A stretch of 64,000 nucleotides of DNA from Pseudoxanthomonas sp. JBR18 (GTDB taxonomy: Bacteria; Pseudomonadota; Gammaproteobacteria; Xanthomonadales; Xanthomonadaceae), in the NCBI RefSeq assembly GCF_028198165.1, contig NZ_CP116339.1:4409001-4473000 (forward strand), given 5' to 3'. The translations under genes were made by a program, and so were the position numbers. This document shows positions 1 through 64,000 of the stretch, one piece after another (the stretch's first letter is position 1; each line of letters begins with the position of its first letter). Under the pieces are notes generated by a model. It was given only the letters and a program-made list of their open reading frames with translations. It was not told the DNA's origin and did no database searches.

Positions 1-435
1 CGTCGCGCCCGGCTTGACCGCACGGATGCCACGGAACATCGCCTCACGCGTGGTCTCCACCAGGCGCTTGGCCATGACCGACGGGGTGCCGACGTAGTAC
101 ATGCGGCTGGTGTCGCCATGCCAGCCATCCTTGATGACGGTGACGTCGATGTTGACGATGTCCCCGTCCTTGAGGACCTTGCCGTCGCTGGGGATGCCGT
201 GGCAGATCACGTTGTTGACCGACGTGCAGACCGTAGCCGGGAAGCCCCGATAGCCCACGTTGGCGGGAATCGCATCCTGCACCTTGACGATGTGGTCATG
301 GCAGATGCGGTCCAGCTCGGCGGTGGTCACGCCCGGCTTGACGTGGGGGGCGACGACCTGCAGCACCTCGGCGGCCAGGCGGCCTGCGACGCGCATCTTT
401 TCCAGGTCGGCGGCGGATTTCAGTTGAATGCTCAT
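1..435 (-). CDS. map: Methionine aminopeptidase type I, N-terminal part (runs off window start)
   Basis: Removes the initiator methionine from nascent cytosolic proteins. The visible 145 residues begin MSIQLKSAADLEKMRVAGRL. They contain H79 (ICHGIP) and the metal ligands D97 (NIDVTV) and D108 (GDTSRMYY), at the same positions as in the well-studied E. coli enzyme. The remaining ligands (a His and two Glu in the family) lie beyond the window edge. The frame is open from the ATG at 435 down to base 1. The gene is divergent from rpsB-tsf, a neighbourhood common in gammaproteobacteria. Confidence 0.96.
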   Translation of the reverse strand, partial: MSIQLKSAADLEKMRVAGRLAAEVLQVVAPHVKPGVTTAELDRICHDHIVKVQDAIPANVGYRGFPATVCTSVNNVICHGIPSDGKVLKDGDIVNIDVTVIKDGWHGDTSRMYYVGTPSVMAKRLVETTREAMFRGIRAVKPGAT

Positions 436-549
436 GGCCCCCATTATCGCCGATTCCGCCAACAGCTGAACGACCGCGTTGTGCATCGCAACACGAATGT
501 GAACTCCGTGAACACGTGGCCCCCAATCCCCGGACCCGCGTCAGCTCCA

Positions 550-717
550 GTCGCAGCGACGCGCCAGCCGCTGGGGCGCCAGTCTAGACATCGATACAGT
601 CAAGGGGACCGGCACGGGCAGCCCCAGACGATCAACGTCTTCGGTCGCGTGGCGGCTGGACAAACCGCCGCCCCAGGGCCGTACAGCGACACCATCACCG
701 TGACCATCACCTACTGA
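550..717 (+). pseudogene. Decayed 3' end of a spore coat U (SCPU/Csu-pilin) gene
   Basis: The reading frame ending at the TGA at 715-717 encodes TINVFGRVAAGQTAAPGPYS followed by DTITVTITY. That is the hallmark C-terminus of SCPU-domain proteins: a G-R-x-x-A-G-Q strand, then a Y-S-D-T-x-T-V-T-x-T-Y terminal strand. Just upstream, a +1-shifted frame reads DTVKGTGTGSP, also typical of the family before that segment. The two join only if one C is added in the C-run near 633-637, so a single-base deletion is likely. No start codon, signal peptide or N-terminal half precedes it. It is therefore read as a remnant of a lost chaperone-usher (Csu-like) pilin gene. The family call is recognition by motif, not by database search. 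Confidence 0.6.
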
Positions 718-911
718 CGCGCCTGCCGACGGCGCGGCCAAAAGTGACGCCCGCGCTGGTGCGTCGCAGCAATCACGGCTCCAAATTGCGGTGTGCGTCT
801 CGAATCCCAGGAGACGCGGGTTAAGAAAGCCGGTTGGCACGACCCCTGCATGAGACATCCCAAGGCCGGCGCATCCGCCGCGGCCACTCACTGCCCCCGG
901 ACTTCACCGCT

Positions 912-983
912 ATGCGCCTGACCGCTTCCCGCCGCCTGCTGCTGCTCGTCATCCTGATGGCCTCCGCGCCCCTGTTCGCCTGA
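912..983 (+). CDS. 23-codon ORF encoding only a signal-peptide-like sequence
   Basis: The ORF starts MRLTASRR, continues with a hydrophobic run (LLLLVILM) and ends ASAPLFA followed by TGA. That is a positively charged n-region, h-region and c-region with an AxA-like end, so it looks like a complete signal peptide with nothing after it. There is no convincing Shine-Dalgarno site. Being 195 bp downstream of the SCPU remnant, it may be the truncated start of another gene from the same lost pilus locus, or a chance ORF. The stretch from 718 to 911 shows nothing else recognisable. Confidence 0.3.
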   Translation: MRLTASRRLLLLVILMASAPLFA

Positions 984-990
984 CCCGTCT

Positions 991-1012
991 GGCCGGCGCC
1001 ATTGCGCCGGCC
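991..1012 (+). terminator. GC-rich hairpin just upstream of the rpsB promoter
   Basis: A perfect 9-bp stem GGCCGGCGC / GCGCCGGCC encloses the loop CATT. No T-tract follows, so intrinsic termination is uncertain. Its right arm overlaps the proposed -35 element of rpsB. It may insulate rpsB from upstream transcription. Confidence 0.4.
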
Positions 1013-1031
1013 ATCGCCGCGCGGCTATAAT
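1002..1031 (+). promoter_or_regulatory. Probable sigma-70 promoter of rpsB-tsf
   Basis: A perfect TATAAT lies at 1026-1031. TTGCGC at 1002-1007 is a plausible -35, with an 18-bp spacer. Transcription would begin near 1038, leaving a leader of about 200 nt before rpsB. No other consensus -10 was seen in the 800-bp map-rpsB gap. Confidence 0.65.
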
Positions 1032-1037
1032 CCGCCG

Positions 1038-1235
1038 GCTCTGCAAGGCCCTGGTGCCTGTGCAGTCCCGCCCACGCCGGGCGTCACCGGCGAATACACA
1101 CCTGCTGCCACAGCCCGTGCCGGGGTGCCCTTCGCCAGAGGGGTTCGGCCACGGACGCCGCAGGGAGGCCCAACCCCGGAACCAATAGCGCCGCATCCCA
1201 CTGCGCGGCCGGTTCCACTGCCTTGGAGTTTTGCA
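1038..1235 (+). promoter_or_regulatory. Structured rpsB 5' leader (candidate S2 autoregulatory RNA)
   Basis: Two consecutive stem-loops precede the ribosome binding site. In the first, GGGGTT (1140-1145) and GGCC (1147-1150) pair with GGCC (1167-1170) and AACCCC (1172-1177). In the second, GGAACC (1178-1183) pairs with GGTTCC (1211-1216), with an inner GCGC/GCGC pairing. The site GGAG (1225-1228) lies 7 nt before the ATG. In other gammaproteobacteria S2 represses its own operon through such a leader; that this one does so is inference. Confidence 0.45.
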
Positions 1236-2018
1236 ATGTCCCAGATCACCATGCGCCAGATGCTGGAAGCCGGCGTGCACTTCGGCCACCAGACCCGTTA
1301 CTGGAACCCGAAGATGGCCCCGTACATCTTCGGCGCCCGCGGCAAGATCCACATCATCAATCTGGAAAAGACCCTGCCGCTGTTCGTCGATGCGATGAAC
1401 TTCATCAGCGCCATCGCCCAGAAGCGCGGCACCGTGCTGTTCATCGGCACCAAGCGTTCGGCCCGTGAAGCCATCAAGGAAGAAGCCGAGCGTTGCAACA
1501 TGCCGTTCATGACCCAGCGCTGGCTGGGCGGCACGCTGACCAACTTCGCCACGGTGAAGAAGTCCGTCGCCCGCCTGAAGGAGCTGGAAGCGGCCGAGAC
1601 CGACGGCACCTTCGAGAAGCTGGTCAAGCACGAAGTGCTGGGCCTGCGCCGTGAGCGCGACAAGCTGGAAGCCTCGCTGGGCGGCATCAAGGACATGAAC
1701 CGCCTGCCCGACGCCCTGTTCGTCATCGACATCGGCCACGAAGACATCGCCATCAAGGAAGCCAAGAAGCTCGGCATCCCGGTGGTCGCGGTGGTCGACT
1801 CGAACTACGACCCGGCCCTGGTCGACTACGCCATCCCCGGCAACGACGACGCCATCCGCGCCGTGCAGCTGTACGCCCGCGCCGCCGCCGACGCCGTGCT
1901 GGAAGGCAAGGCCGCTGCCCCGAACTCGGCCACCGTGCGCGAGGAAGAGTTCAGCGAAGGCAACGCCGACGCCAAGCCGGCCCGCCGCGGCCGCAAGAGC
2001 GACGAAGCCGCCGCCTAA
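1236..2018 (+). CDS. rpsB: 30S ribosomal protein S2
   Basis: A structural protein of the small ribosomal subunit, 260 residues, a usual length for the family. It begins [20 protein letters not shown] and contains the family segments [11 protein letters not shown] and [10 protein letters not shown]. The C-terminus is a low-complexity basic/acidic tail. The ATG at 1236 has GGAG 7 nt upstream and gives the conserved N-terminus; the same frame is open further upstream but starts nowhere sensible. It is followed 138 bp later by tsf, the classical rpsB-tsf operon. Confidence 0.98.
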
Positions 2019-2037
2019 GGCGTCATTGCCGTGCAAC

Positions 2038-2094
2038 GCCGACGCGCGATGTTCGCGTGTCGGCCACCAGCGGCGGGCATCACGTCCCGCCGCT
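2038..2094 (+). promoter_or_regulatory. Two hairpins in the rpsB-tsf intergenic region
   Basis: Hairpin 1 (2038-2064) pairs GCCGACGCGCG with CGCGTGTCGGC: 11 bp including one G-U, with a 5-nt loop. Hairpin 2 (2069-2094) pairs AGCGGCGGG with CCCGCCGCT, a perfect 9-bp stem. Neither is followed by a T-run. They could act as partial attenuators, RNase processing sites or 3'-end stabilisers that set the S2:EF-Ts ratio. Confidence 0.45.
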
Positions 2095-2156
2095 GTCGCT
2101 TGAAGCGGCGCTGCGCGCCCTTCATCAAAATTCAAGCAAACATCGAGGTCATCACC

Positions 2157-3032
2157 GTGGAAATCACTGCTTCCCTGGTCAAGGAACTGCGCGAGCGCAC
2201 CGGCGCCGGCATGATGGAGTGCAAGAAGGCACTCACCGAGAACCAAGGCAACATCGACGCGTCCGCCGAATGGCTGCGCAAGTCCGGCCTGGCCAAGGCT
2301 GACAAGAAGGCCGACCGCGTCGCCGCCGAAGGCCGCATCGCCTCGGCCCAGGAAGCCGGCAAGGCGGTCCTGGTCGAGATCAACTCCGAGACCGACTTCG
2401 TCGCCAAGGACAGCAACTTCGTGGCCTTCACCGACGCCGTCGCCCAGGCCGCCCTGGCCTCCGGCGCCACCGACGTGGACGCCCTCAAGAGCGCCAAGTT
2501 GGGCGCCGAGACGGTCGAAGAAGCCCGCGCGGCGGCCATCGCCAAGCTGGGCGAGAACATCCTGATCCGTCGCATGGTGTCCATCGACAGCGCCAACACC
2601 GTGGCCGCCTACGTCCACGGCGGCAAGATCGGCGTGCTGGTCGAGCTGGCCGGCGGCGACGCCGAGCTGGCCCGTGGCCTGGCCATGCACGTGGCCGCGA
2701 TGAACCCGCCGCACAACAAGGCCTCCGACGTGCCGGCCGAGTTCGTGGCCAAGGAAAAGGAAATCGAAATGGCCAAGATGTCCGAGAAGGACAAGTCCAA
2801 GCCGGCCGAAATCCTGGAAAAGATCATCAGCGGCAAGATCGCCAAGATCGTCAACGAGGTGACCCTGTACGGCCAGCCGTACGTGCTGGACACCAACCAG
2901 ACCGTCGAGCAGGTCCTCAAGGCCGCCGGCGCCGACGTGGTGGGCTTCAAGCGCCTGGCCGTGGGCGAAGGCATCGAGAAGGTGGTGGAAGACTACGCCG
3001 CCGAAGTGATGAAGCAGGCCGGCCTGGCCTGA
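2157..3032 (+). CDS. tsf: Elongation factor Ts
   Basis: Guanine-nucleotide exchange factor that regenerates EF-Tu-GTP during translation elongation. It has 291 residues. The N-terminal UBA-like segment contains the signature [12 protein letters not shown] (about 15-26). The TDFV motif (79-82, in [10 protein letters not shown]) is the one that perturbs the EF-Tu magnesium site. The GTG at 2157 is chosen because it yields the conserved [16 protein letters not shown] start and has GAGG 8 nt upstream. An in-frame ATG upstream would add an unconserved extension. A strong terminator follows 28 bp after the stop. Confidence 0.97.
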
Positions 3033-3059
3033 TCGTCGCCGGGATAGATGCAGTATCAC

Positions 3060-3093
3060 GAAAGGCCGCGGGAAACCGCGGCCTTTCGCTTTT
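3060..3093 (+). terminator. Intrinsic terminator of rpsB-tsf
   Basis: A perfect 12-bp stem GAAAGGCCGCGG / CCGCGGCCTTTC with a GAAA tetraloop is followed by GCTTTT. Confidence 0.9.
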
Positions 3094-3122
3094 CCAGTCA
3101 TCCCCGAACCAGGAGACCTCGC

Positions 3123-3515
3123 ATGTTCAACCACGTCATGATCGGCAGTAACGACATCGAGCGCGCCAAGGCGTTCTACGACGCAGTTCTGGCCACCGTC
3201 GGTGTCGGTGCCCCGCTGCGCAACGTCGCCGGCAGCGGCCACGTCCGCTACTTCTATCGGCACGCCGGCAACAGCTTCTGCATCAGCCAGCCCATCAACG
3301 ATGAACCGGCGACCTGCGCCAACGGCGCCACGCTGGGCTTCAAATGCGACTCGCCGGAACAGGTCCGCGCCTTCCACGACGCAGCCGTCGCCGCCGGGGG
3401 CACCTCGATCGAACACCCGCCTGGCGAGCGCAACAGCAGCCTGGGCAACGCCTATATCGCCTACGTGCGCGACCTGGACGGCCACAAGCTCTGCGCGCTG
3501 CATCGGCTGGCTTGA
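3123..3515 (+). CDS. VOC-superfamily (glyoxalase/bleomycin-resistance-like) protein
   Basis: A single-domain vicinal-oxygen-chelate protein of 130 residues. The N-terminal module begins MFNHVMIGSNDIERAKAFYD, the usual beta strand then D-x-x-x-A-x-x-FY helix. The C-terminal module ends YVRDLDGHKLCALHRL, matching the family's D-x-D-G-x-K strand. Such proteins dimerise to form a metal site and include glyoxalases, dioxygenases and resistance proteins; the substrate cannot be told. AGGAGA lies just upstream of the chosen ATG. It is a single-gene unit between the tsf terminator and a bidirectional terminator. Confidence 0.85.
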   Translation: MFNHVMIGSNDIERAKAFYDAVLATVGVGAPLRNVAGSGHVRYFYRHAGNSFCISQPINDEPATCANGATLGFKCDSPEQVRAFHDAAVAAGGTSIEHPPGERNSSLGNAYIAYVRDLDGHKLCALHRLA

Positions 3516-3584
3516 GCGTCTTGCGGCTCGGGCCGCTCCGCCACGCAAGTGGACGGCCCCTTGCTTCGGCATGCCTGACCCAAA

Positions 3585-3615
3585 GCAAAAAGCCGCCCCT
3601 CAGGCGGCTTTTTGC
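3585..3615. terminator. Bidirectional terminator between convergent genes
   Basis: The stem GCAAAAAGCCGCC / GGCGGCTTTTTGC has 13 bp and the loop CCTCA. It carries A-tracts and T-tracts on both sides, so it can serve both the VOC gene and the DUF805 gene. Confidence 0.88.
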
Positions 3616-3637
3616 TTGATCAGTGAGAACCGATCGC

Positions 3638-4021
3638 CTACTTGACCGCCTCGCCGTAGCGGTTCGGGCCGGGCGTGCCCTCGAGCATCATCATGATCAG
3701 CACCACGAAGCCGCCCACGTAGGGAATAAGGTTGAGCAGCACCATCCAGCCGGACTTGTCCATGTCGTGGAAGCGACGCACCTGCACGGCCAGACTGGGC
3801 ACCAGAAACGCCAGGATCGCCAGCATCATCAGCGCAAAGCCAACGTAACCCAGTACGCCGGGACGTTCGGCCGGCGCGGCCATCGCCGCGCCCAGCGCCA
3901 TCACCAGCACGGTTGCCAGCAGCACCAGCGTATAGAACAGGGCAAACATCCAGTATTCCTTGCGTCGCGAACGCCCGGAAAAATCCGCGTAGCGCTTCAA
4001 CGGCATCAACATCCATTCCAT
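3638..4021 (-). CDS. DUF805 family inner-membrane protein
   Basis: A 127-residue membrane protein of unknown function. It has the DUF805 signatures FSGRSRRKEYW near the N-terminus and VRRFHDMDKSGW in the middle. About four hydrophobic segments alternate with short basic loops. The start at 4021 is chosen because GAGGAG lies 7 nt upstream; an ATG five codons earlier overlaps that ribosome binding site. DUF805 proteins are widespread inner-membrane proteins, and nothing in the neighbourhood suggests a specific role. Confidence 0.88.
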   Translation of the reverse strand: MEWMLMPLKRYADFSGRSRRKEYWMFALFYTLVLLATVLVMALGAAMAAPAERPGVLGYVGFALMMLAILAFLVPSLAVQVRRFHDMDKSGWMVLLNLIPYVGGFVVLIMMMLEGTPGPNRYGEAVK

Positions 4022-4190
4022 CCAACAACTCCTCACAGTTCAAGAAACCCAGGCATGGAAGTTGGAAGGCGTCTTGCGCCGCCTCGCATCCATGCGGGGC
4101 GCGCATCTTAAACTGAATAGGGTTGGGGGCGACAACGTCTAGGCACCCGCCGTTGCCAAGCTGGCAAAAGCGTCATGCGGCGCGGCGCAC

Positions 4191-5585
<1,395 letters not shown>

Positions 5586-5683
5586 GAAGCGATCCCATCG
5601 AAAATCCGGCGGCCACTGTAGCCGCGCCCGGTCTCCGCATGCGAGACCGGCGCCGTCCTGGGTGGGTCGGTTTTGACGTGGCG

Positions 5684-6634
5684 ATGATGACCCAAACCCT
5701 GGAGCACACCGCGTTGGCGCCCCCACCCTCCACCGGCCGCCTGAACTGGATTGCCCGCATCACACTGGCGCTGCTGACCGCGGCCATGCTGATCGGGCTC
5801 GGTCTGTACCTGTATCTACCGCCGCCCAACCTGGCCAAGCTGCCACTGGACCCGGCCGACTATTTTTCCGGCCAGGGTCTGGCCTTGGCGCGCGCGGTGG
5901 ATCGTGGCGATGCCGAGGCGATCGGCAAGCTGATCTACGAGAAGGGCGTGGATCCGGACAGAATCTTCGACCATACCGGTCGCCCGCTGGTGGCCTGGCC
6001 GGTGATCACCCATAACCCCAGGGGCCTGGCGCTGCTGCTCGATGCCGGCGCCTCGCCCAATGCGCGCCAGCTCAGCCAGGCCGTGGACGGCGGGCCGGCG
6101 GCCGAGACCGCCCTGGTCCCGGCCGCGGCCATGGTCGACCCGACCTACCTGACCGAACTGCTGCAGCATGGCGGCGATGCCAACGGCCGCGACGCCCAGG
6201 GCCGCCCCCTGTTGTACGTGGCCTTCATCAACGGCCATTGGATCAACGTGCAGCGGCTGATCATGTCCGGCGCCGACCTGGACACCACGCTGTACAGCCA
6301 CGACGGCTACGACACGGTGCTGAGCTGGTACGCCAAGATCGGGCGTTTCGACCGCTTGTACTGGTTGCTGGAGCACGGCGGCGACCCCACCCGGCGCATG
6401 CACGACCTGCCCGGCTCGCGCCTGGCCGGCACCCTGGAGTCCAACGAGGGCCGCATGCCCATCGTCGAAGACGCCTTTTACGCCCAGGTCCCCGAGCAGA
6501 TGCACGATTGGCAGCAAGCCTGCCAGTCCTGGCTGCTGACCAAGGGCATCGACCGGCCGCCGGCGCCACCTTCCATGCGCATGCGCGAGCGGCAACGCAC
6601 CGAGGAACGCGCCCCGGGGGCGATTCCGCTCTGA
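5684..6634 (+). CDS. Membrane-anchored ankyrin-repeat protein
   Basis: About 316 residues. The N-terminus is polar and followed by one hydrophobic segment (IARITLALLTAAMLIGLGLY), so it is probably a single-pass inner-membrane protein with the rest outside or inside. The body contains degenerate ankyrin repeats, seen as GLALLLDAGASPNARQ, LTELLQHGGDANGRD, VQRLIMSGADLDT and LYWLLEHGGDPTRR. Ankyrin repeats mediate protein binding; the partner is unknown. Two adjacent ATGs (5684, 5687) are candidate starts, and an upstream ATG at 5639 would add 15 residues. It lies between radA (divergent) and tilS. Confidence 0.78.
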   Translation: MMTQTLEHTALAPPPSTGRLNWIARITLALLTAAMLIGLGLYLYLPPPNLAKLPLDPADYFSGQGLALARAVDRGDAEAIGKLIYEKGVDPDRIFDHTGRPLVAWPVITHNPRGLALLLDAGASPNARQLSQAVDGGPAAETALVPAAAMVDPTYLTELLQHGGDANGRDAQGRPLLYVAFINGHWINVQRLIMSGADLDTTLYSHDGYDTVLSWYAKIGRFDRLYWLLEHGGDPTRRMHDLPGSRLAGTLESNEGRMPIVEDAFYAQVPEQMHDWQQACQSWLLTKGIDRPPAPPSMRMRERQRTEERAPGAIPL

Positions 6635-6700
6635 GTCCAGCGCGGGGGCAAAACCGATGCCCACCGACCGCGCCCGCCCGGCATGGCACCATGTCGGGTC

Positions 6701-8011
6701 ATGTCCCCGCTGTCCGCCCCCCTCGCCGCTCCGCCCAGCCCTGTCCGGGATGCTGGCGCCCTGTGGGTCGCTTTCAGCGGCGGACTGGACTCCACCGTAC
6801 TGCTCCATGCCCTGCGCCAGATCGCAGGTTTCCAGTCACGGCTGCACGCGGTGCACGTCCATCACGGGCTGCAGCCGCAGGCCGATGCCTGGGCCGCGCA
6901 CTGCGCAGCGCTCTGCCGCCAGTGGGAGGTGCCGCTGGAGGTCCGCCACGTCCAGGTGCCGCGCGATGCCGACGCCGGCCCGGAGGCCGCCGCACGCCAC
7001 GCACGCCATGCCGCCTTTGCCGACGTCCTGGGCCCGGACGATGTGCTGATCGCCGCACACCACCAGGACGACCAGGCCGAGACCTTCTTGCTGCGTGCGC
7101 TGCGCGCTTCGGGGCCGGACGGGCTCGGCGCGATGCGGCCCCTGCGCCGCTTCGCCCAGGGCTGGTTGTGGCGGCCGTGGCTGGCGCTGCCCCGCGACGC
7201 GCTCAAGGCCTACGCACTGAGCCACGATCTTGCGTGGATCGAAGATGCCAGCAATGCCGACACCCGGCTGGACCGCAACTTCCTGCGCCACCAGGTGCTG
7301 CCGCTGCTGCGCCAGCGCTGGCCGCAGGCCGATGCCCTGCTGGCCCGCAGTGCCGCGCTGAGCGCGCAGACCGCCGGGCTGATGATCGAACATGACGCGG
7401 CGACCCTGGCCCTGGTCCAGGCGGCCGACCCGCAGGTGCTTTCGGTCGGTGCGCTGCTGGCGCTGACGCCGGCGCGTCGCGCCCGCGCGGTGCGGCACTG
7501 GATCGCGCAGCTTGGCCTGCCGCCACTGCCAGCCCGCGGGGTCGAGGCGCTGGAGGCGAGCCTGCTGACACCACGCCACGACGCCCAGGCGCGCTTTGAC
7601 TGGGACGGCGTGCGCCTGCGGCGCTGGCGCGACCAACTCCATGCCGGGCCGGTGCTGGGCCCCTTGCCTGCCGACTGGCAGGCGACCTGGGATGGCAGCG
7701 CCGCGCTGCAAGTGCCCGGCGGCGGCCACCTGCAACTCGAAGGCGCGGCCCGGTTCGAGACGCCCCTGCTGGCCGGCGCGCGCCAGGGCGGCGAGCGCAT
7801 CCAACTGCCCGGTCGCCAGCACCACCATGCGCTCAAGCACGTGCTGCAGGAGTTGGGCATCCCGCCATGGGAACGCCAGCGCCTGCCGGTGTTGCGCGAC
7901 GTCGATGGCACGGTCCTGGCCGCCGGGGATCGCGTCCAGTCAGCCACCCTGGCGGCCTGGCTGCATGAACGCAACGCACGCCTGCAGTGGCGCCCGGCTG
8001 TGCGCGATTGA
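6701..8011 (+). CDS. tilS: tRNA(Ile)-lysidine synthase
   Basis: Modifies C34 of tRNA-Ile(CAU) to lysidine, so that it reads AUA codons and accepts isoleucine; the enzyme is essential. It has 436 residues. The N-terminal PP-loop ATPase carries SGGLDST at about 26-32, followed by HHxxDQAET ([15 protein letters not shown]). The TilS central substrate-binding domain and C-terminal domain ([20 protein letters not shown]) follow. An ATG six codons upstream (6683) is an alternative start; neither has a strong ribosome binding site. It is followed 31 bp later by xseB. Confidence 0.96.
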
Positions 8012-8042
8012 CCCATCGCCGGGGGGCGCCCACACTTTGCGC

Positions 8043-8303
8043 ATGGCAAAGAAACCCACAGCCGACGCCTCGCCCGTGGCGCACTTCGAACAATCCCTGG
8101 ACGAGCTGGAACAGCTGGTCGGACGCATGGAACAGGGCGAGCTGAGCCTGGAAGATTCCCTGGCCGCCTACGAGCGTGGGGTGGGCCTGTACCGCAGCTG
8201 CCGCACCGCGCTGGAACAGGCCGAGCTGCGCGTGCGCCTGCTCAGCGACCCGGACCGCCCCGACACCGCCGAACCCTTCGCGCCGCTGCCCGATGGCGAC
8301 TGA
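8043..8303 (+). CDS. xseB: Exodeoxyribonuclease VII small subunit
   Basis: Small subunit of exonuclease VII, which degrades single-stranded DNA with XseA. The 86-residue helical protein contains the family core [20 protein letters not shown] and [18 protein letters not shown]. The stop overlaps the start of ispA by 11 nt, so the two are probably translationally coupled. The xseB-ispA pairing is common in proteobacteria. The large-subunit gene is not in the window. Confidence 0.96.
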
Positions 8304-9171
8304 GGCGGCGTTCGCACGCTGGGCACAGCGTGTGGAAGCCTCGCTGGACGCGGCGCTCCCCAACCCGGACCTCGCCCCGCAGCGCCTGCACGCGGCCATG
8401 CGCCACGCGGCCCTCGGCGGCGGCAAGCGCATGCGCCCATTGCTGGTTTACGCCGCCGGCACCCTGACCGGCGCCGATGAAGCGGTGCTGGACGCCCCGG
8501 CCACGGCGGTGGAATTGATCCACGCCTATTCGCTGGTCCACGACGACCTGCCGGCGATGGACGACGACGCCCTGCGCCGCGGCCAGCCGACCGTGCATGT
8601 CGCCTTCGACGAGGCCACCGCCATCCTCGCCGGCGATGCGCTGCAGACCCTGGCCTTCGAGGTGCTGGCCGCCAGCCAGGCCGGTGCAGTGCTGCGCGTG
8701 GCCTGGCTGCAGACCCTGGCCCGGGCCAGCGGCGTGGCCGGCATGTGCGGCGGCCAGGCACTGGATATCGACGCCACCGGACAGCGCCAGTCGGTCGAGG
8801 CCCTGCAGCAGATGCACGCCCTCAAGACCGGCGCGCTGATCCGCGCCAGCGTGCGCCTGGGCGCCCTGGCCGGCGGCGTGGACGAGGAAACCCTGCAACG
8901 CCTGGATGCCTTCGCCGAAGCGCTGGGGCTGGCCTTCCAGGTGCGTGACGACATCCTCGACGTGGAAGCCAGCTCCGAGGTGCTCGGCAAGACCGCCGGC
9001 AAGGATGCGGCGCAGGACAAATCCACCTACCCGGCACTGCTGGGCATGGACGGCGCGAAGGCGAAACTGGACCAGTTGGCCGCCCGGATGCGGGAGCTGC
9101 TGGGCCCGTTCGGCACGGCGGCCTCGCCCCTGACCGCGCTGGGCGAACTGGCGGTCCAGCGCAGCCATTGA
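8293..9171 (+). CDS. ispA: Farnesyl diphosphate synthase (short-chain polyprenyl synthase)
   Basis: Condenses DMAPP/GPP with IPP to farnesyl diphosphate, feeding undecaprenyl-phosphate and quinone synthesis. It has 292 residues. The first Asp-rich motif is DDLPAMDDD (84-92), the second DDILD (219-223), and GGGKRMRP (42-49) binds IPP. The start ATG lies inside the end of xseB. dxs, often next in this order, is absent; a hairpin and a convergent hydrolase gene follow instead. Confidence 0.95.
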
Positions 9172-9175
9172 GCGA

Positions 9176-9201
9176 GGCGCGCCTGGCGGGCCAGGCGCGC
9201 C
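9176..9201. terminator. Hairpin between convergent ispA and hydrolase genes
   Basis: A perfect 11-bp stem GGCGCGCCTGG / CCAGGCGCGCC encloses a 4-nt loop. No clear T-tract is present on either strand, so it is a likely but unproven bidirectional transcript end. Confidence 0.6.
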
Positions 9202-9208
9202 GGGTTAC

Positions 9209-11140
9209 TCAGTGACTGGCAGTCGAATGCGCCACCACCGGCAGCAGTACCGCGCTGCGGCCGTCCGCACCATGCTCGACCGTCACCGTGGCCTTCTGGT
9301 AGTCGGCGGGCTTGGCGAACAGGATGTTGGACACGTAGGTCTGCGGGTTGCGGTCGTACAGCGGGAACAGCGAAGACTGGATCTGCACCATGATCCGGTG
9401 GCCGGGCTTGAACACGTAATTGATCGTCGGCAGGCGGAACTTGTATTCCTGCACCTGGTTGGCCGGGATCGCCGAGGGGTCGGCAAAACTCTTGCGGTAG
9501 CGCCCGCGGAAGATATCCATCGACACCGGCAGCTCATAGCCGCTCATGTCCGGGTTGAGCGCGTCCGATCCCGGATACACGTCGATCACCTTGACCACGA
9601 AATCGCCATCGGTGCCCGTGGTCCGGGCGAACAGGTCGGCGATCGGCGCGCCTTCCACGGTGACCGCCTTGTCCAGCACCGGCGTGGTGTAGGTCAGCAC
9701 ATCGCCCCGGTTCTCCGCAAAGCGCTGGTCCTGCACCAGCCAGGTCCGCCAGCGGTCGTTCTCCTGCGGGATCGGGCGCGACAGGTAAGGCACCGGGTTG
9801 GCCGGGTCGGACACATAGCTGTCGCTGCCACCGGCGGGCTGCTCGAAGCCCAGCCCCCTGTCGGCCTGCAGGTACAGCGGCGTGAGCTTCTGCGCGTCGG
9901 CGACCTTCCAGTCGTTGAAGCGATCCCAATGCTGCTCGGCCGGGTTGTAGATCATCGCCTGCGGCAGCGGCTTGGCCATCGGCGTGCCGCGCAGATAATG
10001 GTTGAACCAGGGGATCATCACCTCCTGGCGGAACTGCGCGGTGGTGTTGCCCGGCCACTTCAGCGGGCCCAGCTCCCAGCCATCGCGGTTGATCTGGCTG
10101 TGGAACCACGGGCCCATCACCAGGTGGTTATTGCTGCCGTGGCCGGCCTGCTGCAGCGCCTCCCAGGTGTGGACGGCACCGTAGATGTCCTCCTGGTCCC
10201 ACAGGCCCTGCAGCCACATCGTCGGCACGTTGGACGGATGCGCCGCCACGATCTTGTCCAGCGCCTGCAGCTGCCAGAAGGCGTCGTAGGCCGGGTGTGC
10301 GGCAAACCGATTCCACCACGGCAGCTGCTCGAAGCCATGCGCCTTGGCATATGCGCCAGCCGAACCGGCCTCCAGGAAGTTGACGTAATCGTCGTCGGTG
10401 TCGCGCGGGACGTCCTCCCCCTTGCCCTGCTTGGTCATCTGCCCGGTGAAGTAATCCAGGTTGACCAGGCGCAGCGCGCCGTGGTGGTACCAGTCATCGC
10501 CCATCCAGCCGTCGATCATCGGGCTCTCCGGCGCGGCGGCCTTGAGCGCCGGATGCGGGTCCAGCAGCGCCATGGCCACCGTCCAGCCGTCGTAGGACGA
10601 GCCGATCATGCCGACGTTGCCGTTGGTTTCCTTGAGGTTCTTCACCAGCCAGTCGATGGTGTCCCAGGCATCGGTGGTGTCATCGGTCTTGGTCGGGTTG
10701 AGCGGGCCGCGCGGCGGGCGGGTCATGACGTAGTCGCCCTCCGAACCGTACTTGCCGCGGATGTCCTGCCACACCAGGATGGTGCTGCCGTCGGCCCAAT
10801 CCTTGTTGCCAGGCCTCACCGCGTCGGCCATGTGCGGGCTGTTGTTGGGGGCAAAGCCGCTGGCGTCGTAGGGCGTGCGCTCCAGCAGGATCGGCAGGTC
10901 ATGCGCCCCCTTTGGGATGACGATGACCGTATGCAGCTTGACCCCGTCGCGCATGGGGATCATGACCTCGCGCTTGACGTAGTCGAAGTTGCCTTCCGGC
11001 TGCTGCCACGCCTTGGGGATGTCCGAGCCGGTCTGGACCATGTCCGGGGTGACCTGGCCGGCATCCTGCGGAGCCGCCAGGGCCGCGACAGGCAGGGCGC
11101 AGACAGAGGCAATGGCCAGGGCCAGGGCGGTGTTCTTCAT
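9209..11140 (-). CDS. Alpha-amino acid ester hydrolase-like serine hydrolase (CocE/S15 family), secreted
   Basis: Likely hydrolyses or transfers acyl groups from esters and amides with an alpha-amino group, including some beta-lactams. It has 643 residues with a Sec signal peptide (cleavage near ALA-AP, about residue 23), so it is periplasmic. The catalytic triad is readable: S182 in G-S-S-Y-D-G, D315 in WDQED, and H347 in WFHSQ. The acidic cluster that binds the substrate alpha-amino group in characterised Acetobacter and Xanthomonas enzymes is also present: E317 and D318 right after D315, and D216 in GWMGDDWYHHG. This makes the specific call better than plain CocE/NonD family. It is a single gene with its own promoter side at 11141-11308. 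Confidence 0.85.
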   Translation of the reverse strand: MKNTALALAIASVCALPVAALAAPQDAGQVTPDMVQTGSDIPKAWQQPEGNFDYVKREVMIPMRDGVKLHTVIVIPKGAHDLPILLERTPYDASGFAPNNSPHMADAVRPGNKDWADGSTILVWQDIRGKYGSEGDYVMTRPPRGPLNPTKTDDTTDAWDTIDWLVKNLKETNGNVGMIGSSYDGWTVAMALLDPHPALKAAAPESPMIDGWMGDDWYHHGALRLVNLDYFTGQMTKQGKGEDVPRDTDDDYVNFLEAGSAGAYAKAHGFEQLPWWNRFAAHPAYDAFWQLQALDKIVAAHPSNVPTMWLQGLWDQEDIYGAVHTWEALQQAGHGSNNHLVMGPWFHSQINRDGWELGPLKWPGNTTAQFRQEVMIPWFNHYLRGTPMAKPLPQAMIYNPAEQHWDRFNDWKVADAQKLTPLYLQADRGLGFEQPAGGSDSYVSDPANPVPYLSRPIPQENDRWRTWLVQDQRFAENRGDVLTYTTPVLDKAVTVEGAPIADLFARTTGTDGDFVVKVIDVYPGSDALNPDMSGYELPVSMDIFRGRYRKSFADPSAIPANQVQEYKFRLPTINYVFKPGHRIMVQIQSSLFPLYDRNPQTYVSNILFAKPADYQKATVTVEHGADGRSAVLLPVVAHSTASH

Positions 11141-11308
11141 GGGGCAAGCATCCTCGTGACGGTGGGAGGGACGGCAGCCGCCGATGCGGCGACCCAGCCT
11201 GACTATCCTGTCAGTTTTCCCCGCCGGGAAGTTGCTTTGGTCATGGGTCCCGGCACCAGACGCTTACGCCGTCTGCCCGCCGGCCGGAGGCCCCGGTGCG
11301 GCGTGGGC

Positions 11309-11767
11309 TTAGTCCTCGCCCAGCAGGCCTGCCCGCGACCAGCGCGCGATGCGCAGATCGTCGGGCACGTCCTGAGGCGAGGCCGGATACGCCGCCATCC
11401 GCGCGCGCGTGGCCCAGCTGAAGTAGTCCAGCAGCGCCTGCCGCAGCGATGCATCGTCCAGCCCGATATCGTCCAGTGCCAGCGCGAAACAGGCGATGGC
11501 CTGCGCATCCATCTCCTCGTGCACGCCATTGCCGCTGTGCATGCGCACTACGTCCGACTCGGAGCCGAACCGACTCGAATACGCCGCCGGCCCGCCCCAC
11601 GCTTCGACCCAATACGCAGCCAGGCGCTCGGTGTGCTGCGGGTGGAAGCCGTGACTGAAGGCGTGCGCGACCACCGGATCGGCCAGCACCCGCACGTGCC
11701 AGGCATGGGCCAGGCGATGTACGGCGTCCGGACCGCCCATGTCCTGCAGAAGCGTGGTGGTGTTCAT
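11309..11767 (-). CDS. Truncated haemoglobin (group II-like globin)
   Basis: A 152-residue globin-fold protein. The segment AFSHGFHPQHTERLAAYWVEAWGGPAAYS matches the truncated globin B-E region; positions 40-63 carry the key W-x-E-A-x-G-G. H77 in VVRMHSGNG is the probable proximal haem ligand. The C-terminal helix reads LLDYFSWATRARM. Such globins bind oxygen or NO in the cytoplasm and are tied to NO detoxification or microaerobic growth. It appears monocistronic, with a 316-bp upstream gap containing a 14-bp palindrome. Subgroup is by impression only. Confidence 0.75.
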   Translation of the reverse strand: MNTTTLLQDMGGPDAVHRLAHAWHVRVLADPVVAHAFSHGFHPQHTERLAAYWVEAWGGPAAYSSRFGSESDVVRMHSGNGVHEEMDAQAIACFALALDDIGLDDASLRQALLDYFSWATRARMAAYPASPQDVPDDLRIARWSRAGLLGED

Positions 11768-12083
11768 CGTGTGAGCTTGAACGAAAAACGGGACGCTCGG
11801 CGTCCTGGGAAGTTGTTTTGAAGGAAGCCGCCAGCGCCCGAGCGCCCATGCACTGAACGCGCCACACCCAATGGCAGCTTAAGCTGCATCAACCTGTCCT
11901 GGCGTCCGGGGCGGGGCGGGTCACGCTTGGACGGCAGGATTTGCTTCAAGCCTTTCGTATGCCTGCAACGCCGCGGAAGCCTTGCAAGGACACGGGACAA
12001 CTTGCCACGCGGGCTTGCCCAGGCGTGTCCCCGCATGGTGAGCGGCTTCGGAAGGCATAGGGGCCAGCACTTCAGCCCTGGTC
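11768..12083. other. 316-bp gap upstream of the globin gene; holds a palindrome, no gene seen
   Basis: No credible ORF or RNA gene is visible. The region carries the globin promoter side and lies downstream of the GlxA-type regulator gene. The perfect 14-bp palindrome GCAGCTTAAGCTGC at 11874-11887 is about 107 nt before the globin start and is the only clear operator-like element. Confidence 0.5.
11874..11887. promoter_or_regulatory. 14-bp palindrome, candidate operator for the globin gene
   Basis: GCAGCTTAAGCTGC is a perfect inverted repeat with no spacer. Its AT core in a GC-rich gap and its distance from the globin ATG suit a dimeric repressor or activator. No regulator can be named. Confidence 0.3.
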
Positions 12084-13037
12084 TCATGCGTCGGGCCTGC
12101 TACGCGTATGCCGCCGCAACGCCTGAGGTGCCACGCCGAAACGACGCAAGAACACTTCGCGCAGATGCCGACGGTCGCGAAAGCCCGTCTCGCGGGCGAT
12201 CACTTCCAGCGGATGGCGCCCCTGTTCCACCATGACACGCGCGGCCTCCACGCGCAGCGCTTCGATGGCCTTGGCAGGTGACTGGCCGGTTTCCGCCGTA
12301 AACACCCGGCTGAATTGCCGAGGGCTCAGGCTGACCTGCTCGGCAAGCTGTTCCACGCTCAGAGAACTGCCCAAATGGCGCCTTGCATAGTCGAGCGCCT
12401 GCTGGATACGGTCGCTGCGCGGCGCGAGTTCCAACAGTTCCGAATGCTGGGTCTGTCCGCCGGCGCGGCGATGGTGCATGACAAGCCGGTGCGCGACGGC
12501 ACGTGCCACATCCGGCCCCAGATCCTTCTCGACCATGCCAAGCGCCATGTCCAGCGCGGCGGTCATGCCAGCCGATGTCCAGAACGGGCCATCCAGGATG
12601 AAGATCCGATCGGGTTCCACCTGGATATCGGGGTAGCGTTGCTGCATGTGCTCGGCGAAAGCCCAGTGCGTGGTGGCCCGGCGCTGCGCGAGCAGGCCGG
12701 CCTCGGCCAGGATGAAGCCCCCGGTGCAGATGCCCGCCACGCGCCTGGCCCGAGGCGCCACGCGGCGAACGAATTGCAGCAGCGCCTGGGAAGCCGGACG
12801 GGCCAGCGGATCGATCACCCCCACCAGCATCCAGGTATCGGCGCGACTGCGCCCGGTGAGTTCACGCGTCACCACCCGCATGCCCAGGGATGCATTGACC
12901 TCCCCGCCTTCAGGCGACCAGTTCTCCACCACATAGAAGGTCTCGCCGGCCACCAGGTTGGCGAACTCGAACACCGCCTGCGAGCCCAGCGCCATGACCT
13001 GGAAACCGTCCCCCAGTACATAACCAACGCGATGCAT
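12084..13037 (-). CDS. GlxA-type transcriptional regulator (DJ-1/PfpI-like domain plus AraC HTH)
   Basis: 317 residues from the ATG at 13037. The N-terminal class-I-glutamine-amidotransferase-like domain has the nucleophile-elbow segment VAGICTGGFILAEAGLL with its Cys. The C-terminal AraC double helix-turn-helix includes YARRHLGSSLSVEQLAEQVS, SPRQFSRVFTAETGQSPAKA and [21 protein letters not shown]. GlxA-family regulators usually sense small metabolites (carnitine, betaine or arginine types). It is divergent from an SDR gene across 116 bp that includes the AT-rich patch TAAAAAACGAATATATG, so that gene is the likely target. Longer starts to 13154 would run into the SDR start. Confidence 0.85.
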   Translation of the reverse strand: MHRVGYVLGDGFQVMALGSQAVFEFANLVAGETFYVVENWSPEGGEVNASLGMRVVTRELTGRSRADTWMLVGVIDPLARPASQALLQFVRRVAPRARRVAGICTGGFILAEAGLLAQRRATTHWAFAEHMQQRYPDIQVEPDRIFILDGPFWTSAGMTAALDMALGMVEKDLGPDVARAVAHRLVMHHRRAGGQTQHSELLELAPRSDRIQQALDYARRHLGSSLSVEQLAEQVSLSPRQFSRVFTAETGQSPAKAIEALRVEAARVMVEQGRHPLEVIARETGFRDRRHLREVFLRRFGVAPQALRRHTRSRPDA

Positions 13038-13153
13038 CGTCGCCGATCTCGCATGTCCTAAAAAACGAATATATGCGTCATTTGCGCCAAGGTCCATCGA
13101 GCGCAGGCTTTCACCACATCCCGCGGCCATCGCCGCCCACTGGAGAAAGCACA

Positions 13154-13954
13154 ATGTCTACGCAGTCCCCATCCACGCCTGGTGTCGCCCTGGTGACAGG
13201 CGCCTCTTCCGGTATCGGCGCGGTCTACGCCGAGCGCCTGGCCGGCCGCGGACATGACCTGATCCTGGTCGCACGCGATCGTCAGCGACTCAACGCCCTG
13301 GCCGAGCGCATCACCAGCCAGACCCAACGCTCGGTCGAAGTCATCGCCGCCGACCTGGGCCGCCGCGACGCGTTGGCGACGGTCGAGCAACGACTCAAGC
13401 AGGACGCCGACATCACGGTTCTGGTCAACAACGCAGGCATCGGAACCCACACCCCGTTGCTGGAGAGCGATGTCGAGCGCATGACCGCGATGGTCGAGCT
13501 CAACGTCACCGCACTGATGCGCCTGACCTATGCCGCCGTCCCGCAGATGGTGGCGCGCGGCCGCGGGACCCTCATCAACATTTCTTCCATCGTCAGCCTG
13601 GCGCCGGAAGCCCTCAATGGCGTCTACGGCGGCAGCAAGGCCTTCGTGACCGCCTTCAGCCAGTCGCTGCAAAAGGAGCTGGAAGGGACCGGCGTGCACG
13701 TCCAGGCGGTGCTGCCGGGTGCGACGGCCACCGACTTTTGGGCCACTGGCGGCCTGCCGGTGGAGCACCTTCCCAAGGAGATCGTCATGCGCACCGAAGA
13801 TCTGGTCGACGCCGCCCTGCGTGGCCTGGACCGTGGCGAACGGATCAGCATCCCCTCGCTGCATGCCGGCGAGGAGTGGGACGCCTTCGAGGCCGCCCGC
13901 CAGACGATGTCAGCGCATCTGTCCAGCGATACCGTGGCCGCGCGCTACCGTTGA
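13154..13954 (+). CDS. Short-chain dehydrogenase/reductase
   Basis: An NAD(P)-dependent oxidoreductase of the classical SDR family, 266 residues. The cofactor motif TGASSGIG is at about 15-22 and NNAG at 92-95. The catalytic Ser is in NISSI (144/145), with Y158 and K162 in YGGSK. Residues after the active site (LPGATATDFW) are typical of broad-specificity SDRs; the substrate is unknown. The ATG at 13154 has GGAGAAAG upstream. It is divergently arranged with the GlxA-type regulator, which suggests regulation by it. Confidence 0.9.
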   Translation: MSTQSPSTPGVALVTGASSGIGAVYAERLAGRGHDLILVARDRQRLNALAERITSQTQRSVEVIAADLGRRDALATVEQRLKQDADITVLVNNAGIGTHTPLLESDVERMTAMVELNVTALMRLTYAAVPQMVARGRGTLINISSIVSLAPEALNGVYGGSKAFVTAFSQSLQKELEGTGVHVQAVLPGATATDFWATGGLPVEHLPKEIVMRTEDLVDAALRGLDRGERISIPSLHAGEEWDAFEAARQTMSAHLSSDTVAARYR

Positions 13955-14087
13955 TCACTCGATTTTCCTCGTCCGCGCGCGGCGACCGGGAACGCACGCC
14001 GTCCAACGGGTTCCCGATGAGGCAGCCTGCTCCGCGCGCGGCCAGGGGAAGGCGTTGCAGCGCAGGGCTTTGCCAGTTCGCAATGGA

Positions 14088-15230
14088 TCAGGCGAGCAGC
14101 CCCTCCATGAGCGGCACCTTGCCGCTGTCCGGAAACACCGCCGTCTGCAGCCGACCTTCGTCCACCTTCAGGTGACCGGCCAGCACGGCCTTGAACAGGG
14201 CGCGCATGTCGGTGGTGACGCGTAGGTCGCGGCCTTCGTTGAGGGCGGCGGGCAACAGGCCGGGCCAGTCGCCGGCGATGCGGCCACCGCGCACCGCGCC
14301 GCCGGCCAGCAGGGCCACGCCGCCGGTGCCGTGGTCGGTGCCACCGGTGCCGTTGACCCTGGCGGTGCGGCCGAATTCGGTGACCACCACCACCACGGTC
14401 CTGCCCCAGATGGCCCGGGCGTTGTCATGAAAGGCGCGCAGGCCGTCGTCCAGTTCGGCGAGCTTGTTCTTCAGCACGCCGGCCTGGTTGGCGTGGGTAT
14501 CCCAACCCGAGTCCTCGACGAAACCGATGCGCGGGCCGTCGGCCTGCGACATGAAGCGCGCCGCGGCCGCGGTGGCCTCCGCCATGCGCCCTTTGCCGCC
14601 CGCGCCCTTGCCGCCGCTCACGCCCTGCGTGTCCATGGCACGCTGGAACGAGGCGGCCAACACGGGATCGTGCGCATACAGGCCTTGCAGGCGCTGCAGC
14701 AGGATCGGATTGACCGCCTCGGGCAACGGCGGCGACCACGTCGAGGCATCGCCTGGCCCCCGCATGATCAGCGGCATCACCGTGGTGATCGACAAGGCCT
14801 CGGTGCCGGCCATCGCGCTGGCACAGCGGTTGAGCCAGCCGGTGCTGGCGCCGCTGGGGCGGGCGCTGCCGTTCTCCAGGCAGTCCTGGGCCTCGAAATG
14901 CGAGCGCTGCTGGTACGGCGGGGCAATCGCCACCACCGGCAGCAACTGACGCTGGCCATACAGCGTGTGGGCAAAGGCCAGCGACGGGTGCAGGCCGAAA
15001 TGCGCGTCCAGCTTGAGCGTGTCGGTCGGTGCCAGGTCGCCGCGCAAGTCGCGATACGCAGGATCTTCGGTGGGCACCAGCACATGCAGCCCATCCAGGC
15101 CGCCGCGCAGCAGGATCACCAGCAGGCGCGTGTCGTTGGCGCGTTGCGCAGCGGCCCCGAGCTGGGGCCACAGGGTGAGCGTGGTCAGGGCGCCAGCGGC
15201 GCCAAGGAAGGCACGTCGGGTCAGGGACAT
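14088..15230 (-). CDS. DUF1501 family Tat-exported protein
   Basis: A 380-residue protein with a twin-arginine signal (MSLTRRAFLGAAGALTTL), so it is probably folded in the cytoplasm and exported by Tat. The body matches the DUF1501 fold, related to alkaline phosphatase/sulfatase-like enzymes: LLVILLRGGLDGLHVLVP near the N-terminus, DSGWDTHANQ, and VVVVVTEFGRTARVNG then GTDHGTGGVALL. Biochemical role is unknown. The start follows GGAGG by 8 nt and lies 2 nt after the stop of the DUF1800 gene. The two are therefore coupled, a very common pairing. Confidence 0.9.
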   Translation of the reverse strand: MSLTRRAFLGAAGALTTLTLWPQLGAAAQRANDTRLLVILLRGGLDGLHVLVPTEDPAYRDLRGDLAPTDTLKLDAHFGLHPSLAFAHTLYGQRQLLPVVAIAPPYQQRSHFEAQDCLENGSARPSGASTGWLNRCASAMAGTEALSITTVMPLIMRGPGDASTWSPPLPEAVNPILLQRLQGLYAHDPVLAASFQRAMDTQGVSGGKGAGGKGRMAEATAAAARFMSQADGPRIGFVEDSGWDTHANQAGVLKNKLAELDDGLRAFHDNARAIWGRTVVVVVTEFGRTARVNGTGGTDHGTGGVALLAGGAVRGGRIAGDWPGLLPAALNEGRDLRVTTDMRALFKAVLAGHLKVDEGRLQTAVFPDSGKVPLMEGLLA

Positions 15231-15232
15231 CG

Positions 15233-16618
15233 TCAGGTCCTCCATTGGAAGGCGGGGCTGGCGAACAGCAGGGCCAGTCCATCGCGCGGGGATTCGGCAC
15301 GGGTCAGCGCGGTGCGCGTGTCGGCATCGAGCGTGTCGGCAAACACCGCCTGCGCGGTGCCCAGCGGGTCCAGGCGGTCTTCCGGCACGGCTTCGGCCAG
15401 GGCCTGGCTGGCCTGCACCCGCTTCCACAGCGCATCCGGGCCGCTCCATTGCGCGGCATCGTCCTCGAACCCGGCCGGCGAGCGCGGCGTGAACGGCGGC
15501 TGCCCCATGCGGGCGAGCAGGGTCACCTGCAACTGCGGCCGATCCTTGGCCAGCGCGCCGCCGGCGCGCAGTGCCGAGAGCAGGTAGTCGTCGGGCGTCT
15601 TGAACTTGCGCGCCTGCGGGCCCCACGCGGCCGGGTGCCGGATCAGCGCGGCATACACCTGCGCCAGTGCGCCACCACTGTCGCGCCAGGCCTTGACCAT
15701 CGCCTCCACCACCGGCTGCGGCGGGGTGTCGCTGATCAGGTGACGCGCGATCTTGGTCGAAACATGCCGCGCCGTGGCCGGATGCACCGCCAGGTCGGCC
15801 AGGATGGCGCGACCCTGCGCCACGCCGGCTTCCGCGTAGCGCCGACCCATGACCGTGCGCGCGCCGGCCTCGTGCGCGTTGGCGCGGAAGGCGAAAGCCG
15901 AATCCGGCGCGCCGCGCTGAAAGTCCTGTGGCATCGGCACGCCCCAGCCGGTGATGGCCTTGGCGAATTCGGTCACATCGGTCTGCGTGTAGCCGCCATG
16001 CACCCCCACGGTGTGCAGCTCCATGATCTCGCGCGCGAGGTTTTCGTTGAGGCCCGGCGCCTTGTCGGGGTTGCGCTGGCGCACGCGGGTGGCGAGTTTC
16101 GAATCCGCCCCCACCGAGCGCACGTTGTCCAGGAAGCGCAGCATGGCCGGGTGCGTCTCCACCGCCAGCAGCAGGTCACCAAAGTGGCCCAGCACGTGCG
16201 GGCGGATCGCCTCGCGCTCCATCGGTGCGGCGTAGGGGGCGGCCACGCGCTTGTCCACCGAGACGGCGAAGTGGTTCGACCAGAACCGCACCATGCGTTC
16301 GACGAAACTGGCCTGGCTGGCCACCGCGACCTGCTGGCGCAGCGCCAGCTCATGCAACTGGTCGCGGCGCATGTCGCGCGCCATGTCCTTGGGCGGGGGC
16401 ATGCCCTGTTGGCGGGCTTGACGCCGGGCCTGCTGCAGGGCGATGTTCTGGCGCAGGTAGGCCAGACTGTCGGGCAGGGCCTGCAGGGCCGACGCCGACG
16501 GAGGCGACTTGAGCTGGGCGAGCAACCAGCCCTGCGGGTCGCCCAGGCCTGCGAGTTCTCCCGGACGGGCACCCAGGCCGAAACGGTTGGCGGCACTGAC
16601 CGACTGAGCGGTGACCAT
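15233..16618 (-). CDS. DUF1800 family protein
   Basis: 461 residues with recognisable DUF1800 features: AANRFGLGARPGEL at the N-terminus, RMVRFWSNHFAVS, ENLAREIMELHTVGVHGGYTQ and ITGWGVP. The family nearly always sits beside DUF1501 genes, as here, and the pair probably works together at the cell envelope; no activity is established. The ATG at 16618 has GAGGAA upstream and gives the conserved N-terminus. No clear signal peptide is seen. Confidence 0.9.
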   Translation of the reverse strand: MVTAQSVSAANRFGLGARPGELAGLGDPQGWLLAQLKSPPSASALQALPDSLAYLRQNIALQQARRQARQQGMPPPKDMARDMRRDQLHELALRQQVAVASQASFVERMVRFWSNHFAVSVDKRVAAPYAAPMEREAIRPHVLGHFGDLLLAVETHPAMLRFLDNVRSVGADSKLATRVRQRNPDKAPGLNENLAREIMELHTVGVHGGYTQTDVTEFAKAITGWGVPMPQDFQRGAPDSAFAFRANAHEAGARTVMGRRYAEAGVAQGRAILADLAVHPATARHVSTKIARHLISDTPPQPVVEAMVKAWRDSGGALAQVYAALIRHPAAWGPQARKFKTPDDYLLSALRAGGALAKDRPQLQVTLLARMGQPPFTPRSPAGFEDDAAQWSGPDALWKRVQASQALAEAVPEDRLDPLGTAQAVFADTLDADTRTALTRAESPRDGLALLFASPAFQWRT

Positions 16619-16741
16619 GACGCATTCCTCGATCAAGGACGATGCGGAGGCTAACGGGCCAGCGGCGATGCGGTTGACCGGCGCGCACGGGCCCCACCCC
16701 CGTTCAGTAGCGACGGTGTGCCACGCCGGGACGGGAAGCAC

Positions 16742-16767
16742 AAAAAAGCCCGGCGCATGGCCGGGCT
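16742..16767 (-). terminator. Intrinsic terminator of the DUF4870 gene
   Basis: On the minus strand, AGCCCGGC / GCCGGGCT forms an 8-bp stem with a 5-nt loop and is followed by TTTTTT. It lies 25 bp beyond the DUF4870 stop and upstream of the DUF1800 gene. Confidence 0.85.
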
Positions 16768-16792
16768 CGTGGTCGCGTTGGCGGGCGGCGGA

Positions 16793-17170
16793 CTACTTGA
16801 TCAGCCGGATCGCGAAGGGATAGCGATAGGCAACGCCTTCATTGGCCTTGAGTCCGGCCAGGATGCAGAACACCAGGTTGACCAGCCAGACCAGCGGCAT
16901 GAGCAGGCCCCCGATGATCACGAAGGCCAGCACCCAGCAGATCACATAGCCGAAGAACACGGTGATCTGGAAGTTGAGCGCCTCCTTGGACTGATCGTTG
17001 AGCCAGGCCTTGGCGGGATTGTCCTTGTTCACCAGCCAGATGATCAGCGGCACGATGAAGCCGGTGACGATGCCGGTCAGGTGCACGATGAGCGCGACCG
17101 TCCGGTCCTCCTGCGGGGCAGTACCCGCCGGCGGCGGCGGCGGCGCGGTGGCGTTCTCGAACTCGTTCAT
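16793..17170 (-). CDS. DUF4870 (Tic20-like) membrane protein
   Basis: A 125-residue protein. A Pro-rich cytoplasmic start (residues 10-16) precedes three hydrophobic segments: VALIVHLTGIVTGFIVPLII, FFGYVICWVLAFVIIGGLL and LVWLVNLVFCILAG. The family motif LVNKDNPAKAWLNDQSKEAL lies between the first two, and it ends YRYPFAIRLIK. Function is unknown. Monocistronic, with its own terminator. Confidence 0.88.
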   Translation of the reverse strand: MNEFENATAPPPPPAGTAPQEDRTVALIVHLTGIVTGFIVPLIIWLVNKDNPAKAWLNDQSKEALNFQITVFFGYVICWVLAFVIIGGLLMPLVWLVNLVFCILAGLKANEGVAYRYPFAIRLIK

Positions 17171-17277
17171 GGGCGTTGGCTTCCTTAGGTGGTGGTGGAA
17201 CGCATCGGGTGGATGGAGGCAGGCAACTGTCAGCGGCCGGCTGTCGCCCGTCAACCCGGCGATAACGCATCAATACG

Positions 17278-18639
17278 TCATTGCCCGCCGGCAACGGTCA
17301 TCCGTCCCACCAGCAGCGAGCCCATGCCGATGTGCGAGCGCGCATCCAGGTCGCTGCCCACCGCCTCGATCGCGGCGAAGATGTCCTTGAGGTTGCCGGC
17401 GACGGTGACGTTGTCCACCGGATAGGCCAGCTGCCCGTTCTCCACCCAGAAGCCGCCGGCGCCACGCGAGTAATCGCCGGTCACGCCGTTGACGCCCTGC
17501 CCCATCAGCTCGGTGACCAACAGGCCACTGCCCATGCCGGCCAGCATCGCGGCCCGGTCTCCGGCGTTGCTGGACACCCTGAGGTTGTGCACCCCGCCGG
17601 CATTGCCGGTACTGGACAGGCCGAGCTTGCGCGCCGAGTAGCTGCCCAGCACGTAGCGCTGCAGCACGCCGCCGGCGACCAGTGGCGAATCCACCGTGGC
17701 CACGCCCTCGGCGTCGAAGTTGCCCGAACGCAGCCCGCCGCGCAGGCGTGGCAGTTCGTCGATGGAAAACCAGTCCGGGAACACCTGGGTACCGGCCCGG
17801 TCCAGCAGGAAGCTGGCCTTGCGGTACAGCGCGCCGCCGCTGACCGCGCCGAGCAGGTGGCCGATGAGCGAGCGCGCGACTTCCGCATTGAACAGCACCG
17901 GGTACTGCCCGGTGGCCACATCGCGCGGGGCCAGCCGCGCCACGGTGCGCTGCGCCGCGCGCAGGCCGACCGCTTCGGCCGCTTCGAGCTTCTCGCGCAT
18001 CAGGGCGGTGCTGTACCAGCCATCGCGCTGCATGCCCTCGCCACTGCCAGCGATCAGCGCGCAGCTGATGGAGTGATGCGTTCCGCGCTCACGGCCGATG
18101 AATCCATGCGAATTGGCGTAGACCGAAAGCCCGTAGCCGCTGCCCACCGATGCGCCATCGGAATTGCTGATGCGCGCGTCGGCCTGGCGCCCGGCGGCCT
18201 CGCAGGCCAGCGCCAGGTCCACGGCGGTATCGGCGTCCAGCGCCCAGGGATGCCAGGTGTCCAGGTCCGGGAAGTCGGTGGCCATGCGCGTGGCATCGGC
18301 CAGGCCGGCGGCCTCATCGTCCTCGGTATAGCGGGCGATGGCGCAGGCTTGCTCGACGGTGGCCGCCAGGCTGTCTTCGCGCAGGTCGGCGGTGCTGGCA
18401 CTGCCCTTGCGCTGGCCGAAGTACACGGTCACGCCGATGGCCCGGTCCTGGGTGGACTCGACCGTCTCCACCTCGCCCAGGCGCACGTTGACGTTCAGGC
18501 CACGGTCCTCGCTGCAGCTGACCTCGGCCTGGGTGGCGCCACCCCGGCGGGCCATGTCCAGCAGGCGCTCGGACAATTGGGCCAAGTGGTCCAGTCGCGC
18601 ATCGCTGTCGTCGTGCACGGGAGAAGTGATGGCGTTCAA
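17278..18639 (-). CDS. pmbA: TldE/PmbA metalloprotease partner subunit
   Basis: Forms the TldD/TldE heterodimer that degrades or processes unfolded peptides (microcin B17 leader and CcdA in E. coli). 453 residues. It carries the family C-terminal segments [21 protein letters not shown] and [15 protein letters not shown] and, as usual for TldE, lacks the HExxxH zinc motif. The proposed start is TTG at 18639, preceded by AAGGA 7 nt upstream; no ATG gives the expected N-terminus. It is divergent from darP across 74 bp, and its partner tldD lies 0.7 kb away beyond darP. Confidence 0.93.
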
Positions 18640-18713
18640 TGGCTTATCCTTGTCGATCTGATGTTGGATTCGGCGCGCCCTGTGATGCGCGCGCCTTGAA
18701 AGGTGAAGTGAGC

Positions 18714-19271
18714 ATGCGCGGACGCGATCCGGACACCGGCGAGTTCTACAGCCCCAGCCGCACCCAGCAGCGCCAGGACGCGCTGGAGGTGCGCACGCTG
18801 GCCGAGCAACTGGTGGCCCTGCCGGCCGCCCGCCTGGCCCAGCTGCCCATGAGCGAGGAACTGCTGGAGCATGTGTACGACACCCAGAAGGTGACCTCGC
18901 ATATTGCCCACAAGCGCCAGCTGCAGTTCCTGGCCAAGCAGATGCGCAAGGAAGACGACGCCACCTTGGAGGCGATCCGCGACGCGCTGGACGCCGGCGG
19001 CGACAGCGCGCGCCGCGAAACCGGTCTGATGCATCAGGCCGAGACCTGGCGCGAGCGCCTGCTGGACGAGCCCGAGGCCCTGACCGAGCTGTTGGACACC
19101 CATCCAGACGCGGATCGCCAGCGCCTGCGCCAGCTGATCCGCAACGTGGGCGAAGAGCGCAGGAAGAACAAGCCGCCAGCCGCCTACCGCACGCTGTACC
19201 GCGAGATCCGCGCCCTGCTCGACGGCGACGACGCACCCGCAGATGGGATCGAGCCGGACGAGGACGACTGA
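18714..19271 (+). CDS. darP: DarP (YjgA) ribosome maturation protein
   Basis: A 50S-assembly factor that associates with late ribosomal precursors. 185 residues, highly charged and helical. Family landmarks include [20 protein letters not shown] at the start, [20 protein letters not shown] in the middle, and [20 protein letters not shown] near the end. The ATG at 18714 is chosen for the conserved N-terminus; 25 more residues upstream would overlap the pmbA promoter side. The divergent pmbA-darP pair is a conserved gammaproteobacterial neighbourhood. Confidence 0.92.
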
Positions 19272-19277
19272 GTCCTC

Positions 19278-19308
19278 GCGCGCATGCCGCAACGTCGGCA
19301 TCGCGCGC
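19278..19308. terminator. Hairpin between convergent darP and tldD
   Basis: GCGCGCATGCCG pairs with CGGCATCGCGCGC across a short loop, with one bulged base. There is no T-tract. It abuts the tldD stop. Confidence 0.5.
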
Positions 19309-19309
19309 C

Positions 19310-20755
19310 TCAGGCCTGCGTGCCGCCCACGGTGAGTCCGTCGATCAGCAGCGAGGGCTGGCCGACCCCGACAGGCACGCTCTGCCCGTCCTTGCCGCAC
19401 ACGCCCACGCCGGTATCCAGCGCCAGGTCGTTGCCGACCATGCGCACCTTCTGCATGGTCTCCGGCCCGTTGCCGATCAGGGTGGCGCCCTTGACCGGCG
19501 CGGTGATCTTGCCGTCCTCGATCAGGTAGGCCTCGGTCGCGGAGAACACGTACTTGCCGCTGGTGATGTCGACCTGGCCGCCGCCGAAGTTGACCGCATA
19601 CAGACCCTTCTTGACCGAGCGGATCATTTCGTCCGGCTCGTGCTGCCCGGCCAGCATGTAGGTGTTGGTCATGCGCGGCATCGGCAGGTGGGCGAAGGAT
19701 TCTCGCCGGCCGTTGCCGGTCGGCGCCATGCCCATCAGACGCGCGTTGAGGCTGTCCTGCATGTAGCCCACCAGCACGCCATCCTCGATCAGCGTGGTGC
19801 ACTGGGTCTGCTGGCCTTCGTCGTCGATGTTGAGCGAGCCACGGCGGCCCTCCAGGGTGCCGTCGTCGACGATGGTCACGCCCTTGGACGCGACCTGCTG
19901 GCCGATACGACCGGCGTAGACGCTGGTGCCCTTGCGGTTGAAGTCACCTTCCAGGCCGTGGCCGACGGCCTCGTGCAGCAGCACGCCCGGCCAGCCCGAG
20001 GCCAGCACCACCGGCATCACCCCGGCCGGCGCATCGACTGCTTCCAGGTTGACCAGCGCCTGGCGCAGCGCTTCGCGCGCGAAATGCTCCGGCTTGCCGT
20101 CGGCCAGCAGCTCGGCATAGGAGTAGCGCCCGCCGTAGCCGGCATAGCCGGATTCGCGGCGGCCGTTCTGCTCGACGATCACCTGCACGTTCAGGCGCAC
20201 CAGCGGGCGCACGTCAGAGGCCAGCACCCCGTCGCTGCGCGCCACCAGCACTGTGTCCACGCCGCCGGACAGGCTGACGCTGACCTGCTGCACGCGCGGA
20301 TCGGCCGCGCGCAGCAGCTTGTCCACCGCACGTAAGGCGGCGACCTTGGCATCGTTGTCCATCGCATCGACCGGGTCTTCGGGCGCGTACAACGAGCGGC
20401 CCTGGCCGCGCACCAGGGTGCGCGGGCTATGGCTGGCGCCGTCGCGGGCGATTGCCCGGGCCGAGCCGGCCGCGGTCAGCAGCGCACTGGCGTTGATGTC
20501 GTCCGAATACGCAAACCCGGTCTTCTCGCCGGAGATCGCGCGCACGCCCACGCCCTGCTCGATCGAGTGCGCACCGTCCTTGACGATGCCGTCCTCCACC
20601 GTCCAGCTCTCACGGCGGGTGTGCTGGAAATACAGATCGCCGAAGTCGATGCCGGGCCCCAGCAGCGCGCCGAACGTGCGGTCCAGCCCGGACTGGTCCA
20701 GGCCCGCGGGCAGCAGCAGACGGGATTCGGCAAGGGCGAGTGCGGATGTGCTCAT
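19310..20755 (-). CDS. tldD: Metalloprotease TldD
   Basis: Catalytic subunit of the TldD/TldE zinc protease, cytoplasmic. 481 residues. The zinc motif HEAVGH is in [18 protein letters not shown]. The C-terminal region ends with [19 protein letters not shown] and [18 protein letters not shown], as in the family. It is the last gene of a maf-rng-yhdP-tldD series, 44 bp after yhdP, and its TldE partner lies nearby. No ribosomally made peptide precursor is evident around it, so a proteostasis role is the default. Confidence 0.95.
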
Positions 20756-20799
20756 GGGTTCAATGATCGGGCTGGAGAGGGGGAATGCAAGGGCGACGG

Positions 20800-23700
20800 T
20801 CAGGGCGACGAGGGGCGCGCGGTGTCTTGCGGGGTGTCGGTGGCCGGCGTGGTGGCGTCCGGGGCGGGCGTGGTCGCCGGTGCGGCGTGCTCGGTGACCT
20901 CGACGCTCGGATCCTTCCAGGGCCCGGTCACATGGTAGGTCTTGGCCCCGATCTGCCCCAGCGGCTTGCGCAGGACCGCATTGGCCGCAGCGCCCACCGC
21001 CGCCCCGACCGGGCCGCCGGCCACCGCACCAACCACGGTCAGCAGGTTGCCCGACTTGGGCAGTACATCGATGGTCTGGTCGAAGGTCTGCGCCTTCAGG
21101 TCGGTCTGCCCCCCGATGCGGATCTCGGCTGCGGGGCCTTCCATGACGGTGTTGTCGGTGCGCGCCTGTCCAGCGACGAAGGCCACGTCACCGTGCACGC
21201 GATTGAACGCGAACCCCTTGGAGAAGAAGTCGCGGAAATCCAGCATCAGCCGGCGCGGGAGCTGGGTCAGGCTGAACAGGCCGAGCACACGCCCGGCGCC
21301 CGGCTCGACCTCGAGCAGCGCGCCGTTGCGCACGTCCAGCTTGGCGCTGCCATCGAGCGCCCCCAGCGAAAACCCTGCCGGGCTCGACGGCCAGGCCAGG
21401 TCCAGGTCGATCTCGCCCTCGCCGCCGCGCAACCGCCCGGTGAAGCCCAGGCCGTCCATCAGCGCCCCTACGTCGCGACTGTCGACCTTGGCGACAAGAT
21501 GCGTGCGGGCGTTGGGGCCGTGCCCAGTCCAGTCGCCGGTGACGTCGATGGCCTGCTGGTCCGAATGCATGGTCAGGGTCTGGATCTGCAGCCCGCCTGG
21601 CACCTTGCGGGTGCGCAGCATCGCCTGCCCCAGCCGCGCCTGGCCAAAGCGCAGGTCGCCGATTTGCAGCGCCAGCGGCGGAAGCGCGGCCGGATCCAGG
21701 TCGTCCTCTTCGGACGTTGACCCATTGGCCGGCGAAGTCGGTGACGCTGCCCCGTCCGGCGGCGACGGTGTGGCCGAGACCCAGTAGAGGCGATCCAGGG
21801 TGCCCTGCACGGCTGCATCGGCATCGTCGGGGACATGCACGTTGCCCGACAACGCGCTGCCATCCAGGCGCACGTCCAGCGCATCGCGCGCCGGCGAGAC
21901 CTGGACCCGTGTGCCGGGAAACACGCCACCGATCAACAGCAACTTCTGCGCCGTGATATCGATCCCGCGCAGCGCCAGGGGCTGGCTGGACGAGGCTGCG
22001 GGGGCCGTCACCGGAGGCACCGGCGGCGCGGTGGTGGAAGCGGCACCGAGCTTGGCGACGGCGGCCCCGGCCTTGACCAGCGGATCATCGGCCGGCGCGC
22101 TGCCCGAGGCGCGTGCCACCGCGATCCAGCCCGCCGCATCCAGCGCACCGGCGGTGCCACCGGCGCTCAGGCCACTGGCCGGCACGGCCTGGGCCACGCT
22201 GCCGCGCCCCAGTTCCACGCGCACGCCTGTGGCGCCATTGCGCTCCTGCGCGCGCAAGGCGAGCAGCTTGCCGAAATTGACGTCCACCCGGCCCTGTTCG
22301 AGCGGCATCTGGATTGCGACGGTCGAAGCCAGGGCACGCCCGGCCGGCTTGTCCAACGGCGCCGGCAGCTTCAGCGCGGTTCCAACCAGATCCGACTGCG
22401 CGGTGATCTGCACCGGCGGATCGCCGCCCGCCTGCGGCGGCGTCCCGACGCCGACGTTGATCGTCCACGGCGAGCGTCCCTGGAGATAGCGCTTCATCCA
22501 TGCCAGGTCCGGTACGCGGTCGAGCAGCTCATCGCTGGTCAGCGGCGCCTGCAGGCGCGCCTCGAACACATGGTCCGGGCTCTGTGCCGCGTCCCCCGCG
22601 CGCAGGCTCAGCCGCGCGGGCGCGCCGTTGCGCAGGGCGTCGAGCTGGGGCGCATCGAAACCGCCTTCCGAATAGCTGGCCGTGCCGTTGACCCCGCTGA
22701 AGGCCAGGTCGTAGGTGCTGTCGGCCAGTTGCGCACCGGTCAACTGCACCTGGCCACTGATGTCCGGCTGCGCGCCGCCGCGCAGCGGTAGGGTCATGCC
22801 GAAATCCACGTGGGCCGGGCCCGAGGCGGTCAGGCCTTGCATCGCCGTGCCATAGGCCTTCTGCAAGGGGCTGTGGCGCAGCAGCGCCAGCAGCCTGGCG
22901 GCATCGTCACCGCCCTGGGCGTTCAGCTTGAGCACCGTTTCGTGCCAGTCCGCGATGCCGCCCTCGATCCGCGAGATCGGCACCTCGTCCAGCCGGCCCT
23001 TGCCACTGAGCGAGAACCCATTGTTGATAAAGCGAACGTGCGCATCGAGATCGGTCATGTCCGGCCAGTCTGGCTGGAACCGGATCCGTCCCTTATCGAT
23101 ATCGGCCTGTGCATCGAACAGGCCCTCGTGGTGCACGAAAGGCCAATCATCCAGATCGCCGCCGACCAGACCGGTGCCATGCCGCACCGTCCCGCCCTGC
23201 ATCGCGCGATCCAGCCACTCCAGCGCAGGCTTGGACATCAGATGGCGCACCCAGAAACCGCGCGCGGCGGGCACCGGTGTGTCGTGCACATCGGCGGACA
23301 CGTTCAGCCAGGGGCGCGTGCCGTCGTTCTGGAACCACACGTCCGCACGCGCGGTCACGCCGAAGTCCGGACCGTCCACCACCAGCGACGGCGTGCCAAC
23401 CTTCCATCCAGCGCCTTCGCGCCACGCGGCCAGGGTGCCGTGCAGCGTGGCGGGATGCACCACGCCAAAGCCCGCCGGCCAGTCGAAACGAAACGGCACG
23501 GCCGGGTCCAGCGCCAACGCCACACCCTGTGCATCACCGGTCAGCGCACCGCCCAACCCGGACAGGCCGGGCGCATGGCCCACTGGATCGAAGGACAGCC
23601 CATCGACGTGCGCCTGCACGCGCAGCGGCCCTTGCAGGTCGCCGGCCATTTCCACCTGGGACAGGCCGACCCTGGGCTTGGCCTGGCGTAGCCAGGCGCG

Positions 23701-24774
23701 CAGCGCCGGCGCGACACGGTCACTGAGCCCCACCACCCGCAGCAGCGGACCGGCTTGCAGGCGCTCGACACGCAGGGCCGACGCCGTACCGCCGGCCAGG
23801 CTCAACCCGCTCACACCCTCATCCGCGCCATCGCCAGTGAAGGCCAATTGCGGGATATCCAGCCGCCAGCTGCGGTCGGCCACGCGCACGCGCGCCTGCC
23901 CGTGGATCCGGGCGAACTGCGCCTGTGCCGGCGCATCGCGCGCGGCCAGCGTCACCTGACGCACATCCAGTTGCGCCTGCGCCTGCGCCAGGCGGTTGCC
24001 GCGCAGGCTGGCCCAGACCAGGACGCTGCCTTGGCCATCCACCAGCTTCAACCCGGCCAGGTCCGACAGCGCCGCCCAGTCGGCCAGCCGCAAGGCCTTC
24101 GCCTCCAGATAGGCTCGCCCGTCGCCGCTGTCCCGATCGAACCGTGCGGCGAGATGGATGGGCGCCCCGCCCGCGCGCCCCTGCAGCCGCGCGCCGGCCT
24201 CAACCTGGCGACCCTGGACGCGCAGTCGCAGGTCGATGCGTGGCAGTTGCAGGTCCCATCCCAGGGAAGGTGCGAGCACGTGCAGGCGGCCGTCGACCAC
24301 CTGCAGCTCCCCCAGCCCGTCGAGCGCATGGAACGGGTCTCCGCCCGGCTTCTGCCCCGGGAAGCCCCGGATCGTCCAGCGGCCGTCAGCGGCGCGCTCG
24401 GCCTCCAGGGCCAGGTTGCGCAGGCGCAGCTCGGTCAAGGGGCGACCGGGCAGCAGGCCCGAATACAGCGAGACCAGGACCTCGGCCTGGCCGATGTCGA
24501 TCCCCTCGCCGGCGCCGCTGGGCCCAACGTGCAGGCCGTCGAGCTGCAGCAGCGGTCCACGCCGGGTCCACTGGGTGTGCAACGACTGGAACTGGATCGG
24601 ACGCCCGGCGCGCTGGCTGAGCCAGGCCGCCACCTGGTCCGGATGGCGCTCGGCCAGGGGCAACAGCTGGCTGACCACGCCCAGGACCACGGCCACGCAC
24701 ACCAGCGCCACCGCCAGCGTGTACCAGACCACGCGGCGAAGCACGCGCAGGCGGTGATGGAACGCGACCGGCAT
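20800..24774 (-). CDS. yhdP: YhdP, AsmA-like phospholipid transport protein
   Basis: A very large (1324 residues) inner-membrane-anchored periplasmic protein. A basic N-terminus is followed by one hydrophobic segment ([20 protein letters not shown]). The rest is the repetitive beta-rich AsmA-like region, ending in a C-terminal AsmA_2-type segment ([37 protein letters not shown]). In E. coli YhdP, TamB and YdbH together move phospholipids to the outer membrane. The extreme C-terminus is Pro/Thr/Ala-rich and low-complexity. It sits between rng and tldD in the usual order, with 40-bp and 44-bp gaps. Confidence 0.95.
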
Positions 24775-24814
24775 TCAGCGAACCGGCGCTTGCGGCACGC
24801 TGCCGCAATGGCCT

Positions 24815-26305
24815 TCAGAGCAGGACGACATCGAACTGTTCCTGCAGGTACTGCGCATCGGCCTGGAAGCGGATCGACTTGCCGAGGAATTCCTCCAGCT
24901 CGGCCACCGCTTGGGATTCCTCGTCGGTGATGCGCGCCACGACCTTGGGGGAGGCGATCACCAGCAGGCGCGCGGCCTCGAACTGGCGCGTGGCCCGGGT
25001 GATCTCGCGGAAGATCTCGTAGGTGACCGTCTCGGTGGTCTTGATGGTGCCGCGCCCGCCGCACTCGGTGCACGGCTCGGACAGCTGGCGCTCCAAACTT
25101 TCCACGGTGCGCTTACGGGTCATCTCCACCAGACCCAACGGCGAGAAGTCATACACCGTGGTCTTGGCGTGGTCACGCGACAGGCCCTTCTCCAGCGTGC
25201 GCAGGACCTGGCGCTTGTGCTCGGCATCGGACATGTCGATGAAGTCGATGATGATGATGCCGCCCAGGTTGCGCAGGCGCAGCTGCCGGGCCACGGCCTG
25301 GGCCGCCTCCAGGTTGGTGCGGTAGACCGTTTCCTCCAGGTTGCGCTGGCCCAGGAACGATCCGGTGTTCACATCGATGGTGGTCATCGCCTCGGTCTGG
25401 TCGATGACCAGGTAGCCGCCGGACTTGAGCGGCACCTGCTTGTCCAGCGCACGGCCGATCTCGTCCTCGACCCCGTACAGGTCGAAGATCGGCCGGTCGC
25501 CGGCGTAGAGCTCCAGTTTCTCGGCCAACGGTGGCATGTACTTGGCCACAAAGGCCTGCAGCCGCTCGTAGGTCTCGCGCGAATCCACCTTGACCCGGTC
25601 CACGTCCTTGCGGATCAGGTCGCGCACCGCGCGCAGCGGCAGGCTGAGGTCTTCGTAGAGCAACGCGCGCGGCGCCATCTCGCCGACCCGGCGATTGATC
25701 ACGTTCCACACCCGCGACAGGTAGGCCACGTCCTCGGCCAGCGCCTCGGCGGTCTGCCCTTCGGCGTTGGTGCGCACGATATAGCCCATGTGGCCGTGGT
25801 TGGCCGACAGCTCGGTCACCAGCCCCTTGAGCCGCGCGCGCTCGGCCTCGTCCTCGATCCTGGCCGACACGCCGATCACCTTGGACTGCGGCAACAGCAC
25901 CAGATAGCGGGAAGGGATGGAGATCTGCGTGGTCAGGCGCGCACCCTTGGTGCCGATGGGGTCCTTGACCACTTGCACGACGACATCCTGGCCGTCGCGG
26001 ACCAGTTCCAGAATCGAGGCCGGCGCCGGCGGCGGCAGGGAGACTTCCTCACCGGCGGTGACCGCAGCGGGGGGCGCCGGGCGCACGATGTCGCTGGCAT
26101 GCAGAAATGCGGCCCGGTCGTGGCCGATTTCCACGAAGGCGGCCTGCATGCCGGGCATGACCCGCTGCACCTGCCCCTTGTAGATGTTGCCCACGATGCC
26201 GCGCCGCCAGCCGCGCTCGATGTGCAGCTCCTGCAGCATTCCATTCTCGACCACCGCCACCCGCGTCTCCCGCGGGGTGACGTTGACCAGGATTTCCTCG
26301 GACAT
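24815..26305 (-). CDS. rng: Ribonuclease G
   Basis: A single-strand-specific endoribonuclease of the RNase E/G family that matures the 16S rRNA 5' end and turns over mRNAs. 496 residues, the size of RNase G rather than RNase E (no long C-terminal scaffold). The S1 domain (GNIYKGQVQRVMPGMQAAFV) is followed by RNase H-like and DNase I-like domains, the latter with catalytic acids in TTIDVNTGSF and IIIIDFIDM. The zinc-link motif is CTECGGRG. The ATG at 26305 overlaps the maf stop by one base (TGATG); an in-frame GTG immediately before is an alternative. Confidence 0.97.
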   Translation of the reverse strand: MSEEILVNVTPRETRVAVVENGMLQELHIERGWRRGIVGNIYKGQVQRVMPGMQAAFVEIGHDRAAFLHASDIVRPAPPAAVTAGEEVSLPPPAPASILELVRDGQDVVVQVVKDPIGTKGARLTTQISIPSRYLVLLPQSKVIGVSARIEDEAERARLKGLVTELSANHGHMGYIVRTNAEGQTAEALAEDVAYLSRVWNVINRRVGEMAPRALLYEDLSLPLRAVRDLIRKDVDRVKVDSRETYERLQAFVAKYMPPLAEKLELYAGDRPIFDLYGVEDEIGRALDKQVPLKSGGYLVIDQTEAMTTIDVNTGSFLGQRNLEETVYRTNLEAAQAVARQLRLRNLGGIIIIDFIDMSDAEHKRQVLRTLEKGLSRDHAKTTVYDFSPLGLVEMTRKRTVESLERQLSEPCTECGGRGTIKTTETVTYEIFREITRATRQFEAARLLVIASPKVVARITDEESQAVAELEEFLGKSIRFQADAQYLQEQFDVVLL

Positions 26306-26871
26306 CACTTCACTCCGAATTGCGTGAGCAGGCGCGCCACGTCGTGCAGCGGCAAGCCCATTACACCGGAATAGCTTCCGGAAAGGTGGGTGATGAAGGC
26401 CTCGCCGCGGCCCTGGATCGCATAGGCGCCGGCCTTGCCCATCGACTCGCCGGTGACTACGTATTCGGCGATCGCCCGCGGGGTCAGTTCGGCAAAGGTC
26501 ACTTCCGACACATTCAGCACTTGGGCCTGGCGCGCACTGGAGACCAGGGCGACCGCGCTGGCCACGCGATGGGTGCGCCCGGACAGACGCGCCAGCATCG
26601 CACCGGCATCGTCGGCATCGACCGGCTTGCCAAATACCACGTCGTCCAGGATCACCTCGGTATCGGCGCCGAGCACGACCGCATCCTGCCGGCCGTCGAG
26701 CTGGGACAGGCCAGCCTGGGCCTTCTCTCGCGCCACCCGCTGCACGTAGTCCAAGGCCGCTTCGCCCGGCCCACGCTGTTCAGGTACATCGAGGGTCAGC
26801 AGCTCGAATGCCACGCCCAGACGGGCCAGCAGTTCGGCACGCCTGGGGGATCGGGATGCGAGGAACACCAT
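26305..26871 (-). CDS. maf: Maf/YhdE nucleoside triphosphate pyrophosphatase
   Basis: Hydrolyses non-canonical or modified nucleotides (dTTP/UTP type in YhdE) and affects septum formation when overproduced. 188 residues: the N-terminal substrate loop is [19 protein letters not shown], followed by [10 protein letters not shown] and the [18 protein letters not shown] motif. The MVFLASRSP start at 26871 fits the family; a long upstream extension in frame is not Maf-like. It heads the maf-rng-yhdP-tldD cluster and is coupled to rng. The mreBCD genes that often precede are absent; a divergent SIMPL gene is there instead. Confidence 0.94.
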
Positions 26872-27007
26872 GGCCGACAGGATAACCCGGCGCAGCTGAC
26901 TGAACGGGCGCCAGCGACCCGCGCAAGGCGCCAACCCCACCCGCCCGGACAGTGCGTTCATCGCCTGGGCAATACCTTCTTCATCACGCACCACGACAGG
27001 ACTCACC

Positions 27008-27742
27008 ATGCACACCACGCTACGCCCGCTGCTGCTCGCCCTCACGCTCGCCCTGGGAGGTACCGCCATGACAGCGTCCGCACAGACCGCCAGCCCGTCC
27101 GGCTACACACTGCCCGCTGACGGCACCCTGCTGTCGATCTCTTCACAGGCCGAGGCCAGCCGCGCACCGGACATCGCCACGATCTCCGCCGGCGTCGTCA
27201 CCCAGGCGGCCGACGGCAACACCGCCATGCGTGACAACGCGCGTCAGATGACCCAGGTCATGGCGGCGATCAAGCAGGCCGGCATTGCCGACAAGGACAT
27301 CCAGACCAGCGGCGTGATGCTCAACCCTCAGTACGACTACCGCGACAATCAGGCGCCGAAGATCACCGGCTACCAGGCCACCAATACCGTCAGCCTGAAG
27401 GTCCGCAAGATCGCCGACCTGGGCCAGGTGCTCGATGCGTTGGCCGCCCACGGCGCCAACCAGATCAACGGTCCGACCTTCGAGATCGACGATCCCGACC
27501 CCGTCTACGACCAGGCGCGCCTGGCGGCCCTGAAGCAGGCCCAGGCACGCGCCGAGACCTACGCCCGCGGGCTGGGCCTGAAGGTGCGGCGCGTGGTCAG
27601 CCTCTCGGAAGGCAGCACCGGCGGCGGCCCGCGCCCGATGATGATGATGGCCCGGGCCAAGGAGGCCGACAGCACCCCGGTCTCCCCAGGCGAAACCACG
27701 CTGAGCGTCAGCATCGAGGCGGTGTTCGAACTGGGACGTTAG
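27008..27742 (+). CDS. SIMPL-domain (DUF541) secreted protein
   Basis: A periplasmic protein of 244 residues with a Sec signal peptide (hydrophobic [11 protein letters not shown], cleavage near ASA-Q). The SIMPL/DUF541 domain follows ([50 protein letters not shown]). Related proteins include the BP26/YggE group, often linked to oxidative-stress protection; the biochemical role is unclear. Its last 109 bp recur at 34677-34785, so the 3' end is involved in a duplication or insertion event. AGGA precedes the ATG. It is divergent from maf. Confidence 0.9.
27634..27742 (+). repeat. Direct repeat copy 1 (3' end of the SIMPL gene)
   Basis: This 109-bp stretch, ending with the TAG stop, matches 34677-34785 with only three mismatches (A/C in the C-run, T/C two bases before the stop's end, and TAG versus TAA). 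The similarity stops abruptly at both ends. The two copies flank the receptor-sulfotransferase block in direct orientation, 6.9 kb apart. Confidence 0.92.
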
Positions 27743-27768
27743 TCCTGCAGCACTCCCCCAAGGTGAGC

Positions 27769-27796
27769 AAAGGGCCGCGGCAACGCGGCCTTTTCT
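27769..27796 (+). terminator. Intrinsic terminator after the SIMPL gene
   Basis: AAAGGGCCGCG pairs with CGCGGCCTTTT (11 bp with one G-U), loop GCAA, followed by C/T-rich sequence. Only copy 1 of the repeat has this terminator; copy 2 does not. Confidence 0.85.
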
Positions 27797-27854
27797 ATGC
27801 CTGGCGCAGGGTGGAACGGGGAAACGAATTACATGCGCAAACATGAATGAACGA

Positions 27855-27866
27855 CCTAGCGCTAGG
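27855..27866. promoter_or_regulatory. 12-bp palindrome upstream of the TonB-dependent receptor
   Basis: CCTAGCGCTAGG is a perfect inverted repeat 132 nt before the receptor start, in an unusually AT-rich stretch for this window (27835-27960). It is a candidate operator; no regulator gene is adjacent. Confidence 0.3.
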
Positions 27867-27892
27867 CAACATACACGGAAATTAATTTTTCG

Positions 27893-27920
27893 TGACTTTC
27901 ACGGGAGCGACCGCTAAATT
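27893..27920 (+). promoter_or_regulatory. Possible promoter of the TonB-dependent receptor
   Basis: TGACTT (27893-27898) and TAAATT (27915-27920) with a 16-bp spacer are the best sigma-70-like pair in the AT-rich leader. The match to consensus is modest. Confidence 0.3.
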
Positions 27921-27998
27921 TCGGTTAACCGTGTGCCAGATGATGTCAATCATGACGCACGGGACCCTTTGGTTCATTCTGTAGTCAGGAGAGAGACT

Positions 27999-30900
27999 GT
28001 GGCAGGTAACCGTACGAAACAGGCGATGCAGCGCACCGCCTTGAGCGTCGCTCTCGGCATGTGCTTCAGCACTGCCGTTTTTGCGCAATCCAATACACAG
28101 GGCGCAATTTTTGGCCAGGCTATGGCCGGCTCCACGGTTCAGATCGTCAACCCCGACACCGGGTTTTCGCGAAGCACAACGGTCAGCAACGACGGCACCT
28201 ACCGCTTCTCTGCACTTTCGACCGGCAGTTACAACGTCACGTTGCAGGACCCCAGCGGCGCCGTCGTTGCATCGCGCGAAGGCGTCTACGTCAGTATCGG
28301 TGGCGGCACCCCCGTTAATTTCACCAGCGGCAGCAACGCCACCACCCTGGACACTGTGACCGTGCGCGGGAGTGCGATCGCCAATCCAATCGATGTCTCA
28401 TCCGTGGAATCGGCCACGGTCTTGACAGCGGAACAACTTGCCAGGATCCCAGTCGCACGTGACACCACCTCGGTGGCGCTGCTCGCCCCGGGCACCGTCC
28501 GTGGGGATAACGCATTCGGCAATCTCGCTTCCTTTGGCGGCTCGTCCGTCGCTGAGAACCAGTACTACGTCAACGGCTTCAATGTCACCAACACGTTCCG
28601 CAATCTGAACTTCTCGCAGATTCCCTTCGAAGCAATCGCCGAACAGCAGGTCAAGACTGGCGGCTACGGCGCCGAATTTGGTCGCTCGACCGGTGGCGTG
28701 GTCAACATGATCACAAAGCGCGGCACGAACGAATTCCACGCGGGTGCGAACGTGTTCTGGTCACCGGACTCCCTGCGCGCTAACACCAAGAACGTCTACT
28801 ACGCCAATCCACTGACGCCTGATTCCTACGGCAAACTGCTGGAAGATAATTCAAAGGACGAGGAGGACCAGTGGGTTGGGGCGGTATGGGCCAGCGGCGC
28901 GCTGGTCAAGGACACTCTGTTTGCCTATGGCCTGGTTCAATACACCCAGAAGGACAGCCAGTCCTATGGCGATGTCGACTCCTTCACTAACAATAAGGAT
29001 TCAGTCGACAACCCGAACTGGCTGTTGAAGATGGACTGGAACATCAACGACAGCAACAAGCTGGAATTCACGGCCTTCAGCGACACCAGGAAGACCACCA
29101 GCCGCACCTATCTCAATGATCCTGGCAGCCTGGAGCGCCGCAACTTGGTGGGCACGCAGCACAGCGAGAATGGCGGCGAGAATTACATCGGCAAGTACAC
29201 TGGCTACCTGACCGACAACTTCACCCTGACGGCGCTGTATGGTCACGGCACTTTTGACCGATCCACCTACCTGCGCACGGCAACCGGCGACCTGGTGGAA
29301 TATGGCGGCGACCTCGCCGTGCCCGCCACTGGCTGCCCGATCATCGTTGATGCCCGCTCTGATGCACGCAAGGCTGCGACCGGTGTTTACGGTAGTACCT
29401 GCAACATCACCGGCGGCTCAATCGACCGCAAGGACTCCAAGGACACCCGCGATCAGTATCGTATTGACGCTGAGTGGGCACTGGGCGATCACCTGATCCG
29501 CTTCGGCTACGACCGTGACGACTACGAGTCGGTCGCGGGCCAGGCCTATGAAGGCGGCCGCGTGTGGCGTTATTCCACCAACGTGGGTCCGGATGGAGAA
29601 CTGAACACGGCTGACGACTTCGACGTTGTGCGCGAGCAGATCGTGCAGCAGGGTTCAACCGTCAAGCTCAAGCAATGGGCCTTCTACGTTGAAGACAGCT
29701 GGAACATCACCGATAACTTCCTGGCTTACCTCGGTGCGCGCTGGGACACCTTCGAAAATCTGAATGGCAATGGGCAGTCTTACGTCAAGATCGACAAGCA
29801 ATTCGGTCCGCGCCTGGGCTTCTCATGGGACGTCAACGGCGATTCCAGCCTGAAGATCTACGGTAATGCAGGCCGTTACGCGCTGCCCCTGACCCCCAGT
29901 GTGGCCGTCCGTGGCGCCAGCGCGTCGTTGTTCACGCGACAGAACTTCAATTTCAACCAAGTGGACCCGGTCACCGGCGCCCCCATTGATCCGACACCGC
30001 GCAGCGGGCTTCAGTATGTCAACGGTGAATTCGGCGAACCGAAGAACCCCGCGACGATTGCAGCCAAGAACCTCGATCCAATGTACCAGGACGAGTTCAT
30101 TCTTGGCTTCGAGAAGCAGCTGACCGAGCACCAGTCGATTGGCGCCAAGGGAACCTATCGCAAGCTCAAGGCCGCGATCGACGACAACTGCGACTACACG
30201 CCGATTTATGATCGGGCCGTTGCAGACGGGTTCGATCCGGTCCTCCCGAGCTCCGGTTTTCCTTACTGCCGCATGTTCAATCCGGGCAAGAGCCCCGTGT
30301 ACGTGACCGACATCGAAGACGATGGTGTCCTTACCGAATACAAGATCGATGGCTCGCTGCTCTCGCCGGACGCCAAGCGCAGCTACAAGGCACTTGACAT
30401 GTTCTGGAATGGCTATTGGGAACGCCTGTTTGTGCAGGCTTCCTGGACTATGTCCTGGAACAAGGGCAATACCGAAGGCGGGGTCAAATCCGATATTGGC
30501 CAAGCCGACACCAGCGTGACCCAGGACTTCGACTACAAGGAGCTGATGGTCGATGCTTACGGCTATCTGCCGAATGACCGACGTCACAGCTTCAAGATCT
30601 TCGGCAACTACCAGATGACCGATGAGTGGTCAGTCGGTGCCAATCTGATTGTGCAGTCGGGTCGGCCGAAAAACTGCCTGGGCGACCTGGATCTCGATCC
30701 GGAGCCCGGCGCAGCGAATTTCAGCCCACATCCGTACGGATCGAGCTTCTTCCGTTGCGGCACGACCGAACTAGGCGCCTCGGGTCCTGTTTCCGCCGTG
30801 CCGCGCGGAACCGCCGGGCGCCTGCCCTGGACCAACACGCTCGACCTCAATGTAGCTTATGCGCCTCAGTGGGCGCCGGGACTGCAATTCAAGGTGGACG

Positions 30901-31055
30901 TGTTCAATGTTTTCAACAACCAGAAGGTGATTGCGGTTAATGAAGTAGCGGAGAACGGCTACAACACCGACGGCACACCGCTGAACACGTACGGTTCTGC
31001 TCGCGCCTATCAGGCGCCACGCAGCGCACGCTTCATGGTGCAATACGACTTCTGA
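27999..31055 (+). CDS. Oar-like TonB-dependent outer-membrane receptor
   Basis: An outer-membrane active transporter powered by TonB-ExbBD, 1018 residues from the GTG at 27999 (AGGAGAG 5 nt upstream). The signal peptide ends near VFA-QS (residue 29). A carboxypeptidase-regulatory-like beta domain follows (about 34-107), then a TonB-box-like DTVTV (118-122), a plug (about 130-250, with YYVNGFNVTN) and a long beta barrel ending in a terminal Phe (FMVQYDF). In Myxococcus, Oar is tied to export of the PopC protease, and xanthomonads encode many relatives; ligand unknown. Codon use looks less GC-biased than in flanking genes. It has its own terminator, and two sulfotransferase genes follow. Confidence 0.93.
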   Translation: MAGNRTKQAMQRTALSVALGMCFSTAVFAQSNTQGAIFGQAMAGSTVQIVNPDTGFSRSTTVSNDGTYRFSALSTGSYNVTLQDPSGAVVASREGVYVSIGGGTPVNFTSGSNATTLDTVTVRGSAIANPIDVSSVESATVLTAEQLARIPVARDTTSVALLAPGTVRGDNAFGNLASFGGSSVAENQYYVNGFNVTNTFRNLNFSQIPFEAIAEQQVKTGGYGAEFGRSTGGVVNMITKRGTNEFHAGANVFWSPDSLRANTKNVYYANPLTPDSYGKLLEDNSKDEEDQWVGAVWASGALVKDTLFAYGLVQYTQKDSQSYGDVDSFTNNKDSVDNPNWLLKMDWNINDSNKLEFTAFSDTRKTTSRTYLNDPGSLERRNLVGTQHSENGGENYIGKYTGYLTDNFTLTALYGHGTFDRSTYLRTATGDLVEYGGDLAVPATGCPIIVDARSDARKAATGVYGSTCNITGGSIDRKDSKDTRDQYRIDAEWALGDHLIRFGYDRDDYESVAGQAYEGGRVWRYSTNVGPDGELNTADDFDVVREQIVQQGSTVKLKQWAFYVEDSWNITDNFLAYLGARWDTFENLNGNGQSYVKIDKQFGPRLGFSWDVNGDSSLKIYGNAGRYALPLTPSVAVRGASASLFTRQNFNFNQVDPVTGAPIDPTPRSGLQYVNGEFGEPKNPATIAAKNLDPMYQDEFILGFEKQLTEHQSIGAKGTYRKLKAAIDDNCDYTPIYDRAVADGFDPVLPSSGFPYCRMFNPGKSPVYVTDIEDDGVLTEYKIDGSLLSPDAKRSYKALDMFWNGYWERLFVQASWTMSWNKGNTEGGVKSDIGQADTSVTQDFDYKELMVDAYGYLPNDRRHSFKIFGNYQMTDEWSVGANLIVQSGRPKNCLGDLDLDPEPGAANFSPHPYGSSFFRCGTTELGASGPVSAVPRGTAGRLPWTNTLDLNVAYAPQWAPGLQFKVDVFNVFNNQKVIAVNEVAENGYNTDGTPLNTYGSARAYQAPRSARFMVQYDF

Positions 31056-31084
31056 TCGGAGCCCTTGGGCGCCCTCAGAATGAC

Positions 31085-31116
31085 AGACGGCCGCCGAAAG
31101 GCGGCCGTCTTCTTTG
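31085..31116 (+). terminator. Intrinsic terminator of the receptor gene
   Basis: AGACGGCCGCC pairs with GGCGGCCGTCT (11 bp) around a GAAA tetraloop, followed by TCTTTG. It separates the receptor from the sulfotransferase genes transcriptionally, unless there is read-through. Confidence 0.88.
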
Positions 31117-31159
31117 TTCGTAAGCATCCTGGTCCCGTTATGCTGCGAATTCTTACGAC

Positions 31160-32764
31160 ATGAACTTCAGTTCCATGCGCAACACGCTAGACACACTGTG
31201 GGCAGAAGGTCAGGCTCTGGAAACCTCCCGCGACCTGCTGGGTGCGCGCCAGATCTACGAGCGCGTCGTCGCGCTCGATGCGAGCCATATTGCGGCACGG
31301 TTGCGGCTCTCGCGCTTCGCCCAAGTCTCCGATGAGTACATTCTCGCGCGACGGCATGTGATTGAGGCTGCGGACGCCATCCGCTCGGGGGCGAGCACCC
31401 GATTGGTCGCATTCGTCACCCAGCGACTACTCGATTTCGCAGAGGAAGGCGAGGTTGCGGCACTGGTACTCTCGCTTGAATGGGCCGATCCAGAGATTCT
31501 GAGGCAAGCCGCCCCGCTGGCCCAGCACCTCTGGTTGTCGGGACGGTACGAGGACGCAATGCGCTTTCTCGACTCGGTGGAACCTCGCCTTCCGCCGAAT
31601 GCGCTACTGCTCCTCACGCGCGCGAATGTCCTGCGCTACTTGGGCAATATGCAAGAGGCAAGCCGCCATTACCACCGCGCACTCGAGGTGGAACCCGCGC
31701 TGGTCGATGCGCATTGGGCCCTGGCCACGCATGAACGGGATCCAGCGCCTCCATTGAGACTTGAACGTCTCCGCGCAGCCGCCAGAAGCCACACCAGAGG
31801 CAGTATTGAAGCCGCTCACCTGCGCTATGCGCAGTTCCGCGACCTCGACCATCTCGATCGCCGGGCAGAGGCGTGGGCGGCACTGCAACGCGGCGCCAGC
31901 ATCATGGCTTCCGCTTCACGACACGACGCATCGCGCGACCACCAGGCGCTACGCCGCCTGGAGACACTCGGATGCCAGCCCTCGCAGGCTGACACTGGCA
32001 AGCCGACGCAACCCACGCCGCTCTTCATCGTCGGCCTCCCCCGGACCGGCACGACCTTGCTGGATCGGATCCTCGGCAACCATGGCTGGGTCAGCAGCAC
32101 TGGGGAACGCAACGATTTCGCGGCTGCCGTCAGCGAGGTATCAGACCACTTTTTCGGCACGCTGCTACAGGAGGAACTGCCCTCGACGTTCCTCGATATC
32201 GATCTGAAGCAAGTTGGTCACCTGTATGTCCAGCGGTTGCGCCGCCACGCATCCGCAACTGCATATGCGATCGACAAAAATCCGCAAAACCTTTTCAACC
32301 TCCCCTTGATCGTACGCGCACTGCCCAACGCCAAGATCCTCATCCTCGAGCGCGACCCCATGGATGCCGCATTCTCCAACCTCAAGGAGTTGTTCCAGGG
32401 AGGCGCCTATGCGTATAGCTATGATTTCGCTTCGCTAGCGGTGCGAACCTCCGGGGCCATGCGACTCGCACACGACTGGCAGAAGCAGAACCCAGGCGCT
32501 ATCCGTATCGTGCCCTATGCAGCACTCGTGCAGACGCCTGACGAAACGATTAAGCACCTGCTTGAATTTATCGGACTCCCGCCCGCTGACGGATTGACCG
32601 ACATCACGTCGAACCGCTCGGCCGTGACTACCGCCAGCAGCAGCCAGGTGCGCGAGCCGCTGAACACTCGCGCGTTGGGTGCATGGCGGCGCTATGCATC
32701 CGAACTGGCGCCGCTCCAAGCGCTACTCGAACAGGAGCGCGGTGCGAATGTCCCACGTGCCTAG
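31160..32764 (+). CDS. TPR-sulfotransferase 1
   Basis: A putative PAPS-dependent sulfotransferase, 534 residues. The N-terminal half (about 1-270) is helical with tetratricopeptide-like repeats (for example NALLLLTRANVLRYLGNMQEA, SRHYHRALEVEPALVDAHWA). The C-terminal sulfotransferase domain has the 5'-phosphosulfate loop VGLPRTGTTLL (291-301), DKNPQN (372-377) and the 3'-phosphate motif ERDPMDAAFSNLKELF (397 onward). The TPR-plus-sulfotransferase layout suggests a protein or peptide substrate; a small-molecule acceptor cannot be excluded. No signal peptide, so cytoplasmic. Its stop overlaps the next gene by 17 nt. An ATG at 31175 is an alternative start. Confidence 0.88.
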   Translation: MNFSSMRNTLDTLWAEGQALETSRDLLGARQIYERVVALDASHIAARLRLSRFAQVSDEYILARRHVIEAADAIRSGASTRLVAFVTQRLLDFAEEGEVAALVLSLEWADPEILRQAAPLAQHLWLSGRYEDAMRFLDSVEPRLPPNALLLLTRANVLRYLGNMQEASRHYHRALEVEPALVDAHWALATHERDPAPPLRLERLRAAARSHTRGSIEAAHLRYAQFRDLDHLDRRAEAWAALQRGASIMASASRHDASRDHQALRRLETLGCQPSQADTGKPTQPTPLFIVGLPRTGTTLLDRILGNHGWVSSTGERNDFAAAVSEVSDHFFGTLLQEELPSTFLDIDLKQVGHLYVQRLRRHASATAYAIDKNPQNLFNLPLIVRALPNAKILILERDPMDAAFSNLKELFQGGAYAYSYDFASLAVRTSGAMRLAHDWQKQNPGAIRIVPYAALVQTPDETIKHLLEFIGLPPADGLTDITSNRSAVTTASSSQVREPLNTRALGAWRRYASELAPLQALLEQERGANVPRA

Positions 32765-34313
32765 TTATACGGAGCTCCACGCCTTGGCCGAAGCTGCAGC
32801 GGGACGAGGTCAGTTTCCGGAGGCGCTTGCCCTCTTCGGACAAGCGCTTCTGCTCAGACCGGATGACGCCACCACGCTGATGCAGCTGTCGTATTTGCAC
32901 TCAATGCTGGGGCACTACGGTATTGCGCATGAGCATGCGCTGCGCGCCTACGCCACCGGTACCAACTCGCCCAGCGTCTTGATGGAGCTGATCCCACGTC
33001 TGCGCACCTTCAACGAGGTGCCGGCCCTGCGTGAATGCATACGGCGCATGATGCCGTTGTCCCGCATCCCCATTCCCGTGTTGATCAAGGCAGCTGCGCA
33101 TCTGAGCTACGTCAACCTACCGGAAGAAGCCATCACGTTACTGGACGAGGCCAAGCGCGCTGACCCTGACTTTCCGACGACCTTGTTGGCAAGGACGCAG
33201 GTCTTGACCTATCTCGGTCGCTTTCGCGAGGCCGAACAGGATGTCCTGCGCGCACTCAGACGCGCGCCTGAAATCGCGCAGGGATGGTGGCTACAGGCTC
33301 CGCTACGCAAGCAACAGGCCAATGCAAATCACGTCGACGCCATCCGTGCGGAACTTGCACGCCCACATCGCAAGCATGAAGACGTTGCCTTGCTGGGCTT
33401 CGCCCTGCACAAGGAGCTGGACGATCTCGGTGACATAGCTGGCGCCTGGGATGCCTTAATGCTGGGCTGCCATGCCAAACGCGCGGCACTCAGGTATTCC
33501 TCCACGGATACCATCAAACTGATGGACGCCCTGATCAATTACTCACCTGTAATGACGCCTGTGCCGGTGCAGGAAACTGGACCGAAGCCAATCTTCATCG
33601 TGGGCATGCACCGCTCTGGCACCACCTTGCTCGAACAACTGCTTGACGGCTCACCACAGGTGCGTGGAATTGGAGAGTTGTACGACTTCACCAGCGCTAT
33701 GCGCTACGTGACTGATCACCATTGCCCTGGCGTGGTCGATCTCGAATTGATCCGACGCGCCGCACACGCCGACCTCAAGGTCGCCGGCCAGCGCTACCTT
33801 GGTGGCGTTGCATGGCGCCTGCGAGGCGAGGCGTTCTTCACTGACAAGTTGCCATCCAACTTCCTCAATATCGGCTTCATCGCGTCAGCACTGCCACGGG
33901 CCAGGATCCTGCATATGATGCGCGACCCGATCGAGACCTGCTTTTCCAACTTGCGCGAGCTGTTTTCCGGCGCGAATCCCTACAGCTACGACATGACGGA
34001 GCTGGCCAGCTACTACAAACAGTATCAACGCCTGATGGCACATTGGCATCGACGCTTCCCTGGACGCATCCTCGATGTGGACTATTCCCGATTGGTGAAT
34101 GATCCAGAGGCGACATTGCGCGAGGTTTGCGACTTCTGCGAGCTGGACTTTGATCCGGCCATGCTGGAGCTGGATAACCGCGAGCGCGGTGTGGTAACGG
34201 CCAGTGCCGTCCAGATCCGCGCCGGAATCCAGGCCCGCCAGACACCAAAGTGGGCACCATATGAAGCCCTGTTGCAGCCGCTGATCAAGGCGTTGGCTGA
34301 GGGTGAAGCATGA
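32748..34313 (+). CDS. TPR-sulfotransferase 2
   Basis: A second putative PAPS-dependent sulfotransferase, 521 residues, with the same architecture as its upstream neighbour. TPR-like helices include LAEAAAGRGQFPEALALFGQ and ARTQVLTYLGRFREAEQDV. The catalytic domain has VGMHRSGTTLL (285-295), DKLPSN (366-371) and MRDPIETCFSNLRELF (391 onward). Similarity to the first copy is clear at motifs but low elsewhere, so this is not a recent duplication. It starts 17 nt inside the upstream gene, with AGGAG 11 nt before the ATG. The two are surely cotranscribed and may form a heteromer or act on different substrates. Confidence 0.88.
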   Translation: MSHVPSYTELHALAEAAAGRGQFPEALALFGQALLLRPDDATTLMQLSYLHSMLGHYGIAHEHALRAYATGTNSPSVLMELIPRLRTFNEVPALRECIRRMMPLSRIPIPVLIKAAAHLSYVNLPEEAITLLDEAKRADPDFPTTLLARTQVLTYLGRFREAEQDVLRALRRAPEIAQGWWLQAPLRKQQANANHVDAIRAELARPHRKHEDVALLGFALHKELDDLGDIAGAWDALMLGCHAKRAALRYSSTDTIKLMDALINYSPVMTPVPVQETGPKPIFIVGMHRSGTTLLEQLLDGSPQVRGIGELYDFTSAMRYVTDHHCPGVVDLELIRRAAHADLKVAGQRYLGGVAWRLRGEAFFTDKLPSNFLNIGFIASALPRARILHMMRDPIETCFSNLRELFSGANPYSYDMTELASYYKQYQRLMAHWHRRFPGRILDVDYSRLVNDPEATLREVCDFCELDFDPAMLELDNRERGVVTASAVQIRAGIQARQTPKWAPYEALLQPLIKALAEGEA

Positions 34314-34676
34314 TGGCTTGTGCTGCGTTTTTTAATGCTCTGCGAAACCCTGCTCTCAGGCTGAGTGCATTGCTCCGGGGTAACTGAGCAACGACAACTC
34401 AGATGATCCACGGATCGAAACTTCCTCAAGTTTCAAGAGGGCGAATGAATTCCGCTCGAATTTGCGTCACCTATCATCGCGCCGCCGTAACCACAGGCGC
34501 AGGCTGAACGACACATGGTCGCCCAAACGTAGATCGGCAGGCCACACCTCTTCTTCATCCTGAGTGAGCCCTCGCTCAGCAATGACCTTGCCTTGTCGGC
34601 GATGTCGGATCTGAAGCTGTGCGATGCCGGCACCGGGCCGCGCCAGCCTCCGGGCCAACCTCCTGCGAGGGGATTA
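34314..34676. other. 363-bp segment between the sulfotransferase genes and repeat copy 2; no convincing gene
   Basis: Relatively AT-rich at its left end (GTTTTTTAATG near 34328) but without a stem before the T-run, so no clear terminator. A minus-strand frame of 63 codons (34467-34658) starts only with TTG directly abutting an AGGAGG and is not recognised. The segment may be degraded DNA at the right edge of the inserted block. Confidence 0.5.
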
Positions 34677-34785
34677 CCCGATGATGATGATGGCCCGGGC
34701 CAAGGAGGCCGACAGCACCCCGGTCTCCCCCGGCGAAACCACGCTGAGCGTCAGCATCGAGGCGGTGTTCGAACTGGGACGCTAA
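34677..34785 (+). pseudogene. Displaced 3' fragment of the SIMPL gene (direct repeat copy 2)
   Basis: 109 bp matching 27634-27742 with three mismatches. It keeps the SIMPL reading frame to a TAA stop (ending [10 protein letters not shown]) but has no upstream coding sequence, so it is a 35-codon orphan tail. It marks the right boundary of the receptor-sulfotransferase block. The fragment shows that the SIMPL 3' end was duplicated or that DNA was inserted there with regeneration of the gene end. Confidence 0.92.
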
Positions 34786-34917
34786 CCACGCGCAGGGGCG
34801 CGCAGCCACTTGCCTTGCCAGGTTCCAACGCGCAGAGTCGGAAGCGCGGCCGTCGCAACCCCCTTCGCGGCGGTCGTGCGTTGATTCCGAAACATGTCCA
34901 GACACCGGAGGTGGTCC

Positions 34918-35589
34918 ATGGTTCGCACGTATCCGCATGACACAGAGGCCGGGCTCAACCCCGCGCGCATTGGCGGGATCGCCACGGCGATCCTGGTGCA
35001 CGCGGTGGCGCTCATGCTGTTGTTGATTCCCGCCACCCTACCCCCACTGGCCCAGCGGTTGCCCGATCGGCGTCCTCAGCTGGAAATCATCAAAAAGCCG
35101 GTCGAGGTGCCCGTGACGGCGCCGCCGCCGGCAGATCCCAAGCCCCCCATCGCCGCCCCACGCACACCGACAACGGCCACGCCGGTCGTTTCCCCACCTG
35201 CACCCGAACCGGTCGAGATCACCCAGGCAGATCCGATGCCATGGACGCCACCGGCCACCATCGCGCCTGCAGCACCCACCAGCGCCGCGCCGGCACCGTC
35301 AACGGGCCCGATCAGCGCCTCACACCTGTCCTACGTCAGTGCGCCCGCGCCCCGCTATCCACGCGCGTCCATCGCCCGCCGTTCAGAAGGCACGGTGATG
35401 CTGCGCGTGCTGGTGGACGTGGACGGCAAGCCGCTGGAGGTGGTGATCGAGACTAGCAGCGGCGATCGGGAGTTGGATCGCGCCGCGCGTCAGCAGGTGC
35501 TGGACAACTGGCGGTTCCAGCCCGCCATGCAGGATGGTCATCCGGTCCAGGCCTACGGTCGGGTCCCGGTGGACTTCCGCCTGCGCTGA
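34918..35589 (+). CDS. TonB-like energy transducer
   Basis: Transmits proton-motive force from ExbBD to outer-membrane receptors. 223 residues. A short cytoplasmic N-terminus is followed by one membrane segment (about 20-40) and a Pro/Ala/Thr-rich periplasmic spacer (about 55-145). The C-terminal TonB domain includes PRYPRASIARRSEGTVMLRV, a DxxGKPLEV strand and VLDNWRFQPAMQDG. The ATG at 34918 has GGAGG upstream. exbB and exbD are not adjacent. It lies just outside the right repeat, so it may have been the original neighbour of the SIMPL gene. Confidence 0.9.
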   Translation: MVRTYPHDTEAGLNPARIGGIATAILVHAVALMLLLIPATLPPLAQRLPDRRPQLEIIKKPVEVPVTAPPPADPKPPIAAPRTPTTATPVVSPPAPEPVEITQADPMPWTPPATIAPAAPTSAAPAPSTGPISASHLSYVSAPAPRYPRASIARRSEGTVMLRVLVDVDGKPLEVVIETSSGDRELDRAARQQVLDNWRFQPAMQDGHPVQAYGRVPVDFRLR

Positions 35590-35611
35590 TCTACGCAGCG
35601 TGCGATGCCGG

Positions 35612-35635
35612 AGCGCCGGGCCATGTCCCGGCGCT
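35612..35635. terminator. Hairpin between convergent tonB and rlmH
   Basis: The 9-bp stem AGCGCCGGG / CCCGGCGCT has a 6-nt loop. No strong T-tract. It lies between two convergent stops. Confidence 0.55.
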
Positions 35636-35641
35636 TCGATT

Positions 35642-36112
35642 TCAGGCACGGTGATAGGGGTGATTGGCGAGCATCGCCGCAGCGCGATACAACTGCTCGG
35701 CGACGATCAGGCGCACCATCATGTGTGGCAGGGTCAGCGGGCCGATCGACCAGGTCTCATGCGCGGCGGCCAGCACGTCCGGTGCGTGGCCTTCCGGACC
35801 CCCAATGAGGAACGCCAGGTCACGGCCCTGACCGCGCCAGTGCTCCAGGCGCTGGGCCAGGTGTTCTGACGAATAGGGCTTGCCGGTCACTTCCAGCGCG
35901 ACGATGTGCGCGCCCTTGGGCAACGCCGCCAGCACGCGCTGGCCCTCGTCCTCGATGGCGCGTTGCGCGTCGCGGTGCTTCCCGCGCAGCCCGGGCGTGA
36001 CTTCGACCAGTTCAAACGGCAACCAGTGCAACAGGCGTTTCTGGTATTCGGCAAAGCCCTGCGCAACCCAGCCAGGCGCGCGCTCACCGGTGGCAATCAG
36101 TCGGGCTTTCAT
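35642..36112 (-). CDS. rlmH: 23S rRNA (pseudouridine1915-N3)-methyltransferase RlmH
   Basis: A SPOUT-class methyltransferase acting on pseudouridine 1915 in helix 69 of 70S ribosomes. 156 residues, usual length. Motifs: MKARLIATGERAPGWV at the start, the knot region ALEVTGKPYSSEHLAQ, FLIGGPEGHAPDV and LTLPHMMVRLIVAEQLYRAA. It is the last gene of the leuS-lptE-holA-nadD-rsfS-rlmH series, 106 bp after rsfS. Confidence 0.97.
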   Translation of the reverse strand: MKARLIATGERAPGWVAQGFAEYQKRLLHWLPFELVEVTPGLRGKHRDAQRAIEDEGQRVLAALPKGAHIVALEVTGKPYSSEHLAQRLEHWRGQGRDLAFLIGGPEGHAPDVLAAAHETWSIGPLTLPHMMVRLIVAEQLYRAAAMLANHPYHRA

Positions 36113-36218
36113 ACCTAGCGCCGGACGCGAGTGGAGAACAGCACAGCGTGCTGGGGCGAGTTGCGATCATCGCGATCGAGCGGACTCGCGCTCTGCTGGC
36201 CGCTCACGCCTTAAACGC

Positions 36219-36614
36219 TCACTCCAGTTCTTCCGGCGGCTGGTCGCCAACGGTCCACAGGCGCTCCAACGCATAGAACTCACGGACGCGCGGCAACATG
36301 ATGTGGACGATCACATCGCCCAGATCCACCAAAACCCATTCCGCCTCGCGTTCACCCTCCACGCCCAGCGGCATGACATCAAGCTTCTTGGCGAACTTGA
36401 CCACCTCGTCGGCGATCGACTTGACGTGCCGCGTCGAAGTCCCCGAGGCGATGACCAGATAGTCGGATACGCTGGACTTGCCGCGCACGTCGATCTCGAC
36501 GACGTCCTTGGCCTTGAGCTCATTGACGGCTGCATGCACGGTGGCGAGCAGGTCCGGTAGCGCAGGAGGCGGACTGGGCAGACGGGTCTTGATGACTTGG
36601 GCTTGGCTGGACAA
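36219..36614 (-). CDS. rsfS: Ribosomal silencing factor RsfS
   Basis: Binds L14 on the 50S subunit and blocks subunit joining when nutrients are short. 131 residues with the conserved DUF143 core (ELKAKDVVEIDVRGKSSVSD, VIASGTSTRHVKSIADEV, WVLVDLGDVIVHIMLPRVRE). The start is most likely the TTG at 36614, since the product from there matches related xanthomonad proteins as I remember them and no ATG lies before the conserved domain. It follows nadD by 31 bp. A minus-strand TATAAT at 36645-36650 could give it a separate promoter. Confidence 0.94.
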   Translation of the reverse strand: MSSQAQVIKTRLPSPPPALPDLLATVHAAVNELKAKDVVEIDVRGKSSVSDYLVIASGTSTRHVKSIADEVVKFAKKLDVMPLGVEGEREAEWVLVDLGDVIVHIMLPRVREFYALERLWTVGDQPPEELE

Positions 36615-36644
36615 AAGAGAGACTTGGCTGATCGACAGGGCGCG

Positions 36645-36650
36645 ATTATA
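36645..36650 (-). promoter_or_regulatory. Possible internal -10 element for rsfS-rlmH
   Basis: The minus strand reads TATAAT here, at the very end of nadD. Start of transcription would fall near 36638, about 24 nt before the rsfS TTG. No good -35 is present (CGGTCT at the expected distance), so this is tentative. Confidence 0.35.
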
Positions 36651-37305
36651 GCGCCGACGCCCCGTAGAGACCGTGGGCTTGGATGAACGCGGCGACAGGC
36701 GGCGGCAGCAGAGCCTGCCAGTTCCGCCCCGTGGCGATCCGCTGGCGCACCTCGGTGGCCGATTCGGCCTGCAGCGGCTGGTGCAGCGCCATCACCCGCC
36801 CCGCGGGAGCCGCGCGCAAGGCGGCGGGGTCGTCGACCCAGCGCCCACGCATGGCCTGGGCCAGTGGTGCGGGCATCGTGGACAGTTCCGATTCGCCACG
36901 ATCGGCGATCACCAGATGGGCCAGCCCCGGGAGCGCCTCCCACGCATGCCAGGTGCTCAGGGCCAGGAAACTGTCCGCGCCCATCAGCAGCGCCATCGGC
37001 GCCTCCGGGCCTAGCTCACCACGCCAGCCGCGCAAGGTGTCGACCGTGTAGGAGGGACCTGGCCGGTCCAGTTCCCGACGATCCACGCGAAGCAGCGGAT
37101 CTGAGAGGGCAACGGCTTCCAGCATCGCCAGACGCTGGACCGAACTGGCGCCCGGCGGTGCTCGGTGGGGCGGGTCGGCGGCAGGGACCAGCGTGACGGT
37201 ACAGTCCAGGGCACGCCCGGCGGCGTGCGCAATGGACAGGTGCCCGTTATGAAACGGGTCGAAGGTGCCGCCGTAGATCAGCGTAAGTGGGACCGGCGTC
37301 TGCAT
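36646..37305 (-). CDS. nadD: Nicotinate-nucleotide adenylyltransferase
   Basis: Joins nicotinate mononucleotide and ATP to form deamido-NAD in NAD biosynthesis. 219 residues. The nucleotidyltransferase signature GGTFDPFHNGH is at 12-22, and the C-terminal motif SATEVRQRIATGRNW matches the S-x-T-x-x-R of the family. Located between holA (39 bp upstream) and rsfS, in the standard proteobacterial order. Confidence 0.97.
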   Translation of the reverse strand: MQTPVPLTLIYGGTFDPFHNGHLSIAHAAGRALDCTVTLVPAADPPHRAPPGASSVQRLAMLEAVALSDPLLRVDRRELDRPGPSYTVDTLRGWRGELGPEAPMALLMGADSFLALSTWHAWEALPGLAHLVIADRGESELSTMPAPLAQAMRGRWVDDPAALRAAPAGRVMALHQPLQAESATEVRQRIATGRNWQALLPPPVAAFIQAHGLYGASAL

Positions 37306-37344
37306 GGGCGTTCTCGCTGGGCCGCGCTCCGGTCAAGCGCGGAA

Positions 37345-38376
37345 TCAGGCCACCAGGCGCGTGGCGGCGCCATCGGCGATGGCCAGCAGCAGGCGTTCGA
37401 GCGACACCCAGGCGTCGCCTTCGGCGCGGCCCTTGGCGATGCGGTCGATGCGCGAGGCCTCGGCCACCAGACGCGCCCAGCGTGCGGCGCTGGTGTGCCG
37501 TTGCAGCGCACGCTTGAACGGTGCCTGCCGACTTTCCCAGATCCCCTGCCCCTTCATCTCGGCGGCCAGATTGCCGCCCCGCTCGGCGGTGCGGGCCAAC
37601 TGGGCGGTACTGAGCAGGTTGCGCACGATCATCGGCATCAACGCCGCCACTGCCTCGCCCTCGGCGCGCAGGCCCTGGAGCATGCGCGAGGCCAGCGCGG
37701 CATTGCCCGACCAGGTGACCTCGATCAATCGAAACACGTCGAACCGCGCCGCATCGGCCACCAACGATTCCATCGTCGCCAGATCCAGGGTCTGCCCCTG
37801 GGCCAATAGGGCCAGCTTGTCGATCTCCTGCGCGGCGGCCAGCAGATTGCCTTCCACCCGTTCCACCAGGCTGGCGATGGCATCGCGTTCGGCGCGCAAA
37901 CCCTTGGCCCGCAAGCGCGCCTGGACCCAGCCGGACAACTCGTGGGGCTTGATCGCCCAGGCGATCGACAGCACGCCGATCCGCTCGATCGCGTCGGCCC
38001 ATTTGCCGCGATGCGCCTTGCTCCATTCGCCAGCGGTGACCAGCAGCACCACGTCCTGCGGCGGGCGCGCGCAGAAGGCACTGATCACCTCGGCGCCTTC
38101 CTTGCCGGGCTTGCCGGTCGGCAGGCGCACCTCGACCAGGCGCCGGGCGCTGAACAGACTGGGCGCATCGAAACTGGCCTGCAGGCCAGTCCAATCCACT
38201 TCACGCCCTTCCACATCGAACACTTCGCGTTCGGCGATGCCCTCGGCCCGGGCCCGGGCGCGGATCGCATCGGCCGCCTCCAGCACCAGCAGAGCCTCAG
38301 GCCCTGCGATCAGGTAGGCCGGCGCCAGTGCGGCTTCGGCCCCCTGCGTCGCTAGCCGGTCGGCAGGCAACTCCAT
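37345..38376 (-). CDS. holA: DNA polymerase III subunit delta
   Basis: The clamp-loader subunit that opens the beta clamp. 343 residues, the usual size. Recognisable segments are PAYLIAGPEALLVLEAADAI near the start, SLFSARRLVEVRLPTGKPGK, and the helical collar domain at the end (RNLLSTAQLARTAERGG). The MELPADRLA start at 38376 is one base after the lptE stop, so translation is coupled. An upstream in-frame extension would lie inside lptE. Confidence 0.96.
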   Translation of the reverse strand: MELPADRLATQGAEAALAPAYLIAGPEALLVLEAADAIRARARAEGIAEREVFDVEGREVDWTGLQASFDAPSLFSARRLVEVRLPTGKPGKEGAEVISAFCARPPQDVVLLVTAGEWSKAHRGKWADAIERIGVLSIAWAIKPHELSGWVQARLRAKGLRAERDAIASLVERVEGNLLAAAQEIDKLALLAQGQTLDLATMESLVADAARFDVFRLIEVTWSGNAALASRMLQGLRAEGEAVAALMPMIVRNLLSTAQLARTAERGGNLAAEMKGQGIWESRQAPFKRALQRHTSAARWARLVAEASRIDRIAKGRAEGDAWVSLERLLLAIADGAATRLVA

Positions 38377-38377
38377 G

Positions 38378-38950
38378 TCAGGGCGTCGGGGCGACGGGTT
38401 CGTCGACGGGCGCGGCGTGGATGGTCGCACCGCCCGGACGGCCAACGCCACGCACCACGCCATCGATCCGGCGCAGGATGGCCTGGGCCATGTCGCGCCG
38501 CAGTTCGTCGGCCAGGATTTCCCGCTCCGAGGTCGCGCCAGTTAGGTTGGTCGCCTCGGCGACGTAGTCGCGGGAGAGCTCGACCACCTGCTGGGGGACC
38601 AGTTCGCTGCCATCGGCACGCGTGAAGCGGAAGATCACTGCGTAACGCAGGCTGTATTCAAGCGCACGCCCCTGCTCGTCCAGCGCGATCGGCTGGTCTC
38701 CCCAGCGCTCAGACATGATGTCCAGCGTGGCGACCTTGGCTTTGGCGTCGTCCGCCGGAATCGCGCCCGCGCCACGCAGCCCGACGGACAGATCACGCGC
38801 CAGCGGACTGTAAGCGTCGGTCGCGGCCACCTTCACCGGCCCGAGATCGGACGGCAGGGCGATCTTGCTGCGCAGGTGGAAGCCGCAGGCGCTGAGCGAA
38901 ACGGCGAGCAGGATGACGGCCAGCAGCCGCAACGTCGGGGTCGGATTCAT
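38378..38950 (-). CDS. lptE: LPS-assembly lipoprotein LptE
   Basis: Outer-membrane lipoprotein that plugs LptD and delivers LPS to the cell surface. 190 residues. The lipoprotein signal ends LLAVSLSAC with lipidated C22, followed by GFHLRSKIALPSDL, the typical LptE start. The C-terminal tail is Pro/Val-rich. It lies 86 bp after leuS and one base before holA, the standard order. Confidence 0.95.
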   Translation of the reverse strand: MNPTPTLRLLAVILLAVSLSACGFHLRSKIALPSDLGPVKVAATDAYSPLARDLSVGLRGAGAIPADDAKAKVATLDIMSERWGDQPIALDEQGRALEYSLRYAVIFRFTRADGSELVPQQVVELSRDYVAEATNLTGATSEREILADELRRDMAQAILRRIDGVVRGVGRPGGATIHAAPVDEPVAPTP

Positions 38951-39036
38951 GGCAGAGAGTCTGGACGAGGCGCCCAAGGGCGGCAACTGGACGGGCCAAG
39001 AGACTGCCCCACCCAGCGTGAACGCGGCTTGAGACC

Positions 39037-42394
<3,358 letters not shown>

Positions 42395-42570
42395 CGCCGG
42401 TTCCCGAAGGCCAGGCGTGCGGTCACAGGGAGGTGTCGGGAATCGCAGGTCATGGGCCCGGCAGGCTAGCCGTCCCGGGCCGGCTGTCAATGTGGCCGGC
42501 GCCACGCCTTGTATCCTCCGCCGCCCGGCACCATGTGCCCGTCATTGCCTTTGCGAGGAATCCAGCCCAC

Positions 42571-43431
42571 ATGAGCGCCCAGCCGCACGTCTTCAACGCC
42601 ACCACCGACACCTTCGAGGCCGAGGTCCTGCAGCAGTCCCTGCAGGTGCCGGTGATCGTCGACTTCTGGGCGAGCTGGTGCGAGCCGTGCAAGACCCTGG
42701 GACCGATCCTGGACAAGCTGGCGGCCGAGTACCACGGCGCCTTCAAGGTCGCCAAGGTCGATGTCGACCAGGAGCAGCAGCTGGCGGCGATGTTCCAGGT
42801 GCGCTCGATTCCCACCTTGGTGGTGGTCAAGGACGGCCAGGTCCTTGGCGCGATCCCCGGCGCCCTGCCCGAGGGCGAGCTGCGCAAGGTGCTCGAGCAG
42901 ATCGGCGTGCAGCCGGCCGCCAATGAGGAAGAGGCCGAGCCGGAGGAACTGACCCCGCTGTCTCCGGCCGAGCAGATCGCCGAACTGCGCAAGGGCATCG
43001 CCGCCGAGCCGGACAAGGACGAGTTGAAGCTGGACCTGGCCTTGGCCCTGCTGCGCAGCGGCGAGGTGGAAGAAGCCGGCGGCCTGCTGGAGAACCTGCC
43101 GGCGAACCTGGCCACCGACGACCGCGCAGTCAACGCGCACGCCCGCCTGGCCTTCGCCGCCCAGCTCAAGGGCGCTCCCGATCCGGCCGCGCTGGAACAG
43201 GCGCTGGCGGCCGACGAGGGCGACCTGCGCGCGCGTCACCTGCTGGGCGTGCACAAGCTGGTGGCCGGCGATGCCGAAGGCGCCCTGGCGCAGTTCATCG
43301 AGTTGCTGCGCCGGGACCGCGCCTGGGAAGACGGCCTGGCCAAGAAGACCCTGATCGACGCCTTCCGGGTGATCGAGGACGAGGACCTGGTGGGCACCTA
43401 TCGCCGCAAGATGTCCGCGCTGCTGTTCTGA
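42571..43431 (+). CDS. cnoX: CnoX (YbbN)-type thioredoxin-TPR co-chaperone
   Basis: A chaperedoxin that protects proteins from oxidation and hands them to GroEL or DnaK. 286 residues: N-terminal thioredoxin domain with DFWASWCEPC (C37, C40), an acidic linker (EEEAEPEELTPLSP), and C-terminal TPR-like repeats ending GTYRRKMSALLF, typical of YbbN. Unlike E. coli CnoX, which has lost the N-terminal active-site cysteine, this protein keeps a full CxxC, so it may be redox-active. GAGGA lies upstream of the chosen ATG. Confidence 0.9.
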   Translation: MSAQPHVFNATTDTFEAEVLQQSLQVPVIVDFWASWCEPCKTLGPILDKLAAEYHGAFKVAKVDVDQEQQLAAMFQVRSIPTLVVVKDGQVLGAIPGALPEGELRKVLEQIGVQPAANEEEAEPEELTPLSPAEQIAELRKGIAAEPDKDELKLDLALALLRSGEVEEAGGLLENLPANLATDDRAVNAHARLAFAAQLKGAPDPAALEQALAADEGDLRARHLLGVHKLVAGDAEGALAQFIELLRRDRAWEDGLAKKTLIDAFRVIEDEDLVGTYRRKMSALLF

Positions 43432-43479
43432 ACCAGGGCGCACCCGGCGCAGTTTCCGGCGCCACGAGCATCTGAAAAT

Positions 43480-43550
43480 CCGTGGGAGCCGCGACAGCGG
43501 CGATGGGCTTTGCGCAGCATGCCTGATCGCCGCTGTAGCGGCTCCCACGG
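43480..43550. repeat. REP-like inverted pair
   Basis: Two 25-bp arms (43480-43504 and 43526-43550) are inverted copies with one mismatch; the left arm begins CCGTGGGAGCCGC. Each arm also folds on itself (GCCGC / GCGGC around a 4-nt loop). The GTGGGAGC head and GCGGCGAT tail resemble REP elements mobilised by RAYT transposases in pseudomonads and xanthomonads. It lies downstream of cnoX, where it could stabilise the 3' end. No RAYT gene is in the window. Confidence 0.75.
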
Positions 43551-43646
43551 TTGTTTCCAGCGCCCAGGAAGTCATCGGGCAACGCCACTCCATACTAATG
43601 CGTATGTTAGCCTCGCCTCCCGCCTGATCTCCGCCCTCGCCCGCCG

Positions 43647-44117
43647 ATGAAACCCTCCACCCTGCGCCACGGCCTGAATCTGTGGCCGCCGTTCCTGTTC
43701 ACCGGCATCCATGTCGCGGCGATCGCGCCGGACTGGCGCCACGCGCGGGTGGAACTGCGCATGCGGCCGTGGAACCGCAACTACGTGGGCACCCATTTCG
43801 GGGGCAGCCTGTTCGCCATGACCGATCCGTTCTGGATGCTGCTGGTGATGCACTGCCTGGGCCGGGATTACTTCGTGTGGGACAAGGCCGGGGAGATCGA
43901 GTTCGTCAAACCCGGACGCGGCACCGTGAGCGCCGATTTCCGCATCGATGCGGCCACCCTGGATCAACTGCGCCTGGCCACCGCCGGCGGCGCCAAGCAC
44001 CTGCATTGGTTCGAGCTGGACGTGGTCGATGCGGACGGCGAGGTCGTGGCCCGGGTGCGCAAGCAGCTCTATGTCCGGCTCAAGCCGGCCGCGCGCGGCG
44101 CGCCGGCCGAGGCCTGA
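43647..44117 (+). CDS. DUF4442 hotdog-fold protein (thioesterase-like)
   Basis: 156 residues with a single hotdog domain: WNRNYVGTHFGGSLFAMTDP (strand, then a helix with T-H-F-G-G-S) and FVWDKAGEIEFVKPGRG match the DUF4442/thioesterase group. Family members probably hydrolyse acyl-CoA thioesters; substrate unknown. The upstream region has CATAC/GTATG around TAATGC at 43591-43606, which might belong to its promoter. Confidence 0.8.
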   Translation: MKPSTLRHGLNLWPPFLFTGIHVAAIAPDWRHARVELRMRPWNRNYVGTHFGGSLFAMTDPFWMLLVMHCLGRDYFVWDKAGEIEFVKPGRGTVSADFRIDAATLDQLRLATAGGAKHLHWFELDVVDADGEVVARVRKQLYVRLKPAARGAPAEA

Positions 44118-44138
44118 GCCGCCCCCGCCTTTCAGTGC

Positions 44139-45425
44139 TCAATCGGCCCGCGAGGCGGGCAAGGGGATACCCCAGCGCGCCTGCCCGTCCTGCGGCGCGA
44201 ACAGCGGCATCGACAGGGTCTTGTGTTCGGCGTCCAGCCGCAGCGCACGCCCTTGCCTGAGCGTTTCAGGCAAATCGTCCAGGGTCTTGCCCGGGTTGGC
44301 GCGCAGCCACAAGGCCACCGACACCAGCCGGGCCTGCGCGACACCATCCTGCAGACGTCGCAGGTGTGGGGCGAAATCCGCTGTTTCCATGTTGCTCAAC
44401 ACGCAGCCGGCCGCATTGGCGATGCAGCGGACATTCCAGCCAGTCCCAAGATCCGCCGGCACGGTAACCGGCTTGTCCGCCTTCACCTGCGCCTGGCCAG
44501 GCGCCTGGCAGGTCCACGCCGGACGCACGGCCATGCGCGCCAGGGTCTTGCCCGGGTCGAACAGCCAGCGCCCTTCGGCTGCGCCCGCGCCCTCGACCAG
44601 CCGCCAGCCACCGGCTTGCACATTGGCGCTGATGTAGGAGAACTCGCCCTGCATCGCCGCGCAGATGCCGCCCTGCGCGAACGGCGCAAAGGCGTCCTGG
44701 CAGTCCTCGGGCAACGCGGCGTCGGCCGGCATCTGCGCCAGCATCTCGGCGAACAGGTTCGCCGAACCGCGCAGCATCGCCAGCGAGATCATGCCGTCGG
44801 CCAGCGTGTCCGGGCGTTTCCACAGCATCCGCGCGGTCCTGGCGTCGCGGCAGACGCCGGCCAGCGCCTCGGTACGGTGCCCGCGCACGAAGGCCAGCGC
44901 ATGCCCGGTCTGTGGCGCGCCCAGTGCCTGGTAGGTGGGCATGGGCATCGTCAGTCCCAGCGGAAAGGGGTTATGCACGTAGTCCGCCTCACCCAAGGCC
45001 TCCACCCGCGCGCTCAGGCCGGCGTTGCGGGCCACCAGTGCGGCGTAGGCGGCCTGGTTGCCGCGTACTCGGGCCAGGCAGTCCTGGTCGGGCCAGCTGC
45101 AGGCCCGCAGCCCCGGCACACCATTGACCTGTTCGTGCGGCCACTGCTTCTCGGCGGTGGTGACAAAGCCCTCCGGTGACTTGGCATAGGCCGCCAGGTC
45201 GGCTTTCAGCACGGCGGCCTGTTCGTCGGCGGGCACCGCGTACGGAAGCAGCCAGAGCTGGGCGAAGCCGTTGCGGCCGGCAGGCGGTTTGCCTGGCGTC
45301 AGGGCCTCCAGCGCCGCACGCTCGGCCCGCGTCGGGCCCATCGCCCGGGAGATGCCATAAGCCCCCAGCGCCAGCACGACGACCGCCAGCAGGGTGGCCC
45401 CGATCCACTTCAATACCCGCACCAT
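44139..45425 (-). CDS. Membrane-anchored protein of unknown function
   Basis: 428 residues, not recognised. The N-terminus has one hydrophobic segment (WIGATLLAVVVLALGAYGIS), then a long soluble region that is probably periplasmic. It has several Cys pairs (for example near ACSWPDQDCLA and CIANAAGCVL), which suggests disulfides. The ATG at 45425 has AGGAG 7 nt upstream. It is divergent from the DUF502 gene and convergent with the thioesterase-like gene. Confidence 0.75.
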   Translation of the reverse strand: MVRVLKWIGATLLAVVVLALGAYGISRAMGPTRAERAALEALTPGKPPAGRNGFAQLWLLPYAVPADEQAAVLKADLAAYAKSPEGFVTTAEKQWPHEQVNGVPGLRACSWPDQDCLARVRGNQAAYAALVARNAGLSARVEALGEADYVHNPFPLGLTMPMPTYQALGAPQTGHALAFVRGHRTEALAGVCRDARTARMLWKRPDTLADGMISLAMLRGSANLFAEMLAQMPADAALPEDCQDAFAPFAQGGICAAMQGEFSYISANVQAGGWRLVEGAGAAEGRWLFDPGKTLARMAVRPAWTCQAPGQAQVKADKPVTVPADLGTGWNVRCIANAAGCVLSNMETADFAPHLRRLQDGVAQARLVSVALWLRANPGKTLDDLPETLRQGRALRLDAEHKTLSMPLFAPQDGQARWGIPLPASRAD

Positions 45426-45493
45426 CACCACACTCCTTTCCTTTCCTGTCCTGGCGCGCGCTGCGCGCCTTGAGCGCGCCATACAATACCGGC

Positions 45494-46165
45494 ATGTCCG
45501 CCCACACCCCACGCCCTTCCCTGCAGAGCCTTTTCCTCACCGGCCTGCTCACCCTGTTGCCGATCTGGCTGACCTGGGTCGTCGTCAAGTTCGTCTTCGT
45601 GCTGCTGTCCGATGCCAGCAAGCCGCTCGTCGAGCCCATTTCCCGCAGCATCGCCAACGATTTCCCCGGCATGGCGTCCTGGCTCAACGGGCAGTCGGTG
45701 CAGGCGGTCATCGCCCTGGTCGCCACGCTGCTGGTGATCCTGCTGGCCGGTTTCCTCGCCCGTCGGGTGGTCGGGCAGACGCTGCTGCGCTGGTTCGAGG
45801 CCCTGATCCTGCGCGTGCCGCTGGCCAGCACCATCTACACCAGTTCGCGCCAGTTGCTGGACATGCTGCAGACCAAGCCCGGCAGCACCCAGCGCGTGGT
45901 GCTCATCGACTTCCCGCACCGGGAGATGAAGTCCGTCGGCCTGGTGACGCGGGTCATGCGCGAGGAAGGCACCGGCCGCGAACTGGCCGCCGTCTACGTG
46001 CCCACCACGCCCAACCCGACTAGCGGGTATCTGGAGATCGTGCCGGTGGAACTGCTCACCCCGACCGACTGGAGCGTGGACCAGGCCATGAGCTTCATCA
46101 TCTCCGGCGGTGCGGTGGCGCCCGATTCGATGCCCTTCACCCGCGCCGGCGACCAGCGCCGGTGA
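45494..46165 (+). CDS. DUF502 family membrane protein
   Basis: 223 residues. Two N-terminal membrane segments (FLTGLLTLLPIWLTWVVVKF and VIALVATLLVILLAGFLA) are followed by the family core: VPLASTIYTSSRQLLDML, VVLIDFPHREMKSVGLVT and YVPTTPNPTSGYLEIVP. DUF502 proteins are conserved inner-membrane proteins without a firm role. The stop overlaps the start of the next gene by 4 nt. Confidence 0.9.
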   Translation: MSAHTPRPSLQSLFLTGLLTLLPIWLTWVVVKFVFVLLSDASKPLVEPISRSIANDFPGMASWLNGQSVQAVIALVATLLVILLAGFLARRVVGQTLLRWFEALILRVPLASTIYTSSRQLLDMLQTKPGSTQRVVLIDFPHREMKSVGLVTRVMREEGTGRELAAVYVPTTPNPTSGYLEIVPVELLTPTDWSVDQAMSFIISGGAVAPDSMPFTRAGDQRR

Positions 46166-46941
46166 GCGTGGTGGCGCGCACCCTGGACGACCGGGCGGTG
46201 CGATTGTTCATCGCGCTGGCGGCGTTCCTGTGCGTCAACGCGGTGCTGGCCGAGTTCATCGGGGTCAAGATCTTCGCCCTGGAGGACACCCTGGGCATCG
46301 ACCCGCTGCAGTGGAACCTGTTCGGCCAGACCGGCTCGCTGAGCTTCACCGTCGGCACGCTGCTGTGGCCGTTCGTGTTCGTGCTGACCGACACCATCAA
46401 TGAGTTCTTCGGCCGCCGCGGCGTGCAGTTCATCTCCTGGGTCGCAGTGGCGCTGATCGTGTACGGGTTCGCGTTCGCCTATCTGGCCATCCATGCCGCC
46501 CCGGCCGCGTGGTGGGTGACCGTGGCCGCGCCGCAGGGCGTGCCGGACTACCAAGCCGCATTCGCGGCGATCTTCGGCCAGGGGCTGTGGTCGATCGGTG
46601 GGTCGATCGTGGCCTTCCTGCTGGGCCAGCTGATCGACGTGTGGGTGTTCCACCGCATCCGCACCGCGACCGGCGAGCGCCACGTGTGGCTGCGCGCAAC
46701 CGGGTCAACGGCGGTCTCGCAGCTGGTCGATAGTTTCGTGGTGATCTACATCGCCTTCGTGCTGGGCCCGCAGCACTGGTCGCTGCCGCGCTTTTTCGCC
46801 ATCAGCACGGTCAACTACGGCTACAAGATGCTGGCGGCCGTGGCGATGATCCCGTTGCTGTACCTGATGCGCCACGCGATCCGCGCCTACCTGGGCCATG
46901 CGCGCGAGGAGCAACTGCGGCTGGAAGCCGCGGCGGACTAA
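46162..46941 (+). CDS. yhhQ: Queuosine precursor transporter (YhhQ/Vut_1 family)
   Basis: An inner-membrane importer of queuosine precursors (preQ0/preQ1 in E. coli YhhQ). 259 residues with about six membrane segments. Family landmarks are LAEFIGVKIF, FVLTDTINEFFGRRG and STAVSQLVDSFVVIYIAF. The GTG start at 46162 lies in the stop of the DUF502 gene (GTGA overlap), so the two are coupled. The central insertion after the third segment is a little long. Confidence 0.9.
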   Translation: MSVVARTLDDRAVRLFIALAAFLCVNAVLAEFIGVKIFALEDTLGIDPLQWNLFGQTGSLSFTVGTLLWPFVFVLTDTINEFFGRRGVQFISWVAVALIVYGFAFAYLAIHAAPAAWWVTVAAPQGVPDYQAAFAAIFGQGLWSIGGSIVAFLLGQLIDVWVFHRIRTATGERHVWLRATGSTAVSQLVDSFVVIYIAFVLGPQHWSLPRFFAISTVNYGYKMLAAVAMIPLLYLMRHAIRAYLGHAREEQLRLEAAAD

Positions 46942-47079
46942 CGGCGCGCCCGCAGCAGCGGCACACCACCCTGTGCGTACTTGCGCCGGCGCACAGAGCC
47001 GTCTCATCGTCGCGGTGATCCCGACCTTCAAGGATCGCCATGCAATGGCAATCCGCTTGTCCTCAAGCCGGGCGCCGCC

Positions 47080-48678
47080 TCAGCCCAGGTCGCCGATCAC
47101 CACCTGCGCGGCATTGTGTCCTGGCGCTCCGGTCACCCCGCCACCGGGATGGGTGCCGGCCCCGCACAGGTACAGGCCCGGAATCGCGCCGCGATAGCCG
47201 GCCTGGCCCAGCGCCGGGCGCGATGAGAACAGCTGGTTGAGGGTCAGGGCACCGTGGAAGATGTCGCCGCCGACCAGGCCGAAGTCGCGCTCAAGGTCCA
47301 GCGGGCTCTTGATCTGCCGGCCCAGGACCGAGGCGGCGAAGCCCGGCGCATAGCGCTCGACCGTGGCGATCATCAGGTCGGCGACCTCTTCGCGGTATGC
47401 GTCCCAGCTGCGCCCATCGGGCAGCTCCGGCGCCACGTGCTGGCAGAACAGGCTGGCCACGTGCTGGCCTGGCGGCGCCAGCGAATCGTCCAGCGTCGAA
47501 GGGATCAGCAGCTCGACGATGGGGTCGCGTGCCCAGCCATGCGCCTTCGCATCGAGGTAGGCCCTGTCCATGTATTGCAGCGACGGCGCCAGGATGATGC
47601 CGGCGGTCAGGTGGTCGCCTTCGCCCGGCAAGGCGGTGAACGAGGGCAGCCGGTCCAGCGCGACATTCATCCGGAAGGTGCCGGAGCCGCAACGCCAGTG
47701 GCGCATGCGTTCAGCGGTCGGCTGCGGCACGTGCTCGGCGCGCAGCAGGCGCTGGTAGAGCAGCTTGGGATTGACGTTGGCCACCACGCAGCGTGCGCGC
47801 AGGATCTCGCCGGTGTGCAGGCGCACGCCAACCGCGCGACCGCCTTCGACCAGCACCTCGTCCACGCCGGCGTCGGTGCGCAACGTGGCGCCGGCCGCGC
47901 GCGCCGCAGCCGCCATGGCCTGGGTGATGGCGCCCATGCCGCCGATCGCATGTCCCCAGGCCCCCTTGACTCCATCAACCTCGCCGAACACGTGATGCAG
48001 CAGCACGTAGGCGCTGCCCGGCGTGTAGGGGCTGGCGTAGTGGCCGACCACGCCGTCGAAACCAAGCAGCGCCTTGATCGGCGCGCTCTCGAACCAGCGG
48101 TCCAGGTATTCGCCGGCCGAGAGCACGAACAGATCCAACATTTCCTGCCGCAGGGTCTGGTCCAGCGACATCAGCCGGCGGCCCAGCTGCGCGCCGCGCA
48201 GCAGTTCGGGCAGCGCCTTCCACCAGCCATCGCCGGTGATATTCGGCGGCGGCTGCAGGGCCAGCGCGCGCAACACATCGGCCATGGCCTCCAGCCGCGC
48301 TTCGTAGGCCGGCAAGGCCTCGGCGTCGCGCCGGGAGAATTTGGCCACCTGCGCCTGGGTCTGCCCGGCGCCAGTCAGCAGGAACTGCCCATCGGGCAGC
48401 GGCAGGAAGTTGCCGCGCCTGCGCTGGACGATGCGCAGGCCTTGGCCATGCAGGTCCAAGTCGGCGATCACCTTGGGTTGCAGCAGCGAGACGGTGTAGG
48501 AGGCCACCGAGTTGCGGAAGCCGGGGTGGAATTCCTCGGTCACCGCCGCCCCACCGAGCACCCCGCGCCGCTCCAGGACGGTCACCTTCAACCCGGCGCG
48601 TGCCAGGTAGGCCGCGCAGGTCAGGCCGTTGTGGCCGCCACCGACCAGGAGGACGTCGCAGGACGTGGCGCCGCGCAT
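47080..48678 (-). CDS. FAD-dependent oxidoreductase, PYROXD2/phytoene-desaturase-like
   Basis: A 532-residue flavoprotein. The N-terminal dinucleotide fold is VLLVGGGHNGLTCAAYLARAGLKVTVLERR. The C-terminal FAD motif is AIPGLYLCGAGTHPGGGVTG followed by APGHNAA, as in PYROXD2 and carotenoid desaturase relatives. The middle contains GHAIGGMGAITQAMAAAARAAGA, typical of this group. Substrate unknown; no carotenoid genes are nearby, so crt function is not suggested. Confidence 0.88.
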   Translation of the reverse strand: MRGATSCDVLLVGGGHNGLTCAAYLARAGLKVTVLERRGVLGGAAVTEEFHPGFRNSVASYTVSLLQPKVIADLDLHGQGLRIVQRRRGNFLPLPDGQFLLTGAGQTQAQVAKFSRRDAEALPAYEARLEAMADVLRALALQPPPNITGDGWWKALPELLRGAQLGRRLMSLDQTLRQEMLDLFVLSAGEYLDRWFESAPIKALLGFDGVVGHYASPYTPGSAYVLLHHVFGEVDGVKGAWGHAIGGMGAITQAMAAAARAAGATLRTDAGVDEVLVEGGRAVGVRLHTGEILRARCVVANVNPKLLYQRLLRAEHVPQPTAERMRHWRCGSGTFRMNVALDRLPSFTALPGEGDHLTAGIILAPSLQYMDRAYLDAKAHGWARDPIVELLIPSTLDDSLAPPGQHVASLFCQHVAPELPDGRSWDAYREEVADLMIATVERYAPGFAASVLGRQIKSPLDLERDFGLVGGDIFHGALTLNQLFSSRPALGQAGYRGAIPGLYLCGAGTHPGGGVTGAPGHNAAQVVIGDLG

Positions 48679-48836
48679 CAGGCAGAATTCCGTGACGGCT
48701 TACACAATCTGCGGCTGGCGTTCATGACGTTGCACGGATCAGGGGAAGGACCGAAATGGGACACCACATGCCGGGCAGGACCGAATGCGCAGGGTAGCGT
48801 GAACACAGATCCTCCCCAACACGAACCCATCGCCTG

Positions 48837-50459
48837 ATGCGCGCGCTGAGATCCATCCGCCGCAGCCGGGCGCATGTCGGTGAGCGCGTCTTGACCGGCG
48901 TCGGGGCCGCGGCACTGGTGATGCTGTTGACCCTTTCCGGCCTCACCGCGCCCCTGGATCGTGGCCTGTTCGACCGCCTTGCCGGCGCACGCCATGCCCA
49001 GGGAGAGCAGCAGGTGGTCGTGGTCGCCATCGACGCCCCCAGCGTGAGTCAGCTCGGGCCATGGCCATGGTCGCGACGCGAACTGGCGCATCTGGTGGAT
49101 CGCCTGACCGCCGCTGGTACCCGCGCAATCGGCCTGGACCTGCTGCTGGCCCAGCCCAGTCTCTACGATCCCGAAGGTGACGCGCTGCTTGCGCAGGCGA
49201 TACGCCGCAACGGTGCGGTGGTGTTGCCGGTCATGGCCGACCTGCCCGCGCCGCCGCAGCCGGCCACGGCCCTGCTGCCCGCCCCGAGCCTGGCTGAGGC
49301 CGCCGCGGCGCTGGGCCATGTGGAAGTCACCACCGACCCCGATGGCATGCCACGCCAACTCGACTTGCGTGCGGGGCTGGGCACACCACGCTGGCCTGCG
49401 TTCTCACTCGTGCTCGAGTCCCTGGCGACCCACGGCACTGCGCTTCCCGCCCGCCATGCCAGACACCGCGCCGTCGCCACATCCGACGCACGGCCGGAGA
49501 CCTGGTCGGGAACCGAAACGGTCCTGCTGGCCTACCCACGTGGCGGTGGCATCGAGCACGTCCCGGCCGCCGGTGTCCTGGACGGCCGCATCGGCGCCGA
49601 GCGCCTGGCGGGGCGGGTCGCGATCGTCGGCCGCACCGATGACGCCGCGGCCGGCGAGGTGACGGTGCCCGGCATGGCGCACCAGTTGGCGCCGGTGGAT
49701 ATACAGGCCAATGCGGTGGCGCGCCTGCTTGAGGACCGCGCGATCTGGCCCATCCCGATCCTGGCGCAGGTCTCGCTCGCCGTTGTCCTGGTCTGCCTGC
49801 CCCTGCTGCTGCTCGGGCTGCCGGGCATGCACACGCTCTGGGTGCCGATGGGGCTGGCCGTGGCCCTGGTGGGCCTGCTGTGCTGGGCCTTGCTGCTGGC
49901 CGGCGCGTGGTTTCCTCCCATGGCCGCCCTGCTGGTCTTGATGATCGGTGTGGTGACCGGCGTGGTCAGCAGTTGGCTGCGCACGCGCCGCCAGTCGCGC
50001 CTGGACGCGGGCACCGGAACCGCCAACCGCGCCTGGTTCGACACCCGTCTGGAGCGCGATGTCCGCACCGCGCGCCGTCGCGGACGGCCGCTGTCCTTGT
50101 TGCTGGTGGAGGCGCGCGGCCCCGGGCCGCAGCTGCCCGGGCAACGCGGGGAGCTGGCCCTGCCGCTGGCTGCCGCCCTGCGCCTGCGCCTGCGCCGGCC
50201 CGCCGATCTGATCGCCCGTCTCGATGCCGGGCGCTTCGCCGCGCTGCTGCCGGACACCGGCGCCGACACCGCCACTGCGCTGGCCACCGCGCTGATGGTG
50301 GACCTGGAAGGCCGGCCCGGCCGCCCCGGGCCCGCGGCCCGTGGCAACGGCCTGCGCATGGGCCTGGCCACCCTCCACGCCGAGGACGCCCGCGGCAGCG
50401 ACCTGTTGCTGCGCGCCACCCGCGACCTGGTGGCCGCCCGCGACCCCCTGGCGCCCTGA
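48837..50459 (+). CDS. CHASE2-domain membrane sensor with degenerate GGDEF domain
   Basis: 540 residues. An N-terminal membrane segment (about 18-38) precedes a periplasmic CHASE2 sensor domain (about 40-300; [40 protein letters not shown]). Three more membrane segments follow (about 305-380), then a C-terminal region shaped like GGDEF: DAGTGTANRAWFDTRLERDV matches the usual D-x-L-T-G-L-x-N-R start. The active site is RLDAGRF (461-467) instead of R-x-G-G-D-E-F, and the neighbouring metal-binding Asp pattern is lost. Diguanylate cyclase activity is therefore unlikely; it may be a sensor with a protein-binding output. Confidence 0.82.
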   Translation: MRALRSIRRSRAHVGERVLTGVGAAALVMLLTLSGLTAPLDRGLFDRLAGARHAQGEQQVVVVAIDAPSVSQLGPWPWSRRELAHLVDRLTAAGTRAIGLDLLLAQPSLYDPEGDALLAQAIRRNGAVVLPVMADLPAPPQPATALLPAPSLAEAAAALGHVEVTTDPDGMPRQLDLRAGLGTPRWPAFSLVLESLATHGTALPARHARHRAVATSDARPETWSGTETVLLAYPRGGGIEHVPAAGVLDGRIGAERLAGRVAIVGRTDDAAAGEVTVPGMAHQLAPVDIQANAVARLLEDRAIWPIPILAQVSLAVVLVCLPLLLLGLPGMHTLWVPMGLAVALVGLLCWALLLAGAWFPPMAALLVLMIGVVTGVVSSWLRTRRQSRLDAGTGTANRAWFDTRLERDVRTARRRGRPLSLLLVEARGPGPQLPGQRGELALPLAAALRLRLRRPADLIARLDAGRFAALLPDTGADTATALATALMVDLEGRPGRPGPAARGNGLRMGLATLHAEDARGSDLLLRATRDLVAARDPLAP

Positions 50460-50585
50460 GCCCGGGCGCCAGCCGGTGCCCATGACCTTCGACACCGGCC
50501 CGCCTCCCGGCGCCACGTTACAGTCCCACGATTGCCCGGACCACCCGCGGCAAGAGCGACTTCACGGTTATCCAAGGGAGCCTAC

Positions 50586-52688
50586 GTGCGCACGTCCAAG
50601 ACCAAGATCCTGCTGCTCACCCTGTCCATCGCCACCGCACTGGCGGCCTGCAAGCAATCCGACGACCAGGCCCCGGCCACCTCGACCCCGCCTGCCGACG
50701 CGCCCAAGGCCCTGACCCTGGACGATTCCAAGCTGCCGCCGTTCAACAGCTTCAAGGCCAGCGACCTGGACAAGAACGCCAACGTCTGCACCGACCTGAA
50801 CGCCTACGCCAACCAGAACTGGCTGGCGGCCAACCCGGTCCCGGGCGACCGCACCAGCTGGGGCAGCTTCGAGGTATTGAGCGAGCGCTCGGAAGCGGTC
50901 CAGCACCAGCTGGCCGAGCAGGCCGCCGCCGACACCAACGCCACCGGCGTGGAGAAGATCGTCGGTGACTTCTGGGCCACCGGCATGGACCGGGACAAGA
51001 TCGAGCAGCAGGGCATCGCGCCGATCCAGGGGGAGCTGACCGCGATCGACGGGCTGACCGACCAGGCCAAGATCACCGACTACCTGCGCACCAGCGCGGC
51101 CAAGGGCCAGAACATGCTGTTCGGCTTCGGCGCCAACGCCGACTTCAAGGCCTCGGACATGAACATCGCCTACGCGATGCAGGGCGGCCTGGGCCTGCCC
51201 GATCCGGAGTACTACACCAGCGCCGAAAACAAGGCCAAGCTGGAAGCCTACCAGGCGCACATCGCCAAGACCCTGGAGCTGGCCGGCATCGCCCCGGAGG
51301 CCGCCGCCGCCCAGGCCCAGCAGGTCATCGACTTCGAGACCCGCCTGGCCAAGGTGTCCAAGACCAGCACCGAACTGTCACGCCATGTCGAGTTGTTCTA
51401 CAACCCGGTCACCCTGGAAGAGGCCGACAAGCTGACCCCCAACTGGTCCTGGACCGAGTTCTTCAAGTCCCAGGGCGTGACCCCGCCGGAGAAGTTCTCG
51501 CTGGCCATCCCGGCCTTCCACGAGGAAGTGTCCAAGATGCTGGCCGATACCGACCCGGCTGCCTGGCAGGCCTACCTGCGCTTCCACACCATCGACGAGG
51601 CCAGCCCGTACCTGAGCAAGCCGTTCGTGGATGAGAACTTCGCCTTCTGGAGCAAGACGCTGCGTGGCCAGAAGGAAATGAAGGACCGCTGGAAGCGTGT
51701 GCTGGGCACGATCAACCGCCAGGTCGGCGAGACCATGGGCCAGCTCTACGTCAAGGTCGCCTTCCCGCCGGAAGCCAAGCAACAGATGGAACAGCTGGTG
51801 GGCAACCTGCGCACCGCGCTCAAGGCGCGCATCGAGAAGCTGGACTGGATGAGCCCGGAGACCAAGGAAAAGGCCATCGCCAAGTGGAACACCTTCACTC
51901 CCAAGATCGGCTATCCGGACAAGTGGCGTGACTGGTCCGGGCTGAAGACCAGCCGCGAGAGCTACATCGGCAACGTGCTGGCCGCGCAGGAATTCAACTA
52001 CAAGTTCGACCTGTCCAAGATCGGCAAGCCGGTGGACAAGACCGAGTGGGGCATGACCCCGCAGACCATCAACGCCTACTACAACCCGCAGCAGAACGAG
52101 ATCGTGTTCCCGGCCGCCATCCTGCAGCCGCCGTTCTTCGATCCCAAGGCCGATCCGGCCCTGAACTACGGCGGCATCGGCGCGGTGATCGGCCATGAGA
52201 TGACCCACGGCTACGACGACCAGGGCGCGCAGTTCGGGCCCAGCGGCAACTTCGAGAACTGGTGGACCGATGCCGACAAGCAGGGCTTCGAAGCCCGCAC
52301 GGGCAAGCTGGTGGACCAGTTCAACGGCTATACCACCAGCGATGGCGGCAAGGTCAAGGGCGACCTGACCCTGGGCGAGAACATCGCCGACCTGGGCGGC
52401 CTGAACACCGCCTACGACGCGATGAAGGTCGCCGAGCAAGGCAAGCCGGAACCGGAGATCGATGGCCTGACCCAGGACCAGCGCTTCTTCCTCAACTGGG
52501 CCACGGTGTGGCGCCGCAACTTCACCCCGGAAGAGCTGGCCGTGCGCCTGAAGACCGATCCGCATGCCCCGGCCAACTTCCGCGCCAACGGCGCCCCGTC
52601 CAACATGCCGGCCTTCGCCAAGGCGTTCGAATGCAAGCCGGGCGATGCCATGGTGCGCGCGCAGGACAAGCAGGTCGTGATCTGGTAA
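50586..52688 (+). CDS. M13-family metallopeptidase 1, lipoprotein (PepO/neprilysin-like)
   Basis: A zinc endopeptidase of the neprilysin family, 700 residues from the GTG at 50586 (AGGGAG just upstream). The lipoprotein signal ends ATALAAC, lipidated C22. Zinc motif H537-E-M-T-H541 in GHEMTHGYDDQG; third ligand E598 in GENIADLGG; substrate-binding NAYYNP upstream. The C-terminus VVIW fits the family's conserved terminal W. It is periplasm-facing and cleaves peptides. A hairpin follows the stop, and a second M13 gene starts 112 bp later. Confidence 0.95.
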   Translation: MRTSKTKILLLTLSIATALAACKQSDDQAPATSTPPADAPKALTLDDSKLPPFNSFKASDLDKNANVCTDLNAYANQNWLAANPVPGDRTSWGSFEVLSERSEAVQHQLAEQAAADTNATGVEKIVGDFWATGMDRDKIEQQGIAPIQGELTAIDGLTDQAKITDYLRTSAAKGQNMLFGFGANADFKASDMNIAYAMQGGLGLPDPEYYTSAENKAKLEAYQAHIAKTLELAGIAPEAAAAQAQQVIDFETRLAKVSKTSTELSRHVELFYNPVTLEEADKLTPNWSWTEFFKSQGVTPPEKFSLAIPAFHEEVSKMLADTDPAAWQAYLRFHTIDEASPYLSKPFVDENFAFWSKTLRGQKEMKDRWKRVLGTINRQVGETMGQLYVKVAFPPEAKQQMEQLVGNLRTALKARIEKLDWMSPETKEKAIAKWNTFTPKIGYPDKWRDWSGLKTSRESYIGNVLAAQEFNYKFDLSKIGKPVDKTEWGMTPQTINAYYNPQQNEIVFPAAILQPPFFDPKADPALNYGGIGAVIGHEMTHGYDDQGAQFGPSGNFENWWTDADKQGFEARTGKLVDQFNGYTTSDGGKVKGDLTLGENIADLGGLNTAYDAMKVAEQGKPEPEIDGLTQDQRFFLNWATVWRRNFTPEELAVRLKTDPHAPANFRANGAPSNMPAFAKAFECKPGDAMVRAQDKQVVIW

Positions 52689-52711
52689 GCCACCGCGCCC
52701 CTGGCGCACTG

Positions 52712-52734
52712 CGACGCGGCGTCATGCCGCGTCG
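52712..52734 (+). terminator. Hairpin between M13 genes 1 and 2
   Basis: A perfect 9-bp stem CGACGCGGC / GCCGCGTCG has loop GTCAT and is followed by TCACTTATTTCC. The T-richness is weak. It may terminate or attenuate between the two peptidase genes. Confidence 0.55.
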
Positions 52735-52800
52735 TCACTTATTTCCCATGTGCCGCAAGGCACCTTCCATCGGCCGCGAAAGCCAACGAGTCCCGAATAC

Positions 52801-54897
52801 GTGAACGCACCGAAACTGATCACCCTTTCCCTGGCCGTGAGCCTGGCCCTGTCGGCCTGCAACAAGCACGCGGACACCACGCCGGCCCAGGCCTCGACCC
52901 CGCCGGCCACCGCCGATGCCGCCAAGCAGGCCCCGTCCTTTGACGTGACCGAGCTGGACAAGGACATCAACGTCTGCGACGACCTCAACGGCTTCGTCAA
53001 CGCCAAGTGGGTCAAGGCCAATCCCATCCCCGACGATCGCACCAGTTGGGGCGCCTTCAACAAGCTGGCCGAAGACAGCCTCAACACCCAGCACGACATC
53101 GTCGAGGCCGCGGCCAAGAACAAGATCGCGCCCAGCGACTCCATCGAGCACAAGATCGGTGCGCTCTATGCCGCGGGCATGGACCAGGCCGCCATCGACA
53201 AGGCCGGCTACACGCCGCTGCAGCCCACCCTGGACGCCATCACCGGCCTGAAGAACAACCAGAACGTGGCCAAGTACATCGTCGACCGCTACGCCCAGGG
53301 CGACGGCCAGGTGTTCGAGTTCGGCTCCGGTGCCGACTACCAGCACGCCGAGACCCAGATCGCCTACGCCAACGAAGGCGGGCTGGGCCTGCCGACCAAG
53401 GATTACTACACCGATCCCAAGTACGCCGACATCCGCGACGCCTACATCGCCTACATCGCCAAGTCCTTCGAGCTGACCGGCACCGACCCGGCCGCGGCCA
53501 AGACCCAGGCCCAGCAGGTGTTCGACCTGGAAAAGCAGCTGGCCGCCGCCTCGCTTTCGCGCGTGGACGCGCGTGATCCGAAGAACCAGTACCACTTCGT
53601 CTCCGTGGCAGAGGCCGACAAGGTCACCCCGCATTTCTCCTGGGAGACCTTCTTCAACGCCCAGGGCGTGAGCATCGACAAGGGCTTCTCGCTGTCACAG
53701 CCGAAGTTCTTCGCCGAGTTCGACAAGCTGCTGGCCAAGGCGCCGACCGATCAGTGGCGGGCCTACCTGCGCTTCCACGCCATCGACGGAGCGGCCAACG
53801 CGCTGAGCCAGCCGTTCGTGGATGCCAGCTTCGACTTCTGGGGCAAGACCCTGTCCGGGCAGCCCCAGCAGAAGCCGCGCTGGAAGCGCGTGCTCGGTGC
53901 GGTCAATCAATCCATGGGCCAGGCCCTGGGCCAGTTGTACGTAGCCAAGGTGTTCACCCCGGAAGCCAAGACCCGCGCCACCGAACTGGTGGACAACGTG
54001 CGCAACGCGCTGAAGGCCCGTATCCAGCATCTGGACTGGATGAGCGAGGACACCAAGGCCAAGGCGATCGCCAAGTGGGACACCTTCCTGCCCAAGATCG
54101 GCTACCCGGACACCTGGCGCGACTGGTCCGGCCTGGAGATCAAGCAGGATGATTACTACGGCGACCTGCAGGCCGCGCAGAAGTTCAACTACCAGTACGA
54201 CATCGCCAAGATCGGCAAGCCGACCGACCGCAAGGACTGGGGCATGACCCCGCAGACGGTCAACGCCTACTACAACCCCACCGACAACACGATCAACTTC
54301 CCGGCCGCGATCCTGCAGCCGCCGTTCTTCGACGCCAAGGCCGACGACGCCATCAATTACGGCGGCATCGGCGCGGTGATCGGCCACGAGGCCAGCCATG
54401 GCTTCGACGACGAGGGCAGCCAGTTCGACGGTGCCGGCAACAACGTCAACTGGTGGACCAAGGACGACCGTGCCAAGTTCGACGCGCGCACCCAGAAGCT
54501 GGTGGACCAGTTCGACGCCTACACCCCGATCAAGGACAAGCCAGACCTGCACGTCAACGGCAAGCTCACCCTGGGCGAGAACATCGCCGACCTGGGCGGG
54601 CTGAACGTGGCTTACGATGCCCTGCACACCGCCATGCAACAGCACCCGGGCGAAGCCGACCAGAAAATCGACGGCTATACCCCGGACCAGCGGTTCTTCA
54701 TGAACTGGGCCCGCGTGTGGCGTGGCGACATCCGCGAAAAGCAGGCCATCGTCTACCTCAACGCCGACCCCCATGCGCCGATGCAGCTGCGCGCCATCGC
54801 CGCCCCGTCCAACATGCCGGCCTTCGCCGAGGCCTTCCAGTGCAAGGCGGGCGACGCGATGGTGCGTCCGGACGACAAGCGCGTGGTCATCTGGTAA
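52801..54897 (+). CDS. M13-family metallopeptidase 2, lipoprotein
   Basis: A neprilysin-family zinc endopeptidase, 698 residues from the GTG at 52801. The lipobox LALSAC lipidates C20. Motifs: H529-E-A-S-H in GHEASHGFDDEG, GENIADLGG, VNAYYNPTDN and terminal VVIW. It clearly resembles the first copy along its length, with the same spacing of motifs, so it arose by tandem duplication and diverged. A strong terminator follows. Confidence 0.95.
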   Translation: MNAPKLITLSLAVSLALSACNKHADTTPAQASTPPATADAAKQAPSFDVTELDKDINVCDDLNGFVNAKWVKANPIPDDRTSWGAFNKLAEDSLNTQHDIVEAAAKNKIAPSDSIEHKIGALYAAGMDQAAIDKAGYTPLQPTLDAITGLKNNQNVAKYIVDRYAQGDGQVFEFGSGADYQHAETQIAYANEGGLGLPTKDYYTDPKYADIRDAYIAYIAKSFELTGTDPAAAKTQAQQVFDLEKQLAAASLSRVDARDPKNQYHFVSVAEADKVTPHFSWETFFNAQGVSIDKGFSLSQPKFFAEFDKLLAKAPTDQWRAYLRFHAIDGAANALSQPFVDASFDFWGKTLSGQPQQKPRWKRVLGAVNQSMGQALGQLYVAKVFTPEAKTRATELVDNVRNALKARIQHLDWMSEDTKAKAIAKWDTFLPKIGYPDTWRDWSGLEIKQDDYYGDLQAAQKFNYQYDIAKIGKPTDRKDWGMTPQTVNAYYNPTDNTINFPAAILQPPFFDAKADDAINYGGIGAVIGHEASHGFDDEGSQFDGAGNNVNWWTKDDRAKFDARTQKLVDQFDAYTPIKDKPDLHVNGKLTLGENIADLGGLNVAYDALHTAMQQHPGEADQKIDGYTPDQRFFMNWARVWRGDIREKQAIVYLNADPHAPMQLRAIAAPSNMPAFAEAFQCKAGDAMVRPDDKRVVIW

Positions 54898-54923
54898 GCC
54901 GTCCCGGCTCCTGCGATACCCCA

Positions 54924-54957
54924 GCAAAGGCCCGGCACGTCCGGGCCTTTGCTGTTC
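54924..54957 (+). terminator. Intrinsic terminator after M13 gene 2
   Basis: GCAAAGGCCCGG / CCGGGCCTTTGC is a perfect 12-bp stem with loop CACGT, followed by TGTTCC. Confidence 0.85.
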
Positions 54958-55022
54958 CCGCGGCGCGCTCGCCGGGCCGCGGTTAAGCTGGGAATTGGAA
55001 TCACACACACAAGGATCGTGCC

Positions 55023-55256
55023 GTGCCTGTCGAGGAACTCACCGGTGGCCTGCTGAGTGGCGCGCTGCGCCTGATCTGGTGGCTGCTCTCGGACCTGTTG
55101 CTGGAAGTGCTGATCAAGGGGACCGGGTACCTGGTGCTGCGGTGGCTGCGCCCCGGCTCGGAGCCCTCCGAAGGCGCGGCGACGGTGGCCGGCCTGTGCG
55201 CCTGGGCCGTGCTTGGCGGCATCGGGTTCTGGCTGTGGCACGCACACGCCGCCTGA
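55023..55256 (+). CDS. Small membrane protein of unknown function
   Basis: 77 residues with a GTG start at 55023 preceded by AAGGA. Two hydrophobic segments (LIWWLLSDLLLEVLIKGTGYL and VAGLCAWAVLGGIGFWLW) are separated by a short polar loop (RPGSEPSEG). Not recognised. It lies between M13 genes 2 and 3 on the same strand, with 97 bp to the latter. Confidence 0.65.
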   Translation: MPVEELTGGLLSGALRLIWWLLSDLLLEVLIKGTGYLVLRWLRPGSEPSEGAATVAGLCAWAVLGGIGFWLWHAHAA

Positions 55257-55353
55257 CCGGCTGAGTCCGTCCTGCACGGGTGAAGGCCTCGCCCACTTCG
55301 CGCGCCAACACGTTGCTAGAATCCGCGCCTTCCACCGCCGGAACTCATTTCAG

Positions 55354-57378
55354 ATGCCGCAGTTGCGCAACGCCCGTACGCCCACCCTGCTCGCCCTGGC
55401 GCTGATGATCGCGCTGGGCAACGGCGAGGCCCTTGCCGCCAAGAAGAAGAAAGCCCCGGCCAAGAAGGCTCCGGCGGTCAGCGCCGAGTGCACCGATTTC
55501 TACGCCGCGGCCAACGCCGACTGGCTCAAGGCCAATCCGCTGCCGGCCGGCGTGGGTGCCGTCTCGGCGCTGGGCAACATGCGCGACTACAGCCTGCAGC
55601 AGCAGAAGGCACTGCTGGACGGCGCAATGCAGTCCCCGCAGGGCCAGGTGCAGAAGCTGCTCGGGGATTTCTGGGCCAGTGGCCTGGACGAAGCCGCCGT
55701 CGAGGCCGACGGTGCCAAGCCGATCGCGCCGCTGCTCAGCCGTATCGACGGGATCAAGAAGACCAAGGAAGTCCCGGCCGCGATCGCCGCCCTGCACCAG
55801 GTCGGGATCCCGGTGGCCTTCAACTTCAGCCCGGACGTGGACCTCAAGGCGCTGGACCGGCACATCGGCTACTTCATGCAGGGCGCGCTGGGCTTGCCGG
55901 ACCCGGCCTACTACACCCGCACCGACACCGAGACCCGTGAGCTGCTCGGCCGCTACCGCGCCTACATCAAGCAGATCCTGGCCCTGACCGGCACGCCGGC
56001 CGACCAGCTCGATGCGCAGTCCGCCCTCGTGCTGGACCTGGAGACCCGCCTGGCCCGCGCGTCGCGCCCGCTGGACCAGCTGGCCAACCCCTTCAACAAC
56101 TACGCACCGGTGGCGGTCAAGGACCTCAAGAAGCAGTATCGCAACCTGCAGCTGGACGATTTCCTGGAAGCCCAGGGGGTCAAGGACGACATGGTGTCCC
56201 TGGCCGACCCGGCCCTGTTCTCCCAGATCGACGGGCTGATCAAGAGCCTCTCGCCCGAGGAGTGGAAGGCCTACCTGCGCTGGCGCGTGGGTGATGCGAT
56301 GGCGCCGTACCTGGCCAAGCCCTGGCGTGATGCCTCGTTTGCATTCCGTGGCCGCATCCTGGAAGGCAAGCAGGCGCCCGATCCGCGCTGGCTGCAGGTG
56401 CTGGACGCGATCAATACCGCGGCCGGCCCGATGCTCGGCCGCGAATACACCGCGCGTTACCTGCCCAAGGACAGCCGCGACAAGGCCGAGGCCATCGCCA
56501 GCGGCGTGCGCGAGGCGCTGGGCAGGGCGCTGGAGCGCAACGCGTGGATGAGCCCGCAGGCCAAGGCCGAAGCGAAGGCCAAGCTGGCCAAGCTGGACAT
56601 CGAGATCGGCGCGCCCAAGCGCGACCTGGACTACAGCGTGCAGCCGATGGGGCGCGGCAGCTTCGGCGGCAACATGCTGATCGCCAGCACCTGGCGCCAC
56701 CGCGAGGAGATGAAGCGCATCGGCAAGGGCAACGCCGAGCGTCGCTGGAACGTGCTGCCGCAACAGCCCGCCCTGGCCTACGATCTGGCCCAGAACCGCC
56801 TGATCATCACCGCCGCGGTGCTGCAGGCCCCGGTGTTCGACGTCAAGCGCGACACCTCGGCGCTGTACGGCGCCTTTGGCGGTCTGGTCGGGCACGAGCT
56901 CACCCGCGGCTTCGACGCCAAGGGCCGCATGATCGACGCGGCAGGAGAGCTGCGCGACTGGTGGACCCCGGCCGACCTGAGCGCCTGGAACGCGCTGGGC
57001 GCGCGGGTGACCAGCCAGTACAACGGCTACGCCTACCCGGGCCTGACCGCGACCAACGTCAACGGCGCCCTGACCCGCGACGAGAACCTGGCCGACCTGT
57101 CCGGCGTGGAGCTGGCCTGGGACGCCTACACCGCTTCCCAGTCGGCGCCCAACACCGGCGCCAAGCAGACCTTCTTCAACAGCTGGTCGCAGCTGTGGGG
57201 CCAGCAGGTCGCGCCGGAAGAGGCCACCATCCGCCAGGCCAGCGACACCCACGCACCGGGCCCGGTGCGCAGCAATGGGCCGCTGCAGGATCTGCCCGCA
57301 TTCGCCGAGGCGTTCTCGTGCAAGGCCGGCACCCCGATGGTCCGCCCGGAGGCCGACCAGATCAGCATCTGGCGCTGA
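55354..57378 (+). CDS. M13-family metallopeptidase-like protein 3, zinc motif degenerate
   Basis: 674 residues with a Sec signal peptide (MIALGNGEALA, then a Lys-rich AKKKKAPAKK) and no lipobox. The fold matches the two upstream M13 genes: LGLPDPAYYTRTD, WLQVLDAINTAAG, and a C-terminus with SCKAGTPMVRP and SIWR. At the active site it reads H514-E-L-T-R518 (CAC GAG CTC ACC CGC), so the second zinc His of HExxH is replaced by Arg. NAYYNP is replaced by AYDLAQN, and ENIADLGG by ENLADLSG (E577 kept). It is probably catalytically dead or altered in metal use. The frame is long and intact, so it is not simply a decaying gene. Confidence 0.88.
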   Translation: MPQLRNARTPTLLALALMIALGNGEALAAKKKKAPAKKAPAVSAECTDFYAAANADWLKANPLPAGVGAVSALGNMRDYSLQQQKALLDGAMQSPQGQVQKLLGDFWASGLDEAAVEADGAKPIAPLLSRIDGIKKTKEVPAAIAALHQVGIPVAFNFSPDVDLKALDRHIGYFMQGALGLPDPAYYTRTDTETRELLGRYRAYIKQILALTGTPADQLDAQSALVLDLETRLARASRPLDQLANPFNNYAPVAVKDLKKQYRNLQLDDFLEAQGVKDDMVSLADPALFSQIDGLIKSLSPEEWKAYLRWRVGDAMAPYLAKPWRDASFAFRGRILEGKQAPDPRWLQVLDAINTAAGPMLGREYTARYLPKDSRDKAEAIASGVREALGRALERNAWMSPQAKAEAKAKLAKLDIEIGAPKRDLDYSVQPMGRGSFGGNMLIASTWRHREEMKRIGKGNAERRWNVLPQQPALAYDLAQNRLIITAAVLQAPVFDVKRDTSALYGAFGGLVGHELTRGFDAKGRMIDAAGELRDWWTPADLSAWNALGARVTSQYNGYAYPGLTATNVNGALTRDENLADLSGVELAWDAYTASQSAPNTGAKQTFFNSWSQLWGQQVAPEEATIRQASDTHAPGPVRSNGPLQDLPAFAEAFSCKAGTPMVRPEADQISIWR

Positions 57379-57397
57379 TCATCGCTATCGGCAAGGC

Positions 57398-57430
57398 AAA
57401 AAAACGCGGCCGATGGGCCGCGTTTTTTTT
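57398..57430. terminator. Bidirectional terminator
   Basis: ACGCGGCC / GGCCGCGT forms an 8-bp stem with loop GATG, flanked by an A-run on the left and an 8-T run on the right. It serves the M13 gene 3 and the convergent rhomboid gene. Confidence 0.92.
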
Positions 57431-57451
57431 GGATAACCAGAGCTTTCTAGG

Positions 57452-58126
57452 CTACTTCACCACCCGGAATCCCGGATTGCGGCGGCGCCCGCCGCCACGC
57501 CCGTTGCGCCCGAACGGCGGCTGCCTGCGCCAGTAGCGGATCAGCAGCCAGCCGAACAGCATCCCGCCCAGGTGCACGAAATGGGCCACGCCCGGCTGGC
57601 GACCGGTGTAAGCGAAGAACAGCTCCATCGCGCCATAGATGATCACCAGGGTCTTAGCCTTGATCTCCATCGGGATGGGGAAAATGATCATCCGATGCTC
57701 GGGGAACAGCATCCCGTAGCCCAGCAGCAGGGCGAACACCGCGCCCGAGGCGCCCAGCACCGGTGCCGGGAACTGCCCCTGGTGCAGCAGCAGCGTCCCC
57801 ACGATCACCTGCAGCACATTGGCTCCCACCAGGCTCACCAGGTAATAGGTGGTGAAGCGCTTCTGTCCCCATACCGCCTCCAGCGGCGAGCCGAACATCC
57901 ACAGCGCAAACATGTTGAAGAAGATGTGGCCGATGTTGGCGTGCATGAAGCCGGCGGTGACCAGCTGCCAGGGCATGAAGCCGCCACCCTGCACCATCTC
58001 TCCGCTACCGATCGGCCACAGCAGCATCGGGGTGGTCACCGCGTCGGGCAACACCATCTGCAGCAGGAACACCACCACGTTGGCGATCAGAAGGGCCTTG
58101 GTGGCCGGCTGCAATCGGGGAAACAT
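57452..58126 (-). CDS. Rhomboid-family intramembrane serine protease
   Basis: 224 residues, six membrane segments. The conserved loop and oxyanion region HANIGHIFFNMFALWMFG (H67, N71) is present. The catalytic Ser is S127 in GASGAVFALL, and the catalytic His is H185 in VHLGG. It cleaves membrane proteins within or near the bilayer; substrates are unknown. The C-terminal tail is basic and Gly/Arg-rich (GRNGRGGGRRR). The start at 58126 (MFPRLQPATKALL) is preferred over a longer frame without family character. Confidence 0.92.
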   Translation of the reverse strand: MFPRLQPATKALLIANVVVFLLQMVLPDAVTTPMLLWPIGSGEMVQGGGFMPWQLVTAGFMHANIGHIFFNMFALWMFGSPLEAVWGQKRFTTYYLVSLVGANVLQVIVGTLLLHQGQFPAPVLGASGAVFALLLGYGMLFPEHRMIIFPIPMEIKAKTLVIIYGAMELFFAYTGRQPGVAHFVHLGGMLFGWLLIRYWRRQPPFGRNGRGGGRRRNPGFRVVK

Positions 58127-58267
58127 CGTCGACAACCTCGTGCATGAAAATCGGGCTGCATCATACGTGCGGGCAGCCCAACGTCCTTGCAAGGCGCGGC
58201 TTTCGATCCTGTCAGGTGCGTGGGCGGGCCATTCCCCGGCCGGCGCGCGCCAGTCGCCGTCCTCGGC

Positions 58268-58615
58268 TCACTCCTGGCCCCAGATCTGCTCGTCGATCGA
58301 CGCGGCGGCCTTCTGGCCGATCACCCGCCCCTTGACCACCTTGACCCCTTCGGCCCGCAGCCGCTGGCTTTGTTCACGGTAGCCGCGACTGCCCTCGGGA
58401 AAGGCCACCCGGCCGCTGGACAGCAGGATCCGGTACCAGGGCAGATCCGGCGCCCCGTACTTGCGCAGCACCTGCGCCACCAGCCGCGCCCGCCCCGGCA
58501 GCCCCGCCCGGCGCGCGATCTCCCCATACCCGGCCACCTGCCCGGCCGGCACGGCACGGATGGCCTTGAGGATGGCCGCGGCGCGGGCTTCGGGGGTGGA
58601 GAGGTCGGTGGCCAT
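58268..58615 (-). CDS. Alkyltransferase-like protein (Atl-type)
   Basis: 115 residues matching the C-terminal DNA-binding domain of O6-alkylguanine-DNA alkyltransferase (KAIRAVPAGQVAGYGEIARRAG, LVAQVLRK, YREQSQRLRAEGV). The acceptor-Cys motif P-C-H-R-V is replaced by PWYRI, so it cannot transfer the alkyl group. Atl proteins instead bind O6-alkylguanine lesions and channel them to nucleotide excision repair. The usual replacement is P-W-H-R; here the His is also Tyr. Confidence 0.9.
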   Translation of the reverse strand: MATDLSTPEARAAAILKAIRAVPAGQVAGYGEIARRAGLPGRARLVAQVLRKYGAPDLPWYRILLSSGRVAFPEGSRGYREQSQRLRAEGVKVVKGRVIGQKAAASIDEQIWGQE

Positions 58616-58719
58616 GGATGGATTCTAGGCTGGGCTTGCTTTGTTGTTCGAGCGCATCCCGATTTGTTGGCTTAGTGCAGAAGCAACGGCTTTCGCGCGG
58701 CTTCGCCGCCCGACCTACC

Positions 58720-58739
58720 TTCTTTGCTTGTGCAAAGAA
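58720..58739. repeat. Inverted repeat 1 of the structured region
   Basis: TTCTTTGC / GCAAAGAA is a perfect 8-bp stem with a TTGT loop. Confidence 0.75.
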
Positions 58740-58801
58740 AGCTAGGCAAAGAGGCGCTTTTCAACAGACGCACGTCTGGTCAACACACTCCGGGCGGCAC
58801 G

Positions 58802-58818
58802 CCTGCGCTTCGCGCAGG
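58802..58818. repeat. Inverted repeat 2 of the structured region
   Basis: CCTGCGC / GCGCAGG is a perfect 7-bp stem with a TTC loop. Confidence 0.65.
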
Positions 58819-58837
58819 TTCGCTACGGGCCGATGGA

Positions 58838-58870
58838 TTTTTGGATGGGACACCCTGTCCCGTCCAAAAA
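58838..58870. repeat. Inverted repeat 3 of the structured region
   Basis: TTTTTGGATGGGACA pairs with TGTCCCGTCCAAAAA: 15 bp with one wobble and a CCC loop. Having A/T runs at both bases, it could also act as a terminator on either strand. Confidence 0.8.
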
Positions 58871-58892
58871 CGACGTGCATCCATGCACGTCG
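58871..58892. repeat. Inverted repeat 4 of the structured region
   Basis: CGACGTGCAT / ATGCACGTCG is a perfect 10-bp palindromic stem with a CC centre, directly abutting repeat 3. Confidence 0.8.
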
Positions 58893-58950
58893 CCCTGCGG
58901 GTCTTTGCCTCGCCCCTTCGCCGTGCCTCACGGAGGATTTCAGAGCGCAA

Positions 58951-58988
58951 GCAAAAGCCAGAGCCCTGGCTTTTGCTTTTTAGTTTTG
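58951..58988 (+). terminator. Orphan intrinsic terminator
   Basis: GCAAAAGCCAG / CTGGCTTTTGC (11 bp, loop AGCC) is followed by TTTTTAGTTTT. It is a strong rho-independent terminator on the plus strand, with no plus-strand gene upstream. That hints at a small transcript from the structured region. Confidence 0.75.
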
Positions 58989-58990
58989 TG

Positions 58991-59026
58991 TTGCAGTTGC
59001 AGTTGCTGTTGCTGTTGCTGTTGCTT
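58991..59026. repeat. Hexanucleotide microsatellite
   Basis: Six tandem copies of TTGCAG / TTGCTG (the last TTGCTT) directly follow the orphan terminator. It could vary in copy number by slippage. Confidence 0.85.
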
Positions 59027-59030
59027 CACC

Positions 59031-59241
59031 TGTCTGAGCCGTAAAGCGAGCCGAGCATCGCAGAAGAAGATGGCCGCAGAGTCGCCCTGTCTGAGCGAAG
59101 CGAGTTTGGGCGACGTGCCATCTTCTTCGAGAAGCACAGGGCACCGCCGCGCAGCGGCGGCGAGTGTCCGGCGAGTAGCGGTTTTGCTTCCTTTTGCCAA
59201 GACAAAAGGAAGTCGCGCCCGCAGGGCGTGAAAGCTCTTGC
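59031..59241 (+). repeat. Degenerate tandem unit A
   Basis: About 211 bp that begins TGTCTGAGCCGTAAAGC and ends with CGCAGGGCGTGAAAGCTCTT. Shared landmarks with unit B are GCCGAGCA, GAGCGAAGCGAGTTTGGGCG and GACAAAAGGAAGTCGCGCCC. It contains the perfect 10-bp stem CTTCCTTTTG / CAAAAGGAAG at 59187-59212. Confidence 0.75.
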
Positions 59242-59267
59242 CTTGCCCCCAGCATCGCCACGTCAAA

Positions 59268-59472
59268 TGTCTAAGCCGTAAAGCATGCCGAGCACCGAAG
59301 CGAAACAGTGCCGAAGAGTCTGAGCGAAGCGAGTTTGGGCGCCGCGCCCCGCTTCGCGAGTAGCACGGAGGACCGACGCATAGCGTCGAAGCGTCTCCGC
59401 TACGAGCCGCAGTTCCGCCTCCTTTTGCTAAGACAAAAGGAAGTCGCGCCCGCAGGGCGTGAAAGCTCTTGC
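59268..59472 (+). repeat. Degenerate tandem unit B
   Basis: About 205 bp beginning TGTCTAAGCCGTAAAGC, aligned to unit A at the same landmarks and diverging most in the middle. The equivalent hairpin at 59420-59443 has TCCTTTTG / CAAAAGGA. Confidence 0.75.
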
Positions 59473-59564
59473 TCCTGCCCTATCTCGAAAAACCCAATCC
59501 CCGAATGCAGAACGGGAAGCCCCAAGGCCTCCCGTCCCAGCAATCCATCAGGCGACAAGAAGGC

Positions 59565-60689
59565 CTACGCCCACCCCATCACCTCCAACCCCTTCAACAT
59601 CAGCCACGCAATGCCCCCCGCCGCCGGAATCGTCAGAATCCACGCCCACACGATGCGCTCGATCACGCTGACCTTCAGCGCCTTGGGATTCTTGGCATAG
59701 CCCACGCCCATGATCGCCGTGGAGATGCTGTGGGTGGTCGACACCGGCATGCCGAAGTGCGCCGCGGCGGTCAGGATGGTCGCCGAGCTGACCTCGGCAG
59801 CAAAGCCGTGGATCGGATGCAGCTTGACCATCTTGTGACCCAGCGTCTTGATGATTTTCCAGCCACCCGAAGCGGTGCCTGCCGCCATCACCACCGCGCA
59901 GGTCAGCACAATCCACAAGGCGACGTCGGCGCCACTGGCCGCCGGATCGGGATGCAGGAACGACAGCCACGACGGCAGGTCGTTCAACACCCCGCCCTGC
60001 TGGGCCCCGAACAGGGTCAGGGCGATGATGCCCATGGTCTTCTGCGCATCGTTGTGGCCGTGCGCGTAGCCCATGTAGGCGGCCGAGGCGATCTGCGCCT
60101 TGCCGAAGAACGCATTGACCCAGCGTGGCCGCGCCAGCCGGCGCAGCATGCCGCCGGCGCGACTCATGCCGGCGATGATCGCCCACAGCAGCAGCATCAT
60201 CAGCACGCCCAGGATGAAGCCGGCGATGGGCGAGGTGATCATCGGCACGAAGACCTTCCACAGCAGGCCCTTGTTCTTGAACCAGCTGCCGGCGTGCTGC
60301 GACCAGATCAACGCATCCCAGTTGTTGTGCGCGGCCGCCAGCGCCGCGCCGCACAACCCGCCGATCAGGGCATGGCTGGAAGAGGAAGGCAGGCCTTTCC
60401 ACCAGGTGATCAGGTTCCACACGATCCCGCCCAGCAGCGCGCACAGGATGACCTGGGAGCTGGCATCCACCACCTCAGTGTTGACGATGCCAGTGGCGAT
60501 GGTGGCGGCCACCGCGGTCCCAGTCAGCGCACCGATCAGGTTCATCACCGCGGCCAGAGCGACGGCCCAGCCCGGGGCTAGCACCTTGGTGGCCACCACC
60601 GTGGCGATGGAGTTGGCCGTGTCGTGGAAGCCGTTGATGAACTCGAAGACCAACGCGGCCAGGATCACCACCAGCACGAGCGTCAGCAT
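59565..60689 (-). CDS. pit: Low-affinity inorganic phosphate transporter, PiT family
   Basis: A metal-phosphate/proton symporter in the inner membrane. 374 residues with about ten membrane segments and the two PiT signature repeats: FINGFHDTANSIAT near the N-terminus and GYAHGHNDAQKTMG in the middle, plus PVSTTHSISTAIMGVGYAKN near the C-terminus. The start MLTLVLVVILAALVFEF at 60689 is preferred. It follows the DUF47 gene by 76 bp, its standard partner. Confidence 0.96.
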   Translation of the reverse strand: MLTLVLVVILAALVFEFINGFHDTANSIATVVATKVLAPGWAVALAAVMNLIGALTGTAVAATIATGIVNTEVVDASSQVILCALLGGIVWNLITWWKGLPSSSSHALIGGLCGAALAAAHNNWDALIWSQHAGSWFKNKGLLWKVFVPMITSPIAGFILGVLMMLLLWAIIAGMSRAGGMLRRLARPRWVNAFFGKAQIASAAYMGYAHGHNDAQKTMGIIALTLFGAQQGGVLNDLPSWLSFLHPDPAASGADVALWIVLTCAVVMAAGTASGGWKIIKTLGHKMVKLHPIHGFAAEVSSATILTAAAHFGMPVSTTHSISTAIMGVGYAKNPKALKVSVIERIVWAWILTIPAAGGIAWLMLKGLEVMGWA

Positions 60690-60765
60690 CGCGGCGCCTC
60701 CAGGGAGCACAGGACGCGACCCGGGAGACCCCGGCCGCAGGGGGAAAGGAGCTGCCACATGGCGA

Positions 60766-61392
60766 TCAGGAGTTCTTCAGCACGATCTGGTACACCACCG
60801 CGCCGGCTTCCTGGCAGCGGTCGATCGCCTTCTCCAGGATCTCGAAGAACTCCTTGAGCAGGAACATTTGCAGGCTGTCCAGCCGGCCCGAGTAGATGTC
60901 CCGGTACAGCTCCAGCATCAGCCGGTCGGCCTCGTTCTCCAGCGCGCGCAGCTTTTCGTAGAGCGAGGTGACCTGGTCCAGGTTCATCTTCGGCAGCACG
61001 GTGACCATCTGCTGGACCACGCCGGCGGCCTGCTCAAGCATCGCCGCGCGCGGGGCGAAGTCGATGTGCTCCAGGTGGGTCACCGCCAGCGAGTAGCGGT
61101 CGGCGAACTTCTCCACCTGCTTGGGGATCTTGTGCAGGGCCGACCCCAGCGCCTCGATGTCCTCGCGCTCGATCGGGGTGATGAAGCTGTCCACCAGCGC
61201 CTTGCCGATCTTGTCCGACGCCTGGCGCTCGCGCTGCCTGGCCAGCTTGAAGGCATCCAGCGCCGGCTGCCGGTTGGCGCCCTTCATCATGGTGTGCAGG
61301 GCCTTGGTGCTGTCGTGCGCGGCGTCGGCCGCCTCGTCGAGCAGGGTGTAGAACTGCTGGCCGGAGCCGAAGATGGTCTGCAGGGAAAACAT
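60766..61392 (-). CDS. DUF47/PhoU-like regulator of phosphate transport
   Basis: 208 residues, all-helical, with a PhoU-like domain (FAPRAAMLEQAAGVVQQMVT, YEKLRALENEADRLMLELYR, LKEFFEILEKAIDRCQEAG). DUF47 proteins are encoded with PiT transporters and are thought to modulate them. The start at 61392 (MFSLQTIFGSGQQFYTLLDE) gives the family N-terminus. A possible promoter lies 46-75 nt upstream. Confidence 0.92.
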   Translation of the reverse strand: MFSLQTIFGSGQQFYTLLDEAADAAHDSTKALHTMMKGANRQPALDAFKLARQRERQASDKIGKALVDSFITPIEREDIEALGSALHKIPKQVEKFADRYSLAVTHLEHIDFAPRAAMLEQAAGVVQQMVTVLPKMNLDQVTSLYEKLRALENEADRLMLELYRDIYSGRLDSLQMFLLKEFFEILEKAIDRCQEAGAVVYQIVLKNS

Positions 61393-61437
61393 GCGTCGGG
61401 GCACCTGTCGCCGGACGGGGCGACGTCGAAGCCGGCA

Positions 61438-61466
61438 ATTATGACGGTTTGATGACCCCTCGTCAC
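61438..61466 (-). promoter_or_regulatory. Possible promoter of the DUF47-pit operon
   Basis: On the minus strand, GTGACG (61466-61461) and CATAAT (61443-61438) are separated by 17 bp. Reasonable match to sigma-70; no Pho box of proper spacing was found. Confidence 0.4.
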
Positions 61467-61673
61467 AGTCTGATCGCCTGACACCCTTGCAAGCGCTTGA
61501 TTCACGTGAGGTTGCCCCACACTGGGTCCTTGACGCCCGCCTTTGCTAGACTCCTCCAGCGCCCTGAACGGGGCGCATCTTATGGACGACGACCCTTACC
61601 CCCCCGCGGCCCCCTCGCGCGCCGCCCTCGCCCGGATGACCTCCGCCCCCGCCACTGACCTGGAGGGCGCTTC

Positions 61674-62996
61674 GTGTTCGAGCTGTTGATCGTCGTTTTC
61701 CTGATCATCCTCAATGCCTTCTTCGCCCTGTCGGAGATGGCGCTGATGACCTCGCGCAAGCTGCGCCTGAAGCAGATGGCCATCGAGAGCCGCGGCGCGC
61801 GCGTGGCCCTGGCCCTGGCCGAGCATCCGGACAACCTGCTGTCGACCGTGCAGATCGGCATCACCCTGATCGGCGTCCTGGCCGGCGTGTTCGGCGGCGA
61901 CGCCATCGGCGCGATCATCGCCGGCTGGCTGGCGGGCTGGTTCCCTGGCGCGGAGCACTACACCGCGCCCATTGGCGTCGGCACCGCGGTCACCCTGATC
62001 ACGGCCGGCTCGGTGATCTTCGGCGAACTGATCCCCAAGCGTCTGGCCCTGACCAACGCCGAGAAGATCGCCGCCGTGGTGGCCATCCCGCTGGACTGGC
62101 TGTCGCGCTTCGCCCGCCCGGTGGTGGCCGTGCTCGGCGCGATCAACCGGGGCGTACTGCGTTTGTTGGGCATCAAGGACGACGCGCGCCATGCAGTGAC
62201 CGAGGAAGAGATCCGCATGCTGGTCAGCGAGAGCCACGAGCAGGGCGTGATCGACGACGACGAGCGCAACATGGTCAACCGCGTCCTGCGCCTGGGCGAC
62301 CGCACCGCCGACAGCCTGATGACGCCGCGCAAGCGCATCGTCTGGCTGGACGTGGCCGCCCCGTATGAGAACAACCTGCAGACCATGCGCCAGGCCCAGT
62401 ATTCGCGCTTCCCGGTGTTCCGCGAGAACGACCAGGACGTGGTGGGCGTGCTGGAGGTCAAGTCGCTGCTCGACCGCATCGCCGACCACTCGCCGGAGCT
62501 GTTCACCGAGCTGCGCGAACCGCTGTTCGTGTCCGAATCCACCCATGCGATGAAGCTGCTGGAGATCCTGCGCGAGGAGCAGCAGTCCCTGGCGCTGGTG
62601 GTGGACGAGTACGGCGAGATCCAGGGCATGGTGACCCTGGCTGACCTGATGAACGCGGTGATCGGCCGCTACCACCAGGCCGCCGAGAATCCCGATCCGG
62701 ACGCCCTGGTGGTCACCCGCGAGGACGGCTCGCTGCTGATCGATGGCTCGCTGTCCAACGACGACCTGCGCGAGCTGATGGGCGGCGTGCAGCTGCCCGG
62801 CGCGGACGAGCGCGACTACCACACCGCCGCGGGCATGGTGATCGAGCAGTTCGGTCGCATCCCGCATACCGGCGAGCACTTCGAGTGGGCCGGCTGGCGC
62901 ATCGAGGTGGTCGACCTGGACGGGGCGCGCGTGGACAAGCTGCTGCTGCAGAAACTGCAGGACGAAGACGATGACGATGACGACATCGTCGGGTGA
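61674..62996 (+). CDS. CNNM/CBS-domain membrane protein (CorC/HlyC family)
   Basis: 440 residues from a GTG at 61674 (GGAGG upstream). The N-terminal DUF21/CNNM membrane domain (about 1-140; FELLIVVFLIILNAFFALSE, GELIPKRLALTNAEK) is followed by a CBS pair (about 210-330; DSLMTPRKRIVWLDV, YSRFPVFREND, LALVVDEYGEIQGMVTLADL). A CorC_HlyC domain (about 350-430) ends the protein. Such proteins are implicated in magnesium or cobalt efflux and have also been called hemolysins. The C-terminal tail is strikingly acidic (EDDDDDDIVG) and is the stretch that overlaps exoD by 26 bp. Confidence 0.93.
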   Translation: MFELLIVVFLIILNAFFALSEMALMTSRKLRLKQMAIESRGARVALALAEHPDNLLSTVQIGITLIGVLAGVFGGDAIGAIIAGWLAGWFPGAEHYTAPIGVGTAVTLITAGSVIFGELIPKRLALTNAEKIAAVVAIPLDWLSRFARPVVAVLGAINRGVLRLLGIKDDARHAVTEEEIRMLVSESHEQGVIDDDERNMVNRVLRLGDRTADSLMTPRKRIVWLDVAAPYENNLQTMRQAQYSRFPVFRENDQDVVGVLEVKSLLDRIADHSPELFTELREPLFVSESTHAMKLLEILREEQQSLALVVDEYGEIQGMVTLADLMNAVIGRYHQAAENPDPDALVVTREDGSLLIDGSLSNDDLRELMGGVQLPGADERDYHTAAGMVIEQFGRIPHTGEHFEWAGWRIEVVDLDGARVDKLLLQKLQDEDDDDDDIVG

Positions 62997-63621
62997 CGGT
63001 TCGGCCCAATCCCACCACGCCGAGACCACCCGCAGCCTGCTCGATGACATGGCGCGTGGCGATCCGGCCGAGCGGCTGCGCCTGGTCGACCTGCTGGCCG
63101 ACCTGAAGCAGAGCGCTTTCGGGATGCTGCTGTTCATCGGCGTGCTGCCCTCCTTCATCCCCATTCCCGGCGTGGCCGGCGGCCTGAGCGGGCCGCTGGT
63201 GATGCTGGTGGGTGCGCAGCTGCTGCTGGGCCTGCGCAAGCCCTGGCTGCCGCGCTTCATCGCCATTCGCGGCCCCCAGCGCCAATCGGTCGTGCGCTTC
63301 CGCAACGCCCTGGCCAAGCCGCTGCGCTGGTTGGAGAAGGTCGTGCGCCCGCGGTGGGCGGGCATGCTGGACAGTCGTCTGGCGGGCGCGTTCACCGGCC
63401 TGCTGCTGCTGCTGCTCGGCGTGCTGCTGGCCTTGCCGATCCCCTTCACCAACTACCTGTTCGGCCTGTTGCTGCTGGTGTATGTGTTCGCCCTGCTCGA
63501 GCGCGACGGGATGCTGATGCTGGGCGCGTGGGTCCTGGGCGCGGCGGCGGTCGTGGTGTTCGGCGTCTCGCTCAAGGAGCTGGGCCAGGTCGCGCTGCAC
63601 TGGCTGCAAACCAGGATGTAG
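62971..63621 (+). CDS. ExoD family exopolysaccharide-synthesis-like membrane protein
   Basis: 216 residues. A polar N-terminus with LLDDMARGDPAERLRLVDLL precedes membrane segments including GMLLFIGVLPSFIPIPGVAG and TGLLLLLLGVLLALPIPFTN, the ExoD pattern with its P-x-x-I-P-I-P loop. In Rhizobium, exoD affects exopolysaccharide and nodule invasion; function elsewhere is unknown. It starts within the end of the CBS gene; an ATG two codons later is an alternative. Confidence 0.9.
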   Translation: MTMTTSSGDGSAQSHHAETTRSLLDDMARGDPAERLRLVDLLADLKQSAFGMLLFIGVLPSFIPIPGVAGGLSGPLVMLVGAQLLLGLRKPWLPRFIAIRGPQRQSVVRFRNALAKPLRWLEKVVRPRWAGMLDSRLAGAFTGLLLLLLGVLLALPIPFTNYLFGLLLLVYVFALLERDGMLMLGAWVLGAAAVVVFGVSLKELGQVALHWLQTRM

Positions 63622-63640
63622 CGCCGTCCCGGCGCGGCGG

Positions 63641-64000
63641 TTAGAGCAGCAGCTGAGCGAACTCGCTGTCGTTGAGCGGATAGCCCAGCCAGTAGCCCTG
63701 GGCCAGGTCGCAGCCGCGCTCGCGCAGCAGGTCGAACTGCCCCTGCTTCTCCACGCCTTCGGCGACCACCGCGATCCCCAGCGAGTGGGCCATGGCGATG
63801 ATCGCCGTGGTCAGGGCCAGGTCGTCGGGATTGCGCTGCAGGTCGGTGATGAAGCTGCGGTCGATCTTGACCCCGTCCACCGGCACCCGGCGCAGGTGGC
63901 TCAGGCCGGAAAAGCCTGTGCCGAAATCGTCCAGCCAGACCTTCACCCCGGCGCGGTGCAGCTTGGCCAGCATCAGGCTGGCGTGGGCCTCGTCGCCGAT
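63641..64000 (-). CDS. EAL-domain protein, C-terminal part (runs off window end)
   Basis: The last 119 codons of an EAL-type c-di-GMP phosphodiesterase. Motifs of the C-terminal half are intact: WLDDFGTGFSGLSHLRR, VDGVKIDRSFI, AIIAMAHSLGIAVVAEGVE and the closing GCDLAQGYWLGYPL. The EAL signature itself and any N-terminal sensor or GGDEF domain lie outside the window. Both the DDFGTG loop and the EGVE glutamate needed for catalysis are present. Confidence 0.94.
   Translation of the reverse strand: MGDEAHASLMLAKLHRAGVKVWLDDFGTGFSGLSHLRRVPVDGVKIDRSFITDLQRNPDDLALTTAIIAMAHSLGIAVVAEGVEKQGQFDLLRERGCDLAQGYWLGYPLNDSEFAQLLL

Follow-up and report, generated by a model that had tools for sequence, protein, structure and literature searches.

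The gap between a SIMPL-domain gene and tonB is, in Pseudoxanthomonas, an exchange site whose contents differ even between sister species. In the stretch of 64,000 nt from Pseudoxanthomonas sp. JBR18 analysed here (the window, meaning that whole stretch), this slot holds a block coding for a TonB-dependent receptor and two sulfotransferases, and the 3' end of SIMPL stands on both sides of it. We consider it probable, with some reserve, that homologous recombination in SIMPL brought in the cassette and that its far end was joined illegitimately inside the resident SIMPL gene, stranding 109 bp. The mechanism is already known and the locus is new; a literature search, with most subscription journals outside its reach, found no paper on the slot or on the pairing of the receptor with sulfotransferases.

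The SIMPL-domain (DUF541) gene (27008..27742, plus strand; Pfam PF04402, E 1.4e-61) forms the left border of the slot and tonB (34918..35589, plus strand, start ATG 34918; PF03544, E 1.5e-21) the right one. A DNA search of the whole genome (one contig, 4,596,555 bases) located the final 109 bp of SIMPL in two places only, with E values of 2.5e-51 and 2.6e-48, respectively: copy 1 at 27634..27742 and copy 2 at 34677..34785, both on the plus strand, a match far beyond chance. The preliminary description had reported this direct repeat with three mismatches and a stop codon of its own, and the two copies are indeed identical at 106 of 109 positions, differing (copy 1/copy 2) at repeat positions 55 (A/C), 106 (T/C) and 109 (G/A), the last of which makes the stop codon TAG in copy 1 and TAA in copy 2. 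Copy 2, a stranded SIMPL 3' end of 36 codons, codes for residues identical to those of copy 1, and the tonB ATG lies 132 bp past its stop. The repeat identity stops at the stop codon, the point from which two alleles followed by different DNA would be expected to part. At the joint 34676/34677, an unrelated stretch of 363 bp meets the SIMPL sequence of position 27634; no bases match on the left side of the joint, and a GATGATGATGATG run follows immediately on its right.

Between the copies lie, as had also been claimed, an AT-rich leader, an Oar-like receptor, two TPR-sulfotransferases and the 363 bp. The receptor, designated type A from its place in the tree (27999..31055, plus strand, start GTG 27999), exhibited CarboxypepD_reg (PF13620), plug (PF07715) and beta-barrel (PF00593) domains, all above the Pfam cut-off, together with PF25183, and had no match among solved structures. 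The sulfotransferases ST1 (31160..32764) and ST2 (32748..34313, overlapping the end of ST1), both on the plus strand, contain the sulfotransferase domain PF13469 (E 3e-38 and 1.1e-48, respectively) in addition to TPR, with the motifs PRTGTT and RDPMD in ST1 and HRSGTT and RDPIE in ST2, which we take to be the two phosphate-binding motifs of PAPS-dependent sulfotransferases. The receptor would be a TonB-driven transporter that carries a ligand or a product through the outer membrane, and ST1 and ST2 would sulfate a partner molecule. PADLOC held no family for the receptor, ST1 or ST2. In line with the earlier statement, no integrase-like or transposase-like frame was visible among the open reading frames of the block, the large ones of which were put to Pfam. 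The composition of the block departs from that of its flanks, as expected beforehand: GC in 1-kb windows (28001-34500) is 0.57-0.63 versus mostly 0.64-0.75 elsewhere in the window, and GC3 of the three block genes is 0.70-0.75 versus 0.79-0.91 for six flanking genes. This low GC is no sign of a recent arrival in the window genome, a reading that we rejected because GC3 of the slot receptor is low in G004, G007, G009 and G017 as well (0.70-0.79 versus 0.88-0.95 for RNase G), the effect being weaker in G010 and G015. Elsewhere, the window carries at 50532-57378 three frames in a row, each of 715-721 residues and alike in their lipoprotein-like starts, which are possibly tandem paralogues.

The non-coding parts of the slot were inspected in the same way. 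A hairpin with a T tract 3' of SIMPL (27770..27800, plus strand), terminator-like by eye, is common to the window genome and G017 only (90% over 30 bp, E 2.7e-4); a consensus scan called no terminator at these positions. The AT-rich leader of the receptor (27880..27998, plus strand) shows by eye a UP-like A/T tract, GTGACT, 17 nt, TAAATT, then GGAGAGAGA and the GTG start. The leader contains a 17-bp motif, TTAAWTYTTCGTGACTT; allowing at most one mismatch, it occurs once per genome in 7 of 38 genomes of the genus and is absent from the rest. An Oar-type receptor occupies the slot in these seven genomes and in no others, all seven copies, which were aligned, lie in the slot, and the motif precedes type A and type B slot receptors alike, being absent upstream of 16 other Oar-type receptors in six genomes and of five receptor blocks elsewhere. 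Since a consensus promoter scan found no promoter in 27880..27998, the leader is put forward as a putative promoter from its sequence only.

At the other end of the block, the 363 bp between ST2 and copy 2 (34314..34676, no strand assigned) gave no DNA match in the 37 other genus genomes. A 68-residue minus-strand frame within it has no convincing relative, no Pfam family and no plasmid match, its weak matches (G284, G300 and G917, E about 5e-4 to 7e-4) including two, G284 and G300, that are poorly aligned antisense frames; we did not accept it as a gene remnant because its codon-position GC is not gene-like. Over 34314-34914 (601 bp) no phage match was obtained. Three matches to Rfam were at chance level, none above the gathering score.

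The slot was compared among 38 Pseudoxanthomonas genomes, the window genome and 37 relatives, and could be read in 36 of the 37 (G061 was left out); relations among the hosts were taken from protein identities over six flanking genes. In 26 of the 36 relatives tonB directly follows SIMPL, at a distance of about 200-290 bp, so that the SIMPL-tonB order, common in the genus, is probably ancestral, which agrees with the preliminary description. The gap is larger in eight relatives (G004, G007, G009, G015, G017, G024, G025 and G034). The receptor-ST1-ST2 block occupies the same slot, with one SIMPL end each, in G007, G010, G015 and G017. In G004 and G009 the slot is occupied by Oar-type receptors of a different kind (type B), unaccompanied by sulfotransferases, which share 42-44% of amino acids with type A and 77% with each other, and in G025 (locus L058) a 931-residue TonB-receptor-like protein, named by eye from its N-terminus, lies between SIMPL and tonB. 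All five nearest relatives of the window genome have the slot filled.

Receptors gather on either side of tonB (G009 and G007; G025): a second TonB-receptor-like gene, of 930 residues and similar to the 931-residue one of G025, is found between tonB and rlmH in L034 (G009; 9978-12770, along SIMPL) and L036 (G007; 13226-16018, along SIMPL). In L037 (G010) the block is present and tonB is missing between ST2 and rlmH (it was looked for at the locus only), and in L071 (G006; 8-1214, along SIMPL) SIMPL directly adjoins rlmH, tonB being absent there.

The near sisters G004 and G017 share 100% of amino acids in RNase G and 98% in both SIMPL and RlmH. On the left side of the slot, up to the last two SIMPL codons, the two genomes match at 93.3% of positions over 5,659 bp; on the right side, from about 45 bp 5' of the tonB ATG, they match at 94.6% over 5,767 bp. 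Between these break points the two are unlike except for short receptor stretches (69-73%), and their receptors differ. Slot contents differ likewise between G009 and G007, with flanks at 84-86% and a left break about 370 bp past SIMPL, inside the receptor start. The receptor tree unites the five slot blocks in a clade (95/93) whose sister group consists of seven blocks from other sites (100/100), and it places G015, distant as a host, next to G007 (95/96). Window ST1 groups with G007 (99/92), and the window receptor and ST2 with G017 (100/100 and 100/97, respectively), the sulfotransferase tree containing some rows twice because both queries retrieved many of the same genes. These placements indicate that the cassettes move between hosts and are mosaic. 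The window is aligned with G017 without a break from SIMPL into the block, at 80% over 6,970 bp from the RNase G gene to ST1, and G017 gave the best match of the window receptor (89% of amino acids). A recent import from G017 was nevertheless rejected, because the receptor DNA is less alike (79.7%) than SIMPL (84.5%).

Sister receptor-ST1-ST2 blocks stand some 40-46 kb from SIMPL in the annotated genomes G018, G020, G021 and G025, where they adjoin genes whose window relatives lie at about 1.2-3.0 kb (tsf and rpsB by eye). The window gene at 2157-3029 (EF-Ts by eye) has no block beside it; sister blocks are beside it in L117, L118, L120 and L121. A search of eight genomes with the receptor as query gave six receptors of the window type (64% or more), all six adjoining a sulfotransferase pair. 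The loci outside the slot were fetched for having an ST2 relative, and the receptor-sulfotransferase coupling seen there is therefore biased.

The duplicated SIMPL end belongs to none of these relatives. A whole-genome search of 60 relatives with SIMPL as query found a second SIMPL 3' end in the window genome alone, and with repeat copy 1 as query no second match was obtained in any fetched relative locus. Because G007, G010, G015 and G017 hold the block with a single SIMPL end, the duplication is an event private to the window genome and not the normal mark of the block. In view of these four carriers, the earlier view of the repeats as the mark of a block inserting at a gene 3' end is not supported. 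The repeats as attachment sites of an integrative element were likewise rejected, no recombinase being seen and four carriers having no repeats. Direct repeats flanking an insert would also result from a single crossover of the Campbell type with a circle, the 7,043-bp repeat-to-repeat unit, in which the cassette and the 363 bp were linked to a SIMPL 3' end, and in PMC3240628 single crossovers produced duplications of 109-950 bp of the homologous end. However, no replication, mobilisation or recombinase gene was seen in the block, the 68-residue frame, which is all that the plasmid search covered, had no match, and relatives hold the block without repeats; we regard such a circle as very improbable.

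For the order of events, the resident side and the mechanism of joining, we infer instead an imprecise swap; homologous recombination, one of the two routes preferred in the preliminary description, is retained as the likelier one. The SIMPL-tonB gap would serve as a slot where related Pseudoxanthomonas acquire receptor cassettes and exchange them via homologous recombination in the conserved neighbours. Incoming DNA of a near relative, carrying SIMPL, the TAG stop, hairpin, leader, receptor, ST1 and ST2, would have aligned with SIMPL and its surroundings in the resident chromosome, with a crossover 5' of 27634, within SIMPL or beyond it. Its far end, the 363 bp, without a matching partner, would have been joined illegitimately inside the resident SIMPL at 34676/34677, and the last 109 bp, the TAA stop and tonB would be what was left behind from the resident; these two steps would yield exactly the structure observed. 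Joining of this kind is described for Streptococcus pneumoniae, Acinetobacter baylyi and Pseudomonas stutzeri as HFIR, in which one incoming DNA end pairs with its homologue and the other is joined without homology (PMC3240628 and PMC2884548). The window resembles it in that the left border is homologous to the recipient, SIMPL running unbroken into the block as in G017, and differs in that the product alone is seen here, whereas the HFIR experiments report mostly deletions at the joint. Slots free of such a joint are found in other species both empty (26) and filled with this block and one SIMPL end (4). Relatives of ComEC and DprA are present in the genome, which shows little because non-competent-type controls such as E. 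coli also match; transformation, conjugation or transduction may have been the route.

Which side is new was judged from the alleles. Among the 34 relatives with a readable SIMPL stop, TAG is found in one, G017, and TAA is the commonest (22/34). Since the TAG stop, the hairpin and the receptor all match G017 best, the copy 1 tip seems to go with the cassette. Upstream of the stop copy 1 is not G017-like, because at the two sense differences it is copy 2 that agrees with G017. The 132 bp of DNA 5' of tonB (34786..34917, plus strand) weakly resemble the SIMPL-tonB gap of empty-slot relatives, scoring 9.4 bits against an empty-slot gap profile. With the same profile, eight filled relatives reached at most 6.1 bits (one gave none), 200 random window pieces at most 2.4 and ten left-out empty gaps 5.3-105 bits; the nearer relatives G007 and G017, at 6.1 and 5.3 bits, are separated from the window by a small gap only, and local alignment scores of the 132 bp overlap those of shuffles. 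Taken with the stop codons, the hairpin and the receptor match, these scores argue weakly for copy 2 and tonB as the resident, empty-type allele. Because all five nearest relatives have filled slots, an empty resident must be assumed within their clade.

The mirror image of these events would yield an identical structure. There, the block is the resident, the SIMPL 3' end and tonB of an empty-slot relative recombined on the tonB side, the left end was joined illegitimately after the 363 bp, and copy 2 and tonB are the newcomers. With all five nearest relatives filled, a filled resident is the simpler ancestor, and the TAA of copy 2 agrees with the stop of 22 of the 34 relatives. The window TonB, on the other hand, shares 61-65% of amino acids with those of G004, G007, G009 and G017, and that of G004 63-66% with those of G007 and G009; because these distances are similar, nothing suggests that the right flank came from a source beyond the clade. 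We hold this order of events to be unlikely.

The source of the two alleles could be narrowed. The copies are 97% alike and each is merely 81-85% like the five nearest relatives, so that both alleles come from the window's species or very near kin. The two origins proposed in the preliminary description can therefore be, at most, a pair of alleles from within a single species or from very near kin. All three differences between the copies are synonymous, for which the chance is about 0.014 (79 of 327 possible changes being synonymous), or about 0.03 with transitions alone, and this pattern is more in keeping with a pair of functional alleles than with a copy in decay. It also counts against a local duplication, in which a 108-109 bp piece of SIMPL was duplicated ahead of tonB within one lineage with no exchange of alleles. 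That the copies are far closer to each other than to any fetched relative suits a local duplication, and so does their agreement at codon 211, which is ATG in both and valine in the five nearest relatives; methionine stands there in 24 of 35 genus loci, however, so this agreement says little, and it was dropped as a telling sign. Its end would moreover have to fall by coincidence no more than one base from the stop codon, and the foreign 363 bp directly before copy 2 are left unexplained. A local duplication therefore appears quite improbable to us.

In the protein database, which is clustered at 90% and has short contigs, limits to any reading of cassette presence, the nearest SIMPL (98%) stands for five contigs in four sources, the longest of 236,676 bp, whereas the closest ST1 (97%) represents a single 6,178-bp contig from one source, and the nearest receptor is at 90%, which gives a hint only that near kin often lack the cassette.

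The imprecise swap can be set beside other known systems. In the T6SS clusters of V. cholerae, a new module lands next to a conserved anchor and pushes the former 3' gene further downstream; an event of this kind is proposed there and is called rarer than ordinary homologous swaps without leftovers (PMC5361080). The clean swaps in sisters and the one scar in the window genome agree with this; the stranded piece here differs in being a bystander gene end of 36 codons, not a useful immunity gene, and in being one leftover, not an array. Several relatives of the window receptor are called Oar protein in databases. Myxococcus xanthus Oar (PMC6434023) is likewise a TonB-dependent protein, and protease secretion is not implied for the window receptor. 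The ST2 sulfotransferase domain gave weak sequence matches to structures of protein-tyrosine sulfotransferase (TPST2; 8w5z, E 1.1e-5, and 3ap1, E 1.4e-4) and also matched polyketide-type sulfotransferases, the best of these scoring better (4gox, E 2.4e-6). Xanthomonas RaxST is counted among the protein-tyrosine sulfotransferases, from which ST2 differs by its N-terminal TPR part.

The stranded SIMPL end is probably a readable trace of a swap gone wrong, and it predicts that the cassette can be lost cleanly: if the repeats recombined with each other, 7,043 bp would be removed and the SIMPL protein would stay unchanged. Tentatively, and as a possibility that we rate well below an even chance, the gap may be a receptor expression site, in which a single-copy leader (7 of 38 genomes) serves receptors that can replace one another, those of type A coming with two sulfotransferases and those of type B without, and that are swapped as whole cassettes; in the window genome the repeats would let one RecA crossover drop the cassette cleanly, giving receptor-plus and receptor-minus cells with SIMPL intact. 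One cassette type, and not the other, ties the receptor to a sulfotransferase pair, which makes the target of the sulfotransferases, and the reason why one receptor has them, testable questions. A changing pressure on receptor specificity, exerted by a ligand, a phage or a bacteriocin, would explain the swapping. The locus shows clearly how sister species can trade outer-membrane receptors in cassette form, with fixed borders and beside tonB.
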